A stretch of DNA of 64,000 nt, from the NCBI GenBank assembly GCA_015227615.1, contig JAALGZ010000070.1, positions 1 to 64,000 of the forward strand. Direction: 5' to 3'. Below are positions 1-64,000 of this stretch, piece by piece; within the stretch, counting starts at the first letter, position 1; the number at the start of each line of letters is the position of its first letter. A program made the position numbers and the translations under genes. The notes under the pieces are model-generated. The model was given only the letters and a program-made list of their open reading frames with translations, had not been told where the DNA came from and did not search any database. This stretch comes from Labyrinthula sp. Ha. Taxonomy: Eukaryota > Sar > Bigyra > Labyrinthulida > Labyrinthulaceae.

Positions 1-245
1 AATATCACATTACAGGGTGTAAAAGAGTTGTTCATATGTGAAAAAGTGAGTTACCCGTGAATTTGGAGAAAGGTAACTTTGGTAAAGAAATTTCAATTGC
101 TTCTAGTACATGGAATTGTAGAAAGCCGAAAGAAATATATGAGCTGATTGAGGGGTGTTTCAATGCCAAAGTACAATATTTAGTTCTGTTGTGCAGGAAA
201 AACATTTTGCGGAAAGGATGGATATCAGTAGGAGATGAATTATAA
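1..245 (+). pseudogene. MT-A70-like methyltransferase tail, element A copy 1
   Basis: The frame encodes the last part of the MT-A70-like domain seen more fully at 17520-18070. It includes the segment RKPKEIYELIEGCFNA, which corresponds to the KPDEIY..IERL region near the C-terminus of METTL3-type adenine methyltransferases. The stretch KVQYLVLLCRKNILRKGW fits the terminal strand and the G-W turn. It is part of a fossil retroelement copy, cut by the window edge. Confidence 0.7.
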
Positions 246-289
246 TGTACTTGAAATAAGCATGATGTGATAAATTGAGATAGAATTGA

Positions 290-530
290 AAGTTGATTTG
301 ATTTGATTTGAAATTTGAACTTGGAGCTTGAGAATCTATATTGAACTTGGACCTTCAAAATTTGTATTGAACTTGCTCCTTGAAAATTTGTATTGAACTT
401 GGAACTTTGAAAAATTTTGTCGAAGTTTGGAACTTAAGGATTTGTGTTTGAATACGGAGTTCGAAGAGTTATGTTAAACTTGGGATTTGAAGAATGGAAT
501 TTGTTTAACTTGAAACTGGAGAGTTGGTGT
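290..530 (+). repeat. Degenerate ~30-bp tandem repeat, element A 3' non-coding tract
   Basis: Imperfect units of about 25-35 bp recur, each built around TTGAACTTGGA followed by a purine- or T-rich tail and ATTTGTA. The same tract lies at 18120-18350 and, inverted, at 38440-38660. In all three places it sits between the methyltransferase end and the 3' LTR, so it belongs to element A. It has no coding potential; a packaging, RNA-structure or polypurine role is possible but not shown. Confidence 0.6.
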
Positions 531-663
531 TAGGATTATTTGCTGTGCAAGTGAATTATTGTGGGTTTTTTATGTTGGGGAAACTGTTTGTGGTGAGATT
601 GGAGATGATAGGAAGAAAGGAAGACTGAGATAAGAATGAAAATGATACTTTGTTAAGAGGCAG

Positions 664-955
664 TGTTGTGGATAAATTTGTATATTTGAATTGAACTGAA
701 ATAGTGACCTGGGATTAGCAAAGTGCTCATTTCAATGGGTACCTTATAATTAAAAATACATTGGGGTAATGCTATATTGTAAAAGTAGGGACGCAAAAAA
801 AAGGAATCTTAAAATGCGACCGTTGTACGAATTAAGAACAAAGAACTTGTGAGTAAATTCTGAATTTGAATTGAAAGCAAGTTTCCCTTGTTTTATGCGC
901 AGTAGAAGGAGCCGAGATCGTATTTACTGCTGATTTTTTTTATAATAACCGAATA
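664..955 (+). repeat. 3' LTR of element A, copy 1
   Basis: It matches the A 5' LTR at 11388-11678 and the inverted B LTRs at 37986-38278 and 52839-53130. The boundaries were set by comparison with the unoccupied site at 6594-6597. The LTR ends in AACCGAATA about 38 bp upstream of the nuclease ATG at 994, so its promoter region now lies directly before that gene. Confidence 0.85.
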
Positions 956-993
956 CTGGAGAAAGATTAGGGACAAAGCAAAAAAAGGAAATA

Positions 994-3126
994 ATGAAAA
1001 AAGCATTTAAAGCTTACCAAATTCAGAAGAAGAGAATAGTTCAGGGCACTGGGCAAGTTTTGTCTCACTTGTTAAGGAAATATAAAAAAAAAGTTTCTGG
1101 AACTGAAATGAGACCAAAATTTCAACCTCGCATCAAGCTGGGTGGTGATTTTAAGGATTTAGTAATGCAAAGTACAATGTTTGCTGACAAAAGTCTGTTT
1201 ATAAAAGATATTATAGAGGATACCTATACTTCATTTTTAATAGCAATGCCACGACGTTGGGGAAAAACTATAAATCTTGATATGCTGAAGAGATTTCTAG
1301 AAATACAAGTTGACAGTAAGGGTGAACCAATAAGTGAAAAAGAAAGTGATAATTATAAGCTGTTTGCCGGTGGTCAAATTGATGGTGATATTCGTGGAAA
1401 AAGAGAAATCTTTCCTTTAAAAATAGCGAAAACAAAGCTATTTGGGGTAACTGATTCCTTAACTATACAAGGAACGTATCCAGTCATACATGCTGATTTT
1501 AAAAACTGTAAAGCTGGAGATTATAATTCCGTAAGAGAAAAGATCAAATATGCCTTAAGACAATGTTTTCAGGAGTATAATTATCTTAAAAGCAGTAAAG
1601 CACTTGATAGTGAAAATAGAATGCTTATACAGAAATATACTGGATCTATTTCATCAAAATCTCTTAGCGATGATGAGATAATGTATAGCCTGCAGTTTTT
1701 AAGTGAAATGCTCTTTTGTCATTATGATAAAAAAGTTTGGATATTGATAGATGAATATGATGCTGTAGCTAATATCGCACATAGGGAGTTTGATGCAGAT
1801 AATCTTGACAAAACAATCAAGTTATTTTCAGGTATCTATGAGACTGCTCTAAAGAGTAATTGTTACTTAGAAAAGGGAGTACTAACAGGAGTTCAATATA
1901 TTGCGCAAAGCGGTATGCTATCTGGACTAAAAAATCTTGGTAAAATTGATTTTACTAGTGCTAAATATGCGCAACATTATGGCCTTGATGAAACTGAAGT
2001 TGATTTATTCTTTGAGCATTTTGAAGTACCTAAAGAACTTGGGGACAAGGCTAAACTCTGGTATAATGGATATAAAGTTAAGAAATATTGTCCACAAAAT
2101 AAAGATGTGCATTTAAAGGAAATAGTTGGTAAATATAATATCTGGTCAATCGCTAGTTATTTAGGAGAAGGTGAGTTTATTAATTTTAAATCTTACTGGG
2201 AAAAAAGCGGAAGTATAAATTTTATCGATGTCTTATTTGGCAACCCAGAGGTTAGAGAACAAATGGAAAGGCTGGTAAATGGTGAGAGCATTTACTTAGA
2301 AAGAAAAGATGACTTTTCGGTATCTGACTTTGAAATTCTTAAGAATATAATCGGTGGTAATAAAGAAATCAATTCAGTTGGCTTAAACTTATTATTTTCT
2401 TACCTATTTGTCGGTGGATATTTGACAATTGATGGTAAAAAGAAAGATTTCTATGAGTTACCTAATATGGAAATTAAGTATGAAATGAGAAAAAAAATAA
2501 TAAACTACTATCAAGACATTTACAGCATAGATTCTAGAAAACTTGAGACCTTAATTGACATCTTACAGAGTATAATTGATACAAAAGAATATAATCAAAA
2601 TAATATTAGAGCACTATTCAAAAATTTCTATAATCAATTTAAAGAAATGATCAAAGGAGTTAAACTAGTTGATGATCACAATAATGAGGGTGTGTTTACT
2701 AATGAGGATGTAGTACATTCACTATTAAATTATATAGTATTGCAGACGCAACATTTCACATTTGGCAGTGAAATTTATACTAGTAAACTGGACTCAGGTA
2801 AAAAAGGTAGAGCTCGTATAAAACTTACCAATGGTGATGTAGGTATAATAATAGAATTGAAATGTGTATCAGTACCAACTACTGACGATGGACACATGAA
2901 AGACGCTTTACAACAAGCAAGAAGTTATGGAAATTTATTAAATACTAGGAACAAAATATTTGTTGCTATAAATGTAGAGAGAAAAGAAGTAAAACCTGAA
3001 GAAAGATCCATAGAACTTTTATGTGCCTCAGATATGTTCAATGAGAAAGATATTTTTGGAATAGATGTATTGGGAAATGAAAATATGTTTAATGTCAGTA
3101 GTGAGTTTTTGGACAGCTTCTATTAA
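994..3126 (+). CDS. AAA-ATPase-like / PD-(D/E)XK nuclease-fold protein, copy 1
   Basis: The 710-codon open frame begins at the first ATG after the A LTR. The N-terminal 40 residues are basic. Residues about 45-300 resemble the AAA-ATPase-like family (Pfam PF09820): FADKSLFIKDIIED leads to a P-loop PRRWGKT (about 86-92), and a Walker B-like ILIDEYD lies near 250. The C-terminal region (about 560-680) resembles the PD-(D/E)XK family PDDEXK_9 (PF08011), with IIIELK supplying the E-x-K. This copy and its partner at 4427 read GRAR where copies 3 and 4 read GRAD, so the expected metal-binding Asp is absent and the nuclease may be inactive. The family is common in bacteria and patchy in eukaryotes. 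The function here is unknown: a nuclease, a transposase-like protein and an effector are all possible. The nearest upstream sequence is the LTR of A. Confidence 0.85.
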   Translation: MKKAFKAYQIQKKRIVQGTGQVLSHLLRKYKKKVSGTEMRPKFQPRIKLGGDFKDLVMQSTMFADKSLFIKDIIEDTYTSFLIAMPRRWGKTINLDMLKRFLEIQVDSKGEPISEKESDNYKLFAGGQIDGDIRGKREIFPLKIAKTKLFGVTDSLTIQGTYPVIHADFKNCKAGDYNSVREKIKYALRQCFQEYNYLKSSKALDSENRMLIQKYTGSISSKSLSDDEIMYSLQFLSEMLFCHYDKKVWILIDEYDAVANIAHREFDADNLDKTIKLFSGIYETALKSNCYLEKGVLTGVQYIAQSGMLSGLKNLGKIDFTSAKYAQHYGLDETEVDLFFEHFEVPKELGDKAKLWYNGYKVKKYCPQNKDVHLKEIVGKYNIWSIASYLGEGEFINFKSYWEKSGSINFIDVLFGNPEVREQMERLVNGESIYLERKDDFSVSDFEILKNIIGGNKEINSVGLNLLFSYLFVGGYLTIDGKKKDFYELPNMEIKYEMRKKIINYYQDIYSIDSRKLETLIDILQSIIDTKEYNQNNIRALFKNFYNQFKEMIKGVKLVDDHNNEGVFTNEDVVHSLLNYIVLQTQHFTFGSEIYTSKLDSGKKGRARIKLTNGDVGIIIELKCVSVPTTDDGHMKDALQQARSYGNLLNTRNKIFVAINVERKEVKPEERSIELLCASDMFNEKDIFGIDVLGNENMFNVSSEFLDSFY

Positions 3127-3265
3127 CCTAACGTAGTAGGATGTTGCTAAGTGATCAAAGTTGTAACTAATTCCTTGATTCTTCTGACTTAACTACTTAA
3201 CTAGACGGCTTAAGAATATAGCTCTTAGTCTTACTTCTTGCTTCCCTTAAGTCTACCCTGTATAT
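3127..3265 (+). other. 3' flank of nuclease copy 1, up to D LTR
   Basis: This is the non-coding flank between the stop codon and the inverted D LTR. It is conserved at all four nuclease genes (mirror copies 4288-4426, 28037-28175 and 35676-35814). It contains CCTAACGTAGTAGGATG just after the stop and ends in CTGTATAT against the LTR. No clear polyadenylation signal was seen. Confidence 0.6.
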
Positions 3266-3658
3266 TGTGACACCCTAGGATATATGTACTGTTAGGGGTT
3301 TAATAACATTGAACAGATTCCGCTCAGGATCTGCTGACAAAAGCCTTTTCAATAATATTATCTTTTTTTTGCTTGAATTAGTTATGCCTTAAAAGCTTAA
3401 ACCTCTTCTTACTATGTTTCTATCTATCCTTAATACGTATATTTTTTTATTTCCTATAAGACATTCTACTTCATTCCGTTCATCCTGTCTCTGCTTTCTC
3501 CTCTCATTCTCGGGCTTTCTGGCTCTAGCTCTTCCGATTTCTCCTTCAATATTATCCTTAGCTCCCCAGCAGGCCGCCCAGCACCTCCGGGCTCAACAGA
3601 TAACTTTTGGCCTAACTCAACAGGACTTCCTTCAAGCTGCTGTGGCACCTGTACCACA
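3266..3658 (-). repeat. LTR of element D, inverted (P1 left)
   Basis: This ~393-bp sequence begins TGTGACACCC and ends in CTGTACCACA on the + strand, so it is an inverted copy of the D LTR (28803-29192, 35286-35675). Its mirror partner is at 3891-4287. The outer flank reads CTGTATAT here and ATATACAG at the partner. Confidence 0.88.
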
Positions 3659-3890
3659 TTAGTGAAGAAAACCTGAAGTTTACAAAGAATAGAAATTGTG
3701 GAAATACTGAGAGGTCCGAGTGAGAAGTCTAATAGGATTTTGAGGAGATTGAAACTTTGTCTCCAGATGGAAGATATTTAGAGGTTTTTGCTCGTACAAA
3801 CAATTTGAGGCCAGGATGGGTCTCTTTAGGAAATGAATTTGGAAACAGAACAGCAGCTGAAACTGGGTCTTCAGTATTTAGAGAAGGCAG
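3659..3890 (+). mobile_element. 232-bp fragment of the 3' internal end of element D (P1 core)
   Basis: It matches 35054-35285, the last internal part of D, and lies in the + orientation. It includes the MT-A70-like C-terminal segment with SPDGRYLEVFARTNN and GWVSLGNE. In P2 the same 232 bp lies in the opposite orientation (28571-28802) between equivalent inverted LTRs. The segment has therefore been flipped between the two palindromes. It is a fossil fragment. Confidence 0.85.
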
Positions 3891-4287
3891 TGTGGCACAG
3901 GTGGCACAGCAGTTTGAAGGAAGTCCTGTCGACTTAGACCAAAAGTTTTCTGTTGAGCCCGGAGGTGCTGGGCGGTTTGCTGGGGAGCTAAAGATATTAT
4001 TGGAGGAAAATTCGGAAGCGGTAGAGCCAGAGAGCGAGAGAATGGTAGGAGAAAGTAGGGACAGGATGAACGAAATGAGGGACATGGGCTCATAGGAAAT
4101 AAAAAAATATATACGTATTAGGAATAGATAGAAAAATAGTAAGAAGAGGTTTAACCTTTTAAGGCATAAATAATTCAAGCAAAAAAAAAGATAATATTAA
4201 CCAAAAGGCTTTAAAGTAACAGATCCTGAGCGGAATTGATTCAACGTTATTAAACCCCTAACAGTACATATATCCTAGGGTGTCACA
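3891..4287 (+). repeat. LTR of element D (P1 right)
   Basis: The sequence runs from TGTGGCACAG to GGGTGTCACA and matches the D LTRs of P2. With 3266-3658 it makes an inverted LTR pair around the 232-bp core. The outer flank is ATATACAG. Confidence 0.88.
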
Positions 4288-4426
4288 ATATACAGGGCAG
4301 ACTTAAGGGAAGCAAGAAGTGAGACTAAGAGCTATATTCTTAAACCGTCTAGTTAAGTACTTAAGTCAGAAGAATCAAGGAATTAGTTACAACTTTGATC
4401 ACTTAGCAACATCCTACTACGTTAGG

Positions 4427-6559
4427 TTAATAGAAGCTGTCCAAAAACTCACTACTGACATTAAACATATTTTCATTTCCCAATACATCTATTCCAAAAA
4501 TATCTTTCTCATTGAACATATCTGAGGCACATAAAAGTTCTATGGATCTTTCTTCAGGTTTTACTTCTTTTCTCTCTACATTTATAGCAACAAATATTTT
4601 GTTCCTAGTATTTAATAAATTTCCATAACTTCTTGCTTGTTGTAAAGCGTCTTTCATGTGTCCATCGTCAGTAGTTGGTACTGATACACATTTCAATTCT
4701 ATTATTATACCTACATCACCATTGGTAAGTTTTATACGAGCTCTACCTTTTTTACCTGAGTCCAGTTTACTAGTATAAATTTCACTGCCAAATGTGAAAT
4801 GTTGCGTCTGCAATACTATATAATTTAATAGTGAATGTACTACATCCTCATTAGTAAACACACCCTCATTATTGTGATCATCAACTAGTTTAACTCCTTT
4901 GATCATTTCTTTAAATTGATTATAGAAATTTTTGAATAGTGCTCTAATATTATTTTGATTATATTCTTTTGTATCAATTATACTCTGTAAGATGTCAATT
5001 AAGGTCTCAAGTTTTCTAGAATCTATGCTGTAAATGTCTTGATAGTAGTTTATTATTTTTTTTCTCATTTCATACTTAATTTCCATATTAGGTAACTCAT
5101 AGAAATCTTTCTTTTTACCATCAATTGTCAAATATCCACCGACAAATAGGTAAGAAAATAATAAGTTTAAGCCAACTGAATTGATTTCTTTATTACCACC
5201 GATTATATTCTTAAGAATTTCAAAGTCAGATACCGAAAAGTCATCTTTTCTTTCTAAGTAAATGCTCTCACCATTTACCAGCCTTTCCATTTGTTCTCTA
5301 ACCTCTGGGTTGCCAAATAAGACATCGATAAAATTTATACTTCCGCTTTTTTCCCAGTAAGATTTAAAATTAATAAACTCACCTTCTCCTAAATAACTAG
5401 CGATTGACCAGATATTATATTTACCAACTATTTCCTTTAAATGCACATCTTTATTTTGTGGACAATATTTCTTAACTTTATATCCATTATACCAGAGTTT
5501 AGCCTTGTCCCCAAGTTCTTTAGGTACTTCAAAATGCTCAAAGAATAAATCAACTTCAGTTTCATCAAGGCCATAATGTTGCGCATATTTAGCACTAGTA
5601 AAATCAATTTTACCAAGATTTTTTAGTCCAGATAGCATACCGCTTTGCGCAATATATTGAACTCCTGTTAGTACTCCCTTTTCTAAGTAACAATTACTCT
5701 TTAGAGCAGTCTCATAGATACCTGAAAATAACTTGATTGTTTTGTCAAGATTATCTGCATCAAACTCCCTATATGCGATATTAGCTACAGCATCATATTC
5801 ATCTATCAATATCCAAACTTTTTTATCATAATGACAAAAGAGCATTTCACTTAAAAACTGCAGGCTATACATTATCTCATCATCGCTAAGAGATTTTGAT
5901 GAAATAGATCCAGTATATTTCTGTATAAGCATTCTATTTTCACTATCAAGTGCTTTACTGCTTTTAAGATAATTATGCTCCTGAAAACATTGTCTTAAGG
6001 CATATTTGATCTTTTCTCTTACGGAATTATAATCTCCAGCTTTACAGTTTTTAAAATCAGCATGTATGACTGGATACGTTCCTTGTATAGTTAAGGAATC
6101 AGTTACCCCAAATAGCTTTGTTTTCGCTATTTTTAAAGGAAAGATTTCTCTTTTTCCACGAATATCACCATCAATTTGACCACCGGCAAACAGCTTATAA
6201 TTATCACTCTCTTTTTCACTTATTGGTTCACCCTTACTGTCAACTTGTATTTCTAGAAATCTCTTCAGCATATCAAGATTTATAGTTTTTCCCCAACGTC
6301 GTGGCATTGCTATTAAAAATGAAGTATAGGTATCCTCTATAATATCTTTTATAAACAGACTTTTGTCAGCAAACATTGTACTTTGCATTACTAAATCCTT
6401 AAAATCACCACCCAGCAAGATGTGAGGTTGAAATTTTGGTTTCATTTCAGTTCCAGAAACTTTTTGTTTATATTTCCTTAACAAGGGAGACAAAGCTTGC
6501 TCAGTGCCCTGAATTATTCTCTTCTTCTGAATTTGGTAAGCTTTAACTGCTTTTTTCAT
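4427..6559 (-). CDS. AAA-ATPase-like / PD-(D/E)XK nuclease-fold protein, copy 2
   Basis: This 710-codon open frame is the mirror of copy 1 and differs from it at only a few residues (for example H for Y and Y for H at two sites). It has the same parts: P-loop PRRWGKT, Walker B-like ILIDEYD, and a C-terminal PD-(D/E)XK fold with IIIELK. Like copy 1 it reads GRAR in place of GRAD. It is the only copy whose native upstream flank is uninterrupted: the A insertion site ACAG (6594-6597), occupied at the other three, is empty here. Its own promoter should therefore lie in flank H (6598 onward). Copies 1 and 2 converge, so overlapping transcripts could pair as double-stranded RNA. The function is not established. 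Confidence 0.85.
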   Translation of the reverse strand: MKKAVKAYQIQKKRIIQGTEQALSPLLRKYKQKVSGTEMKPKFQPHILLGGDFKDLVMQSTMFADKSLFIKDIIEDTYTSFLIAMPRRWGKTINLDMLKRFLEIQVDSKGEPISEKESDNYKLFAGGQIDGDIRGKREIFPLKIAKTKLFGVTDSLTIQGTYPVIHADFKNCKAGDYNSVREKIKYALRQCFQEHNYLKSSKALDSENRMLIQKYTGSISSKSLSDDEIMYSLQFLSEMLFCHYDKKVWILIDEYDAVANIAYREFDADNLDKTIKLFSGIYETALKSNCYLEKGVLTGVQYIAQSGMLSGLKNLGKIDFTSAKYAQHYGLDETEVDLFFEHFEVPKELGDKAKLWYNGYKVKKYCPQNKDVHLKEIVGKYNIWSIASYLGEGEFINFKSYWEKSGSINFIDVLFGNPEVREQMERLVNGESIYLERKDDFSVSDFEILKNIIGGNKEINSVGLNLLFSYLFVGGYLTIDGKKKDFYELPNMEIKYEMRKKIINYYQDIYSIDSRKLETLIDILQSIIDTKEYNQNNIRALFKNFYNQFKEMIKGVKLVDDHNNEGVFTNEDVVHSLLNYIVLQTQHFTFGSEIYTSKLDSGKKGRARIKLTNGDVGIIIELKCVSVPTTDDGHMKDALQQARSYGNLLNTRNKIFVAINVERKEVKPEERSIELLCASDMFNEKDIFGIDVLGNENMFNVSSEFLDSFY

Positions 6560-6593
6560 TATTTTCTTTTTTTGCTTTGTCTCTAATCTTTCT

Positions 6594-7040
6594 ACAGCAG
6601 TGTTTCTAAAGTGAATATAAAGTAGAATTAAACACGAGAGAATAAATTAAAAAATAAACAGTTCGAATCGAATTGAGTTTGTTAAATACAAAAAGGCCAT
6701 ATGACCCAGTCTGGGCAAAGCATCCGATATTAAATGAGTAGTGTAAATATTAGAACGTTATGAAAAGATAAAACAATATTGTATTGAAAGAATTAAAACA
6801 TTAATTAATTAAATACTCTTATCTAAAAAAAACTACTATTCAACAAAAAGATAGAAAGATAAAGTATAAGAATAGATAATTTAATTGAATAAAATTAAAT
6901 GTCGTAATATAAAAGTATTCGTATGTAAAAAGGTTTTTCCAGATATGGGAATCCGTTTTTTTACACGCGTGTAATTTATACTCGGTATGTGATTGGTTGA
7001 ATTTTAGTGAGAATGGCCAATTATTTCATTTTTGAAATTA
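6594..7040. other. Flank H, unit 2, with the empty insertion site of element A
   Basis: No gene is seen in this AT-rich flank. The start (ACAGCAGTGTTTCTAAAGTG) aligns with the outer flank of B (ACAGGAGCGATTGTAAAGTG at 53131-53150), which identifies ACAG as the A target site. The rest matches 53135-53362 and, inverted, 11056-11383. The native promoter of nuclease copy 2 should lie here. No distinct motif was recognised. Confidence 0.65.
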
Positions 7041-8350
7041 AGGCATTAACAAATTTTGGGCACGAAGCAAGAAAAACAGTTAAATGTTCTTGCCTCAACG
7101 GAGTTGCTTGACTTCGACCTCCACGGAGGGCCTAGAGTGTGCGAGCCAGCGCGAACAGAGACTACTTGTAGTCTCTGTGAACGTAGGTGGTCTTACTACA
7201 ACAAAACTTAACCTTTTAGGAGAAAAAACTCAGCAACTGTCAGTTTTGATGTTGCAAGAGTTACACGAATTAGGCTACAAGATGTTGATGGAAAAGGTGA
7301 AAGTCAGCAGCAGCAAAGGTAAGTGGTTTTTCTCAAAACCGCCTACTGGAGCTGCAGGCGTAGCAACCTACTTGGCTGAAGAACTTGCTTGCAACGTTTC
7401 TACAGTTGAAAGTAATAGCGACAGGATCCTGAAAGTAGTTCTCCAAGGCACTTGCATGAAAAAGATGAAAAGAGAAGGATGTTATTTTTTACATTTAGGT
7501 TTAGATACACAAGTGAGTAGAACGGCGCTGAAGGGTGAAGAGAAACTGGGGTTTAAAGCGCAGGATCAAGAACACCGACCACGAATAACTATCCGGAGCA
7601 AGTATTAAGCTACCGTAGAAGCACAAGCCACACGACTGAAATCAACTACTGCACCTGAAAAATATTACAACTCCAACCAATATTAAAACACAGCTCCCTT
7701 CTCCCTCAAGATACAGCCTGAATGGACCTCCCAACCTCCCTAACTCCATCCCTACCCAGAACATCCAAACAACCAAAACATCCAATATCCACATCTCGAC
7801 CCTGGAACCAGCTAGAACCTTCAAGATACACCTCCCCGAGACTCCTACAAGTCAAAGAACACAAAAACTCACCCTTTGCAGCCTTGGACTGACCTAACTA
7901 AAACCCCCGATGCAACAGAATAACCCTTGGACCTCATTTCACCACCTTCTGGATAAGATCAGCTGAAATCGTTTCAAACCTTGTTCAAACATCCATCATA
8001 AGTGTCTCTGCAACCCTCAGGATTATTATTATAATTTTCTAACGTCTGCCTCGGCCTCCTTGGCTCGGCGGATAAAGATTTCAATCTTTTTTCAATTTGT
8101 TTGATTTTGGATTGAGATTTTGGGAAATCAAGTATGAATAATCTAGAGTAATGCAACCTTGGGCGAATGAAATCAGGTATCCTGGAAAACTGACCAATAA
8201 GAACCAGAGAAAAGGACAAGATATTGACAGTAACAAGAAGCATAGTAAGTGGTATAACGGAACCTCGATAGGTTAAAAGTGTAGTAAGTACTAGGCTCGT
8301 AGAAGGTTAGGCCGCTAGGCCCATTTAATCCTTAAATAACTAACTAACTA
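7041..8350 (+). mobile_element. LINE relic (endonuclease end joined to 3' tail), unit 2
   Basis: This is a non-LTR retrotransposon fragment. The 5' part encodes an apurinic-endonuclease-like domain and the 3' end is a run of TAAC/ACTA repeats (TAAATAACTAACTAACTA, about 8332-8350), typical of LINE tails. No reverse transcriptase lies between them, so this is an internally deleted copy. AAGGCATTAAC occurs at both ends (about 7041 and 8349) and may be the target-site duplication. Copies in units 3 and 4 (9623-11055 and 61425-62856) come from the same ancestral insertion. Confidence 0.7.
7084..7608 (+). pseudogene. LINE endonuclease (EEP family) N-terminal fragment
   Basis: The frame shows the signature of the exonuclease-endonuclease-phosphatase fold found at the start of LINE ORF2 proteins. 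VSVNVGGLTTTKLNLL is followed by LSVLMLQELH, where the Q-E supplies the metal-binding Glu. TGAAGVATYL and DRILKVVLQ follow. The GGDLNA motif is visible at the equivalent place in the unit 4 copy (near 61890) but is degraded here. The true start is uncertain; the frame may run in from further 5'. It is a relic with no downstream reverse transcriptase. Confidence 0.6.
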
Positions 8351-8512
8351 AGGCATTAACGATATTTGTGATTTCAGGATTTCAAATTTGGGCCATATAA
8401 CCAAAAATTATACTCTAAGAAAATTTGGAGGTAATGGAGGGAAAGAGTGGGCAATTCGATCCAATATCAGAAAAAACACAAAAAAAAGAGAAAATGTAAA
8501 AAAAAATAAAAC
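8351..8512. other. Junction between unit 2 and unit 3
   Basis: Short AT-rich stretch that is not part of the P2 repeat. Unit 2 ends with the LINE tail, and the left P2 arm begins at about 8513, where identity to 63967 starts. It is rich in A runs. No gene is seen. Confidence 0.5.
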
Positions 8513-9622
8513 GGTATTGAGAACTAACTTGAAAACGAAAAGGGTATAGAAAACTCTCCAAAAAGAATGGAGCTAGAAATTTAGTTACATTTTGAAGTTG
8601 CTACAGAAAGCGAGATGTTTTTGCACCTTTCAACGGTTGCAAACGGTTGCTTCAAGCGGTTCAAAAGGACTTCAGTATTTTTTACTTCAGAAGTTGTAAT
8701 CTTAACCTTTAGTATTTTAAACATAACAGAAAATATTGCAGTGCTATTTTAGCAATTGTTCTCTTGTTTCTATTTTCTCGTAAATATAAATTCAAGGATT
8801 AACTTATTTTTTTAAATATAATTCCACTTTCTTAGAATTTGATGAAATACAAAGAAGGCTGGGAACAAAGTGAAGTGTACTAGAAGATAGAAAATAAATA
8901 TTAAAAGTTATAAAATATTAAAATGTGAAGTTGCATTACCCTAGCGTGGTGGGGGGCCTTTAATGCTTCCCGTGTTTTTAAAAATGGCCCCCATGACTCT
9001 GCCTTCTCTCCACACTCTGCCCTCGATGAAGATGAGGATGGATTTAAATCTTTCTCCATAGGTTGAATACAAAAACTCAAAAACATATCTGAACGTTTTT
9101 AAATTTATTTGTGAACTAACATAATTAGAAGTTTAAAACACATGATTTTGAAAGCTGAGATTCAGAAGATTTAGATTTTTGTTAAAATTGGAATTTAAAA
9201 GTTGAGTGAATTGATACTTTAATCTAGGTGCAATTTTTTTAACTTTCATCGTTTTTCGTTTCCTTTTTCATATTTTGGTCAAACTTTCATCCTTCTTCGT
9301 TTTTTTTATGTTTTTGCTAAACTTTCATCCCTTTTCTTCTTTGTTTTCCACTTCATATTTTCTTGTTAAACTTCCATCGTTTTCGTTTGCTTTTTCATTT
9401 TTTTGTTAAACTTTCATCCTTTTTCGTTTTCGACTTCTTTTCATTTTGGCTTCATATTGTTTCTCATTGCTTTTTATTCAAACTTAAGAATTAAAAAAAT
9501 AATAATAAAGTTTATTCACAACGAGTGAGAGGAACTGCATGCATCTCGCACTGTTTTAAACCTCTCTTGGAGGTCACGATGTTTTGATCGTCTTTTCATA
9601 TGCACTTGTTGATTGTTGGATT
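8513..9622. other. AT-rich spacer, unit 3, no gene
   Basis: The mirror copy is 62857-63967. The only open frame of any size (about 60 codons on the minus strand near 8901-9086) has no recognisable domain and is not called. The tract holds a tandem-like pyrimidine repeat (see 9235-9450). It is present in units 3 and 4 but not in unit 2. Confidence 0.6.
9235..9450. repeat. Degenerate ~45-55-bp tandem repeat (unit 3)
   Basis: At least four units each contain AAACTTTCATC or a close variant, then TTTTCGTTT and a CATTTTTTG-like end. The mirror copy is at about 63020-63245. One strand is almost pure pyrimidine. The repeat looks non-coding; its origin is unknown. Confidence 0.6.
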
Positions 9623-11055
9623 GTTAGTTAGTTATTTAAGGATTAAATGGGCCTACTGGCCAAACCTTCTACGAACCAGGTGCTTACTATGTTCTTAACC
9701 TACTGAGAGTCATTTGTCATTTTCTATACTCTTCTTGTTGCTATCAATACCTTATCCACTTTCTCCGGCTTTTATTGGTCAGTCTCCCAGGATACCTGAT
9801 TTCATTCGTCCAAGGTTGTATTACTCTAGATTGGGCTATTCTTAATTTTCCAAATTTTAATCTTAAATCAAACCAAATTGAAGAAGATTGAAATTCTCGC
9901 ACGCCAAGTCAGAAGAGCTCCAAGAAAGCGACGGTGAAACTGAAAGATGCTTTTGAGGGATGCAATGAGGAGCATGGAGGTTTGTTGAGCAAGTTTCCGA
10001 GTGGCTATTGCTGATTTTGAGTGGAAGGTGGTGAATTGGGCTTTCTCGGTTATTATGATTCATCGGGTTCTAGCTGAAGCTGATTCAGGGCCGTGAAAGG
10101 TATATTTTTATTCTCTATGTTTCTTAGAGGTTAAATGGGGATGTATCGTGGAGATTCCTGCTGGTTTCAGGTTTAGGATGTGAATTTTGACTGTTTGGAT
10201 GTTTGGGTTGGGATAGAGCTAGGAAGGTTGTGAGGTTCATTTTGGCTGTATTCTGGTCTATTCTGGGAGAGAGCGAGAGAGAGGGAGCTATGTTCTATTG
10301 CAGGTTGGGTTGTAATATCTTTTAGGTACAGTTGTTGTTTTCAGACGTGTTACTTATGCATTGAGTATTTCTGAAAATTCAAGTTCCCTGCTATGCACAT
10401 ATTCCAGAAAATCCAAGGAGTCCATGTTCATAGGTTAAAAGGTTGATGTTGACTGTGAAGTTTTGATGTACCCTGCTGCTTGTTCCAGATAGTTTCACTT
10501 GGTCGTTGTTCTTGATCCTGTGTTTTAAGCCCCAGTTTCTCTACCCTCTTCAGTGCCACTCTACTCAGTTTTGCATTTAAATCTCCACCTAAAAAGTAAC
10601 ATTCCTTTTTTTTCAGGTTTCTTATTAATCGGCTTGACTCTTTTAAGTTAATATTTTTCTTGCCGGTATCTTGAAAACTATTTTCAGGATCCTGTCATCA
10701 TTACTTTGAACTGAAGAGACGTTGCAAGCAAGTTCTTCGGCCAAGTAGGTCGCTACGCCTGCAGCTCTAGTAGACGGTTTTGAAAAAAACCTCGTACCTT
10801 TGCTACCGTTGATTTTCGCCTTTTCCTTCAACATCTTGTAGCCATTTGCGTGTAGCTATTTCAACATCAGAATTGACAGTTGCTGAATTTTTTCTTCCAA
10901 AAAGTTAAGCTCTGTTGTAGTAAGACCACCTGTGTTCATAGAGACTTTAAGTAGTCTCTGCTCACGTTGGCTCGCACACTCTAGGCCCTCCGTGGAGGTC
11001 GAAGTCAAGCAGCTCCATTGGGGAAAGGGCATTTAATTGCTTTTCTTGCTTCATG
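9623..11055 (-). mobile_element. LINE relic, unit 3
   Basis: Minus-strand copy of the relic at 7041-8350 and mirror of 61425-62856. It contains the endonuclease fragment AAGVATYLAEELACNV (around 10643-10834) and ends in TTAGTTAGTTATTTAAGG, the complement of the TAAC-rich tail. Beyond the tail its flank differs from unit 2 but matches unit 4. Confidence 0.68.
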
Positions 11056-11387
11056 CCCAAAATTTAAATGTCATTAAGACCTTAGTTTCAACAATGGCAT
11101 AATTGGCCACTCTCACTAAAATTCAACCAATCAAATACAAGATGTAACTTACATCACTGTAAAAAGGTGGATTCCTTCAAACTATAGTACTACTCATATC
11201 TGGACGAGCCTTTTTACATACGAAGACTTTTATATTACGACATTTAATCTCATCCAATTCAAATATCTATGGTTATGATTTATCTTTTTATCTTTACTTT
11301 AAACTCAATTCTATTCTTTCTGTTTATTTTCTACTTAATTCTCTCGTACTCAGTTCTGCCCTATGTTCACTTTACAATCGCTCCTGT
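11056..11387. other. Flank H, unit 3, with the empty site of E4
   Basis: AT-rich flank with no gene, matching 6598-7040 and 53135-53362 plus 61329-61424. The uninterrupted target of E4 lies at 11151-11155 (ACATC, complement of GATGT). The last four bases, CTGT (11384-11387), are the target duplication of element A. Confidence 0.7.
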
Positions 11388-11678
11388 TCTTGTGGATAAA
11401 TTGGTATATTTGAACTGAACTAAAATAGTTAATCAGGATTAGCACATTGGTAATTTCTATGGGTGCTTTATAATTAGAAATATATTGAGGAAATATCATA
11501 TTGTAAAAGTAGGGATGCAAAAAAAAAGAATCTTAAAATAAAACCGTTGTATAAATTAAGAACTAAGAACTTGCGAATGAAGTGTTTATTTGAACTGAAA
11601 GAAAATTTTCCTCATTCCATACCCAGTAGAAAACTCCTAGATCATATTTACGTCTGGATTTGTTCTAATAACCGAGTA
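11388..11678 (+). repeat. 5' LTR of element A
   Basis: The 291-bp sequence runs from TCTTGTGGATAAA to AACCGAGTA. It is preceded by the CTGT target duplication and matches the 3' LTRs at 664-955, 18489/25861 and 37986-38278. Confidence 0.85.
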
Positions 11679-11989
11679 TTGATCAATGTTCCCCAGAATT
11701 ACAATAATGTCGGGAAACAACGAGAATACGACTACAAGCGATAATGTAGGAACTGGAACTGATAATAGACGAACTAGAACACTTAATTCAAACCAGATTA
11801 ATACATTGCTCACACATTTTGCTAATGTATTGAGGGAGGTAAGTCGCAATAACCGTTGAGATAAAGAGTATTGTATGGACTTAGAAATTGATAAATTAAC
11901 CGACTTTTCAAAGCAGGGTTGCAAATTTTTTATTTCTCAATACAAACTTTTGAATGCGGTACAGCGAAAGAAGGTGAATCTAAAGCCTG

Positions 11990-12655
11990 AAGATAGAAAT
12001 GACGCTGTCTAAACACTTGAAGCGATTCAATGCGACTAGGTGTAACAATGTGCTTATTAAGCATCTACAGGATATAGTGGACGAAGAGAAAATGAAAGAG
12101 CTAAAAGCTCCTGGCCAGATTATATTGGTTAATGTTAGATTAAACTTGGGAATTCTAGAAGAAAACGCAGTTAAATCAATGTCCAGTGAAATTAGAGAAA
12201 TCCTTGAGTTGTTATGGAGAGAAGTGCACGTTTGAAAAAGAAAATATGCTCATCTATATTTAGGCTGTTACCTTGTTATATTTGTGTACGACAAGATATG
12301 TTGACAATCAAACCCTCACTATGCAATTTAGACTTTAAAAAATTGGAGAAGTATATAATAAGCTACATACCACCATATCATGTAAGGGAGAAGACGCGGA
12401 AGGGAATTTCGTATAAAAATAGATAAGAAAGAGGATAAGTGGGATCAGATTTATTAAGAAACAACTGAAAAAAAGTTGAGATAACAGAAGTGTAAGAAGA
12501 TATAAGTTGTTTTAATATTAAATAGGTTAATAATTGTGGGGCAGATGGAAGTAGTGGAAACCAAAATCCGTGTCCATTTTGGCATAGATATGGACACAAA
12601 GAAGATACCTGCTACGCGAAGAGAGATTTTGTTGCTGGAGGGTAACAAAATCCAA
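11990..12655 (+). pseudogene. gag-like region of element A
   Basis: The region encodes helical gag-like segments followed by a zinc-knuckle-like stretch (CPFWHRYGHKEDTC, near 12570-12610) and then KRDFVAGG. It is the fossil of the structural part of the element. The mirror copy in B lies around 51870-52540. Confidence 0.55.
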
Positions 12656-12657
12656 GA

Positions 12658-13260
12658 TTGTTCTTTAGACCGCCGGAAAATGTAATTTCAAAGCGTTTAA
12701 AGAGATATAAGGAGAAGTTGAAATTAAAGTCACAGAGGAAATATCTGGGTGCAGGGCGGAAGATGCAGCAGGTGGAGAATGAAAAAACGGATGTGGATAA
12801 TGAAATGCAAGAAATAGAGGAGCCAGAAGCAATGAAGCTTGATTTTGAAAATTTTAAGACAAATGAAAAGGGACAATTAACAATGGCAGCGGAGGAAGTC
12901 ATACGAGGATATAAACAAGATATGACGTTGTTGAATGTGGATATAGCATCATGGAAGATAGGTGAAAAAATGAAGAAGACTTATGATGTTGTAGTGCGAA
13001 AGAGTGTTCAGGAGTTTATGCTATGTGGATGCTTGAACTCTGGTACCAATACCTCTGCCGCAGCGAGGAGCAGGTTTGAAAAATACTGCAGTCGTTTGAG
13101 GAGACTGAAAGAGCCCATTAGAGTCAAAGATTCAAATGGAGTCAAGCATCGGGTGACACATGCATGTATGGTGAGGATAAAGATACGTTTTGAAAGGAAA
13201 AGGGTGTATGATTTTGGAGAGGTAGAAGTTCTATTACTGAATGAACTAGAAGAATGAACA
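12658..13260 (+). pseudogene. Protease-like region of element A (between gag and RT)
   Basis: The segment CGCLNSGTNTSAAARSRF fits the retropepsin active-site loop (D-S/T-G-x). It lies between gag and RT, the usual Ty3/Gypsy place. In the lineage II elements of this window the protease lies far downstream instead. Fossil. Confidence 0.55.
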
Positions 13261-13799
13261 AATTTACTCATAGGAAATGATTTGTTGGGAATACATGGGT
13301 TAAGTCTACTTCAACTTTTAAAGGAGTGAGGTAATGATTGTAAGATCAGTGGAAATAAAAGTGGGTAGTAAGGTTATGATAAATTGGTCTGAGAAAAAAA
13401 TCTGGGGAAAAAGAAGAAGGGGATAAAAGTTAGGGAAATGAATGTAAAGTGAGTAGGAATCATGAGCAAAAAGAAAATGCCTATAATATTCAAAGCATTT
13501 GAAGATGAAGTGATGGAGAATGAGTTGAACAGTGAGTAAAATTTGGAAACTTCCATTAAGGAAGATGTTTTGAGGCTAAAAAGGTAATTGATGAGAAACT
13601 GGTAGATATAAAAAAATATAGTTCCGGTGGGGGGTTTGGATTGACTGAAAGGGATACTTATGAGTAACGCGCGTGGATTTGGAGATGACACGAGCTCAAC
13701 TCTAATATTAAGGTTGAAACATATTAAATGCAGTGTGAATAATGAGAACGAAATGGTTGTATGTACAGCGAGACCGATGGGACCGGAGAAGGAAGAATT

Positions 13800-15120
13800 T
13801 CTTAGAAACAGAATAAAGTAAATACTGAAAGCCGGGATTATTAAGCCAAATCGGAACCTGACGATATCCATACAGCCTTTAATTGTGTCCAAGTTAGAAC
13901 CAAAGAAGTACTGTTTTGTTGTAGATTTCCGGTCGTTGAATCATTACACCAGGAAAGTAGACTCTAGGCTTCTAGATATTAACAACCAGTTGTCTAAAAT
14001 TAAAGAGACTATATATTTCGGTCAGCATGAGTTGTTTAGTGACTTCGACTACTTACCAACGCAGGAGGACTTTCAACGTTTTTTTTTCACTTTCTGAACG
14101 CCGTGGATTTTGTGCTATAGTTTTAGGGGGAGAGGGGGTTCCGGGATGATATAATACATCTTCTTTGTTTTCGGAAAGAATAATAAGAGAAATGTTAGAA
14201 CCGGAGAAACTGCTTTGCAAAAATACTCTACAATAAAAGAATGATAATATTTTATGGAGAGCAATGATTAATAAATTTTGTGCGGTTACAGAGAAGTTTC
14301 TGAAGTAAGTAATATGGAGGCGATTAAGATTAAATATATCTAAATGTGATTTCTAAAGAAGAAAACTACTTTTTGCGGAAATTTACTAACGGATAAAGGT
14401 CACAGGTTGGATAAGAAGTATGCGGCTGACCTTTTGGGGGAGAAGGAAACCAAAATATGTGCATGAACTAACACAGTTTATTTTTTTGGGAACTTAATCG
14501 CAGGAATTTTGCCACATTTTTCGTGGTTGAGGTTTACGCTTAAAGAAAATTATTTAATAGTGGAGAAGATAAAGGTGCTGGAGAGAAAGAAAAAATTCAT
14601 CATTTGGACGAAAGAGATCAATGCGGCGTAAAGAGAGTCGATGGAAAAGCTGAAAGAGTCGTTCACGGCAACATTAACATATTTTGATGCGAAGTTGGAT
14701 GTCATTTTATTTGTGGACGCGTCAAAGAAACATCGGGCTTACTTTATATGTCAAATGAAGGAAGAAATTGATGTGAAACAAGTTCCGAAAAAGCAGTTTA
14801 AAGTAATAGTAATATCTAGTGTTAACTTTTGGGCTCAACGCTGTATTGGCACATTTACTCAAACGAGTTGTTCCCAGTGATTGCAACATCTCGGAAGTAT
14901 GATTACTATCTAAAAAGAAACTCGGTAAAGAAAACTTTGTTTACAGATTGCCGAGTCCTGGTACATGTATTGAATCCTAACCTGTTTAAGAAAAAGGCTT
15001 AATCGGAGAGGTTGTGTCACTGGAGCGTAATTTTTCAGGATTCACAGCTGGGGGTCCATAACACTGATGAAGATTATAATGTGGCGGCTGACGCGTTAAA
15101 TAGGCTGATATATCCGGAAA
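13800..15120 (+). pseudogene. RT and RNase H region of element A
   Basis: The RT is recognised by CFVVDFRSLN and FSDFDYL near 13910-14060, matching VVDLR and F..FDLLSGFD of Ty3-type enzymes. RNase H is recognised by VILFVDASKKH near 14700. The region is broken in several places. The mirror copy in B is about 49400-50640. Confidence 0.65.
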
Positions 15121-15399
15121 GTACTAGAGACAAATAAGAGTTGCTTAATATGTATGCTTCAGAGATATCGATGGAAGAGGTCACATGTATAGATAATTTT
15201 TGAAAGAGATAGATAAGATACATTTGAGTTGTCAAATCCGAATTGTGCGGAAATTTGGCCTGGCATAGATGAAGGCTATCTGTTAGGGCTACAAAGAAGG
15301 GACTTGGGTGGGATAATAATAGGGTTGCAGAAGCGTAAAGGAAACTGGTGGGAACCCCGTCGCTGATACCCTCAATATTGATGCACACACATTTGTGTT

Positions 15400-16660
15400 T
15401 TAACACTGGAGCTGCTGAGCTTGAAAAAAGAGTAATTTAGAAGGAACATGTACCTTTAGACAAGAAATTGGCTGGTCTTCTCATGGATGGATGGATTAGA
15501 TTTAGAAGACAATGTGTTCATGGCCAGTGGCCTACAAAGATAATGACAAGACCGTTCGATATAACGAGCTTAGAAAGAAGTTGCAGAGAGTTTAGATTGA
15601 GTGTTTTTTGTATCTTAGTAAGAGAGAGGAATATATATTGACGATTATTGACTCATTGTCGATGTTAACGATGCTGAATAGATGTAAGAAGGCCAAGACG
15701 AGCGAGGTAGTTACACCTTTGTGAATTCTTCATTCTCACTACGAACCAGCTGGTGATTTTGTTTTGAATTCAGATAAGAGGTAACATTTTTTAAACCGGG
15801 TGGTTACTGAATTTGTCAAGAAAAGTGGAGGATCACAGTAGTTTTCATGTTCCTACGCGACGTTTTCCAATAGCGCGGCTGAAGTGTAGAACAGGCAAAC
15901 CTTAAAACATTTTCGGATGTTTATATCGGATTTGTTGCTGACCACAGAGAATTGACTTATGCTACTGGATAAGGTGCAATATTATTTAAACTCTGTGTCA
16001 ATGAGGTCTAGAGAGAATTTATCATCGTTTCAAATATTCTTAGGAAAATACCTCGGAAAGATGTGTTGGGAAGAACGGGAGTTTTGGATTTGAAGAAAAA
16101 GTAAGAAGAAACGTTAGAGGAGCCGATGAAGAGGATTCAGAAGAATATTCTCAAGTATCTAGAGAAGGTATTGAGTTTTTGCAGCGAGCTATAGAGTATC
16201 AAAACGCATTATATAATAAGCGATTTAAGTTTACACCGTTATGTTTCAGTTTAGGAGAGTTTGTATTGGTAAGCAAGGCAGTCAAACACAAAAAGTTGAG
16301 GCCTCAGTGGGTTGGACTATATATTGTAAAAAGGCAGCTGAATGAGCATCTTTACAAAGATGCAAAAATTATGGGTCAAACTATGGAGGTGCATCCTCCT
16401 TGTCTTATCTTTTTTTTTGCTCCAAGTGAGCTCCCTCAAAATCCTAGAACGAAGGTAACGTTTTTAAATGATAGCGGAAAATTGGAAGTGCAAAGGCTCC
16501 GTGGTATAAAAGAAGAAACAGGAGGTTTTTTGTTGCAAGTGGATTTGAGAGGTTTTGGAAATGAGACGGATTGGACATGGCAACTGCTTAGCATCATGAT
16601 TGAAGATCTACCTAAGTTGGTAATAAAGTATTTGGCAAAAGAAAAGATTTAGAAGACGAA
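15400..16660 (+). pseudogene. Integrase remnant, GPY/F-like module and chromodomain of element A
   Basis: The integrase core is heavily decayed. Near 16300 the frame reads LRPQWVGLYIV, a GPY/F-like module. At about 16480-16630 there is a chromodomain-like stretch (LEVQRLRGIKEE, then TWQLLSIMIEDLPKL) that aligns with the better-kept chromodomains of E2 and E3. Fossil. Confidence 0.6.
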
Positions 16661-16699
16661 TGAAGCTAAGAGATATTTGAAAGTGACATATCCTAATGG

Positions 16700-17085
16700 A
16701 TGGGCAAGGTAAAAAGTAAATATGTTGCGGTTGAGGTAAAGAAAATGGACTTTGCACGAGTCAAGTATGACTTGGATGGCAAGCTGATAGAAGTTGATTG
16801 GAATACACATCAAGCGCTATTGCTGAAAAATTTGGTGATGCACTTTAGATTTGCTAATTACAAAATGATTTTAAAGTATATGCCTCAGCACAATCACCAA
16901 CAGACATATAATAAGCTTCAATCATGGATAAACATGCAAGCTATTGGTGACTATACTTATATTCGGTTGAATTTGGGTGTTGTTGGAAAGAAAAACAATA
17001 AATGGTTGGGAGAGGAATATAGAATAGAAAGGAGAATTAGCAATACTGTGGAATTGGATTTGCAAAAGTGGTGGACGCCATGAAA
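16700..17085 (+). pseudogene. Myb/SANT-like region of element A
   Basis: The segment HQALLLKNLVMHFRFANYKMI and then HNHQQTYNKLQSWI has the spacing of the Myb/SANT-like domains in E2 (GMGNFVEFKKWLPGKSKQQ) and E3 (GIGNWKEI then LPGKTKSQ). The identity is by alignment to those copies; alone it would be hard to call. The stretch 16700-17600 appears identical to its mirror in B (47818-46930), unlike the gag region. Confidence 0.5.
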
Positions 17086-17519
17086 ATTTTTTGGTATGCA
17101 TGAGAGTTTGAGTAGCAAAATAAATTTGAATGTGCCAGTAGTAGTTCATGATTGGAACAATTTGGATCATATGAAAGCGAGATTAAGGATGATGGTGAAA
17201 GTGTTAAAAGGATGGAAAGAGAAGTGTAGAATGTATCCTGAATTGAGTAGTGATTCTGCTGCGGAGCTAGAGATGTTGAGAACGCGAGTTCTCGATTAGA
17301 TGAAACAGAGCAGCTTGATAACGGAGGATATGGAGAAATTTGATAGAATATACGAATTGATAAGGAAGCGGCAGATATTAATTGAGGATATGTCATGTCA
17401 AGTAGCTGGAATAAGAATTGGAGATGGGGTTTGCAATAATACAATCATATTAAAGACAAGAAGGGTAAGAGTTTATAAGTGCGCAGTATCTGCAGATTCG
17501 GTGAGCATTAAGAGGGATA

Positions 17520-18070
17520 TGTTTCAATTGTTGAATGATTACAAAGGGGCAGCTTTTGATGTAATTATGCTAGATCCGCCATATTAGTTTTGTAAAGTAA
17601 ATCCTACAAGGGGTCCGGCGGATAACGTCAATCAACTGGAAGATAGAAAATTGTTAGAGTTGAATTTTTATAAGGCTACAAGGAACACGTTGATTTTTAT
17701 TTGGACATTTTGGGGCAAGAGAGACATCATATTCCAATATTTGGAGAAATGGGGGTTGAAATATATAAATCATATGCTATGGATGAAGACTAAGCGTAAT
17801 GGGAAGGTGGGTTCTATGTTAGCAAATATCACATTACAGGGTGTAAAAGAGTTGTTCATATGTGAAAAAGTGAGTTACCCGTGAATTTGGAGAAAGGTAA
17901 CTTTGGTAAAGAAATTCCAATTGCTTCTAGTACATGGAATTGTAGAAAGCCTAAGGAAATATATGAGCTGATTGAGGGGTGTTTCAATGCCAAGGTACAA
18001 TATTTAGTTCTGTTGTGCAGGAAAAACATTTTGCGGAAAGGATGGATGTCAGTAGGAGATGAATTATAAT
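17520..18070 (+). pseudogene. MT-A70-like methyltransferase region of element A
   Basis: FDVIMLDPPY matches the catalytic DPPW-type motif of MT-A70 adenine methyltransferases, preceded by the hydrophobic strand expected of the family. Downstream are TLIFIWTFWGKRD, GLKYINHMLWMKTKRNGKVG and RKPKEIYELIEG, which match the order of conserved blocks in METTL3/METTL4. Fossil; interrupted. Confidence 0.7.
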
Positions 18071-18119
18071 GTACTTGAAATAAACATGATGTGATAAATT
18101 GAGATAGAATTGAAAGTTG

Positions 18120-18350
18120 ATTTGATTTGATTTGGAATTTTGAACTTGGAGCTTGAGAGTTTATATTGAACTTGGACCTTCAAAATTTGTATTGAACTTG
18201 CTCCTTGAAAATTTGTATTGAACTTGGAACTTTGAAAAATTGTGTTGAAGTTTAGAACTTAAGGATTTGTGTTTGAATACGGAGTTTGAGGATTTATGTT
18301 AAACTTGGAATTTGAAACATGAAATTTGTTTAACTTGGAACTGGAGAGTT
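18120..18350 (+). repeat. Degenerate ~30-bp tandem repeat, element A
   Basis: Same tract as 290-530, with imperfect units around TTGAACTTGGA. It lies between the methyltransferase end and the 3' LTR. Confidence 0.6.
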
Positions 18351-18488
18351 GGTGTTAGGATTATTTGCTGTGCAAGTAAAATATCGTGGGTTTTTTATGT
18401 TGGGGAAAGTGTTTGTGGTGAGATTGGAGATGATAGGAAGAAAGGAAGACTGAGATAAGAATGAAAATGAGACTTTGTTAAGAGGCAA

Positions 18489-18657
18489 TCTTATAGATAA
18501 ATTTCTATATTTGAACTGAACTGAAATAGTGACCTGGGATTAGCAAAGTGGTCATTTCAATGGGTACCTTATAATTAAAAATACATTGGGGTAATGCTAT
18601 ATTGTAAAAGTAGAGACGCAAAAAAAAAAAAGATTTTTTAAAATGTGTCCGTTGTAC
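18489..18657 (+). repeat. 3' LTR of element A, first part
   Basis: Start of the 3' LTR of A, cut by the insertion of E2 right after GTAC (18654-18657). The LTR resumes at 25736. Confidence 0.82.
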
Positions 18658-18886
18658 TGTTGAGAGTTTCCGTCCAGTAAATATACTCTTCTCTAGACGC
18701 GGCCGAGTAGCAGTCGTGTAGAGGTAAATATAATAGGTAGAAATTTGTTCTTCTTTTTGTTACCCTTAATAACTTAAAAGTGTGTTCGCTGACTACTTAT
18801 GTAAACCAATGACGTGGCGCGGTGTAAATGTAAATAACGAAATATAAATAAGAGATATTCATAAAAAAGGTAGCAAACCGTAACAT
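18658..18886 (-). repeat. 3' LTR of E2
   Basis: On the + strand it begins TGTTGAGAG and ends CCGTAACA. It pairs with 25503-25731 and abuts the GTAC duplication. Confidence 0.9.
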
Positions 18887-18964
18887 TGCCCCAATATCTC
18901 TGAAGTTAGAAACCCACTTGGTTCCCAACAGTTAACCAGCCTCTTCTTAGGTTATTATTTCTCC

Positions 18965-19415
18965 CTATAACTCCCATTTAACAACATTATTATTGAAAAC
19001 ATTCTCAATTATCTGATAAAGTTCAACTGGTTTTTCTGAATTTCCTCTTCTCACTCCATAGAAAACTTCTTTACCTATAAATCTTCTTTCTAAAGCATCA
19101 GGAAACTGTCCTCTTAAACCAATTAATACTTCCTCAGTACAAGCTCCAGTAACATTTCCAAGCGTGGATAAAATTCTTCCATCTTCATTAACTTTAACCC
19201 AAATGAGTCTGCTTAAAAATTTTATCCCATTCTTTGCCATCCATTTAAGTACTAGCTCTCTTTTTTTAAATATAGTCCAAACAAACCACATATTATTTGG
19301 TGGTAATCCATTAACATTCAAGTTTAAAATAGCAGCATCATCCAAAACATCGTATTCAACTTTAGGTCCTCTTACAGGATCAGAAGAAAAAAATCTTAAA
19401 AGGAAGGTCCACAAT
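18965..19415 (-). pseudogene. MT-A70-like methyltransferase region of E2
   Basis: The open stretch encodes the middle and C-terminal blocks of an MT-A70 domain. MWFVWTIFKKRELVLKWM is followed by GIKFLSRLIWVKVNEDG, then EEVLIGLRGQ and EKPVELYQIIENVF, the counterpart of KPDEIY..IERL. The catalytic block should lie just upstream at about 19410-19470. Part of a broken element. Confidence 0.7.
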
Positions 19416-19472
19416 TAAAACATCTGGCTTCTCTTCCTGGTTAAAAATAAAATCTTGAACATCCTTATTGAT

Positions 19473-21512
19473 TTATCTCGAACCACGTGGTCTTTTCCAA
19501 ATATAAAACTCCACGTTGAGTTCCTGATTAACCGCGTGAACCATATTGATTGTTTTGGAACACTTTAACTGGTATCCTCTAACGAAGACTTCGACTCCTT
19601 CAAATTCATTTTTAACAATAACTCTAAGTTCTTCGAAACCTTCTGAAACATCACGCAAACGTTTAGAATATCCTTTAATACACCACTTAATTTGTTGTCT
19701 AAACTCGGTCAAATCACCATTGTAATCAGGATATTTATCCCAAACACCTTCATCAGCAATCACTTGAGAAACTTCAGAATATAACTGCTTCAATCCTTCA
19801 ATTGAAAATACATCGTATACCACAAGTTTTACCTTAAAGTTTTTGCTATTATTTTTTATATGTTGTTCAGCATATCTCCATACATTAAAAAATCTCTTCA
19901 TGCACTTAGTTTTATCATCGAGAGACTTCTTATTTTTTAAATAATATTTTCCAGCCTTTAAATTATTTCTTCTCACCACATCTAAATTAACTTTGAGACC
20001 ATGCAAATGCTCTAGACTCTGTCTTCTTAAATACCTTTGGAGGCGATTGTAAATTTGTTGCTTGGATTTTCCAGGTAACCATTTTTTAAACTCAACAAAG
20101 TTTCCCATACCAAACTTAGCAACTAAAACCTTTAAAGTATAAGCTTCAAACAAAGACCAGGAATATTGAATCATCTTACCTTCAGCGGTATCTACTATTC
20201 TTTGGCTCAATAACTTATGCACTAAATCCTCAAAAGTTTCACGGGCTTGCCCCATTCTAAATACACGGTTCAATTCTGATCTATATTTAGCTTCAGGGTA
20301 TAATAACTTCAAAAACTGCACCAACTCTTTAACAAGATTATTATTTTTATTTTCATCCAAATATTTCAAAAGTATCAACGGCACATCTTCATACATTATA
20401 ACTGCTGCTTCCCAAGTGTTTCTGTCATCATCGAATCCTCTCCACTTGACACTAACTAGAAATTCATTTTCTGTTGTTTTCCTCAAATCTACAATAGAAT
20501 CAAATTCTAGTTTACCTTTATCTAAAAAAACTACAGTAGTGTCTGGGGATGGTAAGAATGAACTTGGAGCAAATGGCACTAGTAAAGATGTATGCCTAAT
20601 CTTCATATTTCCCATTAAATCTTTAACTTCAAATAGGTGTTCTGAAATCTGCATCGTCAACTGGTAAGGTCCAGACCATCTAGGACGACTTTTGTCCTTT
20701 TGCATATTACCTAAACCTTTCTCCGACAACCAGACGTATTCACCTAAGTTAAATTGAATGGGGGTAAGTCTCTTTCCTCTTCTTTTGTTCGCAATATATC
20801 TGTATTCAAGTCCCTTTTTATATGTTATTTCTTGGTAGTCTGCTATTTTCTTAGGTAAATATACGCTTCTCTGTTTCAAAAGATCTAAATCCTTCTCTCT
20901 CAGTTTCAAAAGATCTAAATCCTTCTCTCTCAGTTTCAAATTACCAGATCCTATTGATGCAAGCTTCACTTCTTCACCATAAATAAGTTCAAAAGGAGAC
21001 TTTTTGGGATATCCACGACAAGTAAGTGGGTTAGAGTTCAAGAACCCTTGGACTAAAGTTAAAATACGAGGCCATTGATCCTCTTTTAATCCAAACTCAG
21101 ATACTAATGATCTTAAGTTCTTCAAAACAGACTTATTTTGAACTTCAACTGTTCCTGCTGTTTGACTAACATAGGCTGCAGTCATTTTATGTAACCCATT
21201 ACTTTCTTTTAGAAACTTAGTTACAATTGTATTTACAAAGTGACTGCCCTGATCAGTTACTAGAAAAAACTCATCGGCAAGAATAAAATGTGAATGCCAT
21301 CTCCAGAGAGCATCTACAACCACTTCAGAGTTAGCAGTTTCTGCATAGGTTAGTAACGTCAACCTCGTCAAACTATCAATTAAAGTCAATACCCAACCAT
21401 GGGTATTGATGTATAAAAAGTCCGCATACAAAACTTTGCGAGCTTTATCTCCAAACTCGGTTATATTTAGGGGTCTTCTAACAATTAAAATTTTTTCTGA
21501 CAGTGCATACAC
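19473..21512 (-). pseudogene. Integrase, GPY/F, chromodomain and Myb/SANT region of E2
   Basis: Parts in order: integrase core with VLYADFLYINTHGWVL (first Asp) and VTDQGSHFVN (second Asp), GTVEVQNKS for the Glu block; RWSGPYQLTM (GPY/F module); a chromodomain with EFLVSVKWRGFDDD and TWEAAVIM; then a Myb/SANT-like stretch, YSWSLFEAYTLKVL with GMGNF and LPGKSKQQIYN. The C-terminal 200 residues (linker to the methyltransferase) have no recognised domain. This is the best view of the lineage I pol C-terminus in the window. Confidence 0.78.
20874..20940 (-). repeat. Tandem duplication of ~31-33 bp in the E2 integrase region
   Basis: AAAAGATCTAAATCCTTCTC occurs twice in direct repeat, giving the duplicated peptide KLREKDLDLL. 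It keeps the reading frame and lies in the linker after the integrase core. It looks like a recent slippage or duplication event. Confidence 0.8.
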
Positions 21513-23600
21513 TGCTTTCTAAACCTAGTAATGGTTTTATTCAAAAGCTCTTTATCTTCAGCTTTAATAACATAATTCTTCACTATATAATTCCATTCGA
21601 ATTTTCTTGCCCCATGATTAAAAACTAGATGAGCATGACAAACAGCTACTGGAATTAAACTTCTGGTTAAAACTATTTTTTCGTTTTCTTTTAGAACTTC
21701 AGTAAGTGAAGGAATATCTTTCTTCTGATATTTAAATACAAATAAATCATCCATAACTTGCCAATTACTAGCAGGAGGTTTAGCATCATGAACTGGATGT
21801 CTCATACTAATGTGGTAAGAATCAACGTTTTTCCAGTATTTAGCTTCATCCCAAGAGGAGTTTATACTAAGTATTTTACTTATTCTAGAAATATATTTTT
21901 CTTCTTCACTCTCTTCAATATAATCAGGGTTCATCCAGCGCGACAAACAGTCGGCTGGAATATTTTTATCCCCATCTAAATGGAAAACTTTTAATCCTAT
22001 GCTCATGAAGTCTACACTCCATCTCCCCAAACGACTAGCATAAGCTTTCGTTTTAACTTCCTTAGGTTCAATAATTCCAACCAAGTTGCGGTGGTCAGTG
22101 AATAAGACCTTTTCATGAGAATTGAATAATAAATAGTAAGGGTGTTTTTTTAGGGCCATTACCATCGGGTAAAGTTCCTTAGAAGAAATATGACAGTTAA
22201 GCTGGCTGCCTCCAAAGCTTCCACTATTAAGAGCAATAACTCTGTATCTCGCTTTAAGAGGGTTCTCGATTTCAACGTCGTCAGGAGTTTGACATAAATA
22301 TAAACTCCAATATTTATCGCTTGCATCAGCGAAAATATAGATGTTTTTATTCTGTTTATAATACCCTAAAGAGCTAACTAAAGTTTTCTTCAAAGCTTCT
22401 TTAAGTTCAATAAAAGCTACTTCCATTTCTGAAGTCCACTCTATTAATAAGAATTTTCTTTCAAGGTTCTTTAATTTACCAACTAATTTGAAATCACCAA
22501 GTACTAGTTTTCTTATCCTAGAAAACTCAGGTATAATCCCACATAAAAAATTATCCCTATACACAAATTGCGCAAGCTCGTGCATATATTGAGGCTTAAC
22601 TCTTTCTAAGAGCTTCGTAGCATAAGTAATATCATAATTATATCCTTTGCCATTCAAAACTCTTTCACAAAAGATCGCCTTATTATCAATAAAACTACAT
22701 TTCTGGATGTTAATCCTCAAGTTACGAGCTTGTATCTGCTTTAAATATTTTTCCAGTATTTTTAATAAACCTTCAAACGTTGGAGACATAAGAACAGTGT
22801 CACCTATCCACTGTATACTATTTTTAGGCCACAATCCAACAGGAGTTAGTACCTGATGAATTTGCCTCATACTAAAAAGAGCCGGGGTATTGCACCAACC
22901 TTGTGGTGCACCCTTAAAGCTGTATGCAACTCCCCATGAATTTACAAAAGTAAACAGCCTCCCAGCAGCTTTGTCACAACGTAAATAGTCAAAACCAGAA
23001 AGTAAATCAAAAGATGAAAAATAGTTCATGTCTTGGGCTCTGTGTAATTGTAGTTCTAATTTAGGTGATGTATTAGTAACTTTTTTGTAGCATCGTTGAG
23101 AGGCCTGAAATCTACAACCATTCTAAACTTTTTAGGGCCTTTTTAGGTACTACTGAAGTACTCATGGCCGTTGTACGATTTGGATTAACCTCGATAATCC
23201 CAGCATCCAACATTTGTTGGATCCTCTTCAATAAAAAACTCTCCTGCTCATATCCTAAGGGGTGTTGGTTCAAGACCCCAACACTTCTCCCTTCTTTGAG
23301 TTCACACTCAATAGGAGTTAAATTAGAGAGAGAGAGAGAGGTGGGTGATTCTGAATCACCAAATGCTTTGACATTCTTCTTTAGTAAATTAAGGAGCTCA
23401 TCCTTATTATTAAGATCATCATCAAAATACTTTAGATTTAAACTTCCAATCTTATCTTCTAAAATATTAGTTAAACGTTTTATATCTTCTTCTGAACTTA
23501 TATCTAAATTTTCCCCTTCATCTATTATTTCAAAATTAATCTCATCATCTTGCTCGGCAAAAATCACTGGAACTTTCTTCATCAATTCTTTCGGCAAAAT
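21500..23600 (-). pseudogene. RT and RNase H region of E2
   Basis: The RT shows FSSFDLLSGFDYLR, GAPQGWCNTPALF and the catalytic-box region SIQWIGDTVLM. RNase H shows IYIFADASDKYWSLYL, SSKELYPMVMAL, LFTDHRNLV and NIPADCLSRW. An H-C integrase zinc finger (CHAHLVFNHGARKF, then CMHCQK) follows near the end. The N-terminal part of the RT lies at about 23110-23600. Broken element; no single frame covers it. Confidence 0.75.
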
Positions 23601-23799
23601 AAGTTCATTAATAGATGTAGATTGAGTTTCTTTTTTATTTAAACAGTTATAGAAAATATCCTTTTCATAATAAAAATCGTCAGACAGAGCATCGTAGAAA
23701 ACGTCATCCTGATCAATATAAAATACACCTCTAGATTCTATTGAAGCATCATCAACTTGAATAGTTTTTTCTTCTAACTTCAGAGTTTCTCCAAGCCAG

Positions 23800-24630
23800 T
23801 TAGCTCAATATTCAAGGGCATCTCCACTCTGGACTTCGTTAAACTTTTTCTTCTTATTCAGTTTCTGCCTCAGAGACGTTAAGGGATTCAACCCATGAGC
23901 TCTTAGTTGATCATTTCCTATGATCAAATCATCCCATTGGGGTACATCCGTGAGCATGCATTCGACGTTCGTGAAAGTGTAGAAGTCACCATCTAAACGA
24001 ACAATAACCTTGGCCAAAATACCAAGTTCAAGTACCCAATAAATCCTCCCTCCAGCAACTTTTATAGCAAATGGGTTGTCAAGAGTGATCGTCTTTGAAC
24101 AATATTTTCTGAGACGCAGATTCATAGCACTTTTAAAAGCTCTACTATCTAAGAGCGCTGTGTATTTTTTCCCACCTTCTTCAAAATACACTTCAACTTC
24201 TGCATCCTCATCCAATTCGCTATAATCATAAATATGACCAGCAAGGATTAAATTGGGTTTAAGTACTGTTGTACTTTTTATCATATTCAGTTTCTTAGGG
24301 TTGAAAAGGGTTTTTCTAACAGCTTTTTGACCAGTAAACAACTCAATATCTGTCGCTGGTTCCAACAGCTGCCCCGAAGGCACAGATTCAGCGATATTTT
24401 CTTCGCCATTAATAACTTGTTGGCTTACAGGTTTCAAGATGTTACCATCTGATTGACCCCCAACTCTGGCAGCTAGTTTCTTCGCCGCTCTTCTTTTCCT
24501 TCTTCTCTCCTTATATTTTTCCCACTTTTGCCTTAACTCTGGCTCCGTTGGAATATTAGACTTAGGGTTCCCATTTCTTTTAGCAAAAAATTTAGGTTCT
24601 TTATGGCCATATTCATAACAGTGGTACATA
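23800..24630 (-). pseudogene. Protease region of E2
   Basis: KKYTALLDSRAFKSAMNLRL fits the retropepsin active-site loop. It lies between gag and RT, as in element A, and upstream of it is a short basic stretch (RRKRRAAKKLAARV). The mature enzyme cannot be delimited from sequence alone. Confidence 0.6.
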
Positions 24631-25420
24631 AACTGGTAATTAACAACTCAGCTGGCATATCTTGGCCCACGTTATCCACAGCTTCAACTTTAACCTTAGT
24701 TTTCAGCTTCTTAGTTTTCGTCTTATTCGTTGATTTGAACCTAGATCTAACATGGAGAGGTGGTAGGCTGTCGAGAACATAATCCATTAAAGCATCTCTA
24801 TTCTTCTGCTTCAATTCTGGTTTAAGCCTCAGGTCTTCTTTTCTGACCCATACATAGTCAGGAAGTTTCTCAAAGATAGCTTCGGCAATAAGTCTAGGCT
24901 TCATTTCAGCCCCTGGTGGCATGATGTCTAATAATTCATCCACTTCTTTAAACATAATAAAAATTGCTTGTTCTTCAAGAATATCTTCGTTAAAATAAAT
25001 ATATTTTTTAATTAAATCTTCAGCAGATTTTAAATCTCTTGTCTTCTCTTGTTGAATTTTTTCTTTCAAATACTTAATGATGTCCTGATCTGTATCAGTC
25101 TTTCCTAGAAACTTCAGGTGTTGAAATACTTTTCTAGATAACTTCTGAGCTACAGAAATAAGGCTCTTCTGTTCTTCAGTAAGCCTTTCATATTGAAATA
25201 GAAAATCTTCTATATCTCCAACATTCAAACTGTTTAGCTCATCCAGTTTTACCAAACTAAAGTCTTTAAAAGACGTAACTAGTGTCTCCAATACACCCGC
25301 CATCTGATTAGCCTGCTGTTCAGACACCTCTTTTATCAGGCGAATTATCTGGGCATTATTTAAGTTCCTCTCCTCACTATTATCTCCCCTATTACTAGGA
25401 GATCCAAACAAGGAAGCCAT
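24530..25420 (-). pseudogene. gag region of E2
   Basis: The frame starts at an ATG about 80 bp inside the 5' LTR boundary (MASLFGSPSNRGDNS) and encodes a largely helical, charged protein typical of Ty3/Gypsy capsids. Near its end the sequence becomes basic (TNKTKTKKLKTKVKVE). A zinc-knuckle-like MYHCYEYGHKEPKFF lies at the start of the next block. Assignment rests on position plus general character. Confidence 0.6.
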
Positions 25421-25502
25421 AGCTAGTGAATACCAAGATCAGTTCTTTGACAATAGACAAATACCTCGCACAACTTCGTTTCTACAAAAACAAATATTGC
25501 AA

Positions 25503-25731
25503 TATTGAGAGTTTTCCGTCCAGTAAATATACTCTTCTCTAGACGCGGCCGAGTAGCAGTCGTGTAGAGGTAAATACAATAGGTAGAAATTTGTTCTTCT
25601 TTTTGTTACCCTTAATAACTTAAAAATGTGTTCGCTGACTACTTATGTAAACCAATGACGTGGCGCGCTGTAAATGTATATAACGAAATATAAATAAGAG
25701 ATATTCATAAAAAAGGTAGCAAACCGTAACA
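25503..25731 (-). repeat. 5' LTR of E2
   Basis: A 229-bp copy of 18658-18886, followed on the + strand by the GTAC target duplication (25732-25735). Confidence 0.9.
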
Positions 25732-25735
25732 GTAC

Positions 25736-25861
25736 AAATTAAGAACAAAGAACTTGTGAATAAATTCTGAATTTGAACTGAAAGCAAGTTTCCCTTATTT
25801 TATGTGCAGTAGAAGGAGCCGAGACCATATTTACTGCTGAATTTTTTATAATAACCGAATA
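25736..25861 (+). repeat. 3' LTR of element A, second part
   Basis: Continuation of the A LTR after the E2 insertion. It ends ACCGAATA and is followed by TTGT, the altered right target duplication of A. Confidence 0.82.
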
Positions 25862-25894
25862 TTGTAGAAAGATTAGAGACAAAGCAAAAAAGAA

Positions 25895-28036
25895 AATAAT
25901 GAAAAAAAAACAGGTAAAGTTTACCAAATTCAGAAGAAGAGAATAGTTCAGGGTACTGAGCAAGCTTTGTCTCGCTTGTTAAAGGAATATACTGATAAAG
26001 TTTCTGGAACTGAAAGGGGACCAAAATTTCAACGTCGCATCTTGCTGGATGGTGATTTTAAGGATTTAGTAGTGCAAAGTACAATATTTGCTGACAAAAG
26101 TCTGTTTATAAAAGATATTATAGAGGATTACTGTAAAACATTATTAATAGCAATGCCACGACGTTGGGGAAAAACTGTAAACCTTGATATGCTGAAGAGG
26201 TTTCTAGAAATACAAGTTGACAGTAAGGGTGAACCAATAAGTGAAAAAGAGAGTGATAATTATAAGCTGCTTGCCGGTGGTCAAATTGATGGTGATATTC
26301 GTGGAAAAAGAGAAATCTTTCCTTTAAAAATAGCGAAAACAAAACTATTTGGGGTAACAGAATCTTTAACTATACAAGGAACGTATCCAGTCATACATGC
26401 TGATTTTAGAAACTGTAAAGCTGGAGATTATAATTCCGTAAGAGAAAAGATCAAATATGCCTTAAGACAATGTTTTCAGGAGCATAATTATCTTAAAAGC
26501 AGTAAAGCACTTGATAGTGAAGCTAGAATACTTATACAGAAATATGCTGGATCTATTTCATCAAAATCTCTTAGCGATGATGAGATAATGTATAGCCTGC
26601 AGTTTTTAAGTGAAATGCTCTTTTGTCATTATGATAAGAAAGTTTGGATATTGATAGATGAATATGATGCTGTGGCTAATATCGCATATAGGGAGTTTGA
26701 TAAAGATAATCTTGACAAAACAATCAAGTTATTTTCAGGTATCTATGAGACTGCTCTAAAGAGTAATTCTTACTTAAGAAAGGGAGTACTAACAGGAATT
26801 CAGTATATCGCGCAAAGCGGTATGCTATCTGGAATAAACGATCTTGGTAAAATTAATTTTACTACTGCTAAATATGCGCAACATTATGGCCTTGATCAAA
26901 CTGACGTTGAGTTATTCTTTGAGCATTTTGAAGTACCTAAAAAACTTCGTGACAAGGCTAAACTTTGGTACAATGGATATAAAATTAAGAAATATTGTCC
27001 ACAAAATAAAGAAGTGCATTTAAAGGAAATAGTTGGTAAATATAATATCTGGTCAATCGTTAGTTATTTAAGAGAAGGTGAGTTTACTGAGTTTAAGTCT
27101 TATTGGGAAAAAAGCGGAAGTATAAATTTTATCGATGCCTTATTTGCCAGCACAGAGGTTAGAGAACAAATGGAAAAGCTGGTAAATGGTGAGAGCATTT
27201 ACTTAGAAAGAAAAGATGACTTTTCGGTATCTGACTTTGAAATTCTTAAGAATATAATCGGTGGTAATAAAGAAATCAATTCAGTTGGCTTAAACTTATT
27301 ATTTTCTTACCTATTTATCGGTGGATATTTGACAATTGATGGTAAAAAGAAAGATTTCTATGAGTTACCTAATATGGAAATTAAGTATGAAATGAGAAAA
27401 AAAATAATAAACTACTATCAAGACATTTACAGCATAGATTCTAGAAAACTTGAGACCTTAATTGACATCTTGCAGAGTATAATTGATACAAAAGAACATA
27501 ATAAAAATAATATTAGAGCACTATTCAAAAATTTCTATAATCAATTTAAAGAAATGATCAAAGGAGTTAAACTAGTTGATGACCACAATAATGAGGGTGT
27601 GTTTACTAATGAGGATGTAGTACATTCACTATTAAATTATATAGTATTGCAAACGCAACATTCCACATTTGGCAGTGAAATTTATACTAGTAAACTAGAT
27701 TCAGGTAAAAAAAAAGGTAGAGCTGATATAAAACTTACCAATGGTGATGTAGGTATAATAATAGAAGTAAAATATGTATCAGTACCAACTACTGACGATG
27801 GACACATGAAAGACGCTATAAAACAAGCAATAAGTTATGGAAATTTATTAAATACTAGGAACAAAATATTTGTTGCTATAAATGTAGAGAAAAAGGCAGC
27901 AAAACCTGAAAAAAGATCCATAGAACTTTTATGTGCCTCATATATGTTCAATGAGAAAGATATTTTTGGAATAGATGTATTGGGAAATGAAAATATGTTT
28001 AATGTCAATAGTGATTTTTTGGACAGCTTCTATTAA
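25895..28036 (+). CDS. AAA-ATPase-like / PD-(D/E)XK nuclease-fold protein, copy 3 (5' end altered)
   Basis: The long frame is open from about 25967 to 28036 (689 codons) and matches the other three copies. The ATG equivalent to the other starts is at about 25894, but the A run after it is two bases longer than in copy 4 (nine A against seven). That ATG therefore does not lead into the main frame, and the main frame has no early in-frame Met of its own. Unless an unusual start or splicing is used, this copy is probably a pseudogene at the 5' end. The rest is well kept: PRRWGKT, ILIDEYD, and a C-terminal GRADIKL with IIIEVK, so the expected metal-binding Asp and E-x-K are both present. A lysine insertion (GKKKGRAD) is specific to this copy. 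Confidence 0.75.
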   Translation, partial: NNEKKTGKVYQIQKKRIVQGTEQALSRLLKEYTDKVSGTERGPKFQRRILLDGDFKDLVVQSTIFADKSLFIKDIIEDYCKTLLIAMPRRWGKTVNLDMLKRFLEIQVDSKGEPISEKESDNYKLLAGGQIDGDIRGKREIFPLKIAKTKLFGVTESLTIQGTYPVIHADFRNCKAGDYNSVREKIKYALRQCFQEHNYLKSSKALDSEARILIQKYAGSISSKSLSDDEIMYSLQFLSEMLFCHYDKKVWILIDEYDAVANIAYREFDKDNLDKTIKLFSGIYETALKSNSYLRKGVLTGIQYIAQSGMLSGINDLGKINFTTAKYAQHYGLDQTDVELFFEHFEVPKKLRDKAKLWYNGYKIKKYCPQNKEVHLKEIVGKYNIWSIVSYLREGEFTEFKSYWEKSGSINFIDALFASTEVREQMEKLVNGESIYLERKDDFSVSDFEILKNIIGGNKEINSVGLNLLFSYLFIGGYLTIDGKKKDFYELPNMEIKYEMRKKIINYYQDIYSIDSRKLETLIDILQSIIDTKEHNKNNIRALFKNFYNQFKEMIKGVKLVDDHNNEGVFTNEDVVHSLLNYIVLQTQHSTFGSEIYTSKLDSGKKKGRADIKLTNGDVGIIIEVKYVSVPTTDDGHMKDAIKQAISYGNLLNTRNKIFVAINVEKKAAKPEKRSIELLCASYMFNEKDIFGIDVLGNENMFNVNSDFLDSFY

Positions 28037-28175
28037 CCTAACGTAGTAGGATGTTGCTAAGTGATCAAAGTTGTAAATAATTCTTTGATTCTTCTGACTT
28101 AACTACTTAACCAGACGGCTTAAGAATATAGCTCTTCGTCTTACTTCTTGCTTCCCTTAAGTCTGTTCTGTATAT
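28037..28175 (+). other. 3' flank of nuclease copy 3
   Basis: Non-coding flank conserved with the other three units, ending CTGTATAT against the inverted D LTR. No gene is seen. Confidence 0.55.
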
Positions 28176-28570
28176 TGTGACACCCTAGGATATATGTGCT
28201 GTTAGGGGTTTAATATCGTTGAATAGATTCCGCTCAAGATTTGCTGCTTTAAAGCCTTTTCATTAATATTATTATTTTTTGTTTGAATTAGTTATGCCTT
28301 AAAAGCTTAAAGCCTCTTCCATCTATTTTTCTATCTATCCCTGATACGTATATATATATATTTTTTTTATTTCCTATGAGACCATGTCCCTCATTCCGTT
28401 CATCCTGTCCCTACTTTCTCCTACCATTCTCTGGCTTTACCTCTTCCGAGTGCTCATCCAATAATATCTTTAGCTCCCCAGCAAGCCGCCCAGCACCTCC
28501 GGGCTCAACAGATAACTTTTGGTCTAAGTCGACAGGACTTCCTTCAAGCTGCTGTGCCACCTGTGCCACA
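28176..28570 (-). repeat. LTR of element D, inverted (P2 left)
   Basis: Runs from TGTGACACCC to CTGTGCCACA on the + strand. It is the mirror of 35286-35675 and equivalent to 3266-3658 in P1. Confidence 0.88.
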
Positions 28571-28802
28571 CTGCCTTCTCTAAATACTGAAGACCCAGCT
28601 TCAGCTGCTCTTCTGTTTCTAAATTTGTTTTCTAAAGAGACACATCCTGCCCTCAAATTATTTGTACGAACAAAACCTCTAAACATCTTCCATCTGGAAA
28701 CAAAGTTTCCATCTCCTCAAAAATTATATTAGGCTTCCCACTCGGACCTCTCAGTATTTCCACAATTTCTATTCTTTGTAAATTTCAGTTTTCCTTCACT
28801 AA
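28571..28802 (-). mobile_element. 232-bp fragment of the 3' internal end of element D, inverted (P2 inner edge)
   Basis: The reverse complement of 35054-35285 and the same 232 bp as 3659-3890 in P1, but in the opposite orientation. Its inner end abuts the first base of the D 5' LTR at 28803. It contains the complement of the MT-A70-like tail of D. Fossil fragment. Confidence 0.85.
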
Positions 28803-29192
28803 TGTGGTACAGGTGTCACAGCAGCTTGAAGGAAGTCCTGTCGACTTAGACCAAAAGTTTTCTGTTGAGCCCGGAGGTGCTGGGCGGCTTGCTGGGGAGC
28901 TAAAGATATTATTGGATGAGCACTCGGAAGAGGTAAAGCCAGAGAATGGTAGGAGAAAGTAGGGACAGGATGAACGGAATGAGGGACATGGTCTCATAGG
29001 AAATAAAAAAAAATATATACGTATCAGGGATAGCTAGAAAAATAGATGGAAGAGGCTTTAAGCTTTTAAGGCATAACTAATTCAAACAAAAAATAATAAT
29101 ATTAATGAAAAGGCTTTAAAGCAGCAAATCTTGAGCGGAATCTATTCAACGATATTAAACCCCTAACAGCACATATATCCTAGGGTGTCACA
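28803..29192 (+). repeat. 5' LTR of element D
   Basis: The 390-bp sequence begins TGTGGTACAGG and ends GGGTGTCACA. It pairs with 35286-35675. Confidence 0.88.
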
Positions 29193-29359
29193 TTGTCGAC
29201 AATAAGAAACATGAGCAAACAAGATCATAGTGATTCGGGTGAACAAGAGGCAACATGAATGACTTCTAGTGATTGTCAATCGATTGAAAGGAGCTTTAGA
29301 CAGATTTGACAAGAAGTAAGAAGCGAGATGCGAGGGGAGATCTAAAAGGTTAAAGACTC

Positions 29360-30330
29360 AAATGACCGACAGTTTGGCAGCAATGGGAGAGCAACTCATG
29401 CAGAAGATGTGTGATCAGTTCCAGGAGTTTGTGACTCCAGCAGTGACTCAAGGAGGGGCCCAAGATCAGGTGCGATCGGTGGAAGGAGGATCAGTAACAG
29501 GAGAGGGTCCCCCATCGAATTCCAGGGAACTTAAACGTGTTCTGGAGCTGGAACTGAAGTTGAAAGGGTATCCGATCCCCGAGAGTTTAGATCCAGCAGC
29601 TGTTTCAATTTTTTTATTATGTCTTTTCAGGTCTATGAAGAATTAGTTAGAGAGAGAGAGAATAAATGAACCTGAGGTATATCTATAGCGATACATAAGT
29701 ATTGAGGTCCTGTCAGACTTGAAACTCCAAAAAGGTATAGATACTAATGAAAGAGGATCTATTTTGGAGAAACTCCAGGAAATCCAGCAGGAAGCTAAGT
29801 CTAATCGCAAGTTTAGATTGCTTTATACGGCTAAGAAAAAGCTCAAATGGAGAAGTGAGGAAATATTCTCACTTCCATGAGGAGTTGTCTCAAAAGTGGA
29901 TCAGAACTTGTTCAAGGGCTGACTATATCGAAGGAAACAGAGAAGAACTTTTGTAGAGAAGTGATCTCACATCTTCCACGACATTTCGTGTTAGGAACTC
30001 CAAAACTGACACAGCATGAGAAAGAATAGACCACCTGGAAGATAACCAAAGCTGCCCTTTTGTCTGATGCTAAATATACCAACATGCACTTTACGTTCAC
30101 TGGATCAAAATTTTCCCAAGGATTGCCTTAACGAAATGTATCTCTCCCTTCAACTGGAAGCCTACAAGGGAAGCAGACACCTACAATTGTTCCAAGTTCT
30201 CCAGGAAAGGTTACTAGACAAAGTGAGTGGACGGTAGCGGTTGGAGAAGTAGGAAGCGAGACAAATAAGTGTTTTGGGTGTGGAGAAGTTGGCCACCTTA
30301 TCCAAGATTGTTCAAAAAGGAATTCATCTC
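29360..30330 (+). pseudogene. gag region of element D
   Basis: An early stretch reads MTDSLAAMGEQLMQKM and VLELELKLKGYPIPESLDP, the last part resembling the capsid start of E3 (GKPILRSLEPSKVASFL) and E4. A clear CCHC zinc knuckle, CFGCGEVGHLIQDC, lies near 30270-30315. Fossil. Confidence 0.65.
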
Positions 30331-30999
30331 CCATTAAAACCGAGGGTGCATTACCACATGAAACCTCAAAAAGGGTTCAAGACAAAGTATTCGGGGGGAT
30401 TTAAACATAGATTTGACCGAAAGAGACTCTTCCGAAGAAGCGGAAAAGAAAGTACCAACAATATATCAGGCAAAAAGAGTAGAATTGGAAATATCTTGGC
30501 CACAGTAACAGGAAAAGGCTAGTGAGATGAATGGACTCCTTGGAATTAGCGACCCCGGCTTAGCGGAATATATACAAAAAACCAAAGGTTCTACAAACCT
30601 ATTACTTGAAGATGATGGCAATGGGTCATTAAGTGAAGAAATGGATGATTACAAGACCATCTTTTATGATACTGAGTTGGAAATAGGGATATGAGAAAAT
30701 ATAGAGAATGAAGATGATAATTACGAAGAGAGGATAAGTGTAAAATTAGAAACGATTATGTCTTCTGTTGAAATCCTAGACCACAATAAAGTTGACGAAT
30801 ATTGGTACCTTTTACAGAAACACCGGGAAGCCTTTGGGAATAAGATATGCAAAGCACAGATGAGTACACTCAATGATATGATGGTAACGTTGAAGCCTCC
30901 AATGTCTTCTGCTTGAACAGCACCACGATCGATGTCAGCAGAAAAGAAAGAGGCACTGAAAAGAAGCTTCACTCATTAGAAAATAATGAAATTATTTAA

Positions 31000-32340
31000 A
31001 GGGATCCCTGTTTCATGTGGAGCATCGCTGCCTTCATGGTCCCGAAAGTATCCGGAGGATTTAGGATGGTGGTTGACCTGAGAAAACTTAAAGAGTGTGT
31101 GGAGGTTGAAACCGCAATGTTACCAACAGTGGAGCAACAGATTAGCTGGTTTCTTTTGAATGCACAGTTCTTTGCTCTTTTTGATTACCTGAGTAGATTT
31201 GACCTATTGAGATTAGATCCTGAATCTACAAAATATTTTGGTATTAGCGCTATATTTGCCCCCCCCCCTTTAGAATATTGGGAGCCCCGATGGGCTGTCC
31301 TAATACTCCTACCCACTACCAGGAAATGATGGTGACAAAGCCATTAGGAGGAGTAGAGGACAATTCTCTGGTTGGTAATCCAAGTGGAGGAATATTGCAA
31401 TGGGTTGATGATGCGCTTGTTTATGCCCCAACCTGGTCAAGATTCTTAGAGGTGATTAACGTGTATTTATCAAATGTACGAATATAGGATGTTCGACTAA
31501 ACGTTGATAATTTTACTTTATTCGCGACAGAAATCAAATGATGCGGAAGAGTCTTATCGGAAGGTCAACCGAGATTTGAAGATAAGTATTTCAACAGAAT
31601 ACTCAGTATAAGCTCGCCTCGAACGATGGGGGAGTTCGAGGATGTATTATACATATCAATCTGGTTGGACAGAAGCACACCACAGCTAGCTGAATTAAAG
31701 GAAGATTTAACGAAACTGGTTATTAGAATAAAAGATGAATTGAAGGCTACAAGAGGGAAGAAGGTAAATAGAAAATAAACAAAAGGGGTAGCGCTGGATT
31801 AATGGTGGATAAATGAATATGAAGCAAGGTTTTAAAAACTGAAAGAAAGAACTGCGGTTGCTGCGAAGAAGAGCCTTGGCAACTATTCCAGTGAAAGAAA
31901 TGTTGTTTTAATCACTGATGCCAGTAAAAATTGTTGGAATGTCATTTTGGGCTTGGAAAAGATGGGTCAAGATGAAAACGAGTTGACAGAACTACAGTTT
32001 TATCCTTTCTACTTCCTTAGTGGGGCATATCGAAGAATTTCTCATAATTTGAGAACGCCGGAGAAGGAGCTGTTTTCAATAGCCAAAATGATCCATAGCC
32101 TTCCCTTTCTCTTGGACTCACATCCATCGCCGATAAAATTGTTTACGGATCATATGAATATAGTTCATCTGATAAAACCAGACCACAGTTTGAATCTGTC
32201 GATAATTGGTAGGTTGTATAAATGGTTATTGCTTATTCAAAGCGTCCCCATTCGCGGGATACACGTTCCAACAGAGAAAAATAAACTGGCGGATGTACTA
32301 ATCAAATGGGGTTATTGTGGAGATCAGACGGTACAATATG
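31000..32340 (+). pseudogene. RT and RNase H region of element D
   Basis: The RT is recognised by FRMVVDLRKLKE, LFDYLSRFDLLRLD, GAPMGCPNTPTHYQ and a catalytic box LQWVDDALVYA. RNase H is recognised by VLITDASKNCW, EKELFSIAKMI, LFTDHMNIVHL and KNKLADVLIKWG. The order and spacing are normal for Ty3/Gypsy. Fossil. Confidence 0.75.
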
Positions 32341-32449
32341 ATATGGATTAAGAGAGAGCACAGAACTTTTGGGTGTAATAATACTGGAGCGCTCCCAGGA
32401 TATGGCAAAAAGAATGAGAGTTAAATAACCTAAGGTACTGGATTAAAAT

Positions 32450-33560
32450 TATGTGGACTTCCGCATAAGCTTTCTGCAACCAGATTATGGCGGTGAACTT
32501 AAACCGATAGACAAGGTGGTACTAAGAAAACCGCAAAAGGATAACCATGGAAGTATCACACTGTCCGAGAAACGTATACTGGTACAAGATGACACAGAAC
32601 TTTACATCAACAAAAAGACGAAGAAACTTTGGATTCCAAGGCCTCTGATAGCACATCTGACGTGGATGGTCCATATTTCCCATGGTCATTTAGGGATAAA
32701 AGAATGTTGCTTTACGTCAATAACTACAAGCTTTCTCTTACAGAAGAGAAAAAGAGAGATGTAGTGAAGGAAGTTAAGAAAAATTACCTTCATTGTGATC
32801 CTAGAGGGCATTATAGAAAGAGAAGAATTAGCGAAACTGTTCATAAAACAAGAGCTAACCAAGATATTCGTGATAATTTTTTATTTGTTTGGAATGGATA
32901 TTAGTTAGTTCTAGTTGAAGATGTACCGAGAAAAATATTGTTAGTAGCACCAAAGAGATGCAACGTCGATGTTGTTGTTAAAGGTTTGGTAAGATAGAAA
33001 AGGTGGAAGTGGATTAACAAGTAATTTTGACCTAGTTTCTGGTAGAGGAAACCATTCTGTCAATAATGTTGTACAGCGCTTAAAGAAACATTTTTCTTTT
33101 TAGCATAGGTTTAGGGGGGGGGTAGTTATTCCCCCATGAATAAACGGATCTGATGAAGTGACTCATCAAGCATTACTAAGATATGTTAAAAGTTTGACGA
33201 GCCAGTATTTGATGGACCACGACTCATGGTTTTTGCTGACAGAAGTCATTGTACCTTACGCAAACAATAAACCTAGATTAGATCTGGGTTTCCAAACCCC
33301 CATGGAGATATTTGGAGGAAGGTAACAAGACGAAACAGTGATGGAAGTCGACCGTGTTAATGAACAACAGGATAATGATATGCTCATATTTCCTACAGAA
33401 TAAAAGTTGAGAGAACATTTGACTAAAAATAATGTGAAGGGGGCAGTTGAATGGACTAGCTGAAATCCTGAGGGGGGGGGTTGTTAAGTCAGTGATATCC
33501 AGAATGACCTTTAGAAGAACAGAAGGTAGAGTAAGATCTAACAGGAAGTTGGTGAATGAA
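32450..33560 (+). pseudogene. Integrase region of element D
   Basis: Weakly kept integrase: an H-H segment (WMVHISHGHLGIKE), an HCD-like block (NYLHCDPRGH), and a core with LVSGRGNHSVN-like and PWINGSDEVTHQ-like remnants. The assignment rests on alignment with E3 and on position between RNase H and chromodomain. Confidence 0.55.
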
Positions 33561-33779
33561 ATTCAGTTTTCTGAGGGTAAATAGGTTTGAGTTGCGAGAA
33601 TTAACAAGTTTGGAGATAAAACAAGGCTCACTTGGATTGGACTTTTTTCTGTAGCAAAGGTCCTAGGAAGCAATGTGTATTTGTTGAACGATGTCTTTGA
33701 GGTACAAAAGTAGGTCCATTCTCATAGAATGGTTGCCTATTGTGTTGAAGCAGGAGAAGTAATCCAAGAAATTAAGTAG

Positions 33780-33965
33780 CATGTGACTCAACAAGCTGGA
33801 GAACTTGAAGTTACAGGACTTCACACATTGAGACAGGATACTGCAGGATATAAAGTTTTGGTATCATGGAAAGGGTTTGATGAGTCCGAGAAGAGCTGGG
33901 AAAACTTTACGAATATGTGGAAAGAACAGCCCGTAAAGATGGCAGAATTTTTAAGGGAGAGGATG
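33780..33965 (+). pseudogene. Chromodomain of element D
   Basis: LEVTGLHTLRQDTAGYKVLVSW, read in parts, followed by KGFDESEKSWENFTNM, fits the chromodomain pattern seen in E3 (WWQGFPKSDSNWQ) and E4. Chromodomains in such elements direct integration to marked chromatin; here it is a remnant. Confidence 0.7.
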
Positions 33966-34249
33966 GATGTGGGCCAAGATGCAGCTTATCTTTATAGGCT
34001 GCATGTGGATGAAGAAGCTCACCTTGTGGGTGCTGATGTTCGAAGCCATGGAGAACGCAGTAGAATCAAGAAATCAACATATAATACAGGATGAACTCAA
34101 CAAGAGGAGCTGGTGCTACAGGATTGTATACTGGCCTATGGATACAGAGAGTAGAATGCAATGATGAAAGGCAGATAACTTCCATGAAACCTAGTATCAC
34201 AAATCCTAGGAAAGGTGTAGAAGTTTTTGAAATGACAGGGACTGAGTGA

Positions 34250-34650
34250 GGTGCATGGGCTGAAAGTTTCCTGTAGGGAGCTCCATGAATTCTTAGATAA
34301 CGAGTTTGGAAAAACGAGGAAGCTAATCAAATGTCAAGCAAGGGAGGACTTCATTGCTAGTGACAAGAGAAAGCAGAGATTAAAGAAATTATTTGAAAAT
34401 AGAGAAGGAATGAGCAAGGAGGATATTTTGAAGTTGAATTTTGATGAACTCTCGGATCCAGAAGGTTTAAAGCTAGAAACTAAAGTGGAAATGCTTCTTC
34501 CAAAGAATAGTGAGAATACTAGGATGAAAGAAAAGGAGTTCATGTTCGAGGTATGTTTAGGGGAGCAGAAGTATGAAGTAAAGGCTGAATTCAATTTGGG
34601 AGCTAGTATAACTGTGGCGGCGGATGATTCTTTGGGTATCCTTAAGTAGA
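34250..34650 (+). pseudogene. Protease-like region of element D (after the chromodomain)
   Basis: FEVCLGEQKYEVKAEFNLGA and the following SITVAADDSLG align in position with the protease of E3 (KVLLDSGAGISCIG) and E4 (NILLDSGAWKSCAG), all three lying downstream of the chromodomain. The call is by comparison; on its own it is weak. Confidence 0.45.
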
Positions 34651-35053
34651 TATTGGAGAAGTTTATGAGTACTGAGACAAGAGGAACTAGAGATGCAAGT
34701 AATTCTGTAGCGATGATGAAGGGTTACATCCGTGTAAAACTTAGGATTGGTGTCAAGAACACAACAGTTTGGATCACAGTACTTGAAGTTAAGCTTTGGA
34801 TAGTTGACAAGCCGCATTGGAGTAACCGTTTGATTGGAAAAGATTTTCTAAACTTACTTGAGTTGATGTCCGAGTAAGTTTTATTCAATATGATCCAGAA
34901 GGAGGTTGGTCTGCAGCGTAGTGATGCCAAATTGATGAAATCCATTTGGGAAGATATTATTAAAATTAGGAATAAAATTATCCTGCAGATGAAGACAGCA
35001 ATGAATATGAAGAATTTCATGAAGAAGGTAAGCTCAGGAAAGGAGCACCTGTT

Positions 35054-35285
35054 TAGTAAAGGAAACCTGAAGTTTACAAAGAATAGAAACTGTGGAAATA
35101 CTGAGAGGTCTGAGTGAGAAGTCCAACAGGATTTTTGTGGAGATTGAAACTTTGTCTCCAGATGGAAGATATTTAGAGGTTTTTGCTCGTACAAACAATT
35201 TGAGGCCAGGATGGGTCTCTTTAGGAAATGAATTTGAAAACAGAACAACAGCTGAAACTGGGTCTTCAGTATTTAGAGAAGGCAG
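35054..35285 (+). pseudogene. MT-A70-like C-terminal segment of element D
   Basis: Reads SPDGRYLEVFARTNNLRPGW and then VSLGNEF, matching the last conserved block of MT-A70 enzymes (in METTL3, L-S-P-G-T-R-K-I-E-L-F-G-R then W-I-T-L-G-N). The same 232 bp is duplicated at 3659-3890 and 28571-28802. Fossil. Confidence 0.68.
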
Positions 35286-35675
35286 TGTGGCACAGGTGGC
35301 ACAGCAGCTTGAAGGAAGTCCTGTCGACTTAGACCAAAAGTTATCTGTTGAGCCCGGAGGTGCTGGGCGGCTTGCTGGGGAGCTAAAGATATTATTGGAT
35401 GAGCACTCGGAAGAGGTAAAGCCAGAGAATGGTAGGAGAAAGTAGGGACAGGATCAACGGAATGAGGGACATGGTCTCATAGGAAATAAAAAAAAATATA
35501 TACGTATCAGGGATAGATAGAAAAATAGATGGAAGAGGCTTTAAGCTTTTAAGGCATAACTAATTCAAACAAAAAATAATAATATTAATGAAAAGGCTTT
35601 AAAGCAGCAAATCTTGAGCGGAATCTATTCAACGATATTAAACCCCTAACAGCACATATATCCTAGGGTGTCACA
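35286..35675 (+). repeat. 3' LTR of element D
   Basis: The 390-bp LTR runs from TGTGGCACAGG to GGGTGTCACA and is followed by ATATACAG, the mirror of CTGTATAT at 28168-28175. Confidence 0.88.
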
Positions 35676-35814
35676 ATATACAGAACAGACTTAAGGGAAG
35701 CAAGAAGTAAGACGAAGAGCTATATTCTTAAGCCGTCTGGTTAAGTAGTTAAGTCAGAAGAATCAAAGAATTATTTACAACTTTGATCACTTAGCAACAT
35801 CCTACTACGTTAGG
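35676..35814 (-). other. 3' flank of nuclease copy 4
   Basis: Mirror of 28037-28175. Non-coding, begins ATATACAG at the D LTR and ends at the stop codon of the nuclease gene. Confidence 0.55.
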
Positions 35815-37947
35815 TTAATAGAAGCTGTCCAAAAAATCACTATTGACATTAAACATATTTTCATTTCCCAATACATCTATTCCAAAAATATCTTTCTCAT
35901 TGAACATATATGAGGCACATAAAAGTTCTATGGATCTTTTTTCAGGTTTTGCTGCCTTTTTCTCTACATTTATAGCAACAAATATTTTGTTTCTAGTATT
36001 TAATAAATTTCCATAATTTATTGCTTGTTTTATAGCGTCTTTCATGTGTCCATCGTCAGTAGTTGGTACTGATACACATTTTACTTCTATTATTATACCT
36101 ACATCACCATTGGTAAGTCTTATATCAGCTCTACCTTTTTTACCTGAATCTAGTTTACTAGTATAAATTTCACTGCCAAATGTGGAATGTTGCGTTTGCA
36201 ATACTATATAATTTAATAGTGAATGTACTACATCTTCATTAGTAAACACACCCTCATTATTGTGATCATTAACTAGTTTAACTCCTTTGATCATTTCTTT
36301 AAATTGGTTATAGAAGTTTTTGAAGAGTGCTCTAATATTATTTTGATTATACTCTTTTGTATCAATTATACTCTGCAAGATGTCAATTAAGGTCTCAAGT
36401 TTTTTAGAATCTATGCTGTAAATGTCTTGATAGTAGTTTATTATTTTTTTTCTCATTTCATACTTAATTTCCATATTAGGTAACTCATAGAAATCTTTCT
36501 TTTTACCATCAATTGTCAAATATCCACCGATAAATAGGTAAGAAAATAATAAGTTTAAGCCAACTGAATTGATTTCTTTATTACCACCGATTATATTCTT
36601 AAGAATTTCAAAGTCAGATACCGAAAAGTCATCTTTTCTTTCTAAGTAAATGCTCTCACCATTTACCAGCTTTTCCATTTGTTCTCTAACCTCTGTGCTG
36701 GCAAATAAGGCATCGATAAAATTTATACTTCCGCTTTTTTCCCAATAAGACTTAAACTCAGTAAACTCACCTTCTCTTAAATAACTAACGATTGACCAGA
36801 TATTATATTTACCAACTATTTCCTTTAAATGCACTTCTTTATTTTGTGGACAATATTTCTTAATTTTATATCCATTGTACCAAAGTTTAGCCTTGTCACG
36901 AAGTTTTTTAGGTACTTCAAAATGCTCAAAGAATAACTCAACGTCAGTTTGATCAAGGCCATAATGTTGCGCATATTTAGCAGTAGTAAAATTAATTTTA
37001 CCAAGATCGTTTATTCCAGATAGCATACCGCTTTGCGCGATATACTGAATTCCTGTTAGTACTCCCTTTTTTAAGTAAGAATTACTCTTTAGAGCAGTCT
37101 CATAGATACCTGAAAACAACTTTATTGTTTTGTCAAGATTATCTTTATCAAACTCCCTATATGCGATATTAGCTACAGCATCATATTCATCTATCAATAT
37201 CCAAACTTTCTTATCATAATGACAAAAGAGCATTTCACTTAAAAACTGCAGGCTATACATTATCTCATCATCGCTAAGAGATTTTGATGAAATAAATCCA
37301 GTATATTTCTGTATGAGTATTCTAGCTTCACTATCAAGTGCTTTACTGCTTTTAAGATAATTATGCTCCTGGAAACATTGTCTTAAGGCATATTTGATCT
37401 TTTCTTTTACGGAACTATAATCTCCAGCTTTACAGTTTTTGAAATCAGCATATATGACTGGATACGTTCCTTGTATAGTTAAAGATTCTGTTACCCCAAA
37501 TAGTTTTGTTTTCGCTATTTTTAAAGGAAAGATTTCTCTTTTTCCGCAAATATCACCATCAATTTTACCACCGGCAAACAGCTTATAATTATCACTCTTT
37601 CTTTCACTTATTGGTTCACCCTTACTGTCAACTTCTATTTCTAGAAATCTCTTCAGCATATCAAGATTTACAGTTTTTCCCCAACGTCGTGGCATTGCTA
37701 TTAATAATGTTTTACAGAAATCCTCTATAATATCTTTTATAAACAGACTTTTGTCAGCAAATATTGTACTTTGCACTACTAAATCCTTAAAATCACCACC
37801 CAGCAAGAAGTGAGGTTGAAATTTTGGTCCCCTTTCAGTTCCAGAAACTTTATCAGTATATTCCTTTAACAAGCGAGACGAAGCTTGCCCAGTGCCCCGA
37901 ACTCTTCTCTTTTTCGGAATTTGGTAAGCTTTACCTGTTTTTTTCAT
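35815..37947 (-). CDS. AAA-ATPase-like / PD-(D/E)XK nuclease-fold protein, copy 4
   Basis: The 710-codon open frame has the start MKKTGKAYQIPKKR. This is the best kept of the four: P-loop PRRWGKT (about residue 86), Walker B-like ILIDEYD (about 250), and a C-terminal PD-(D/E)XK fold with GRADIRL supplying the Asp and IIIEVK supplying E-x-K. It shares with copy 3, and not with copies 1 and 2, residues such as CKTLL before the P-loop, TVNLD after it and FDKDN after the Walker B block. It starts about 38 bp from the B LTR, whose orientation matches the gene, so the LTR may serve as promoter. Role unknown; a nuclease or nucleic-acid-dependent ATPase is the conservative reading. Confidence 0.87.
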   Translation of the reverse strand: MKKTGKAYQIPKKRRVRGTGQASSRLLKEYTDKVSGTERGPKFQPHFLLGGDFKDLVVQSTIFADKSLFIKDIIEDFCKTLLIAMPRRWGKTVNLDMLKRFLEIEVDSKGEPISERKSDNYKLFAGGKIDGDICGKREIFPLKIAKTKLFGVTESLTIQGTYPVIYADFKNCKAGDYSSVKEKIKYALRQCFQEHNYLKSSKALDSEARILIQKYTGFISSKSLSDDEIMYSLQFLSEMLFCHYDKKVWILIDEYDAVANIAYREFDKDNLDKTIKLFSGIYETALKSNSYLKKGVLTGIQYIAQSGMLSGINDLGKINFTTAKYAQHYGLDQTDVELFFEHFEVPKKLRDKAKLWYNGYKIKKYCPQNKEVHLKEIVGKYNIWSIVSYLREGEFTEFKSYWEKSGSINFIDALFASTEVREQMEKLVNGESIYLERKDDFSVSDFEILKNIIGGNKEINSVGLNLLFSYLFIGGYLTIDGKKKDFYELPNMEIKYEMRKKIINYYQDIYSIDSKKLETLIDILQSIIDTKEYNQNNIRALFKNFYNQFKEMIKGVKLVNDHNNEGVFTNEDVVHSLLNYIVLQTQHSTFGSEIYTSKLDSGKKGRADIRLTNGDVGIIIEVKCVSVPTTDDGHMKDAIKQAINYGNLLNTRNKIFVAINVEKKAAKPEKRSIELLCASYMFNEKDIFGIDVLGNENMFNVNSDFLDSFY

Positions 37948-37985
37948 TGTTTTCTTTTTTTGCTTTGTCTCTAATCTTTCTACAG

Positions 37986-38278
37986 TATTCGGTTATTATA
38001 AAAAATTCAGCAGTAAATATGGTCTCGGTTCCTTCTACTGCGCATAAAATAAGGGAAACTTGCTTTTAGTTCAAATTCAGAATTTATTCACAAGTTCTTT
38101 GTTCTTAATTTGTACAACGGTCGCATTTTAAAAAATCTTTTTTTTTTGCGTCTCTACTTTTACAATATAGCATTACCCCAATGTATTTTTAATTATAAGG
38201 TACCCATTGAAATGAGCACTTTGCTAATCCCAGGTCACTATTTCAGTTCAGTTCAAATATAGAAATTTATCCATAAGA
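37986..38278 (-). repeat. 3' LTR of element B
   Basis: Begins TATTCGGTTATT and ends CCATAAGA on the + strand, the complement of the A LTR. It adjoins ACAG and lies about 38 bp upstream of nuclease copy 4. Confidence 0.87.
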
Positions 38279-38439
38279 TTGCCTCTTAACAAAGTCTCAT
38301 TTTCATTCTTATCTCAGTCTTCCTTTCTTCCTATCATCTCCAATCTCACCACAAACACTTTCCCCAACATAAAAAACCCACGATATTTTACTTGCACAGC
38401 AAATAATCCTAACACCAACTCTCCAGTTCCAAGTTAAAC

Positions 38440-38660
38440 AAATTTCATGTTTCAAATTCCAAGTTTAACATAAATCCTCAAACTCCGTATTCAAACACAA
38501 ATCCTTAAGTTCTAAACTTCAACACAATTTTTCAAAGTTCCAAGTTCAATACAAATTTTCAAGGAGCAAGTTCAATACAAATTTTGAAGGTCCAAGTTCA
38601 ATATAAACTCTCAAGCTCCAAGTTCAAAATTCCAAATCAAATCAAATCAACTTTCAATTC
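38440..38660 (-). repeat. Degenerate ~30-bp tandem repeat, element B
   Basis: Minus-strand copy of the tract at 18120-18350, seen on the + strand as TCCAAGTTCAATACAAATTT-type units. Confidence 0.6.
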
Positions 38661-38694
38661 TATCTCAATTTATCACATCATGTTTATTTCAAGT

Positions 38695-38905
38695 ACATTA
38701 TAATTCATCTCCTACTGACATCCATCCTTTCCGCAAAATGTTTTTCCTGCACAACAGAACTAAATATTGTACCTTGGCATTGAAACACCCCTCAATCAGC
38801 TCATATATTTCTTTAGGCTTTCTAAAAGTCCATGTACTAGGAGCCATTAATATTTCTTTACCAAAGTTACCTTTCTTCAAATTCACGGGTAACTCACCTT
38901 TTTCA
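38695..38905 (-). pseudogene. MT-A70-like tail of element B
   Basis: Encodes RKPKEIYELIEGCFNAKVQ and the terminal block, as at 17881-18069. It is separated from the rest of the domain (46660-46950) by E3. Fossil. Confidence 0.65.
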
Positions 38906-38910
38906 CATAT

Positions 38911-39348
38911 ATTGAGTACGTCTAGTTCTCAATTTACACTTCTAATTTTTATTTCTTCCTTTTCTCCTTGGTTTCTTAAACTATTGTAAAACTTCTTCTA
39001 TATCTTACTTAAGGCTTAAAAAACTTCTTAAAAACTATATTCAGCAAACTACAGTTCATATTCGATCATAGCCATAACTGTATTTCACCAAACCACGTCA
39101 TCACATTTTTCTCTTCCGTTAATTTCCAATATGACATTACCACCGATTTTATATTTCTAATAACGTCCATTTCCTTCAAATCTAAACAAGCTTACATTTT
39201 TCCCACAAGAGCTCCGCTTGGCTCCCAATAAAGGTTCGGATATACCTCACCCACTCAACTAACGTCTATATTTATATTTCATTCACTAGAGGTCAGAACA
39301 TCAGCTCTTTCTCATACATTTACAAACCAAAACTAACTTATTTCAACA
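38911..39348 (-). repeat. 3' LTR of E3
   Basis: 438 bp; on the minus strand it begins TGTTGAAATAAG and ends TACTCAAT. It starts only nine bases after the gag-pol stop codon. Confidence 0.94.
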
Positions 39349-39357
39349 CTGCTTTCT

Positions 39358-42300
39358 TTATAAGCTCGATGCTCCATCTAAACCGATAGTACACCAACCC
39401 TCACGACAATTCCACCTTCTCCCAAATAATTCCAAATATCTAGCGTCAGGATTTAGTCTTTCAAGCAGTTGATAAACCTCATCTGGCTTCCTACTTTGTT
39501 GACGAACTTTACTCATTATTACATCTCCACTTCTTGACTTAGATAAAAAAGATTTTCCCTTGACTGATAACAGCAGTATCTCTTTATTATGCCGCAAGAA
39601 CTGTCCATGTGAGTGCCAAAGTTTTCCGCTACTAGTCTTTTTTACCCATACCACTACTTCAACTAAACGACATCCCCAAACTTTCAAAATATCGATTCCC
39701 TCCTGCAACTTCGAATTTGTCACCCACAAAGCTACAACTCCAACAGGACAGAGCTTATTAACGGGGATCTGCTTCACTTGGCCTACTTTAATTGTTGGAT
39801 AAGTTATTGATAACCCCCTTGTTGGATTTGACGACACTCCATCATCCCAAGCAGGATCAAGTAAAACAACATCATATTCACCTACCACCTCCAAATCCAA
39901 CTTCAACACATCTGAAACCATATATCTACTCCTTTTAGGTTGCTTCCAAACAACAAAACACTGTTCCCCCACCTTCTCCAGATCATCTACTTTATACAAA
40001 TTATCCCTCATCTCTCCCACTCGAACTCCATTAAAACAATTATTATTATCCTTCAAATATTCTGAAAACAATTTTCTATATTTTCTTCTTTCTTCCTTTT
40101 TATTAAGTTCACTTTTATACAAATCCTCCCACTCTTTCAAACACCTATCTCTCAAATCATTCTCAACATTATTTATTTCAAAATCAACATTTCTACTTCT
40201 TCCCATCAATACATCTACAGGTCTCAACTTATATTTTTTCAAAACCTTCTCTCCCACTATTATTTTATTCATTGATCTCTTTAGCACATACAAACAAATC
40301 TTCCCCAAGTTCATTTTTATTCTAGGATGTATCAATTTAATCTCCTTCCAAACATACCCTATTATCTCTAATTTTTTTCCACTTACACCATATACATTAC
40401 TTAACTTTACCAACTCTTCCCCCTCAACTTGCAATTCAGATGAAGATATCATATTCATTCCTATGCAACTAATTCCTGCTCCACTGTCAAGCAATACCTT
40501 ATACCATTTATTCCCAATCTTTGATTTAAAACTATCTCTTGGCCAAGTTACTTCTACTGCATTATCTTCAATATGATTCACTGATTCTCTAAACTCCTTT
40601 TCTACCTTGAAGTTCTTTATAAAGTTTATCATCTTTTTTATATCTTGAAGATTAAGACGTGGATTGTTTACATCTGCTACATTCAATACTGGAATTTCAA
40701 TAGAATTTCTATCATCTTGCACCTCAAACTTTTTTTTATAAAATTCCCTTTCCTTACTCAGTTCAGATGTTGATCTTTCCTTCCCAGTTCGCACAATAAT
40801 TCCATTACGTCTATAAACATTCTTCAAACTATCATTGTATTCTTTGATCTTATCAAACTTTACTTTCAACATCCTATATACCCCGATCGACTGGCTACCC
40901 AGTGATACCTGCAATAGAGTCACCACTTGGGACTTCGTTTTCCCCGGAAGGCTACCTAGTGAACAAATTTCTTTCCAATTTCCTATTCCAAATTTCAAAC
41001 TCAATTTTTCAAATACTATTTTCTCTGCCAACGACCAACCTTTAGATCTACTCAAACCTTCTGACACCCCTTCTGACATCGATCTTATTCTACTTGGATA
41101 TTTGATTATTTTTATCCTCTCTTTCAACCAGATATTTTTAGGTACAGTGCTTACACTTTCTGCAATCATATTTACCTCTTTGCTACCCTTATTCCTTTCC
41201 CATTCTCTGATCAATTTATGAGCATTTTCAAAATCTATGGTATCGTCTTTATTTTTCCTTACAAACTCTTTTACTAATTGGGGTACATCCTCGTAAAGTC
41301 TACGCATGCATTGCCAATTTGAATCACTTTTTGGAAATCCTTGCCACCAAATCAACACCTCAAATCCATCTATTGTATTTCTCAAATCTAATAACTTTTT
41401 TACATAATAAGGTCCCTGGTTATAATAGAAACTATGTTTTATCTCTGAGGTTACCTTAAAGTCTTCAGATTTCGATTGGTATAGAACCATCCGTTGTGAA
41501 TGTACTACTTGCTCCTTACCTCCAATGGACTTTACTTTATAACAATGTTCACCTTCAACTGCTACTACTATATATGGTCCAATCCATCTCAAACTTATTT
41601 TATCATTTAACCACGGTGTACCTACTCTAGATATCAATACAAAATCTCCAGCCGCAAAATTTACACTTGATGATCTGAATTTAGCATTGATATATTTTCT
41701 CGATCTGTCTCTGCTTTCTTTAATAATAGGCTCTACTATATTTCTCCTATTCAAAATTATTTGCATCAACTTTTCTACAGCTGACTTAAACTTCCTAGGA
41801 TCCTTACATTCTCTAAGTTTTCCTTGAGTAACTATTGGCAGGATATTTTTCTCATCAGTTTCTACTATTTTATTCAACCCTCTTGCAGTAGATAAATATG
41901 TGGTCAATTCATTTGGAGAATACCCATGACGTGAACGGCTATTATTTATAACATCCATCACTTGAGGTAATAACTCACTCCACTTTTCTTTCTCAATCAT
42001 ATAACAACTACACAGCTGGCGAAGAACTCTGAGAACGAACCTATTCATCACTTCGATTGATCCGTTACTCCAAGGGCTATATACTATTGAAAATTTATAC
42101 TCAGCTGGAAATCGCGACTCGAAGGTTTTTAACACTTCGTTGTTGAAATGAGAACCATTGTCTGAGACCAAGGTGAATGTGGGTGGCAATCCTATTAATC
42201 CCCTCCACATTATCAATGCCCTTACAACTACAGCTGCACATGGACTGGGATCTTCTATTAACAACACTTTCCTCGACACGTCTTCCAATATAACCAAGAT

Positions 42301-45300
42301 GTATGATTCTTTTACTTTCAACAAATCTAGATGTAACACCACCTCTCCTTTTATAGGGTGATATATTTCTCCTAATGGCCTACGAATCATCTTTATATCT
42401 TTATCACAATGCAAGCACCATTTCTTCAAATTTTGTGCTAGAACTTTTTGTTTATTTCTAGGTATATTAACAAAAGAGAAGGGCTCTAAAATACGCATAA
42501 CTTCATCCACGCTGCCATGTCCTGAAGCATTATGAGCCGTAACAATGAAGCGTTCAATAAGCTCTCCAGGTATAATTATTTTTCCTTGCTTATCGATCCA
42601 GGCTCCTGACTCGTTCTGGGATGCATCTAGATCCTTCAGATTTAATTCACAAGCTTCTTGGACTTTTGCTATTTCAGGAATGGTAAGGATCTTCATTTCC
42701 TGCTTTCTTTTAGGGAAATGAACAGCAACTCTATTTTCTACGAACTTTACTACCTCTGGATCGAATCTCCAACTAGCGCTCTTATTCACTTCCACTTCCA
42801 ACACCTCTTCACCTTCAGACCCATCAATCATGTTAGCAATCTCCATCTTCTCAACATCAACATCCCCACTATTTGCAAAAAATGTTATTCCTTTCCATCG
42901 AATTCTCCAACCCATATCCCCATTGCTATCTACAAGCTTTGCCTTTAAGTTCAAGGTATCCTCCGACTCCACATATCCCCACCTTGTCAACAAATCCGCC
43001 AGAACATTAGTTTCTCCTGGAAGATGATGAAGCACCGTGATGAATTCCTGGATGGTGAGTATCCATCTTTGAACCCGCCCAAATGCAGCAGCTTTCATGT
43101 CCTTCTTTGGTGTCATCAGGTATATCAAATTTTTGTGATCTGTATAGAGTTCAATGGGTGTTTGATGGCCATACAAGATGAACCTATACCTTTTCATTAA
43201 CTTAATGATGGGATAGATTTCCTTGTCGGTCATGCTCCAATGAATGCTACTTCCTACAAACTCTCCACTCCCAAAGTAAATAGGCAGCCATCCATCACTG
43301 TCCCACAGTCCAAGTACTCCTGACCAGAACTGGAAACTAGCATCCGTGAATATAGCCACCCTCTTATCAAGCTGGTACAGCTTCAAACTATTGGCCGCAC
43401 TAGAAGAGATGGACTTCAAAAATTTGCGAACCTCATCCTGATCCTCCTCGCTCCACCACTCTTCCACCGATGCTGCTCTTCGTTGATGCTTATTTAGCTT
43501 CTTTTTATATTTTATTTTTAGGTCCCGTTCAAGCTCCTTCATTCTCTTACTAAGGTAGTGACGTTTCCTTGCTAAATCTGGTACGCTAGAAGCTAGCCAT
43601 GTGCTCACAGAGACCAAATCTTCCAACTGACCCATCCTCCTCACCTCCCCCATATCTTCCAACTTCAAAAAATATTTTTCATCATATCTCCATCTCCCAT
43701 TCTCCAAGATTCTGCCACACCATCCTACTCTACTTTTAATCAAGTCACATTTATCCAGGTTCAGACGAAAATTCACCTTGATACACTGGTTTAAAAACTG
43801 GGAAAGAATATCCTTGTATTCATTCCAGGATGAAGCATAGATCAGTGAGTCGTCGATCCACTGCAGGACCCCGTTACCGAACAAGCTATCCTTATTCAGG
43901 CCTCCCAGGACTTCATTGATCAGCCTTTCCTGATATATCTGGGGGGTATTTATGTAGCCCTGGGGAGCCATCAACATTGTGTAACAACCCCACGGAGTCA
44001 CCATCCCCAAATATTTCTGGGCCCCATCCTCTACTCTCAAATAATCAAATCCACTTAATCCATCAAAACTCCCGAAATATCTCTCAGTGCCCTTGAACCA
44101 AGCTAACTGGGTCTCGAGGTCTGGCAATCCTGCTCCAGTGGGTTTAACAGATCTGTTACACCTGCGGAGGTCAACTACCATTCTATATTCATCCCTTTTT
44201 CCTGGTTTTGGCACCATAATTACAGGCGAAGAAAAGAAAGGATTTGGCTCCCTCCTAATCATCCCCATGTCTTCTAACTCTCTTAATTTTTTCTTTAGGG
44301 CCTCCATGCTGACTTTGGACATTGGGTAAGGTTTGCTTACATACTCCGCAACCCCTTCACGTAGCTCAATTTTCATAGGAGTAAGATTATTGAAGTCACA
44401 CTTAGAGATTTTTGACCCAAAAGCTTCAAGATGATCTAGTAAAATGGATTCCAACTCTTGTGCTTGATCAGAGGTTATGGCTCCTTCTTCCACCCCTACT
44501 CGAACTTTTTCTTTAACTTTATTTCTTAGGTATGCCTGTACTTTATTATCGGTTACATGTGGCTTTCCTACATCTCCTCCAACTTCAAATTCATCCTCAA
44601 CTAATATCTCCCCCAGATCCACTGGGTCCAAAGATCCTACCATAAAATCCTCTGATTCATCCCCATAGCTTTCCTCAACATCCAATACTTCAACTGCCCC
44701 TAAAAATACCGACTCCTCATCCTCCGAACTGCTTCCTTCTGCCTCCAACTTCTCACTACTCTCTGCTCCTTTTTCAATTTCATTGACCGTCTTCTCCTTC
44801 TTAGCATCCCGCTGTTTAATCAACTTACAATCGTCAAACCGATGGTTACTGGTGTAGCAGAAGAGGCACAGGTTATGATCCATGCCGTACTGCTTCCTTT
44901 TTTCCTTAGACCATGTCTTTGGTAGGAAGTGTTTTACAGATCCATCCTCTAGTGTCGTCCTTCTTACCCCTTCTGAGGGGTTTGACTCCCCTCGAGGGTT
45001 TCTTGGACGCTGCTTTGGAGCTGGATCAGACTTCACACTTATTTTATTCTTATTCTTTAGGGGTTCATTAGTCAAAAGTTTCAAAGCTGGACTCTGAAGA
45101 TCCCATTCCGAGATGATCATGGCCGCCTTGTTCAAACCTCTTCTTAATTTTCCCACTGTCTTCCACTTTTTTATCGACTGAGTCTCTTTTGCACTTCCTG
45201 ACCCGAACTCTAGAGGCAATTTTTTGATCACTTTCAAACAGAACTCCCTCTCCATCGATTTGGTCTCCCACTTAATCCCTCTTACCATATCCGTAACTTG

Positions 45301-46173
45301 TTTTAAAAAGTGGGTCATGGACTTCATAGGTGTGCCCTCATTAGACCACATCAAGTTCTCTACCTTTCTCATTAGTATTTTTTCTTTACCTTTATTTTGT
45401 AGCCGATTGATGTTATTGAGGTACTTCATTACGGACCTCCTTCTCATCACACTTACTCCCTCATCTTGCAACATCACCTGCACCTGATTGCTCAAACTTA
45501 AGGAAATATCAGCATTAGGCAACTTCAACCTCCCTCTGACCACATTGGTCTCATACACCTGAAATTCTTCTAAAAACGATGCCACTTTACTAGGCTCCAG
45601 GGATCGCAATATTGGCTTTCCCTTGTACTTCTCCTCTCTCGCCCTCTTTCTCTCACTCTCTCTCAAACCTCTGTTTTCTCCAACATCATCCTCTGACTCA
45701 GCTGAACTCAAAGAAGAGGCCGACAGATCACTACTCTCAGAATTTGAGTCCTCCATCTCCAACACATTTCTCCTTTTATCTTTGACCTTGAACAGATCCT
45801 TCCTAACTTTTTTATTGCTTCCTGTTGATATGTTTGCTTTTACTTGTTGAAGTAAAGTGCTCATTTGAAGTTGTAGAGTTTCATAATTTTGCTGAAGCTG
45901 CTCCCAATTTTCACGGGTTACTACTACATGATCCGGGGTTGTAATATTTTCTCCTGGATCAGAAACACTCTTGTACACTCCGCTACTATCTCGCACGTCT
46001 CCTTGACTGCTATTTTCCTCAACCGCAACCTGGTTCAACTCCTGGGGAGTTTCTGTATCTCGGGTGATTATGTTCCTGGTACCGATTTCTGCAATCACCC
46101 TTCCTCCTGACTTTCTACCACTCTCCGATCTTAAAACCGGAGAATCACTTCTATTCTTATTCACTTTTTCCAT
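39358..46173 (-). CDS. Gag-Pol polyprotein with chromodomain, Myb/SANT, downstream protease and MT-A70 methyltransferase (E3)
   Basis: 2271 codons from the ATG 44 bases after the 5' LTR to a TAA. Rough order by residue: gag with an acidic, serine-rich spacer; CCHC knuckle CLFCYTSNHRFDDC (~437); RT (~590-850) with MVVDLRR, FDGLSGFDYLR and a catalytic box LQWIDDSLIYA (~772); RNase H (~935-1060) with FTDASF and LYTDHKNL; integrase zinc finger (AHNASGHGS, then CLHC; ~1213-1253) and D-D-E core (HLDLL, VSDNGSHF, SIEVMN; ~1278-1371); GPY/F (RWIGPYIVV, ~1529); chromodomain (~1590-1650, FEVLIWWQGF); Myb/SANT-like (~1713-1750, GIGNWKEI, LPGKTKSQ); retropepsin loop VLLDSGAGISCIG (~1893); MT-A70 domain (~2095-2265) with a DPPW-like motif, GVVALWVTN, QFLRHNKEILLL, RKPDEVYQLLERLNP and LELFGRRWNCREGW. 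The protease after the integrase and the methyltransferase are both unusual for this superfamily. As one frame it would need proteolysis to free RT, integrase and methyltransferase. Confidence 0.93.
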   Translation of the reverse strand: MEKVNKNRSDSPVLRSESGRKSGGRVIAEIGTRNIITRDTETPQELNQVAVEENSSQGDVRDSSGVYKSVSDPGENITTPDHVVVTRENWEQLQQNYETLQLQMSTLLQQVKANISTGSNKKVRKDLFKVKDKRRNVLEMEDSNSESSDLSASSLSSAESEDDVGENRGLRESERKRAREEKYKGKPILRSLEPSKVASFLEEFQVYETNVVRGRLKLPNADISLSLSNQVQVMLQDEGVSVMRRRSVMKYLNNINRLQNKGKEKILMRKVENLMWSNEGTPMKSMTHFLKQVTDMVRGIKWETKSMEREFCLKVIKKLPLEFGSGSAKETQSIKKWKTVGKLRRGLNKAAMIISEWDLQSPALKLLTNEPLKNKNKISVKSDPAPKQRPRNPRGESNPSEGVRRTTLEDGSVKHFLPKTWSKEKRKQYGMDHNLCLFCYTSNHRFDDCKLIKQRDAKKEKTVNEIEKGAESSEKLEAEGSSSEDEESVFLGAVEVLDVEESYGDESEDFMVGSLDPVDLGEILVEDEFEVGGDVGKPHVTDNKVQAYLRNKVKEKVRVGVEEGAITSDQAQELESILLDHLEAFGSKISKCDFNNLTPMKIELREGVAEYVSKPYPMSKVSMEALKKKLRELEDMGMIRREPNPFFSSPVIMVPKPGKRDEYRMVVDLRRCNRSVKPTGAGLPDLETQLAWFKGTERYFGSFDGLSGFDYLRVEDGAQKYLGMVTPWGCYTMLMAPQGYINTPQIYQERLINEVLGGLNKDSLFGNGVLQWIDDSLIYASSWNEYKDILSQFLNQCIKVNFRLNLDKCDLIKSRVGWCGRILENGRWRYDEKYFLKLEDMGEVRRMGQLEDLVSVSTWLASSVPDLARKRHYLSKRMKELERDLKIKYKKKLNKHQRRAASVEEWWSEEDQDEVRKFLKSISSSAANSLKLYQLDKRVAIFTDASFQFWSGVLGLWDSDGWLPIYFGSGEFVGSSIHWSMTDKEIYPIIKLMKRYRFILYGHQTPIELYTDHKNLIYLMTPKKDMKAAAFGRVQRWILTIQEFITVLHHLPGETNVLADLLTRWGYVESEDTLNLKAKLVDSNGDMGWRIRWKGITFFANSGDVDVEKMEIANMIDGSEGEEVLEVEVNKSASWRFDPEVVKFVENRVAVHFPKRKQEMKILTIPEIAKVQEACELNLKDLDASQNESGAWIDKQGKIIIPGELIERFIVTAHNASGHGSVDEVMRILEPFSFVNIPRNKQKVLAQNLKKWCLHCDKDIKMIRRPLGEIYHPIKGEVVLHLDLLKVKESYILVILEDVSRKVLLIEDPSPCAAVVVRALIMWRGLIGLPPTFTLVSDNGSHFNNEVLKTFESRFPAEYKFSIVYSPWSNGSIEVMNRFVLRVLRQLCSCYMIEKEKWSELLPQVMDVINNSRSRHGYSPNELTTYLSTARGLNKIVETDEKNILPIVTQGKLRECKDPRKFKSAVEKLMQIILNRRNIVEPIIKESRDRSRKYINAKFRSSSVNFAAGDFVLISRVGTPWLNDKISLRWIGPYIVVAVEGEHCYKVKSIGGKEQVVHSQRMVLYQSKSEDFKVTSEIKHSFYYNQGPYYVKKLLDLRNTIDGFEVLIWWQGFPKSDSNWQCMRRLYEDVPQLVKEFVRKNKDDTIDFENAHKLIREWERNKGSKEVNMIAESVSTVPKNIWLKERIKIIKYPSRIRSMSEGVSEGLSRSKGWSLAEKIVFEKLSLKFGIGNWKEICSLGSLPGKTKSQVVTLLQVSLGSQSIGVYRMLKVKFDKIKEYNDSLKNVYRRNGIIVRTGKERSTSELSKEREFYKKKFEVQDDRNSIEIPVLNVADVNNPRLNLQDIKKMINFIKNFKVEKEFRESVNHIEDNAVEVTWPRDSFKSKIGNKWYKVLLDSGAGISCIGMNMISSSELQVEGEELVKLSNVYGVSGKKLEIIGYVWKEIKLIHPRIKMNLGKICLYVLKRSMNKIIVGEKVLKKYKLRPVDVLMGRSRNVDFEINNVENDLRDRCLKEWEDLYKSELNKKEERRKYRKLFSEYLKDNNNCFNGVRVGEMRDNLYKVDDLEKVGEQCFVVWKQPKRSRYMVSDVLKLDLEVVGEYDVVLLDPAWDDGVSSNPTRGLSITYPTIKVGQVKQIPVNKLCPVGVVALWVTNSKLQEGIDILKVWGCRLVEVVVWVKKTSSGKLWHSHGQFLRHNKEILLLSVKGKSFLSKSRSGDVIMSKVRQQSRKPDEVYQLLERLNPDARYLELFGRRWNCREGWCTIGLDGASSL

Positions 46174-46216
46174 AACTATTATAATTCGTACTATTTATAC
46201 GAATATTGGATCCAAT

Positions 46217-46654
46217 ATTGAGTACGTCTAGTTCTCAATTTACACTTCTAATTTTTATTTCTTCCTTTTCTCCTTGGTTTCTTAAACTATTGTAAAACTT
46301 CTTCTATATCTTACTTAAGGCTTAAAAAACTTCTTAAAAACTATATTCAGCAAACTACAGTTCATATTCGATCATAGCCATAACTGTATTTCACCAAACC
46401 ACGTCATCACATTTTTCTCTTCCGTTAATTTCCAATATGACATTACCACCGATTTTATATTTCTAATAACGTCCATTTCCTTCAAATCTAAACAAGCTTA
46501 CATTTTTCCCACAAGAGCTCCGCTTGGCTCCCAATAAAGGTTCGGATATACCTCACCCACTCAACTAACGTCTATATTTATATTTCATTCACTAGAGGTC
46601 AGAACATCAGCTCTTTCTCATACATTTACAAACCAAAACTAACTTTTTTCAACA
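46217..46654 (-). repeat. 5' LTR of E3
   Basis: 438 bp, a near-identical partner of 38911-39348. On the + strand its right end TTCAACA adjoins the target duplication CATAT. Confidence 0.94.
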
Positions 46655-46659
46655 CATAT

Positions 46660-47480
46660 GAACAATTCTTTTACACCCTGTAATGTGATATTTGCTAACA
46701 TAGAACCCACATTCCCATTACGCTTAGTCTTCATCCATAGCACATGATTTATATATTTCAACCCCCATTTCTCCAAATATTGGAATATGATGTCTCTCTT
46801 GCCCCAAAATGTCCAAATAAAAATCAACGTGTTCCTTTTAGCCTTTTAAAAATTCAACTCTAACAATTTTCTATCTTCCAGTTGATTGACGTTATCCGCC
46901 GGACCCCTTGTAGGATTTACTTTACAAAACTAATATGGCGGATCTAGCATAATTACATCAAAAGCTGCCCCTTTGTAATCATTCAACAATTGAAACATAT
47001 CCCTCTTAATGCTCACCGAATCTGCAGATACTGCGCACTTATAAACTCTTACCCTTCTTGTCTTTAATATGATTGTATTATTGCAAACCCCATCTCCAAT
47101 TCTTATTCCAGCTACTTGACATGACATATCCTCAATTAATATCTGCCGCTTCCTTATCAATTCGTATATTCTATCAAATTTCTCCATATCCTCCGTTATC
47201 AAGCTGCTCTGTTTCATCTAATCGAGAACTCGCGTTCTCAACATCTCTAGCTCCGCAGCAGAATCACTACTCAATTCAGGATACATTCTACACTTCTCTT
47301 TCCATCCTTTTAACACTTTCACCATCATCCTTAATCTCGCTTTCATATGATCCAAATTGTTCCAATCATGAACTACTACTGGCACATTCAAATTTATTTT
47401 GCTACTCAAACTCTCATGCATACCAAAAAATTTTCATGGCGTCCACCACTTTTGCAAATCCAATTCCACAGTATTGCTAA
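46660..47480 (-). pseudogene. MT-A70-like region of element B
   Basis: Mirror of 17090-17870: FDVIMLDPPY block near 46930-46960 and the TLIFIWTFWGKRD-type block near 46800. It appears identical to A over most of its length. Fossil. Confidence 0.68.
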
Positions 47481-49100
47481 TTCTCCTTTCTATTCTATAT
47501 TCCTCTCCCAACCATTTATTGTTTTTCTTTCCAACAACACCCAAATTCAACCGAATATAAGTATAGTCACCAATAGCTTGCATGTTTATCCATGATTGAA
47601 GCTTATTATATGTCTGTTGGTGATTGTGCTGAGGCATATACTTTAAAATCATTTTGTAATTAGCAAATCTAAAGTGCATCACCAAATTTTTCAGCAATAG
47701 CGCTTGATGTGTATTCCAATCAACTTCTATCAGCTTGCCATCCAAGTCATACTTGACTCGTGCAAAGTCCATTTTCTTTACCTCAACCGCAACATATTTA
47801 CTTTTTACCTTGCCCATCCATTAGGATATGTCACTTTCAAATATCTCTTAGCTTCATTCGTCTTCTAAATCTTTTCTTTTGCCAAATACTTTATTACCAA
47901 CTTAGGTAGATCTTCAATCATGATGCTAAGCAGTTGCCATGTCCAATCCGTCTCATTTCCAAAACCTCTCAAATCCACTTGCAACAAAAAACCTCCTGTT
48001 TCTTCTTTTATACCACGGAGCCTTTGCACTTCCAATTTTCCGCTATCATTTAAAAACGTTACCTTCGTTCTAGGATTTTGAGGGAGCTCACTTGGAGCAA
48101 AAAAAAAAGATAAGACAAGGAGGATGCACCTCCATAGTTTGACCCATAATTTTTGCATCTTTGTAAAGATGCTCATTCAGTTGCCTTTTTACAATATATA
48201 GTCCAACCCACTGAGGCCTCAACTTTTTGTGTTTGACTGCCTTGCTTACCAATACAAACTCTCCTAAACTGAAACATAACGGTGTAAACTTAAATCGCTT
48301 ATTATATAATGCGTTTTGATACTCTATAGCTCGCTGCAAAAACTCAATACCTTCTCTAGATACTTGAGAATATTCTTCTGAATCCTCTTCATCGGCTCCT
48401 CTAACGTTTCTTCTTACTTTTTCTTCAAATCCAAAACTCCCGTTCTTCCCAACACATCTTTCCGAGGTATTTTCCTAAGAATATTTGAAACGATGATAAA
48501 TTCTCTCTAGACCTCATTGACACAGAGTTTAAATAATATTGCACCTTATCCAGTAGCATAAGCCAATTCTCTGTGGTCAGCGACAAATCCGATATAAACA
48601 TCCGAAAATGTTTTAAGGTTTGCCTGTTCTACACTTCAGCCGCGCTATTGGAAAACGTCGCGTAGGAACATGAAAACTACTGTGATCCTCCACTTTTCTT
48701 GACAAATTCAGTAACCACTCGGTTTAAAAAATGTTACCTCTTATCTGAATTCAAAACAAAATCACCAGCTGGTTCGTAGTGAGAATGAAGAATTCACAAA
48801 GGTGTAACTACCTCGCTCGTCTTGGCCTTCTTACATCTATTCAGCATCGTTAACATCGACAATTAGTCAATAATCGTCAATATATATTCCTCTCTCTTAC
48901 TAAGATACAAAAAACACTCAATCTAAACTCTCTGCAACTTCTTTCTAAGCTCGTTATATCGAACGGTCTTGTCATTATCTTTGTAGGCCACTGGCCATGA
49001 ACACATTGTCTTCTAAATCTAATCCATCCATCCATGAGAAGACCAGCCAATTTCTTGTCTAAAGGTACATGTTCCTTCTAAATTACTCTTTTTTTCAAGC
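47430..49100 (-). pseudogene. Integrase remnant, chromodomain and Myb/SANT-like region of element B
   Basis: Mirror of 15460-17085, with the same GPY/F-like, chromodomain-like and Myb-like segments. Fossil; the integrase core is decayed as in A. Confidence 0.6.
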
Positions 49101-49399
49101 TCAGCAGCTCCAGTGTTAAAACACAAATGTGTGTGCATCAATATTGAGGGCATCAGCGACGGGGTTCCCACCAGTTTCCTTCACGCTTCTGCAACCCTAT
49201 TATTATCCCACCCAAGTCCCTTCTTTGTAGCCCTAACAGATAGCCTTCATCTATCTCAGGCCAAATTTCCGCACAATTCGGACTTTGACAACTCAAATGT
49301 ATCTTATCTATCTCTTTCAAAAATTATCTATACATGTGACCTCTTCCATCGATATCTCTGAAGCATACATATTAAGCAACTCTTATTTGTCTCTAGTAC

Positions 49400-50640
49400 T
49401 TTCCGGATATATCAGCCTATTTAACGCGTCAGCCGCCACATTATAATCTTCATCAGTGTGATGGGCCTCCAGCTGTGAATCCTGGAAAATTACGCTCCAG
49501 TGACACAACCTCTCCGATTAAGCCTTTTTCTTAAACAGGTTAGGATTCAATACATGCACCAAGACTTGGTAATCTGTAAACAAAGTTTTCTTGACCGAGT
49601 TTCCTTTTAGATAATAATCATACTTCCGAGATGTTGCAATCACTGGGAACAACTCCTTTGAGTAAATTTGCCAATACAGTGTTGAGCCCAAAAAGTTAAC
49701 ACTAGATATTACTATTACTTTAAAATGCATGTTCATAGTTTGTTTCACATCAATTTCTTCTTTCATTTGACATATATAGTAAGCCCAATGTTTCTTTGAC
49801 GTGTCCACAAATAAAATGACATCCAACTTCGCATCAAAATATTTTAATGTTGCCGTGAACGACTCTTTCAGCTTCTCCACCGACTCCCTTTATGCCGCAT
49901 TGATCTCTTTCGTCCAAATGATGAATTTTTTCTTTCTTTCCAGCACCTTTATCTTCTCCACTATTAAATAATTTTCTGTAAGCGTAAACCTCAACCACGC
50001 AAAATATGGCAAAATTCATGTGATTAAGTTCCCAATAAAAATAAACTGTGTTAGTTCATGCACATATTTCGGTTTCCTTCTCCCCAAAAGTTCAGGTACA
50101 TACTTCTTATCCAACCTGTGACATTTATCCGTTACTAAATGTCTGCAAAAGGTAGCTTTCTTCTTCAGAAAATCACGTTTAGATATATTCAATCTCAATC
50201 GCTTTCGTATTGCTTCAGAAACTTTTCTGTAACCGCACAATTTTTTTTAATCATTGCTATCCATAAAATATTACCATTCTTTTATTGTAGAGTATTTTTA
50301 CAAAGCAGTTCCTACGGTTCCAACACTTCAATTATTAATCTTTTTGAAAACAAAGAGGGTGTATTACATCATCCCGGAACCCCCTCTCCCCCTAAAACTG
50401 TAGCAAAAAATCCACGACGTTCAAAAAGTAAAAAAAAACGTTTAAAGCCCTCCTGCGTTGGTAAGTAGTCGAAGTCACTAAAGAATTCATGCTGGCCAAA
50501 ATATATAGTCTCTTTAATTTTAGACAACTGGTTGTTAATATCTAGAAGCCTAGAGTCTGCTTTCCTGGTGTAATGATTCAACGACCGGAAATCTACAACA
50601 AAACAGTACTTCTTTGGTTCTAACTTGGACACAATTAAAG
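49400..50640 (-). pseudogene. RT and RNase H region of element B
   Basis: Mirror of 13880-15120. The RT shows CFVVDFRSLN and FSDFDYL near 50460-50620. RNase H shows VILFVDTSKKHW and LYWQIYSKELFPVIA, the latter clearer than in A. Fossil. Confidence 0.62.
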
Positions 50641-51269
50641 GCTGTATGGATATCTTCAGGTTCCGATTTGGCTTAATAATCCCGGCTTTCAGTATTTACT
50701 TTATTCTGTTTCTAAGAAATTCTTCCTTCTCCGGTCCCATCGGTCTCGCTGTACATACAACCATTTCGTTCTCATTATTCACACTGCATTTAATATGTTT
50801 CAACCTTAATATTAGAGTTGAGCTCGTGTCATCTCCAAATCCACGCGCGTTACTCATAAGTATCCCTTTCAGTCAATCCAAACCCCCCACCGGAACTATA
50901 TTTTTTTATATCTACCAGTTTCTCATCAATTACCTTTTTAGCCTCAAAACATCTTCCTTAATGGAAGTTTCCAAATTTTACTCACTGTTCAACTCATTCT
51001 CCATCACTTCATCTTCAAATGCTTTGAATATTATAGGCATTTTCTTTTTGCTGATGATTCCTACTCACTTTACATTCATTTCCCTAACTTTTATCCCCTT
51101 CTTCTTTTCCCCAGATTTTTTTCTCAGACCAATTTATCATAATCTTACTACCCACTTTTATTACCACTGATCTTACAATCATTACCTCACTCCTTTAAAA
51201 GTTGAAGTAGACTTAATCCATGTCTTCCCAACAAATCATTTCCTATGAGTAAATTTGTTTATTCTTCTA

Positions 51270-52540
51270 GTTCATTCAGTAATAGAACTTCCACCTCTTC
51301 AAAATCATACACCTTTTACCTTCAAAACGTATCTTTATCCTCACCATACCTGAATGTGTCACCCGATACTTGACTCCATTTGCATCTTTGACTCTAATGG
51401 GTTCTTTCAGCCTCCTCAAATGACTGCAGTATTTCTCAAACCTGCTCCTCGCTGCGGCAGACATATCGGTACCATAATTCAAGCATCCACATACCACAAA
51501 CTGCTGAACACCCTTCCGCACTACAACATCATAAGTATTCTCCTTTTTTCCACATATCTCCTCTGATGCTATATCCACATTTAACAATGTCATATCTTGT
51601 TTATATCCTCGTATGACTTTCTTCCCTGCCATTGTTAATTTTCCATTTTCATTTGTCTGAACATTTTCAAAGGCAAGTTTCATTGCTTCTGGCTCCTCTA
51701 TTTCTTGCACTTCAGTATCCACATCCGTTTTTTTTCATTCTCCACATGCTACATCTTTCGCCCTGCACTCAGATATTTCTTCTGCGATTTTAATTTCAAC
51801 TTGTCCTTATATCTCTTCAAACGTTTTGAAATTACATTTTTCGGTGGTCTAAATAACAATCTTAGATTTTGTTACCCTCCAGCAATAAAGTCTCTCTTCG
51901 CGTAGTAAGTATCTTCTTTGTGTCCATATCTATGCCAAGATGGACACGAGTTTTGGTTTCCACTACCTCCATCTGTCCCACAATTAGGAAGCTGCTTCAT
52001 ATTAAAACAGTTTACATCTTCTTAAACTTCTGTTATCTCAACTCTTTTTCAGTTCTTTCTTAATAAATCTGCTCCCACTTATCCTGTGTCTTTTTTATTT
52101 TTCATACCGACTCCCCTTCCGCATATTCTCCCTTACATGATATGGTGGTATGCAGATTATTATGTACTTCTCCATTTTTTAAGTCTAAATTGCATAGTAA
52201 AGGTTTGATCGTCAACATATATTGCCGTACCCAAATATAACTGGGTAACAGCCTAAATATAGAAGATTATATTTTCTTTTTCGGACATGCGCTTTCCTCC
52301 GGTAACAACTCAAATATTTCTCTAATTTCACTGGACATTGATTTAACTGCGTTTCCTTCTAGAATTTCCAAGCTGAATCAAACATTATCCAATATAATCT
52401 AGCCAGGAGCTTTTAGCTCCTTCATTTTCTCTTCGTCGACTATATCCTGTAGATGCTTAATAAGCACATTGTTACACCTAGTCGCATTGAATCGCTTCAA
52501 GTGTTTAGACAGCGTCATTTCTATCTTCAGGCTTTAGATT
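51270..52540 (-). pseudogene. gag and protease region of element B
   Basis: Mirror of 11990-13260. The protease-like loop is CGCLNYGTDMSAAARSRF and the knuckle region is near 51900-51960. This part differs from A at clearly more positions than the Myb to methyltransferase part. Fossil. Confidence 0.55.
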
Positions 52541-52838
52541 CACCTTCTTTCGCTGTACCGCATTCAAAAGTTTGTATTGAGAAATAAAAAATTTGCAACC
52601 CTGCTTTGAAAAGTCGGTTAATTTATCAATTTCTAAGTCCATACAATACTCTTTATCTCAACGGTTATTGCGACTTACCTCCCTCAATACATTAGCAAAA
52701 TGTGTGAGCAATGTATTAATCTGGTTTGAATTAAGTGTTCTAGTTCGTCTATTATCAGTTCCAGTTCCTACATTATCGCTTGTAGTCGTATTCTCGTTGT
52801 TTCCCGACATTATTGTAATTCTGGGGAACATTGATCAA

Positions 52839-53130
52839 TACTCGGTTATTAGAACAAATCCAGAAGTAAATATGATCTAGGAGTTTTCTACTGGGTATGG
52901 AATGAGGAAAATTTTCTTTCAGTTCAAATAAACACTTCATTCGCAAGTTCTTAGTTCTTAATTTATACAACGGTTTTATTTTAAGATTCTTTTTTTTTTG
53001 CATCCCTACTTTTACAATATGATATTTCCTCAATATATTTCTAATTATAAAGCACCCATAGAAATTACCAATGTGCTAATCCTGATTAACTATTTTAGTT
53101 CAGTTCAAATATACCAATTTATCCACAAGA
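52839..53130 (-). repeat. 5' LTR of element B
   Basis: 292 bp, mirror of 11388-11678, followed on the + strand by ACAG (53131-53134), the target duplication. Confidence 0.87.
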
Positions 53131-53134
53131 ACAG

Positions 53135-53367
53135 GAGCGATTGTAAAGTGAACATAGGGCAGAATTGAGTACGAGAGAATTAAGTAGAAAATAAACAGAT
53201 AGAATTAAATTGAGTTTAAAGTAAAGATAGAAAGATAAAGCATAAGCATAGACATTTAAATTGGGTAAGATTAAAGGTCGTAATATAAAAGTCTTCGTAT
53301 GTAAAAATGCTCGTCCAGATATGAGTAGTACTGTAGTTTGAAGGAATCCGTCTTTTTGTAGCGATGT
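53135..53367. other. Flank H, unit 4, up to the E4 insertion
   Basis: No gene is seen. Matches 6598-6960 and, inverted, 11160-11383. Ends with GATGT (53363-53367), the left target duplication of E4. H resumes at 61324. Confidence 0.65.
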
Positions 53368-53841
53368 TGTAGAAATGTGTGGAAGTTTGGTGTGTATTCG
53401 CGCTCGTAAGTTCTGTTAAACGATCGTTTTGCAATTTATTGTATTTACGAAGTTGCATTTTAACAGTTTTTGATTAGAGTGATGACGTGGAATGATGAAT
53501 GAAATCACGTGATGTGTATTTCAAGATAAAATACAGCTAATTGGAAGAATACCGGTAAGAAGATTATAACAAAATAAAGGAAGTTGCAGTATAAAAACTA
53601 GAATATAATAGTGTATTAGTTAGCTGTAGAAATAGTTTCAGTTAGAAGCCTTAGACGTAGTACTCAGCAGACACTAACTTAATAGTTAAGAAGAAAGAAA
53701 AGAACTCGTGTCGACTTTTCCTAGCGAATTTAGAAAGGAGAATCAGAAGATCTAGATCAAAATTTTAAGACAATTAGAAGCGAAAGAAAACTTACAAGAA
53801 AAATATTTTAAACAAGTAGAAACCTATACTAGCACTCCATA
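53368..53841 (+). repeat. 5' LTR of E4
   Basis: 474 bp from TGTAGAAATGTG to GCACTCCATA, preceded by GATGT. Confidence 0.9.
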
Positions 53842-53890
53842 TCGAACTCAATACGATTAGAAGTGCCGAAAATAATTAAAGTAGTAAATT

Positions 53891-55200
53891 ATGAGCGAAA
53901 GAAGAACGTTGAGAAGATCCAGCAGATTGGGAACATGTGCCAGTGAACGTAGAACTGGTGAAACCGCCCTTACAAATATAGAGGAAAAAATGAAAGAACC
54001 CAATAGTACTTCAGTACAAGTCAGTGCACCCATGGTAGAAGGAATCCAGCCAGTTGAGGGTGGAATATCAACTGATTCAGCAGCAGTAAATCCCCCCCCC
54101 AAAAAAAAAGGGGGGGTACAAGGCGATACAGTCACTTTGTCAAGGCAGAAATGGGAAGAGATAAGACGAAGCTTGGACCTCCTAAAACGCGATGTAAACC
54201 CGCCCTCTGCAAGTAGTCCAACTGGCTATACCACCCCTTCAAACATCCGTACACCATTTAATATACATCATGAGCGGGCAAATCCAGAAGAAAGTTCACC
54301 AAGCGATAGCTCCAGCAGTGGAGAGGAAGAAACGGGGGAACAACCCGTGCCCACTCTAATGAGAAATGAAGCTAAAGGTAGAGCGAGGGAGGAAGGATAT
54401 AAGGTTAAGCCAATCTTGTCTAATCTCGATCCCCCAGCAGTTTCAAAGTTCATCGCAGAGTATGACATTTATGAGGCCACGGCAGTACGACGCCGCTTTG
54501 GTCTATCAGTAGCAGACTTGTCCTTATGCTTGACCAGCGAGGTGAAGGTTGACTTGGTTGATGAAGGTTTTGATATGACGGTCCATGCTAAGATCTTGAA
54601 GTATTTGAGAAGAATAAAAAGGAACAAGGATCGCAGCAGGTCCAAAATAGCGATAATAGAAGTAGAAAGTATCAAGTGGAAGAACTTAGGAAGCCCTTCA
54701 GCCGCTATGGGGGCATTCTTGAAAGCAACGGATAAAATACTTCGTGGAATTCATTTTGATAATAAGAGCACAAAAAAAGAAGCATGCCCAAAAATAATCA
54801 AGAGGCTTTCAACCGAGTTTGGTAGTAGTAGAGATAAAGAGAGACAGATGGAGGAGAGTTGAAAGACGTACAAGCAGCTGAAGAGAGGTTTGAGAAGAGT
54901 GGCGATATTAATCTCAACTTCGGACATTCAAAGTGCTGCTCTCCAACATCAAAAGATTTCCAAGACCAAAAGAAGTTCATCAGACCACATCCAACAAAGT
55001 GTAGCAAAAAAATTAGTCTCTTTAGCTTCCTATCTTAAAAATAGCGAATTAAAAATAATTACCTTAGCTAACGGTTGTCAGAAGCATATTGTACCCAGAG
55101 GATGGTCACTGGAAAAGAAAAGAGCCTATTCAAGAGAAAATAATCTTTGTGGCTATTGTTTTCCACTGGCCACTATGTACAGGGTTGTCCTTTGCTAAAG
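53891..55200 (+). pseudogene. gag region of E4
   Basis: Opens with MSERRTLRRSSRLGTCASER and continues through a serine-rich acidic stretch (SSPSDSSSSGEEE) to a capsid-like part, KPILSNLDPPAVSKFIAEY, closely matching E3 (KPILRSLEPSKVASFLEEF). A knuckle-like CGYCF lies near the end. Fossil. Confidence 0.68.
54091..54117 (+). repeat. Homopolymer triplet C-run, A-run, G-run
   Basis: Within the E4 gag region a run of C is followed directly by a run of A and a run of G, each about seven to ten bases. The outer C and G runs can pair as a short hairpin. It may be a slippage product, and length there is also error-prone in sequencing. Confidence 0.7.
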
Positions 55201-55529
55201 AAATGATAAAAGGAGAGAGAGAACGGAGGATGATATGGTAGGGGTCCAAATTTCCAATATCAAAATAATCGATCAGATACGCAGCAACCGCGAGCATCCG
55301 AGAAGCACTAGGTAAACGAGGTAGCAGAAGACAGTCCAAAGGCCTCACTAGAGGCTGGTGATCAAGGGGGAATAGTGGCGGTAGCTGGTGATGACGAGTC
55401 TCCAACAGTGGAATGCTTAGACCCAGTCGATATTCCAGAAATGTAGATGATAGAAATGGCAGAGTGGGAGCTTGAAGAAGTGAGTACAGATAGTGGTGGG
55501 GAGGAAGTAGGGCCCACAGAGAAAAGATA

Positions 55530-57270
55530 GGAAATGGGCTATGCCGAGCACGCATACTATCGGGATGAATTGTCGGATAAAGTCTTGAGAAGGGAATATG
55601 AGGTGGGAGCGGCATCTAGTAAATCTCACATTGACACTCCAGAAATGCAACAGCTCCTAAACAATAAAATAGAAAATAAAGTTGAAGACTTACTAGAAGA
55701 TGAAACGTTGAGTTTAGAGCAGGCAGCTGAGTTGGAAAAGGTTTTGAAGGAATTTAAGGCAGTTTTTGCATTTAAAGAGGCCAAATGTAAATTCAACAAT
55801 ATCACCCCAATGAGGGTTGAAATAAATCCAACAAGCAGCACTTTCGTGTCCAAACCTTATCCTGTAAAGAAGCTCGTCCTGGAAGAGTTAAAGAAAAAGA
55901 TACAAGAGCTTACTGAGATGGGCATGATCTACTAAGAACCCAACCCATTTTTCTCTAGTCAGGTGATGATGTTGCCCAAACCAAGGAAACCAACGGAATA
56001 TAGGATGGTGGTAGATTTGAGAAAGGTGAACAAAAACTGTCTGTCAACAGGGCTTGTCTTACCCGACCTTGAGGCACAACTTGGTTGGCTAAAGGGGAAC
56101 GAATGTTGGTTCGGTTCTTTTGACGGCCTTTCGGGATTTGATTTTTTGAGGATGGAAGAAGCTTCATATAGATACTTCGGTATGGTGACACCTCTTGGTA
56201 CCTATTGCATGCGTATGGTACCACAAGGCTCCAAAATACACCACAGGTGTACCAAGAACGGCTGGTGAATGAGGTGTTGACAAATAGTGAGGGAGATTCG
56301 ATATTTGGATCAGGAGCCTTGCAGTGGTTAGATGATACTTTATTATACCATAACTCGATTGCAGGTTATCTTCAACTACTTGAAACGTTCCTAAAAAATT
56401 GTATCCAGAAGAGGTTCAAACTCAACTTGGACAAATACGATCTAATTCCATCAAAAACCAAATGGTGTGGCAGGATTCTGGAAAAGGGTCATTGGAAATA
56501 CGACTCAAGTTACCTCGTCAAGATCACAAAGCTGCCACGCCCATAGAACCTTGCCCAACTTCAGAACGTAGTATATGTATCAAGTTGGTTGTCAGATTCT
56601 CTACCCAACCTAAGTAAAAATAAAGGGTATTTAAATACAAGAATGAGATAAATTGAAGAGAGCATCATATCGGAAAAAGGGAAAAAGATGAGAAAGGATG
56701 CCAGGAAGAAAGTAGATATAGAGAAGTGGTGGAGAGAAGAAGACCAAGTAGAGTTCCAGAAGTTTCTGCAGATAATTGAGGGTGCCAAGAAAAGAAGTTG
56801 AATATATTTGAAGCTGATGGCCAGATGGGTATCTTTACCGATGCCAGTGATAGGTATTGATTCATTGTCTTAGCAAGTTTTTCAGAAAACGGTTGGGAGC
56901 CAATATTTTTTGTCAGCGAAAAGTTTACACAGTCTTCAAGATTCTGGTCAATAAAAGATAAAGAAATATACCCCATCATTCGTACACTTTGAAGATATCG
57001 TTTTCTGCTAATAAATGTTACTAGAAAAATAAAAATATTTACCGATCATATGAATGTAAAGCATCTTTTGACTAGCCCAAGAGACTTGAAACAATCTTCT
57101 TTTGGCAGAATTCAAAGGTGGGTCTTGACAATACAGGAATTTGACGTTGAATTCTATCATATAGGCGGACAATATAATGTACTTGCAGATTTACTCACAC
57201 GCTGGGGATATCTGGGATCAACGGCGGGTCCTGAAACTGGCACAATACCAATAATGGACGACTACAACTG
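55530..57270 (+). pseudogene. RT and RNase H region of E4
   Basis: RT: CKFNNITPMRVEI, YRMVVDLRKVNK, GSFDGLSGFDFLRM and catalytic box LQWLDDTLLYH. RNase H: remnants of the DAS block near 56840, IFTDHMNVKHLL near 57040 and YNVLADLLTRWGY near 57180. No protease lies between gag and RT, unlike in A and E2. Fossil. Confidence 0.75.
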
Positions 57271-57319
57271 AACCCTTACCTGGAAGGGAATAACTTTTTT
57301 AGTCAGGGAGAAGGATATT

Positions 57320-58610
57320 AAGTTGGAGAAGAAGAAAATAATGAACATTCGTAAGGAGCAGGATCAGTCGTTTGTGGATTTAATTGAGAATAAGCAGGAG
57401 GAATGGAGGTTTGATCCAGAGTCAATATCCTTTGTAGAAGCTAGAGTTGGTAGAAATTTCCCTAAAAATAAAATAAAATGGAAAGATCTATCAGTTGAAG
57501 AGTTGCTGAACCTTCGGAAGCAGGATAAAATAAATCTAGTCCCGCATGTAAAACTATCTGAAGATGGGTTATATAGAAATAAAACCCGAGAAATTTTAAT
57601 ACATCCACATCATGTAGAGAGACTTTTAGTGTTAGCCCACCAAATAAGTAAGCATGGGAGCATAGAGGAGGTGGTTCGCATTTTGATTAAATATAAATTT
57701 CAGGGCTTGAATAAATCAGATTTCAGAATTTTAGCTTCCAAATTAAAGAGGTTATGCTTGCACTGTGACAAAGACCTAAAGTTGGAGAGAAGAATATATA
57801 AACAAATACATCATGTAGTTGATTCTTCTGAATTATTGTTGCACTCTGATTTTATGAAAGTGCATTCAGGGTACCTTTTAGTTCTAGTTGAAGATATGTA
57901 TCGGAAGGTTCTTATGATATATGACCCAAGTCCAAGTGCTCACGTCGTAGTAAAAGGGCTAGTTAGGTGGAGGGCAGAGTACAGAATGCCTTCGCGTCTT
58001 AAGCTTTCCACTGACAATGGGTCTCACTTTTGCAATCAGATCGTTTCAGAATTTAATTCTATTTACGGTGGACAACACCACTTTTCAGTGGTGTATTCAC
58101 CATGGAGCAATGGCTATGTTAAAGTGATGAATATATATATATATATATATATATATTTTTGAGAAATCTCATACAACTCTGTAGCGAATATAATATTGAT
58201 CGAGATCGATGGTACGAGCTCATAGATTTGGTCGCAGATGTAATCAACAATGCACCAACTCGAAAAGGTTTCACACCCAATGAGCTGACAACCATCTTCG
58301 GTAGAAAAAAAAGAGATGGTAGCTGAGCCAGCTAAAGAATAAAAGCCTTTACTTTGATAAATTCAACAAATAAAATCATCTTTCCAAAAAATCCAGTTCG
58401 CTTTATTGATCAATGTCATAAATTATTATCAGAAATAGAGAATAGAAGAAGAGAGATATTTCCAGTTATAGTAGAAGATAGAAGAAGAAAAAGAGAATAT
58501 ATAAACCGAAGATTCAAAGCTTCTCAAGCCCAGTTTGTAACAGGAGATTTTGTACGTATGAGCAACATAGGTACCCAAAGAGCCCAAGGTAAATTGCATC
58601 TAAGGTGATT
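57320..58610 (+). pseudogene. Integrase region of E4
   Basis: Zinc finger: AHQISKHGSIEEV and LCLHCDKDLK. Core: LLHSDFMKVHSGY (first Asp), LSTDNGSHFCNQ (second Asp), YSPWSNGYVKVMN (Glu block region). Close to E3 throughout. An (AT)n microsatellite lies near 58130-58157. Fossil. Confidence 0.75.
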
Positions 58611-58779
58611 GGGCCCATACATAGCAACATACATTCCTGGTACCACTACCTATAAAGTAAAAATATAGACGGCAAAAGATACGTTGCACATGCCCAGATA
58701 CTAAGTCTCTATGAAGCTCAACCCACCGATTTTAAAATATCAGACCAGGTTAAGGCCGCTTTCTACTACAATCAAGGAG

Positions 58780-59440
58780 TATATGAAGTGCACAAGCTTC
58801 TGGACATTAGGAGATCCGTTGGAGGGTTTGAAGCTCTTGTTTGGTGGAGAGGTTTCCCCAGGAAAGATGCAAACTGGCAGGACCTGCAGCTTCTATTTAA
58901 GGATGTACCTCGTGTATTCCAGAGATATCTTAACGAACATCAGAATTATCATGAAGATTTCACAGCAGCTTACAATATATATATATATATATATAAGAAA
59001 AAAGAAACAGTAGTAGAAGAAACAGAAGTAAACTTACTCCGAGAAGCAACACAGTTGAAAAATTCTGATTGGATAACTGAAGCCTAGAAAATAATTAAAT
59101 ATCCTCCACATCTAAAACTTTTGAATGATCAGGTGTATCCAGGATTAAGTAGGTCCGAAGGCTGGAATAGCTATGAGAAGGAGACTCTTCAATACTGCGT
59201 TTATGTATTTGGTTTAGGGAAATGGGAACCCATTTTGAGAGAAGGCTATTTACCGGGAAAACCAAGGTCTCAATTAGTCGAATATGTAAAAGTTTCAATA
59301 GGAAGCCAGCGTCTTTACGAATTTCACGGACTCAAAATATCTTTAAAAATCATAAAAACTTACAACGATAAAAAGAGAGCAGTCTTTAGAAGAAAAGGAG
59401 TGATAATAAATAATGGAGTCCAATTGACTAAATAAGAATT
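58780..59440 (+). pseudogene. Chromodomain and Myb/SANT-like region of E4
   Basis: Chromodomain: VHKLLDIRRSVGGFEALVWW, then RGFPRKDANWQDLQ. Myb/SANT-like: SEGWNSYEKETLQYCVYVFG, then LGKWEPI and LPGKPRSQLV. The order is the same as in E3. A second (AT)n microsatellite lies near 58973-58995. Fossil. Confidence 0.72.
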
Positions 59441-59509
59441 AAAGAAAAGTAGAAGAAAGACCTGGTCAGATCTGCATCAATATCAAAAATTGGGGAAAAG
59501 GAGAAAATA

Positions 59510-59990
59510 CCATTGCTTTCAGTAGAACAAGTTTCAAATTGCCAGCTGAGTATTGAAGATATTTCCAAGATAGTCCAGCTTTTTAAAAATCAAGATAGAA
59601 GAGAGGTAGATGTTTTGGAAGTAGAAAAAAATCATAGTAGATCATCTGCTTTAAAGATAATTTTTGGAAATAATAAATATAATATTCTTCTTGATAGTGG
59701 AGCATGGAAAAGTTGCGCTGGTAAAAAATTAGTAGGTGGTTTAACCATATATAAGAATGATGAATTGCATAAGAAGGCCCCCGAGATGTAAAAGAGTTTC
59801 TGGCGCTCAGATTGATATTATAGGCTATATAAAAATCCATTGCTGTTTAAAAGGGGAAGGAATATTTCTAGAGCTTCCAGAGACGCAATTCTATGCCCTA
59901 TGCTGCATCACAAATAAGTTCATTTTAGGAAATAATTGGCTAAAAGAGACGAAGATCAGTCCTCTAGAGTTATTAAAAAATTGATCTCAA
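59510..59990 (+). pseudogene. Protease region of E4 (after the Myb/SANT-like domain)
   Basis: KYNILLDSGAWKSCAGKKL is a retropepsin active-site loop (D-S-G-A), located between the Myb-like and methyltransferase regions exactly as in E3. It supports a stable downstream protease in lineage II. Fossil. Confidence 0.72.
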
Positions 59991-60299
59991 CGTAAATTAG
60001 AAGTAATTTCAGAATTAAAAAGAGTAGAAGTTGCAACAGTTCTCGATAAATGGGAGGAGTTTAAAAAATGAAGGTAGTTGAGAGAAGAAGATATCGTTCC
60101 AAATTGTCCAATCTATTAGAAAGTGATCCTGAAAGTTTAATGGTCCATTTTCGGTTCCCCTGCTGACTCATATTTTACTATAAAATATAAAAGAGAAGAG
60201 AAGTTTAAGGATCTTGTATTATGGAGGCAGGCAGCTGGAAGCAAGTTAAAAATCGGGGATGTAAGATGTCAGGATCTAACGTCATCTGGCAGATTTGGG

Positions 60300-60839
60300 G
60301 TTTTAATGATCGATCCCCCGTGGGAAAATCAAGCCTCATCAAGTTCTACGAGAGGGCTAACCATAAAATATCCTACGTTAACAGATCGAGAACTTTTCAA
60401 TATATTATTTGCACAACTTGTGGAAGATGGTGTTGTAGGTTTATGGGTAACCAATAATAAGATAGATGTCGGACGAAAGTTGATGAGCAACCAAGGTTTC
60501 CGTCTAGTAGAATACGTCATCTGGAGCAAAAGAACCAAGAATGGTTACCAGCATTCATCACAAGGTCAATACTTAAGGCATTCCAAAGAAATTATGCCCG
60601 TAGGTATTAAAGGAATTCCAATTTTGGCTAAACAAAGAAGTTCAGATATCATTGTTTCCACCGTTCTTCAACAAAGTCGAAAGCCTCGAGAAGCGTATGA
60701 GGTATTGGAAAGATTAAATCCAGGAGATATGAATTTGGAGATTTTTGGGAGGTATTGGAGTTGTAGAAAAGGTTGGTGGACATTTGCTGCGCCATTTGAT
60801 TGGGAGAAAGGGATAAAATATGAAGGACTCGCACCTTAG
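60300..60839 (+). pseudogene. MT-A70 adenine methyltransferase domain of E4
   Basis: An open stretch of about 177 codons covers the whole MT-A70 core: LMIDPPWENQ (the catalytic DPPW), GLTIKYPTL, VVGLWVTNNK, FRLVEYVIWSKRTKNG, QYLRHSKEIM, SRKPREAYEVLERLNPGD, LEIFGRYWSCRKGWWTF. The order of blocks is that of METTL3-type enzymes. Substrate (DNA or RNA) cannot be told from sequence. It lies in a broken element just before the 3' LTR. Confidence 0.85.
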
Positions 60840-60849
60840 AAGAGAGCGG

Positions 60850-61323
60850 TGAAGAAATACGTGGAGTTTTGGTGAGTATTCGCGCTCGTAAGTTCTGGTA
60901 AACGATCGTTTTGCAATTTATTGTATTTACAAAGTTGCATTTTAACAGTTTTTGATTATATCGATGACGTGGAATGATGAATGAAATCAAGTGATGTGTA
61001 TTTCAAGTTAAAGTAAAGCTAATTGAAAGAATACCGGTAAGAAGATTATAACAAAATACAGGAAGTTGCAGTATAAAGACTAGAATATAATATTGTATTA
61101 GTTAGCTGTAGAAATTGTTTCAGTTAGAAGCCTTAGACGTAGTACTCAGCAGACACTAACTTAATAGTTAAGAAGAAAGAAAAGAACTCGTGTCGACTTT
61201 TCCTAGCGAATTTAGAAAGGAGAATCAGAAGATCTAGATCAAAATTTTAAGACAATTAGAAGCAAAAGAAAACTTACAAGAAAAATATTTTAAACAAGTA
61301 GAAACCTATACTAGCACTCCATA
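60850..61323 (+). repeat. 3' LTR of E4
   Basis: 474 bp from TGAAGAAATACG to GCACTCCATA, followed by GATGT (61324-61328). Confidence 0.9.
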
Positions 61324-61424
61324 GATGTAATTTATAACTTGTATTTGATTGGTTGAATTTTAGTGAGAGTGACCAATTATGCCATTGTTGAAACTAAGGC
61401 ATTAATGACATTTAAATTTTGGGC

Positions 61425-62856
61425 ACGAAGCAATAAATGTAGTTAAAAGTCCTTGCCTCAACGAAGCTGTTTGACTTCGACCTCCGCGGAGGGCCTAGAG
61501 TGTGCGACCCAACGTGAACAGACTACTTACAGTCTCTATGAACACAGGTGGTCTTACTACAACAGAGCTTAACTTTTTGGAAGAAAAAATTCAGCAACTG
61601 TCAATTCTGATGTTGAAATAGCTACATGCAAATGGCTACAAGATGTTGAAGGAAAAGGCGAAAATCAACGGTAGCAAAGGTACGAGGTTTTTTTCAAAAC
61701 CGTCTACTAGAGCTGCAGGCGTAGCGACCTACTTGGCCGAAGAACTTGCTTGCAACGTCTCTTCAGTTCAAAGTAATGATGACAGGATCCTGAAAATAGT
61801 TTTCAAGATACCGGCAAGAAAAATATTAACTTAAAAGAGTCAAGCCGGTTAATAAGAAACCTGAAAAAGAAAGGAATGTTACTTTTTAGGTGGAGATTTA
61901 AATGCAAAACTGAGTAGAGTGGCACTGAAGAGGGTAGAGAAACTGGGGCTTAAAACACAGGATCAAGAACAACGACCAAGTGAAACTATCTGGAACAAGC
62001 AGCAGGGTACATCAAAACTTCACAGTCAACATCAACCTTTTAACCTATGAACATGGACTCCTTGGATTTTCTGGAATATGTGCATAGCAGGGAACTTGAA
62101 TTTTCAGAAATACTCAATGCATAAGTAACACGTCTGAAAACAACAACTGTACCTAAAAGATATTACAACCCAACCTGCAATAGAACATAGCTCCCTCTCT
62201 CTCGCTCTCTCCCAGAATAGACCAGAATACAGCCAAAATGAACCTCACAACCTTCCTAGCTCTATCCCAACCCAAACATCCAAACAGTCAAAATTCACAT
62301 CCTAAACCTGAAACCAGCAGGAATCTCCACGATACATCCCCATTTAACCTCTAAGAAACATAGATAATAAAAATATACCTTTCACGGCCCTGAATCAGCT
62401 TCAGCTAGAACCTGATGAATCAGAATAGCCGAGAAACCCCACTTCACCACCTTCCACTCAAAATCAGCAATAGCCACTCGGAAACTTGCTCAACAAACCT
62501 CCATGCTCCTCAATACATCCCTCAAAAGCATCTTTCAGTTTCACCGTCGCTTTCTTGGAGCTCTTCCGACTTGGCGTGAGATAATTTCAATCTTCTTCAA
62601 TTTGGTTTGATTTAAGATTAAAATTTGGGAAATTAAGAATAGCCCAATCTAGAGTAATACAACCTTGGACGAATGAAATCAGGTATCCTGGGAGACTGAC
62701 CAATAAAAGCCGGAGAAAGTGGATAAGGTATTGATAGCAACAAGAAGAGTATAGAAAATGACAAATGACTCTCAGTAGGTTAAGAACATAGTAAGCACCT
62801 GGTTCGTAGAAGGTTTGGCCAGTAGGCCCATTTAATCCTTAAATAACTAACTAATA
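61425..62856 (+). mobile_element. LINE relic, unit 4
   Basis: Mirror of 9623-11055 and relative of 7041-8350. It encodes endonuclease segments AAGVATYLAEELACNV (61643-61834) and, in another frame near 61890, LGGDLNAKLSRVALKRVEKL, which carries the G-D-L-N motif of the fold. It ends in TTAAATAACTAACTAA. No reverse transcriptase region is present. Confidence 0.7.
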
Positions 62857-63967
62857 ATCCAACAATCAACAAGTGCATATGAAAAGACGATCAAAACATC
62901 GTGACCTCCAAGAGAGGTTTAAAACAGTGCGAGATGCATGCAGTTCCTCTCACTCGTTGTGAATAAACTTTATTATTATTTTTTTAATTCTTAAGTTTGA
63001 ATAAAAAGCAATGAGAAACAATATGAAGTCAAAATGAAAAGAAGTCGAAACGAAAAAGGATGAAAGTTTAACAAAAATATGAAAAAGCAAACGAAAACGA
63101 TGGAAGTTTAACAAGAAAATATGAAGTGGAAAACAAAGAAGAAAAGGGATGAAAGTTTAGCAAAAACATAAAAAAAACGAAGAAGGATGAAAGTTTGACC
63201 AAAATATGAAAAAGGAAACGAAAAACGATGAAAGTTAAAAAAATTGCACCTAGATTAAAGTATCAATTCACTCAACTTTTAAATTCCAATTTTAACAAAA
63301 ATCTAAATCTTCTGAATCTCAGCTTTCAAAATCATGTGTTTTAAACTTCTAATTATGTTAGTTCACAAATGCATTTAAAAAAGTTCAGATATATTTTCGA
63401 TTTTTTGCATTCAACCTATGGAGAAAGATTTAAATCCATCCTCATCTTCATCGAGGGCCGAGTGTGGAGAGAAGGCAGAGTCATGGGGGGGGGGTATTTT
63501 TAAAGACACGGGAAGCATTAAAGGCCCCCCACCACGCTAGGGTAATGCAACTTCACATTTTAATATTTTATAACTTTTAATATTTATTTTCTATCTTCTA
63601 GTACACTTCACTTTGTTCCCAGCCTTCTTTGTATTTCATCAAATTCTAAGGAAGTGGAATTATATTTAAAAGAATAAGTTAATCCTTGAATTTATATTTA
63701 CGAGAAAATAGAAACAAGAGAACAATTGCTAAAATAGCACTGCAATATTTTCTGTTATGTTTAAAATACTAAAGGTTAAGATTACAACTTCTGAAGTAAA
63801 AAATACTGAAGTCCTTTTGAACCGCTTGAAGCAACCGTTTGCAACCGTTGAAAGGTGCAAAAACATCTCGCTTTCTGTAGCAACTTCAAAATGTAACTAA
63901 ATTTCTAGCTCCATTCTTTTTGGAGAGTTTTCTATACCCTTTTCGTTTTCAAGTTAGTTCTCAATAC
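62857..63967. other. AT-rich spacer, unit 4, no gene
   Basis: Mirror of 8513-9622, with the same pyrimidine/purine repeat. One difference from the left arm is a longer G run near 63485-63494. No gene is seen. Confidence 0.6.
63020..63245. repeat. Degenerate ~45-55-bp tandem repeat (unit 4)
   Basis: Purine-rich mirror of 9235-9450, with repeated GATGAAAGTTTAAC-type units. Confidence 0.6.
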
Positions 63968-64000
63968 GGTTCTCAATTCTTAGTATTTCTTCTTTTTTTT

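Follow-up and report, generated by a model that had tools for sequence, protein, structure and literature searches.

DNA 6mA in ciliates is written by MTA1c, a complex of AMT1 (MTA1), MTA9, p1 and p2, and Rhizopus has Mta1, Mta9 and P1. Within this complex, MTA1 requires p2 for SAM binding and MTA9 stabilizes substrate binding (PMC9174199, in the part available). Retroelements, for their part, are known to capture cytosine methyltransferases or bacterial-type Dam enzymes. The available part of PMC5890265 describes KnitGypsy-Dnmt3, SymbioLINE-Dnmt and SymbioDIRS-Dnmt3 as retroelements with a captured DNA methyltransferase, one of them with Ty3/gypsy domain content, and gives a Ka/Ks below 0.2 for KnitGypsy-Dnmt3. 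DIRS-like elements carry an N6-adenine methyltransferase of Dam type (PMC5890265 and PMC6338049, accessible sections). Here we describe a Ty3/gypsy lineage of Labyrinthula sp. Ha whose polyprotein ends in homologues of p1 and AMT1.

The element resembles each of these systems in part. Like MTA1c, it has homologues of both the catalytic subunit and p1; unlike MTA1c, it carries the two fused in a single retrotransposon polyprotein, neither p2 nor MTA9 is seen in it, and the subfamily at this locus has DPAW as its catalytic motif. Like the Dnmt retroelements, it joins a methyltransferase to a retroelement, but theirs are C5-cytosine enzymes of an unrelated family, and a captured partner subunit goes unmentioned in the portion of PMC5890265 at hand. 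The adenine methyltransferase of DIRS-like elements is likewise retroelement-borne but bacterial in type rather than MT-A70, and those elements have a tyrosine recombinase where this one has an rve integrase; among ten element proteins, no Pfam match to a tyrosine recombinase or a Dam-type methyltransferase was obtained at E up to 0.1. Finally, chromodomain-bearing Ty3/gypsy elements, the chromoviruses, have the same order of reverse transcriptase (RT), RNase H, integrase and chromodomain. Unlike them, the present element adds a C-terminal p1-AMT1 unit, and one of its branches has a protease motif behind the chromodomain.

The locus lies in a 64,000-nucleotide stretch of DNA, hereafter the window. 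Its Ty3/gypsy marks are LTRs, a short target duplication and the RT-RNase H-integrase order. One minus-strand open frame (39358-46173), 2271 codons plus a stop, encodes gag, pol, p1 and AMT1 together and occupies nearly the whole interval between the two LTRs. An initial annotation had placed an MT-A70 domain at the C-terminus of a Ty3/gypsy Pol in this frame, and the profile search bears this out: PF05063 matches with an E-value of 1.1e-34 and a score of 120.3 bits (cut-off 23.9), across profile positions 1-171 of 172. The features of the element are as follows.

38906-46659, minus strand: whole element with its target duplications
46217-46654, minus strand: 5' LTR, 438 bp, coding-strand start TGTTGAAA
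38911-39348, minus strand: 3' LTR, identical to the 5' LTR at 437/438 positions
38906-38910, no strand: target-site duplication CATAT, 5 bp
46655-46659, no strand: target-site duplication CATAT, 5 bp
46200-46214, minus strand: putative primer-binding site, starting TGG two bases past the 5' LTR
44827-44868, minus strand: gag zinc-knuckle-like motif CX2CX4HX4C (CLFCYTSNHRFDDC), a pattern match only
43714-44214, minus strand: reverse transcriptase, Pfam RVT_1, residues 654-820
43042-43455, minus strand: RNase H, Pfam RT_RNaseH (residues 935-1044) and RT_RNaseH_2 (residues 907-1005)
42073-42327, minus strand: integrase core, weak Pfam rve match under the curated cut-off, residues 1283-1367
41257-41406, minus strand: chromodomain, Pfam Chromo, residues 1590-1639, under the curated cut-off in the window copy
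40603-41082, minus strand: p1-like region, a Myb/SANT repeat and about 90 residues after it, by homology to p1, the DNA-binding subunit of the MTA1c 6mA complex
40477-40494, minus strand: aspartic protease motif LLDSGA between p1 and MT-A70, motif only
40048-40161, minus strand: long predicted helix ahead of the methyltransferase domain, in the position of the helical arm of MTA1
39379-39876, minus strand: MT-A70 (AMT1-like) adenine methyltransferase domain, Pfam PF05063, residues 2100-2265
39847-39858, minus strand: catalytic motif DPAW in place of DPPW

The two LTRs, each 438 bp in full (the span reported by the repeat tool is a 300-base part), differ at one position, and this near-identity speaks for a recent insertion. 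Two of the weaker domain assignments gain from comparison with relatives. Chromo scores 17.2 bits against a cut-off of 25.1 in the window copy and exceeds the cut-off in six of nine scanned relatives (L019, L021, L022, L030, L031, L032). For the protease, the window copy has the LLDSGA motif alone, and relatives give sub-cut-off matches to RVP (L025) and Asp_protease_2 (L022). The protease motif stands behind the chromodomain and p1 in the window copy, L013, L015, L019-L021, L025 and L028, and before RT in L022, L024, L029 and L032; judging from these positions, the putative protease is relocated within the lineage. The window as a whole gave no Rfam match at the gathering threshold.

Among solved structures, the methyltransferase domain of the window copy is closest to Tetrahymena MTA1 (3.1e-38), followed by METTL3 (3.1e-29), METTL14 (9.4e-10) and 7cv6, entitled 'Methyltransferase-like protein 2' (1.9e-7). 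An AMT1-type P-x-R-G insert after the catalytic motif, which METTL3 lacks in the alignment, is found in 31 of the 35 element clusters, the window copy reading PTRG, and is missing from clusters L027, L020 and L010 and from the second element in the window; four partial domain rows were left out before these motif and cluster counts. A fold model aligns with MTA1 over model residues 13-276 and with METTL3 over 88-278. A long helix is predicted at model residues 14-51, where block pLDDT is 41-88, so that the predicted likeness to MTA1 spans the methyltransferase and the helix preceding it. The preference is not uniform: MTA1 and METTL3 give almost equal E-values for L015, and nine of the 35 clusters match METTL3 at least as closely as they match Tetrahymena MTA1. 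NCBIfam returned no methyltransferase match in the three element proteins scanned.

Phylogenetic tests yielded p-AU values of 0.505 for the elements with AMT1, which is no less likely than the unconstrained tree, 0.213 for the elements with METTL3 and METTL14, 0.267 for the elements as a single clade, and 0.375 for AMT1, METTL3 and METTL14 without the elements. The MT-A70 part looks more like AMT1/MTA1 than METTL3, and the trees leave the two affinities unseparated. A prokaryotic origin is disfavoured, since element, AMT1, METTL3 and METTL14 rows cluster separately from prokaryotic rows and from the single METTL4-like row (support 92/94, in a tree from which P0130 and P0131 were left out for length).

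A second homology lies between the chromodomain and MT-A70, where a Myb/SANT-like repeat falls under the Pfam cut-off in the window copy (Myb_DNA-binding, 21.7 against 24.4). The best match of a ten-family profile was p1 of Tetrahymena MTA1c (7e-17), then SNAPC4 (9e-15) and c-Myb (1e-9). With a 163-position profile, p1 matches at 8.7e-33 across 140 residues (p1 20-157), whereas SNAPC4 (2.8e-10) and c-Myb (2e-7) match within the Myb repeat alone; by these profiles, the p1-like homology is one that reaches beyond a generic Myb repeat. Tetrahymena p1 as sole query recovered 25 of 28 element rows, not all of them distinct loci, at E up to 0.001. A family HMM recovered the same 25 of 28, the three misses being short frames. 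Across the genome, 110 of the 150 listed p1-like places sit 0.58-1.09 kb ahead of a listed MT-A70 place on the same strand, compared with 1 and 0 in controls.

By sequence identity, the host is one that retains AMT1 and p1-like genes of its own. Host AMT1 (L008; C91:220713-221264) has a 327-residue open frame and is 54% identical to Tetrahymena MTA1. When the 61-residue p1 repeat was searched against the genome, the top two matches (48% and 47% identity) lay outside long element frames, one of them being the host p1-like gene (L071; C1:1284461-1284640); matches below these two were mostly element frames. Human METTL3 and METTL14 segments both found host AMT1 as their best genome match (43% and 33%, respectively), and the exon-wise search with these human segments, in which introns or divergence could hide an ortholog, found none of either gene in the assembly. 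PF00145, the C5-methyltransferase family, has two places in the assembly. By a single gene, EF-1alpha, the host is placed with the labyrinthulomycetes: among hits carrying an organism name, Aplanochytrium stocchinoi is the most identical (90% over 98% of the query). Recent capture from the present host AMT1 is unsupported: the element clusters are 30-43% identical to it, below the 54% that it shares with Tetrahymena MTA1.

Because p1 homology adjoins an AMT1-like MT-A70 domain, and because the host has AMT1 and p1-like genes, the element bears a fused p1-AMT1 pair that most likely acts on DNA. The initial annotation had correctly named the MT-A70 family; it listed METTL3, METTL14, METTL4 and MTA1 on a par, left RNA or DNA open as the substrate, and missed the p1 homology. 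Activity on RNA would mean that the enzyme writes m6A on the element's genomic RNA and affects its packaging, translation or degradation, much as METTL3 acts on mRNA. METTL3 is itself an MT-A70 enzyme, the topology joining elements to METTL3 and METTL14 is not rejected (p-AU 0.213), and L015 scores alike against METTL3 and MTA1. Yet, unlike the METTL3/METTL14 m6A RNA writer, the element has the P-x-R-G insert and an adjoining p1 homologue, p1 belonging to a DNA pathway (PMC12695648, available sections). CCCH zinc fingers, a METTL3 trait, were absent from the Pfam matches (E up to 0.1) of ten element proteins, and the failure to find a host METTL3/METTL14 ortholog in the exon-wise search also counts against an RNA writer, which we consider improbable.

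The window element belongs to a Ty3/gypsy lineage that has many, diverse copies and has in part been active of late. Searching the 50.8-Mb assembly with PF05063 gave at least 150 places (the best 150 of 354 candidates), all above the cut-off, and in 31 of these best 150 the match is stop-free and lies in a frame 1700 residues long or longer. Twenty regions, each of 10 kb or less, were taken for element reading. The places read yield at least 35 clusters of MT-A70 elements. A scan of nine further long frames showed MT-A70 as the final domain in each, after RT, RNase H and integrase; in one (L023) the frame starts inside RT, making that match partial, and continues 83 residues beyond MT-A70. Looking outward from RNase H over 2-5.5 kb, 77 of 150 places have a listed MT-A70 2.9-4.8 kb downstream on the same strand, a count that rests on the best 150 of 354 MT-A70 candidates; the controls gave 2/150 upstream and 1/150 on the other strand. 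Four of the 73 misses were inspected: L065 and L066 carry a more divergent MT-A70, and L064 and L067 carry none. The expectation that other copies of the family would share the domain is thus confirmed for many elements and fails as a rule for every Ty3-like element, and the idea that all Ty3 elements of this genome carry MT-A70 is rejected on the strength of L064 and L067. These two, together with L068 and L069, are Ty3-like, have a very long RT branch and show no MT-A70 at the expected place.

RT and MT-A70 appear to have travelled together. Trees of the two domains from 14 families have 10 of 11 splits in common (Mantel r 0.957, p 0.0001), compared with a mean of 0.2 and a maximum of 7 in 2000 label shuffles. 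The p1 tree, built from a short domain, agrees with RT on 6 of 11 splits (r 0.91) and with MT-A70 on 7 of 11 (r 0.84). This agreement fits a gain before the families split, followed by descent inside the polyprotein.

Selection appears to have maintained the methyltransferase. From 22 pairs we set aside nine that were saturated, one more with a dS of 2.5 and one repeating a locus. In 10 of the 11 remaining distinct close pairs with usable dS, MT-A70 dN/dS is 0.06-0.20, indicating that the domain is under purifying selection in those ten. The eleventh, L020/L021, has an MT-A70 dN/dS of 0.76, and L021 has the decayed motif DPPG. RT dN/dS, computable in six of these pairs, is 0.05-0.22, including 0.22 for L020/L021. 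Could the domains be functionless relics carried as passengers? Many copies are broken, and motifs are altered in L021 (DPPG), L055 (DAPW) and L062 (DLPF). Against this stand the low dN/dS seen in all but one of the 11 close pairs, the retention of MT-A70 even where RT identity is 47%, in L027/L029, the pair furthest apart of those computed, and the 31 of the best 150 places with stop-free matches in frames 1700 residues long or longer. We give the relic explanation next to no weight.

The catalytic motif varies among clusters. With one representative each, the 35 clusters comprise 24 DPPW, five DPPY, three DPAW, one NPPW, one DAPW and one DLPF. The three DPAW clusters make up the subfamily of the window element, in which the motif is DPAW at 11 of 11 distinct places. 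The initial annotation's set of MT-A70 blocks is present as a full-length domain, but its DPPW-like motif reads DPAW, not DPPW. The predicted enzyme of the DPAW copy may be weakened or act differently. Even so, MT-A70 dN/dS in the window pairs is 0.10-0.16, so the domain seems to be in use in this subfamily.

One such use could be targeting. The p1-AMT1 unit would then be mainly a docking module that binds DNA or host p2/MTA9, with catalysis secondary, or lost in some subfamilies; it would bring the integrase to chromatin bearing host 6mA (linker DNA near transcription starts), or keep it away from genes. The unit adjoins integrase and chromodomain, a position that is usual for integration-targeting modules, and the window subfamily combines an invariant DPAW with purifying selection. 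Non-catalytic MT-A70 subunits also exist, namely AMT6/7 (PMC12695648, in part). However, a pure docking module has no need of the DPPW or DPPY kept in 29 of 35 clusters, and the window copy appears to sit inside an older element of its own kind, not evidently at a gene start. We regard targeting as unlikely to be the main role.

On balance we lean toward a writer of DNA methylation: it is somewhat probable that the p1-AMT1 pair at the polyprotein end, acquired before the sampled lineages diverged, is selected for writing 6mA on the element's own cDNA or new copies. Selection would keep the pair for methylation at ApT, as in the known complex, and the mark would be placed on cDNA while this is still in the particle, or soon after it has integrated. 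The p1 part would bind the DNA, and, given the protease motif between p1 and the methyltransferase in the window subfamily, cleavage could release the enzyme there. The 29 of 35 clusters with DPPW or DPPY count in favour of this writer. Counted against it are the invariant DPAW of the window subfamily, the absence of visible p2 and MTA9 from the element, and nanopore data from Trichomonas, which has AMT1, where 6mA shows no enrichment on transposable elements, these being other elements (PMC12695648, in the part available).

What might an element gain from methylating itself? The favoured answer is that it would mark itself with the tag that the host uses for active chromatin. In AMT1-bearing eukaryotes, 6mA is a mark of chromatin open to transcription, and AMT1 is proposed to act on hemimethylated ApT; a 6mA mark first placed by the element could thus pass for that of an 'active gene', and host AMT1 could then maintain it. 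Escape from silencing, the purpose that the initial annotation proposed, is a conjecture. Such adenine-methylation mimicry, in which the fused writer seeds a heritable active-chromatin mark on new copies and host AMT1 maintains it, is a tentative proposal to which we give rather less than even weight. In short, the sequences suggest a jumping gene that marks DNA to stay active. Aurantiochytrium limacinum is a labyrinthulomycete. In the available sections of PMC12695648, 6mA accompanies transcription in AMT1-bearing eukaryotes, this stramenopile being among those mapped, with three 6mA peaks in a linker pattern.

The same anatomy would serve if 6mA protected the cDNA against a nuclease or DNA sensor of the host, in the manner of a modification methylase and with no lasting chromatin role. 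Methylation of cDNA against editing or degradation has been discussed for cytosine-methylating retroelements (PMC5890265, accessible part). Here, however, the sequence offers nothing specific in favour of protection. Moreover, we know of no 6mA-sensitive nuclease in such hosts, and we judge this role very improbable.

Outside this genome, residues 2050-2271 searched against a set of 5.8 billion proteins gave 842 candidates, none at E up to 0.001, and a profile search with the 280 C-terminal residues gave 28 proteins. Six of the 28 are EukProt entries with MAKER-style gene names (P0122-P0125, P0127, P0131), which we interpret as fragments of such elements from one or more related genomes; over 67% of the query, P0122 shares 96% identity with the window domain. 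The remainder, classed by reading, are four METTL3-like (P0126, P0128, P0129, P0130) and eighteen prokaryotic-looking proteins. IMG/VR contributed one distant locus, 30% identical.

No published account of an MT-A70- or p1-bearing retroelement was found in a search by title and the start of the abstract, with most subscription journals outside its reach. Iyer, Zhang and Aravind surveyed eukaryotic adenine methylases in BioEssays in 2016 and may have mentioned transposon-linked MT-A70 proteins. None is described in the available parts of PMC12695648, PMC11441545, PMC5890265, PMC6338049, PMC9174199, PMC13297926, PMC11258239 and PMC8885841. The initial annotation's remark that it knew of no described retroelement clade with an adenine methyltransferase needs narrowing, as Dam-like DIRS enzymes, which are not MT-A70, are known (PMC5890265, PMC6338049, in part).

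Capture of the eukaryotic adenine writer, its catalytic part along with the DNA-binding partner, did not surface in the literature searched. MT-A70 families are reported to be relatively static following early duplications (PMC12695648, available sections); by comparison, the radiation of this mobile lineage amounts to at least 35 clusters among the places read. In AMT1-bearing eukaryotes 6mA accompanies active chromatin and not silenced chromatin, so the elements would make it possible to ask directly whether 6mA instructs activity and is inherited. The natural fusion of p1 with AMT1, which comes in many variants, might also serve as a small tool for placing 6mA at ApT.

The window holds, by our reading, at least six MT-A70 elements. 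Older, decayed MT-A70 pieces flank the intact copy on the minus strand, at 46645-46836 and 46933-47040 on one side and at 38704-38919 on the other, and the older element continues with p1 at 47440-47751 and RT at 49428-50692. The intact element seems to have inserted into the MT-A70 portion of a decayed, older member of its own lineage. A second MT-A70/p1 element, at 53394-61323 on the plus strand, has 448-base LTR matches that are 96.7% identical and broken frames; its MT-A70 piece at 60141-60836 is open, with the motif DPPW. Further decayed elements with MT-A70, p1 and RT pieces lie at 13825-18063 (plus), 18986-23270 (minus) and 31012-35232 (plus), and MT-A70 fragments at 72-239 and 3739-3837 (both plus). 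The window also includes an open frame at 7084-7608 (plus) that resembles a LINE-type endonuclease fragment and has no Pfam match. Four long frames of 689-710 aa look similar by eye: 994-3126 (plus), 4427-6559 (minus), 25967-28036 (plus) and 35815-37947 (minus). The first of these matches AAA-ATPase_like (PF09820), and the first two lie within a 2378-nt inverted repeat that is 99% complementary.
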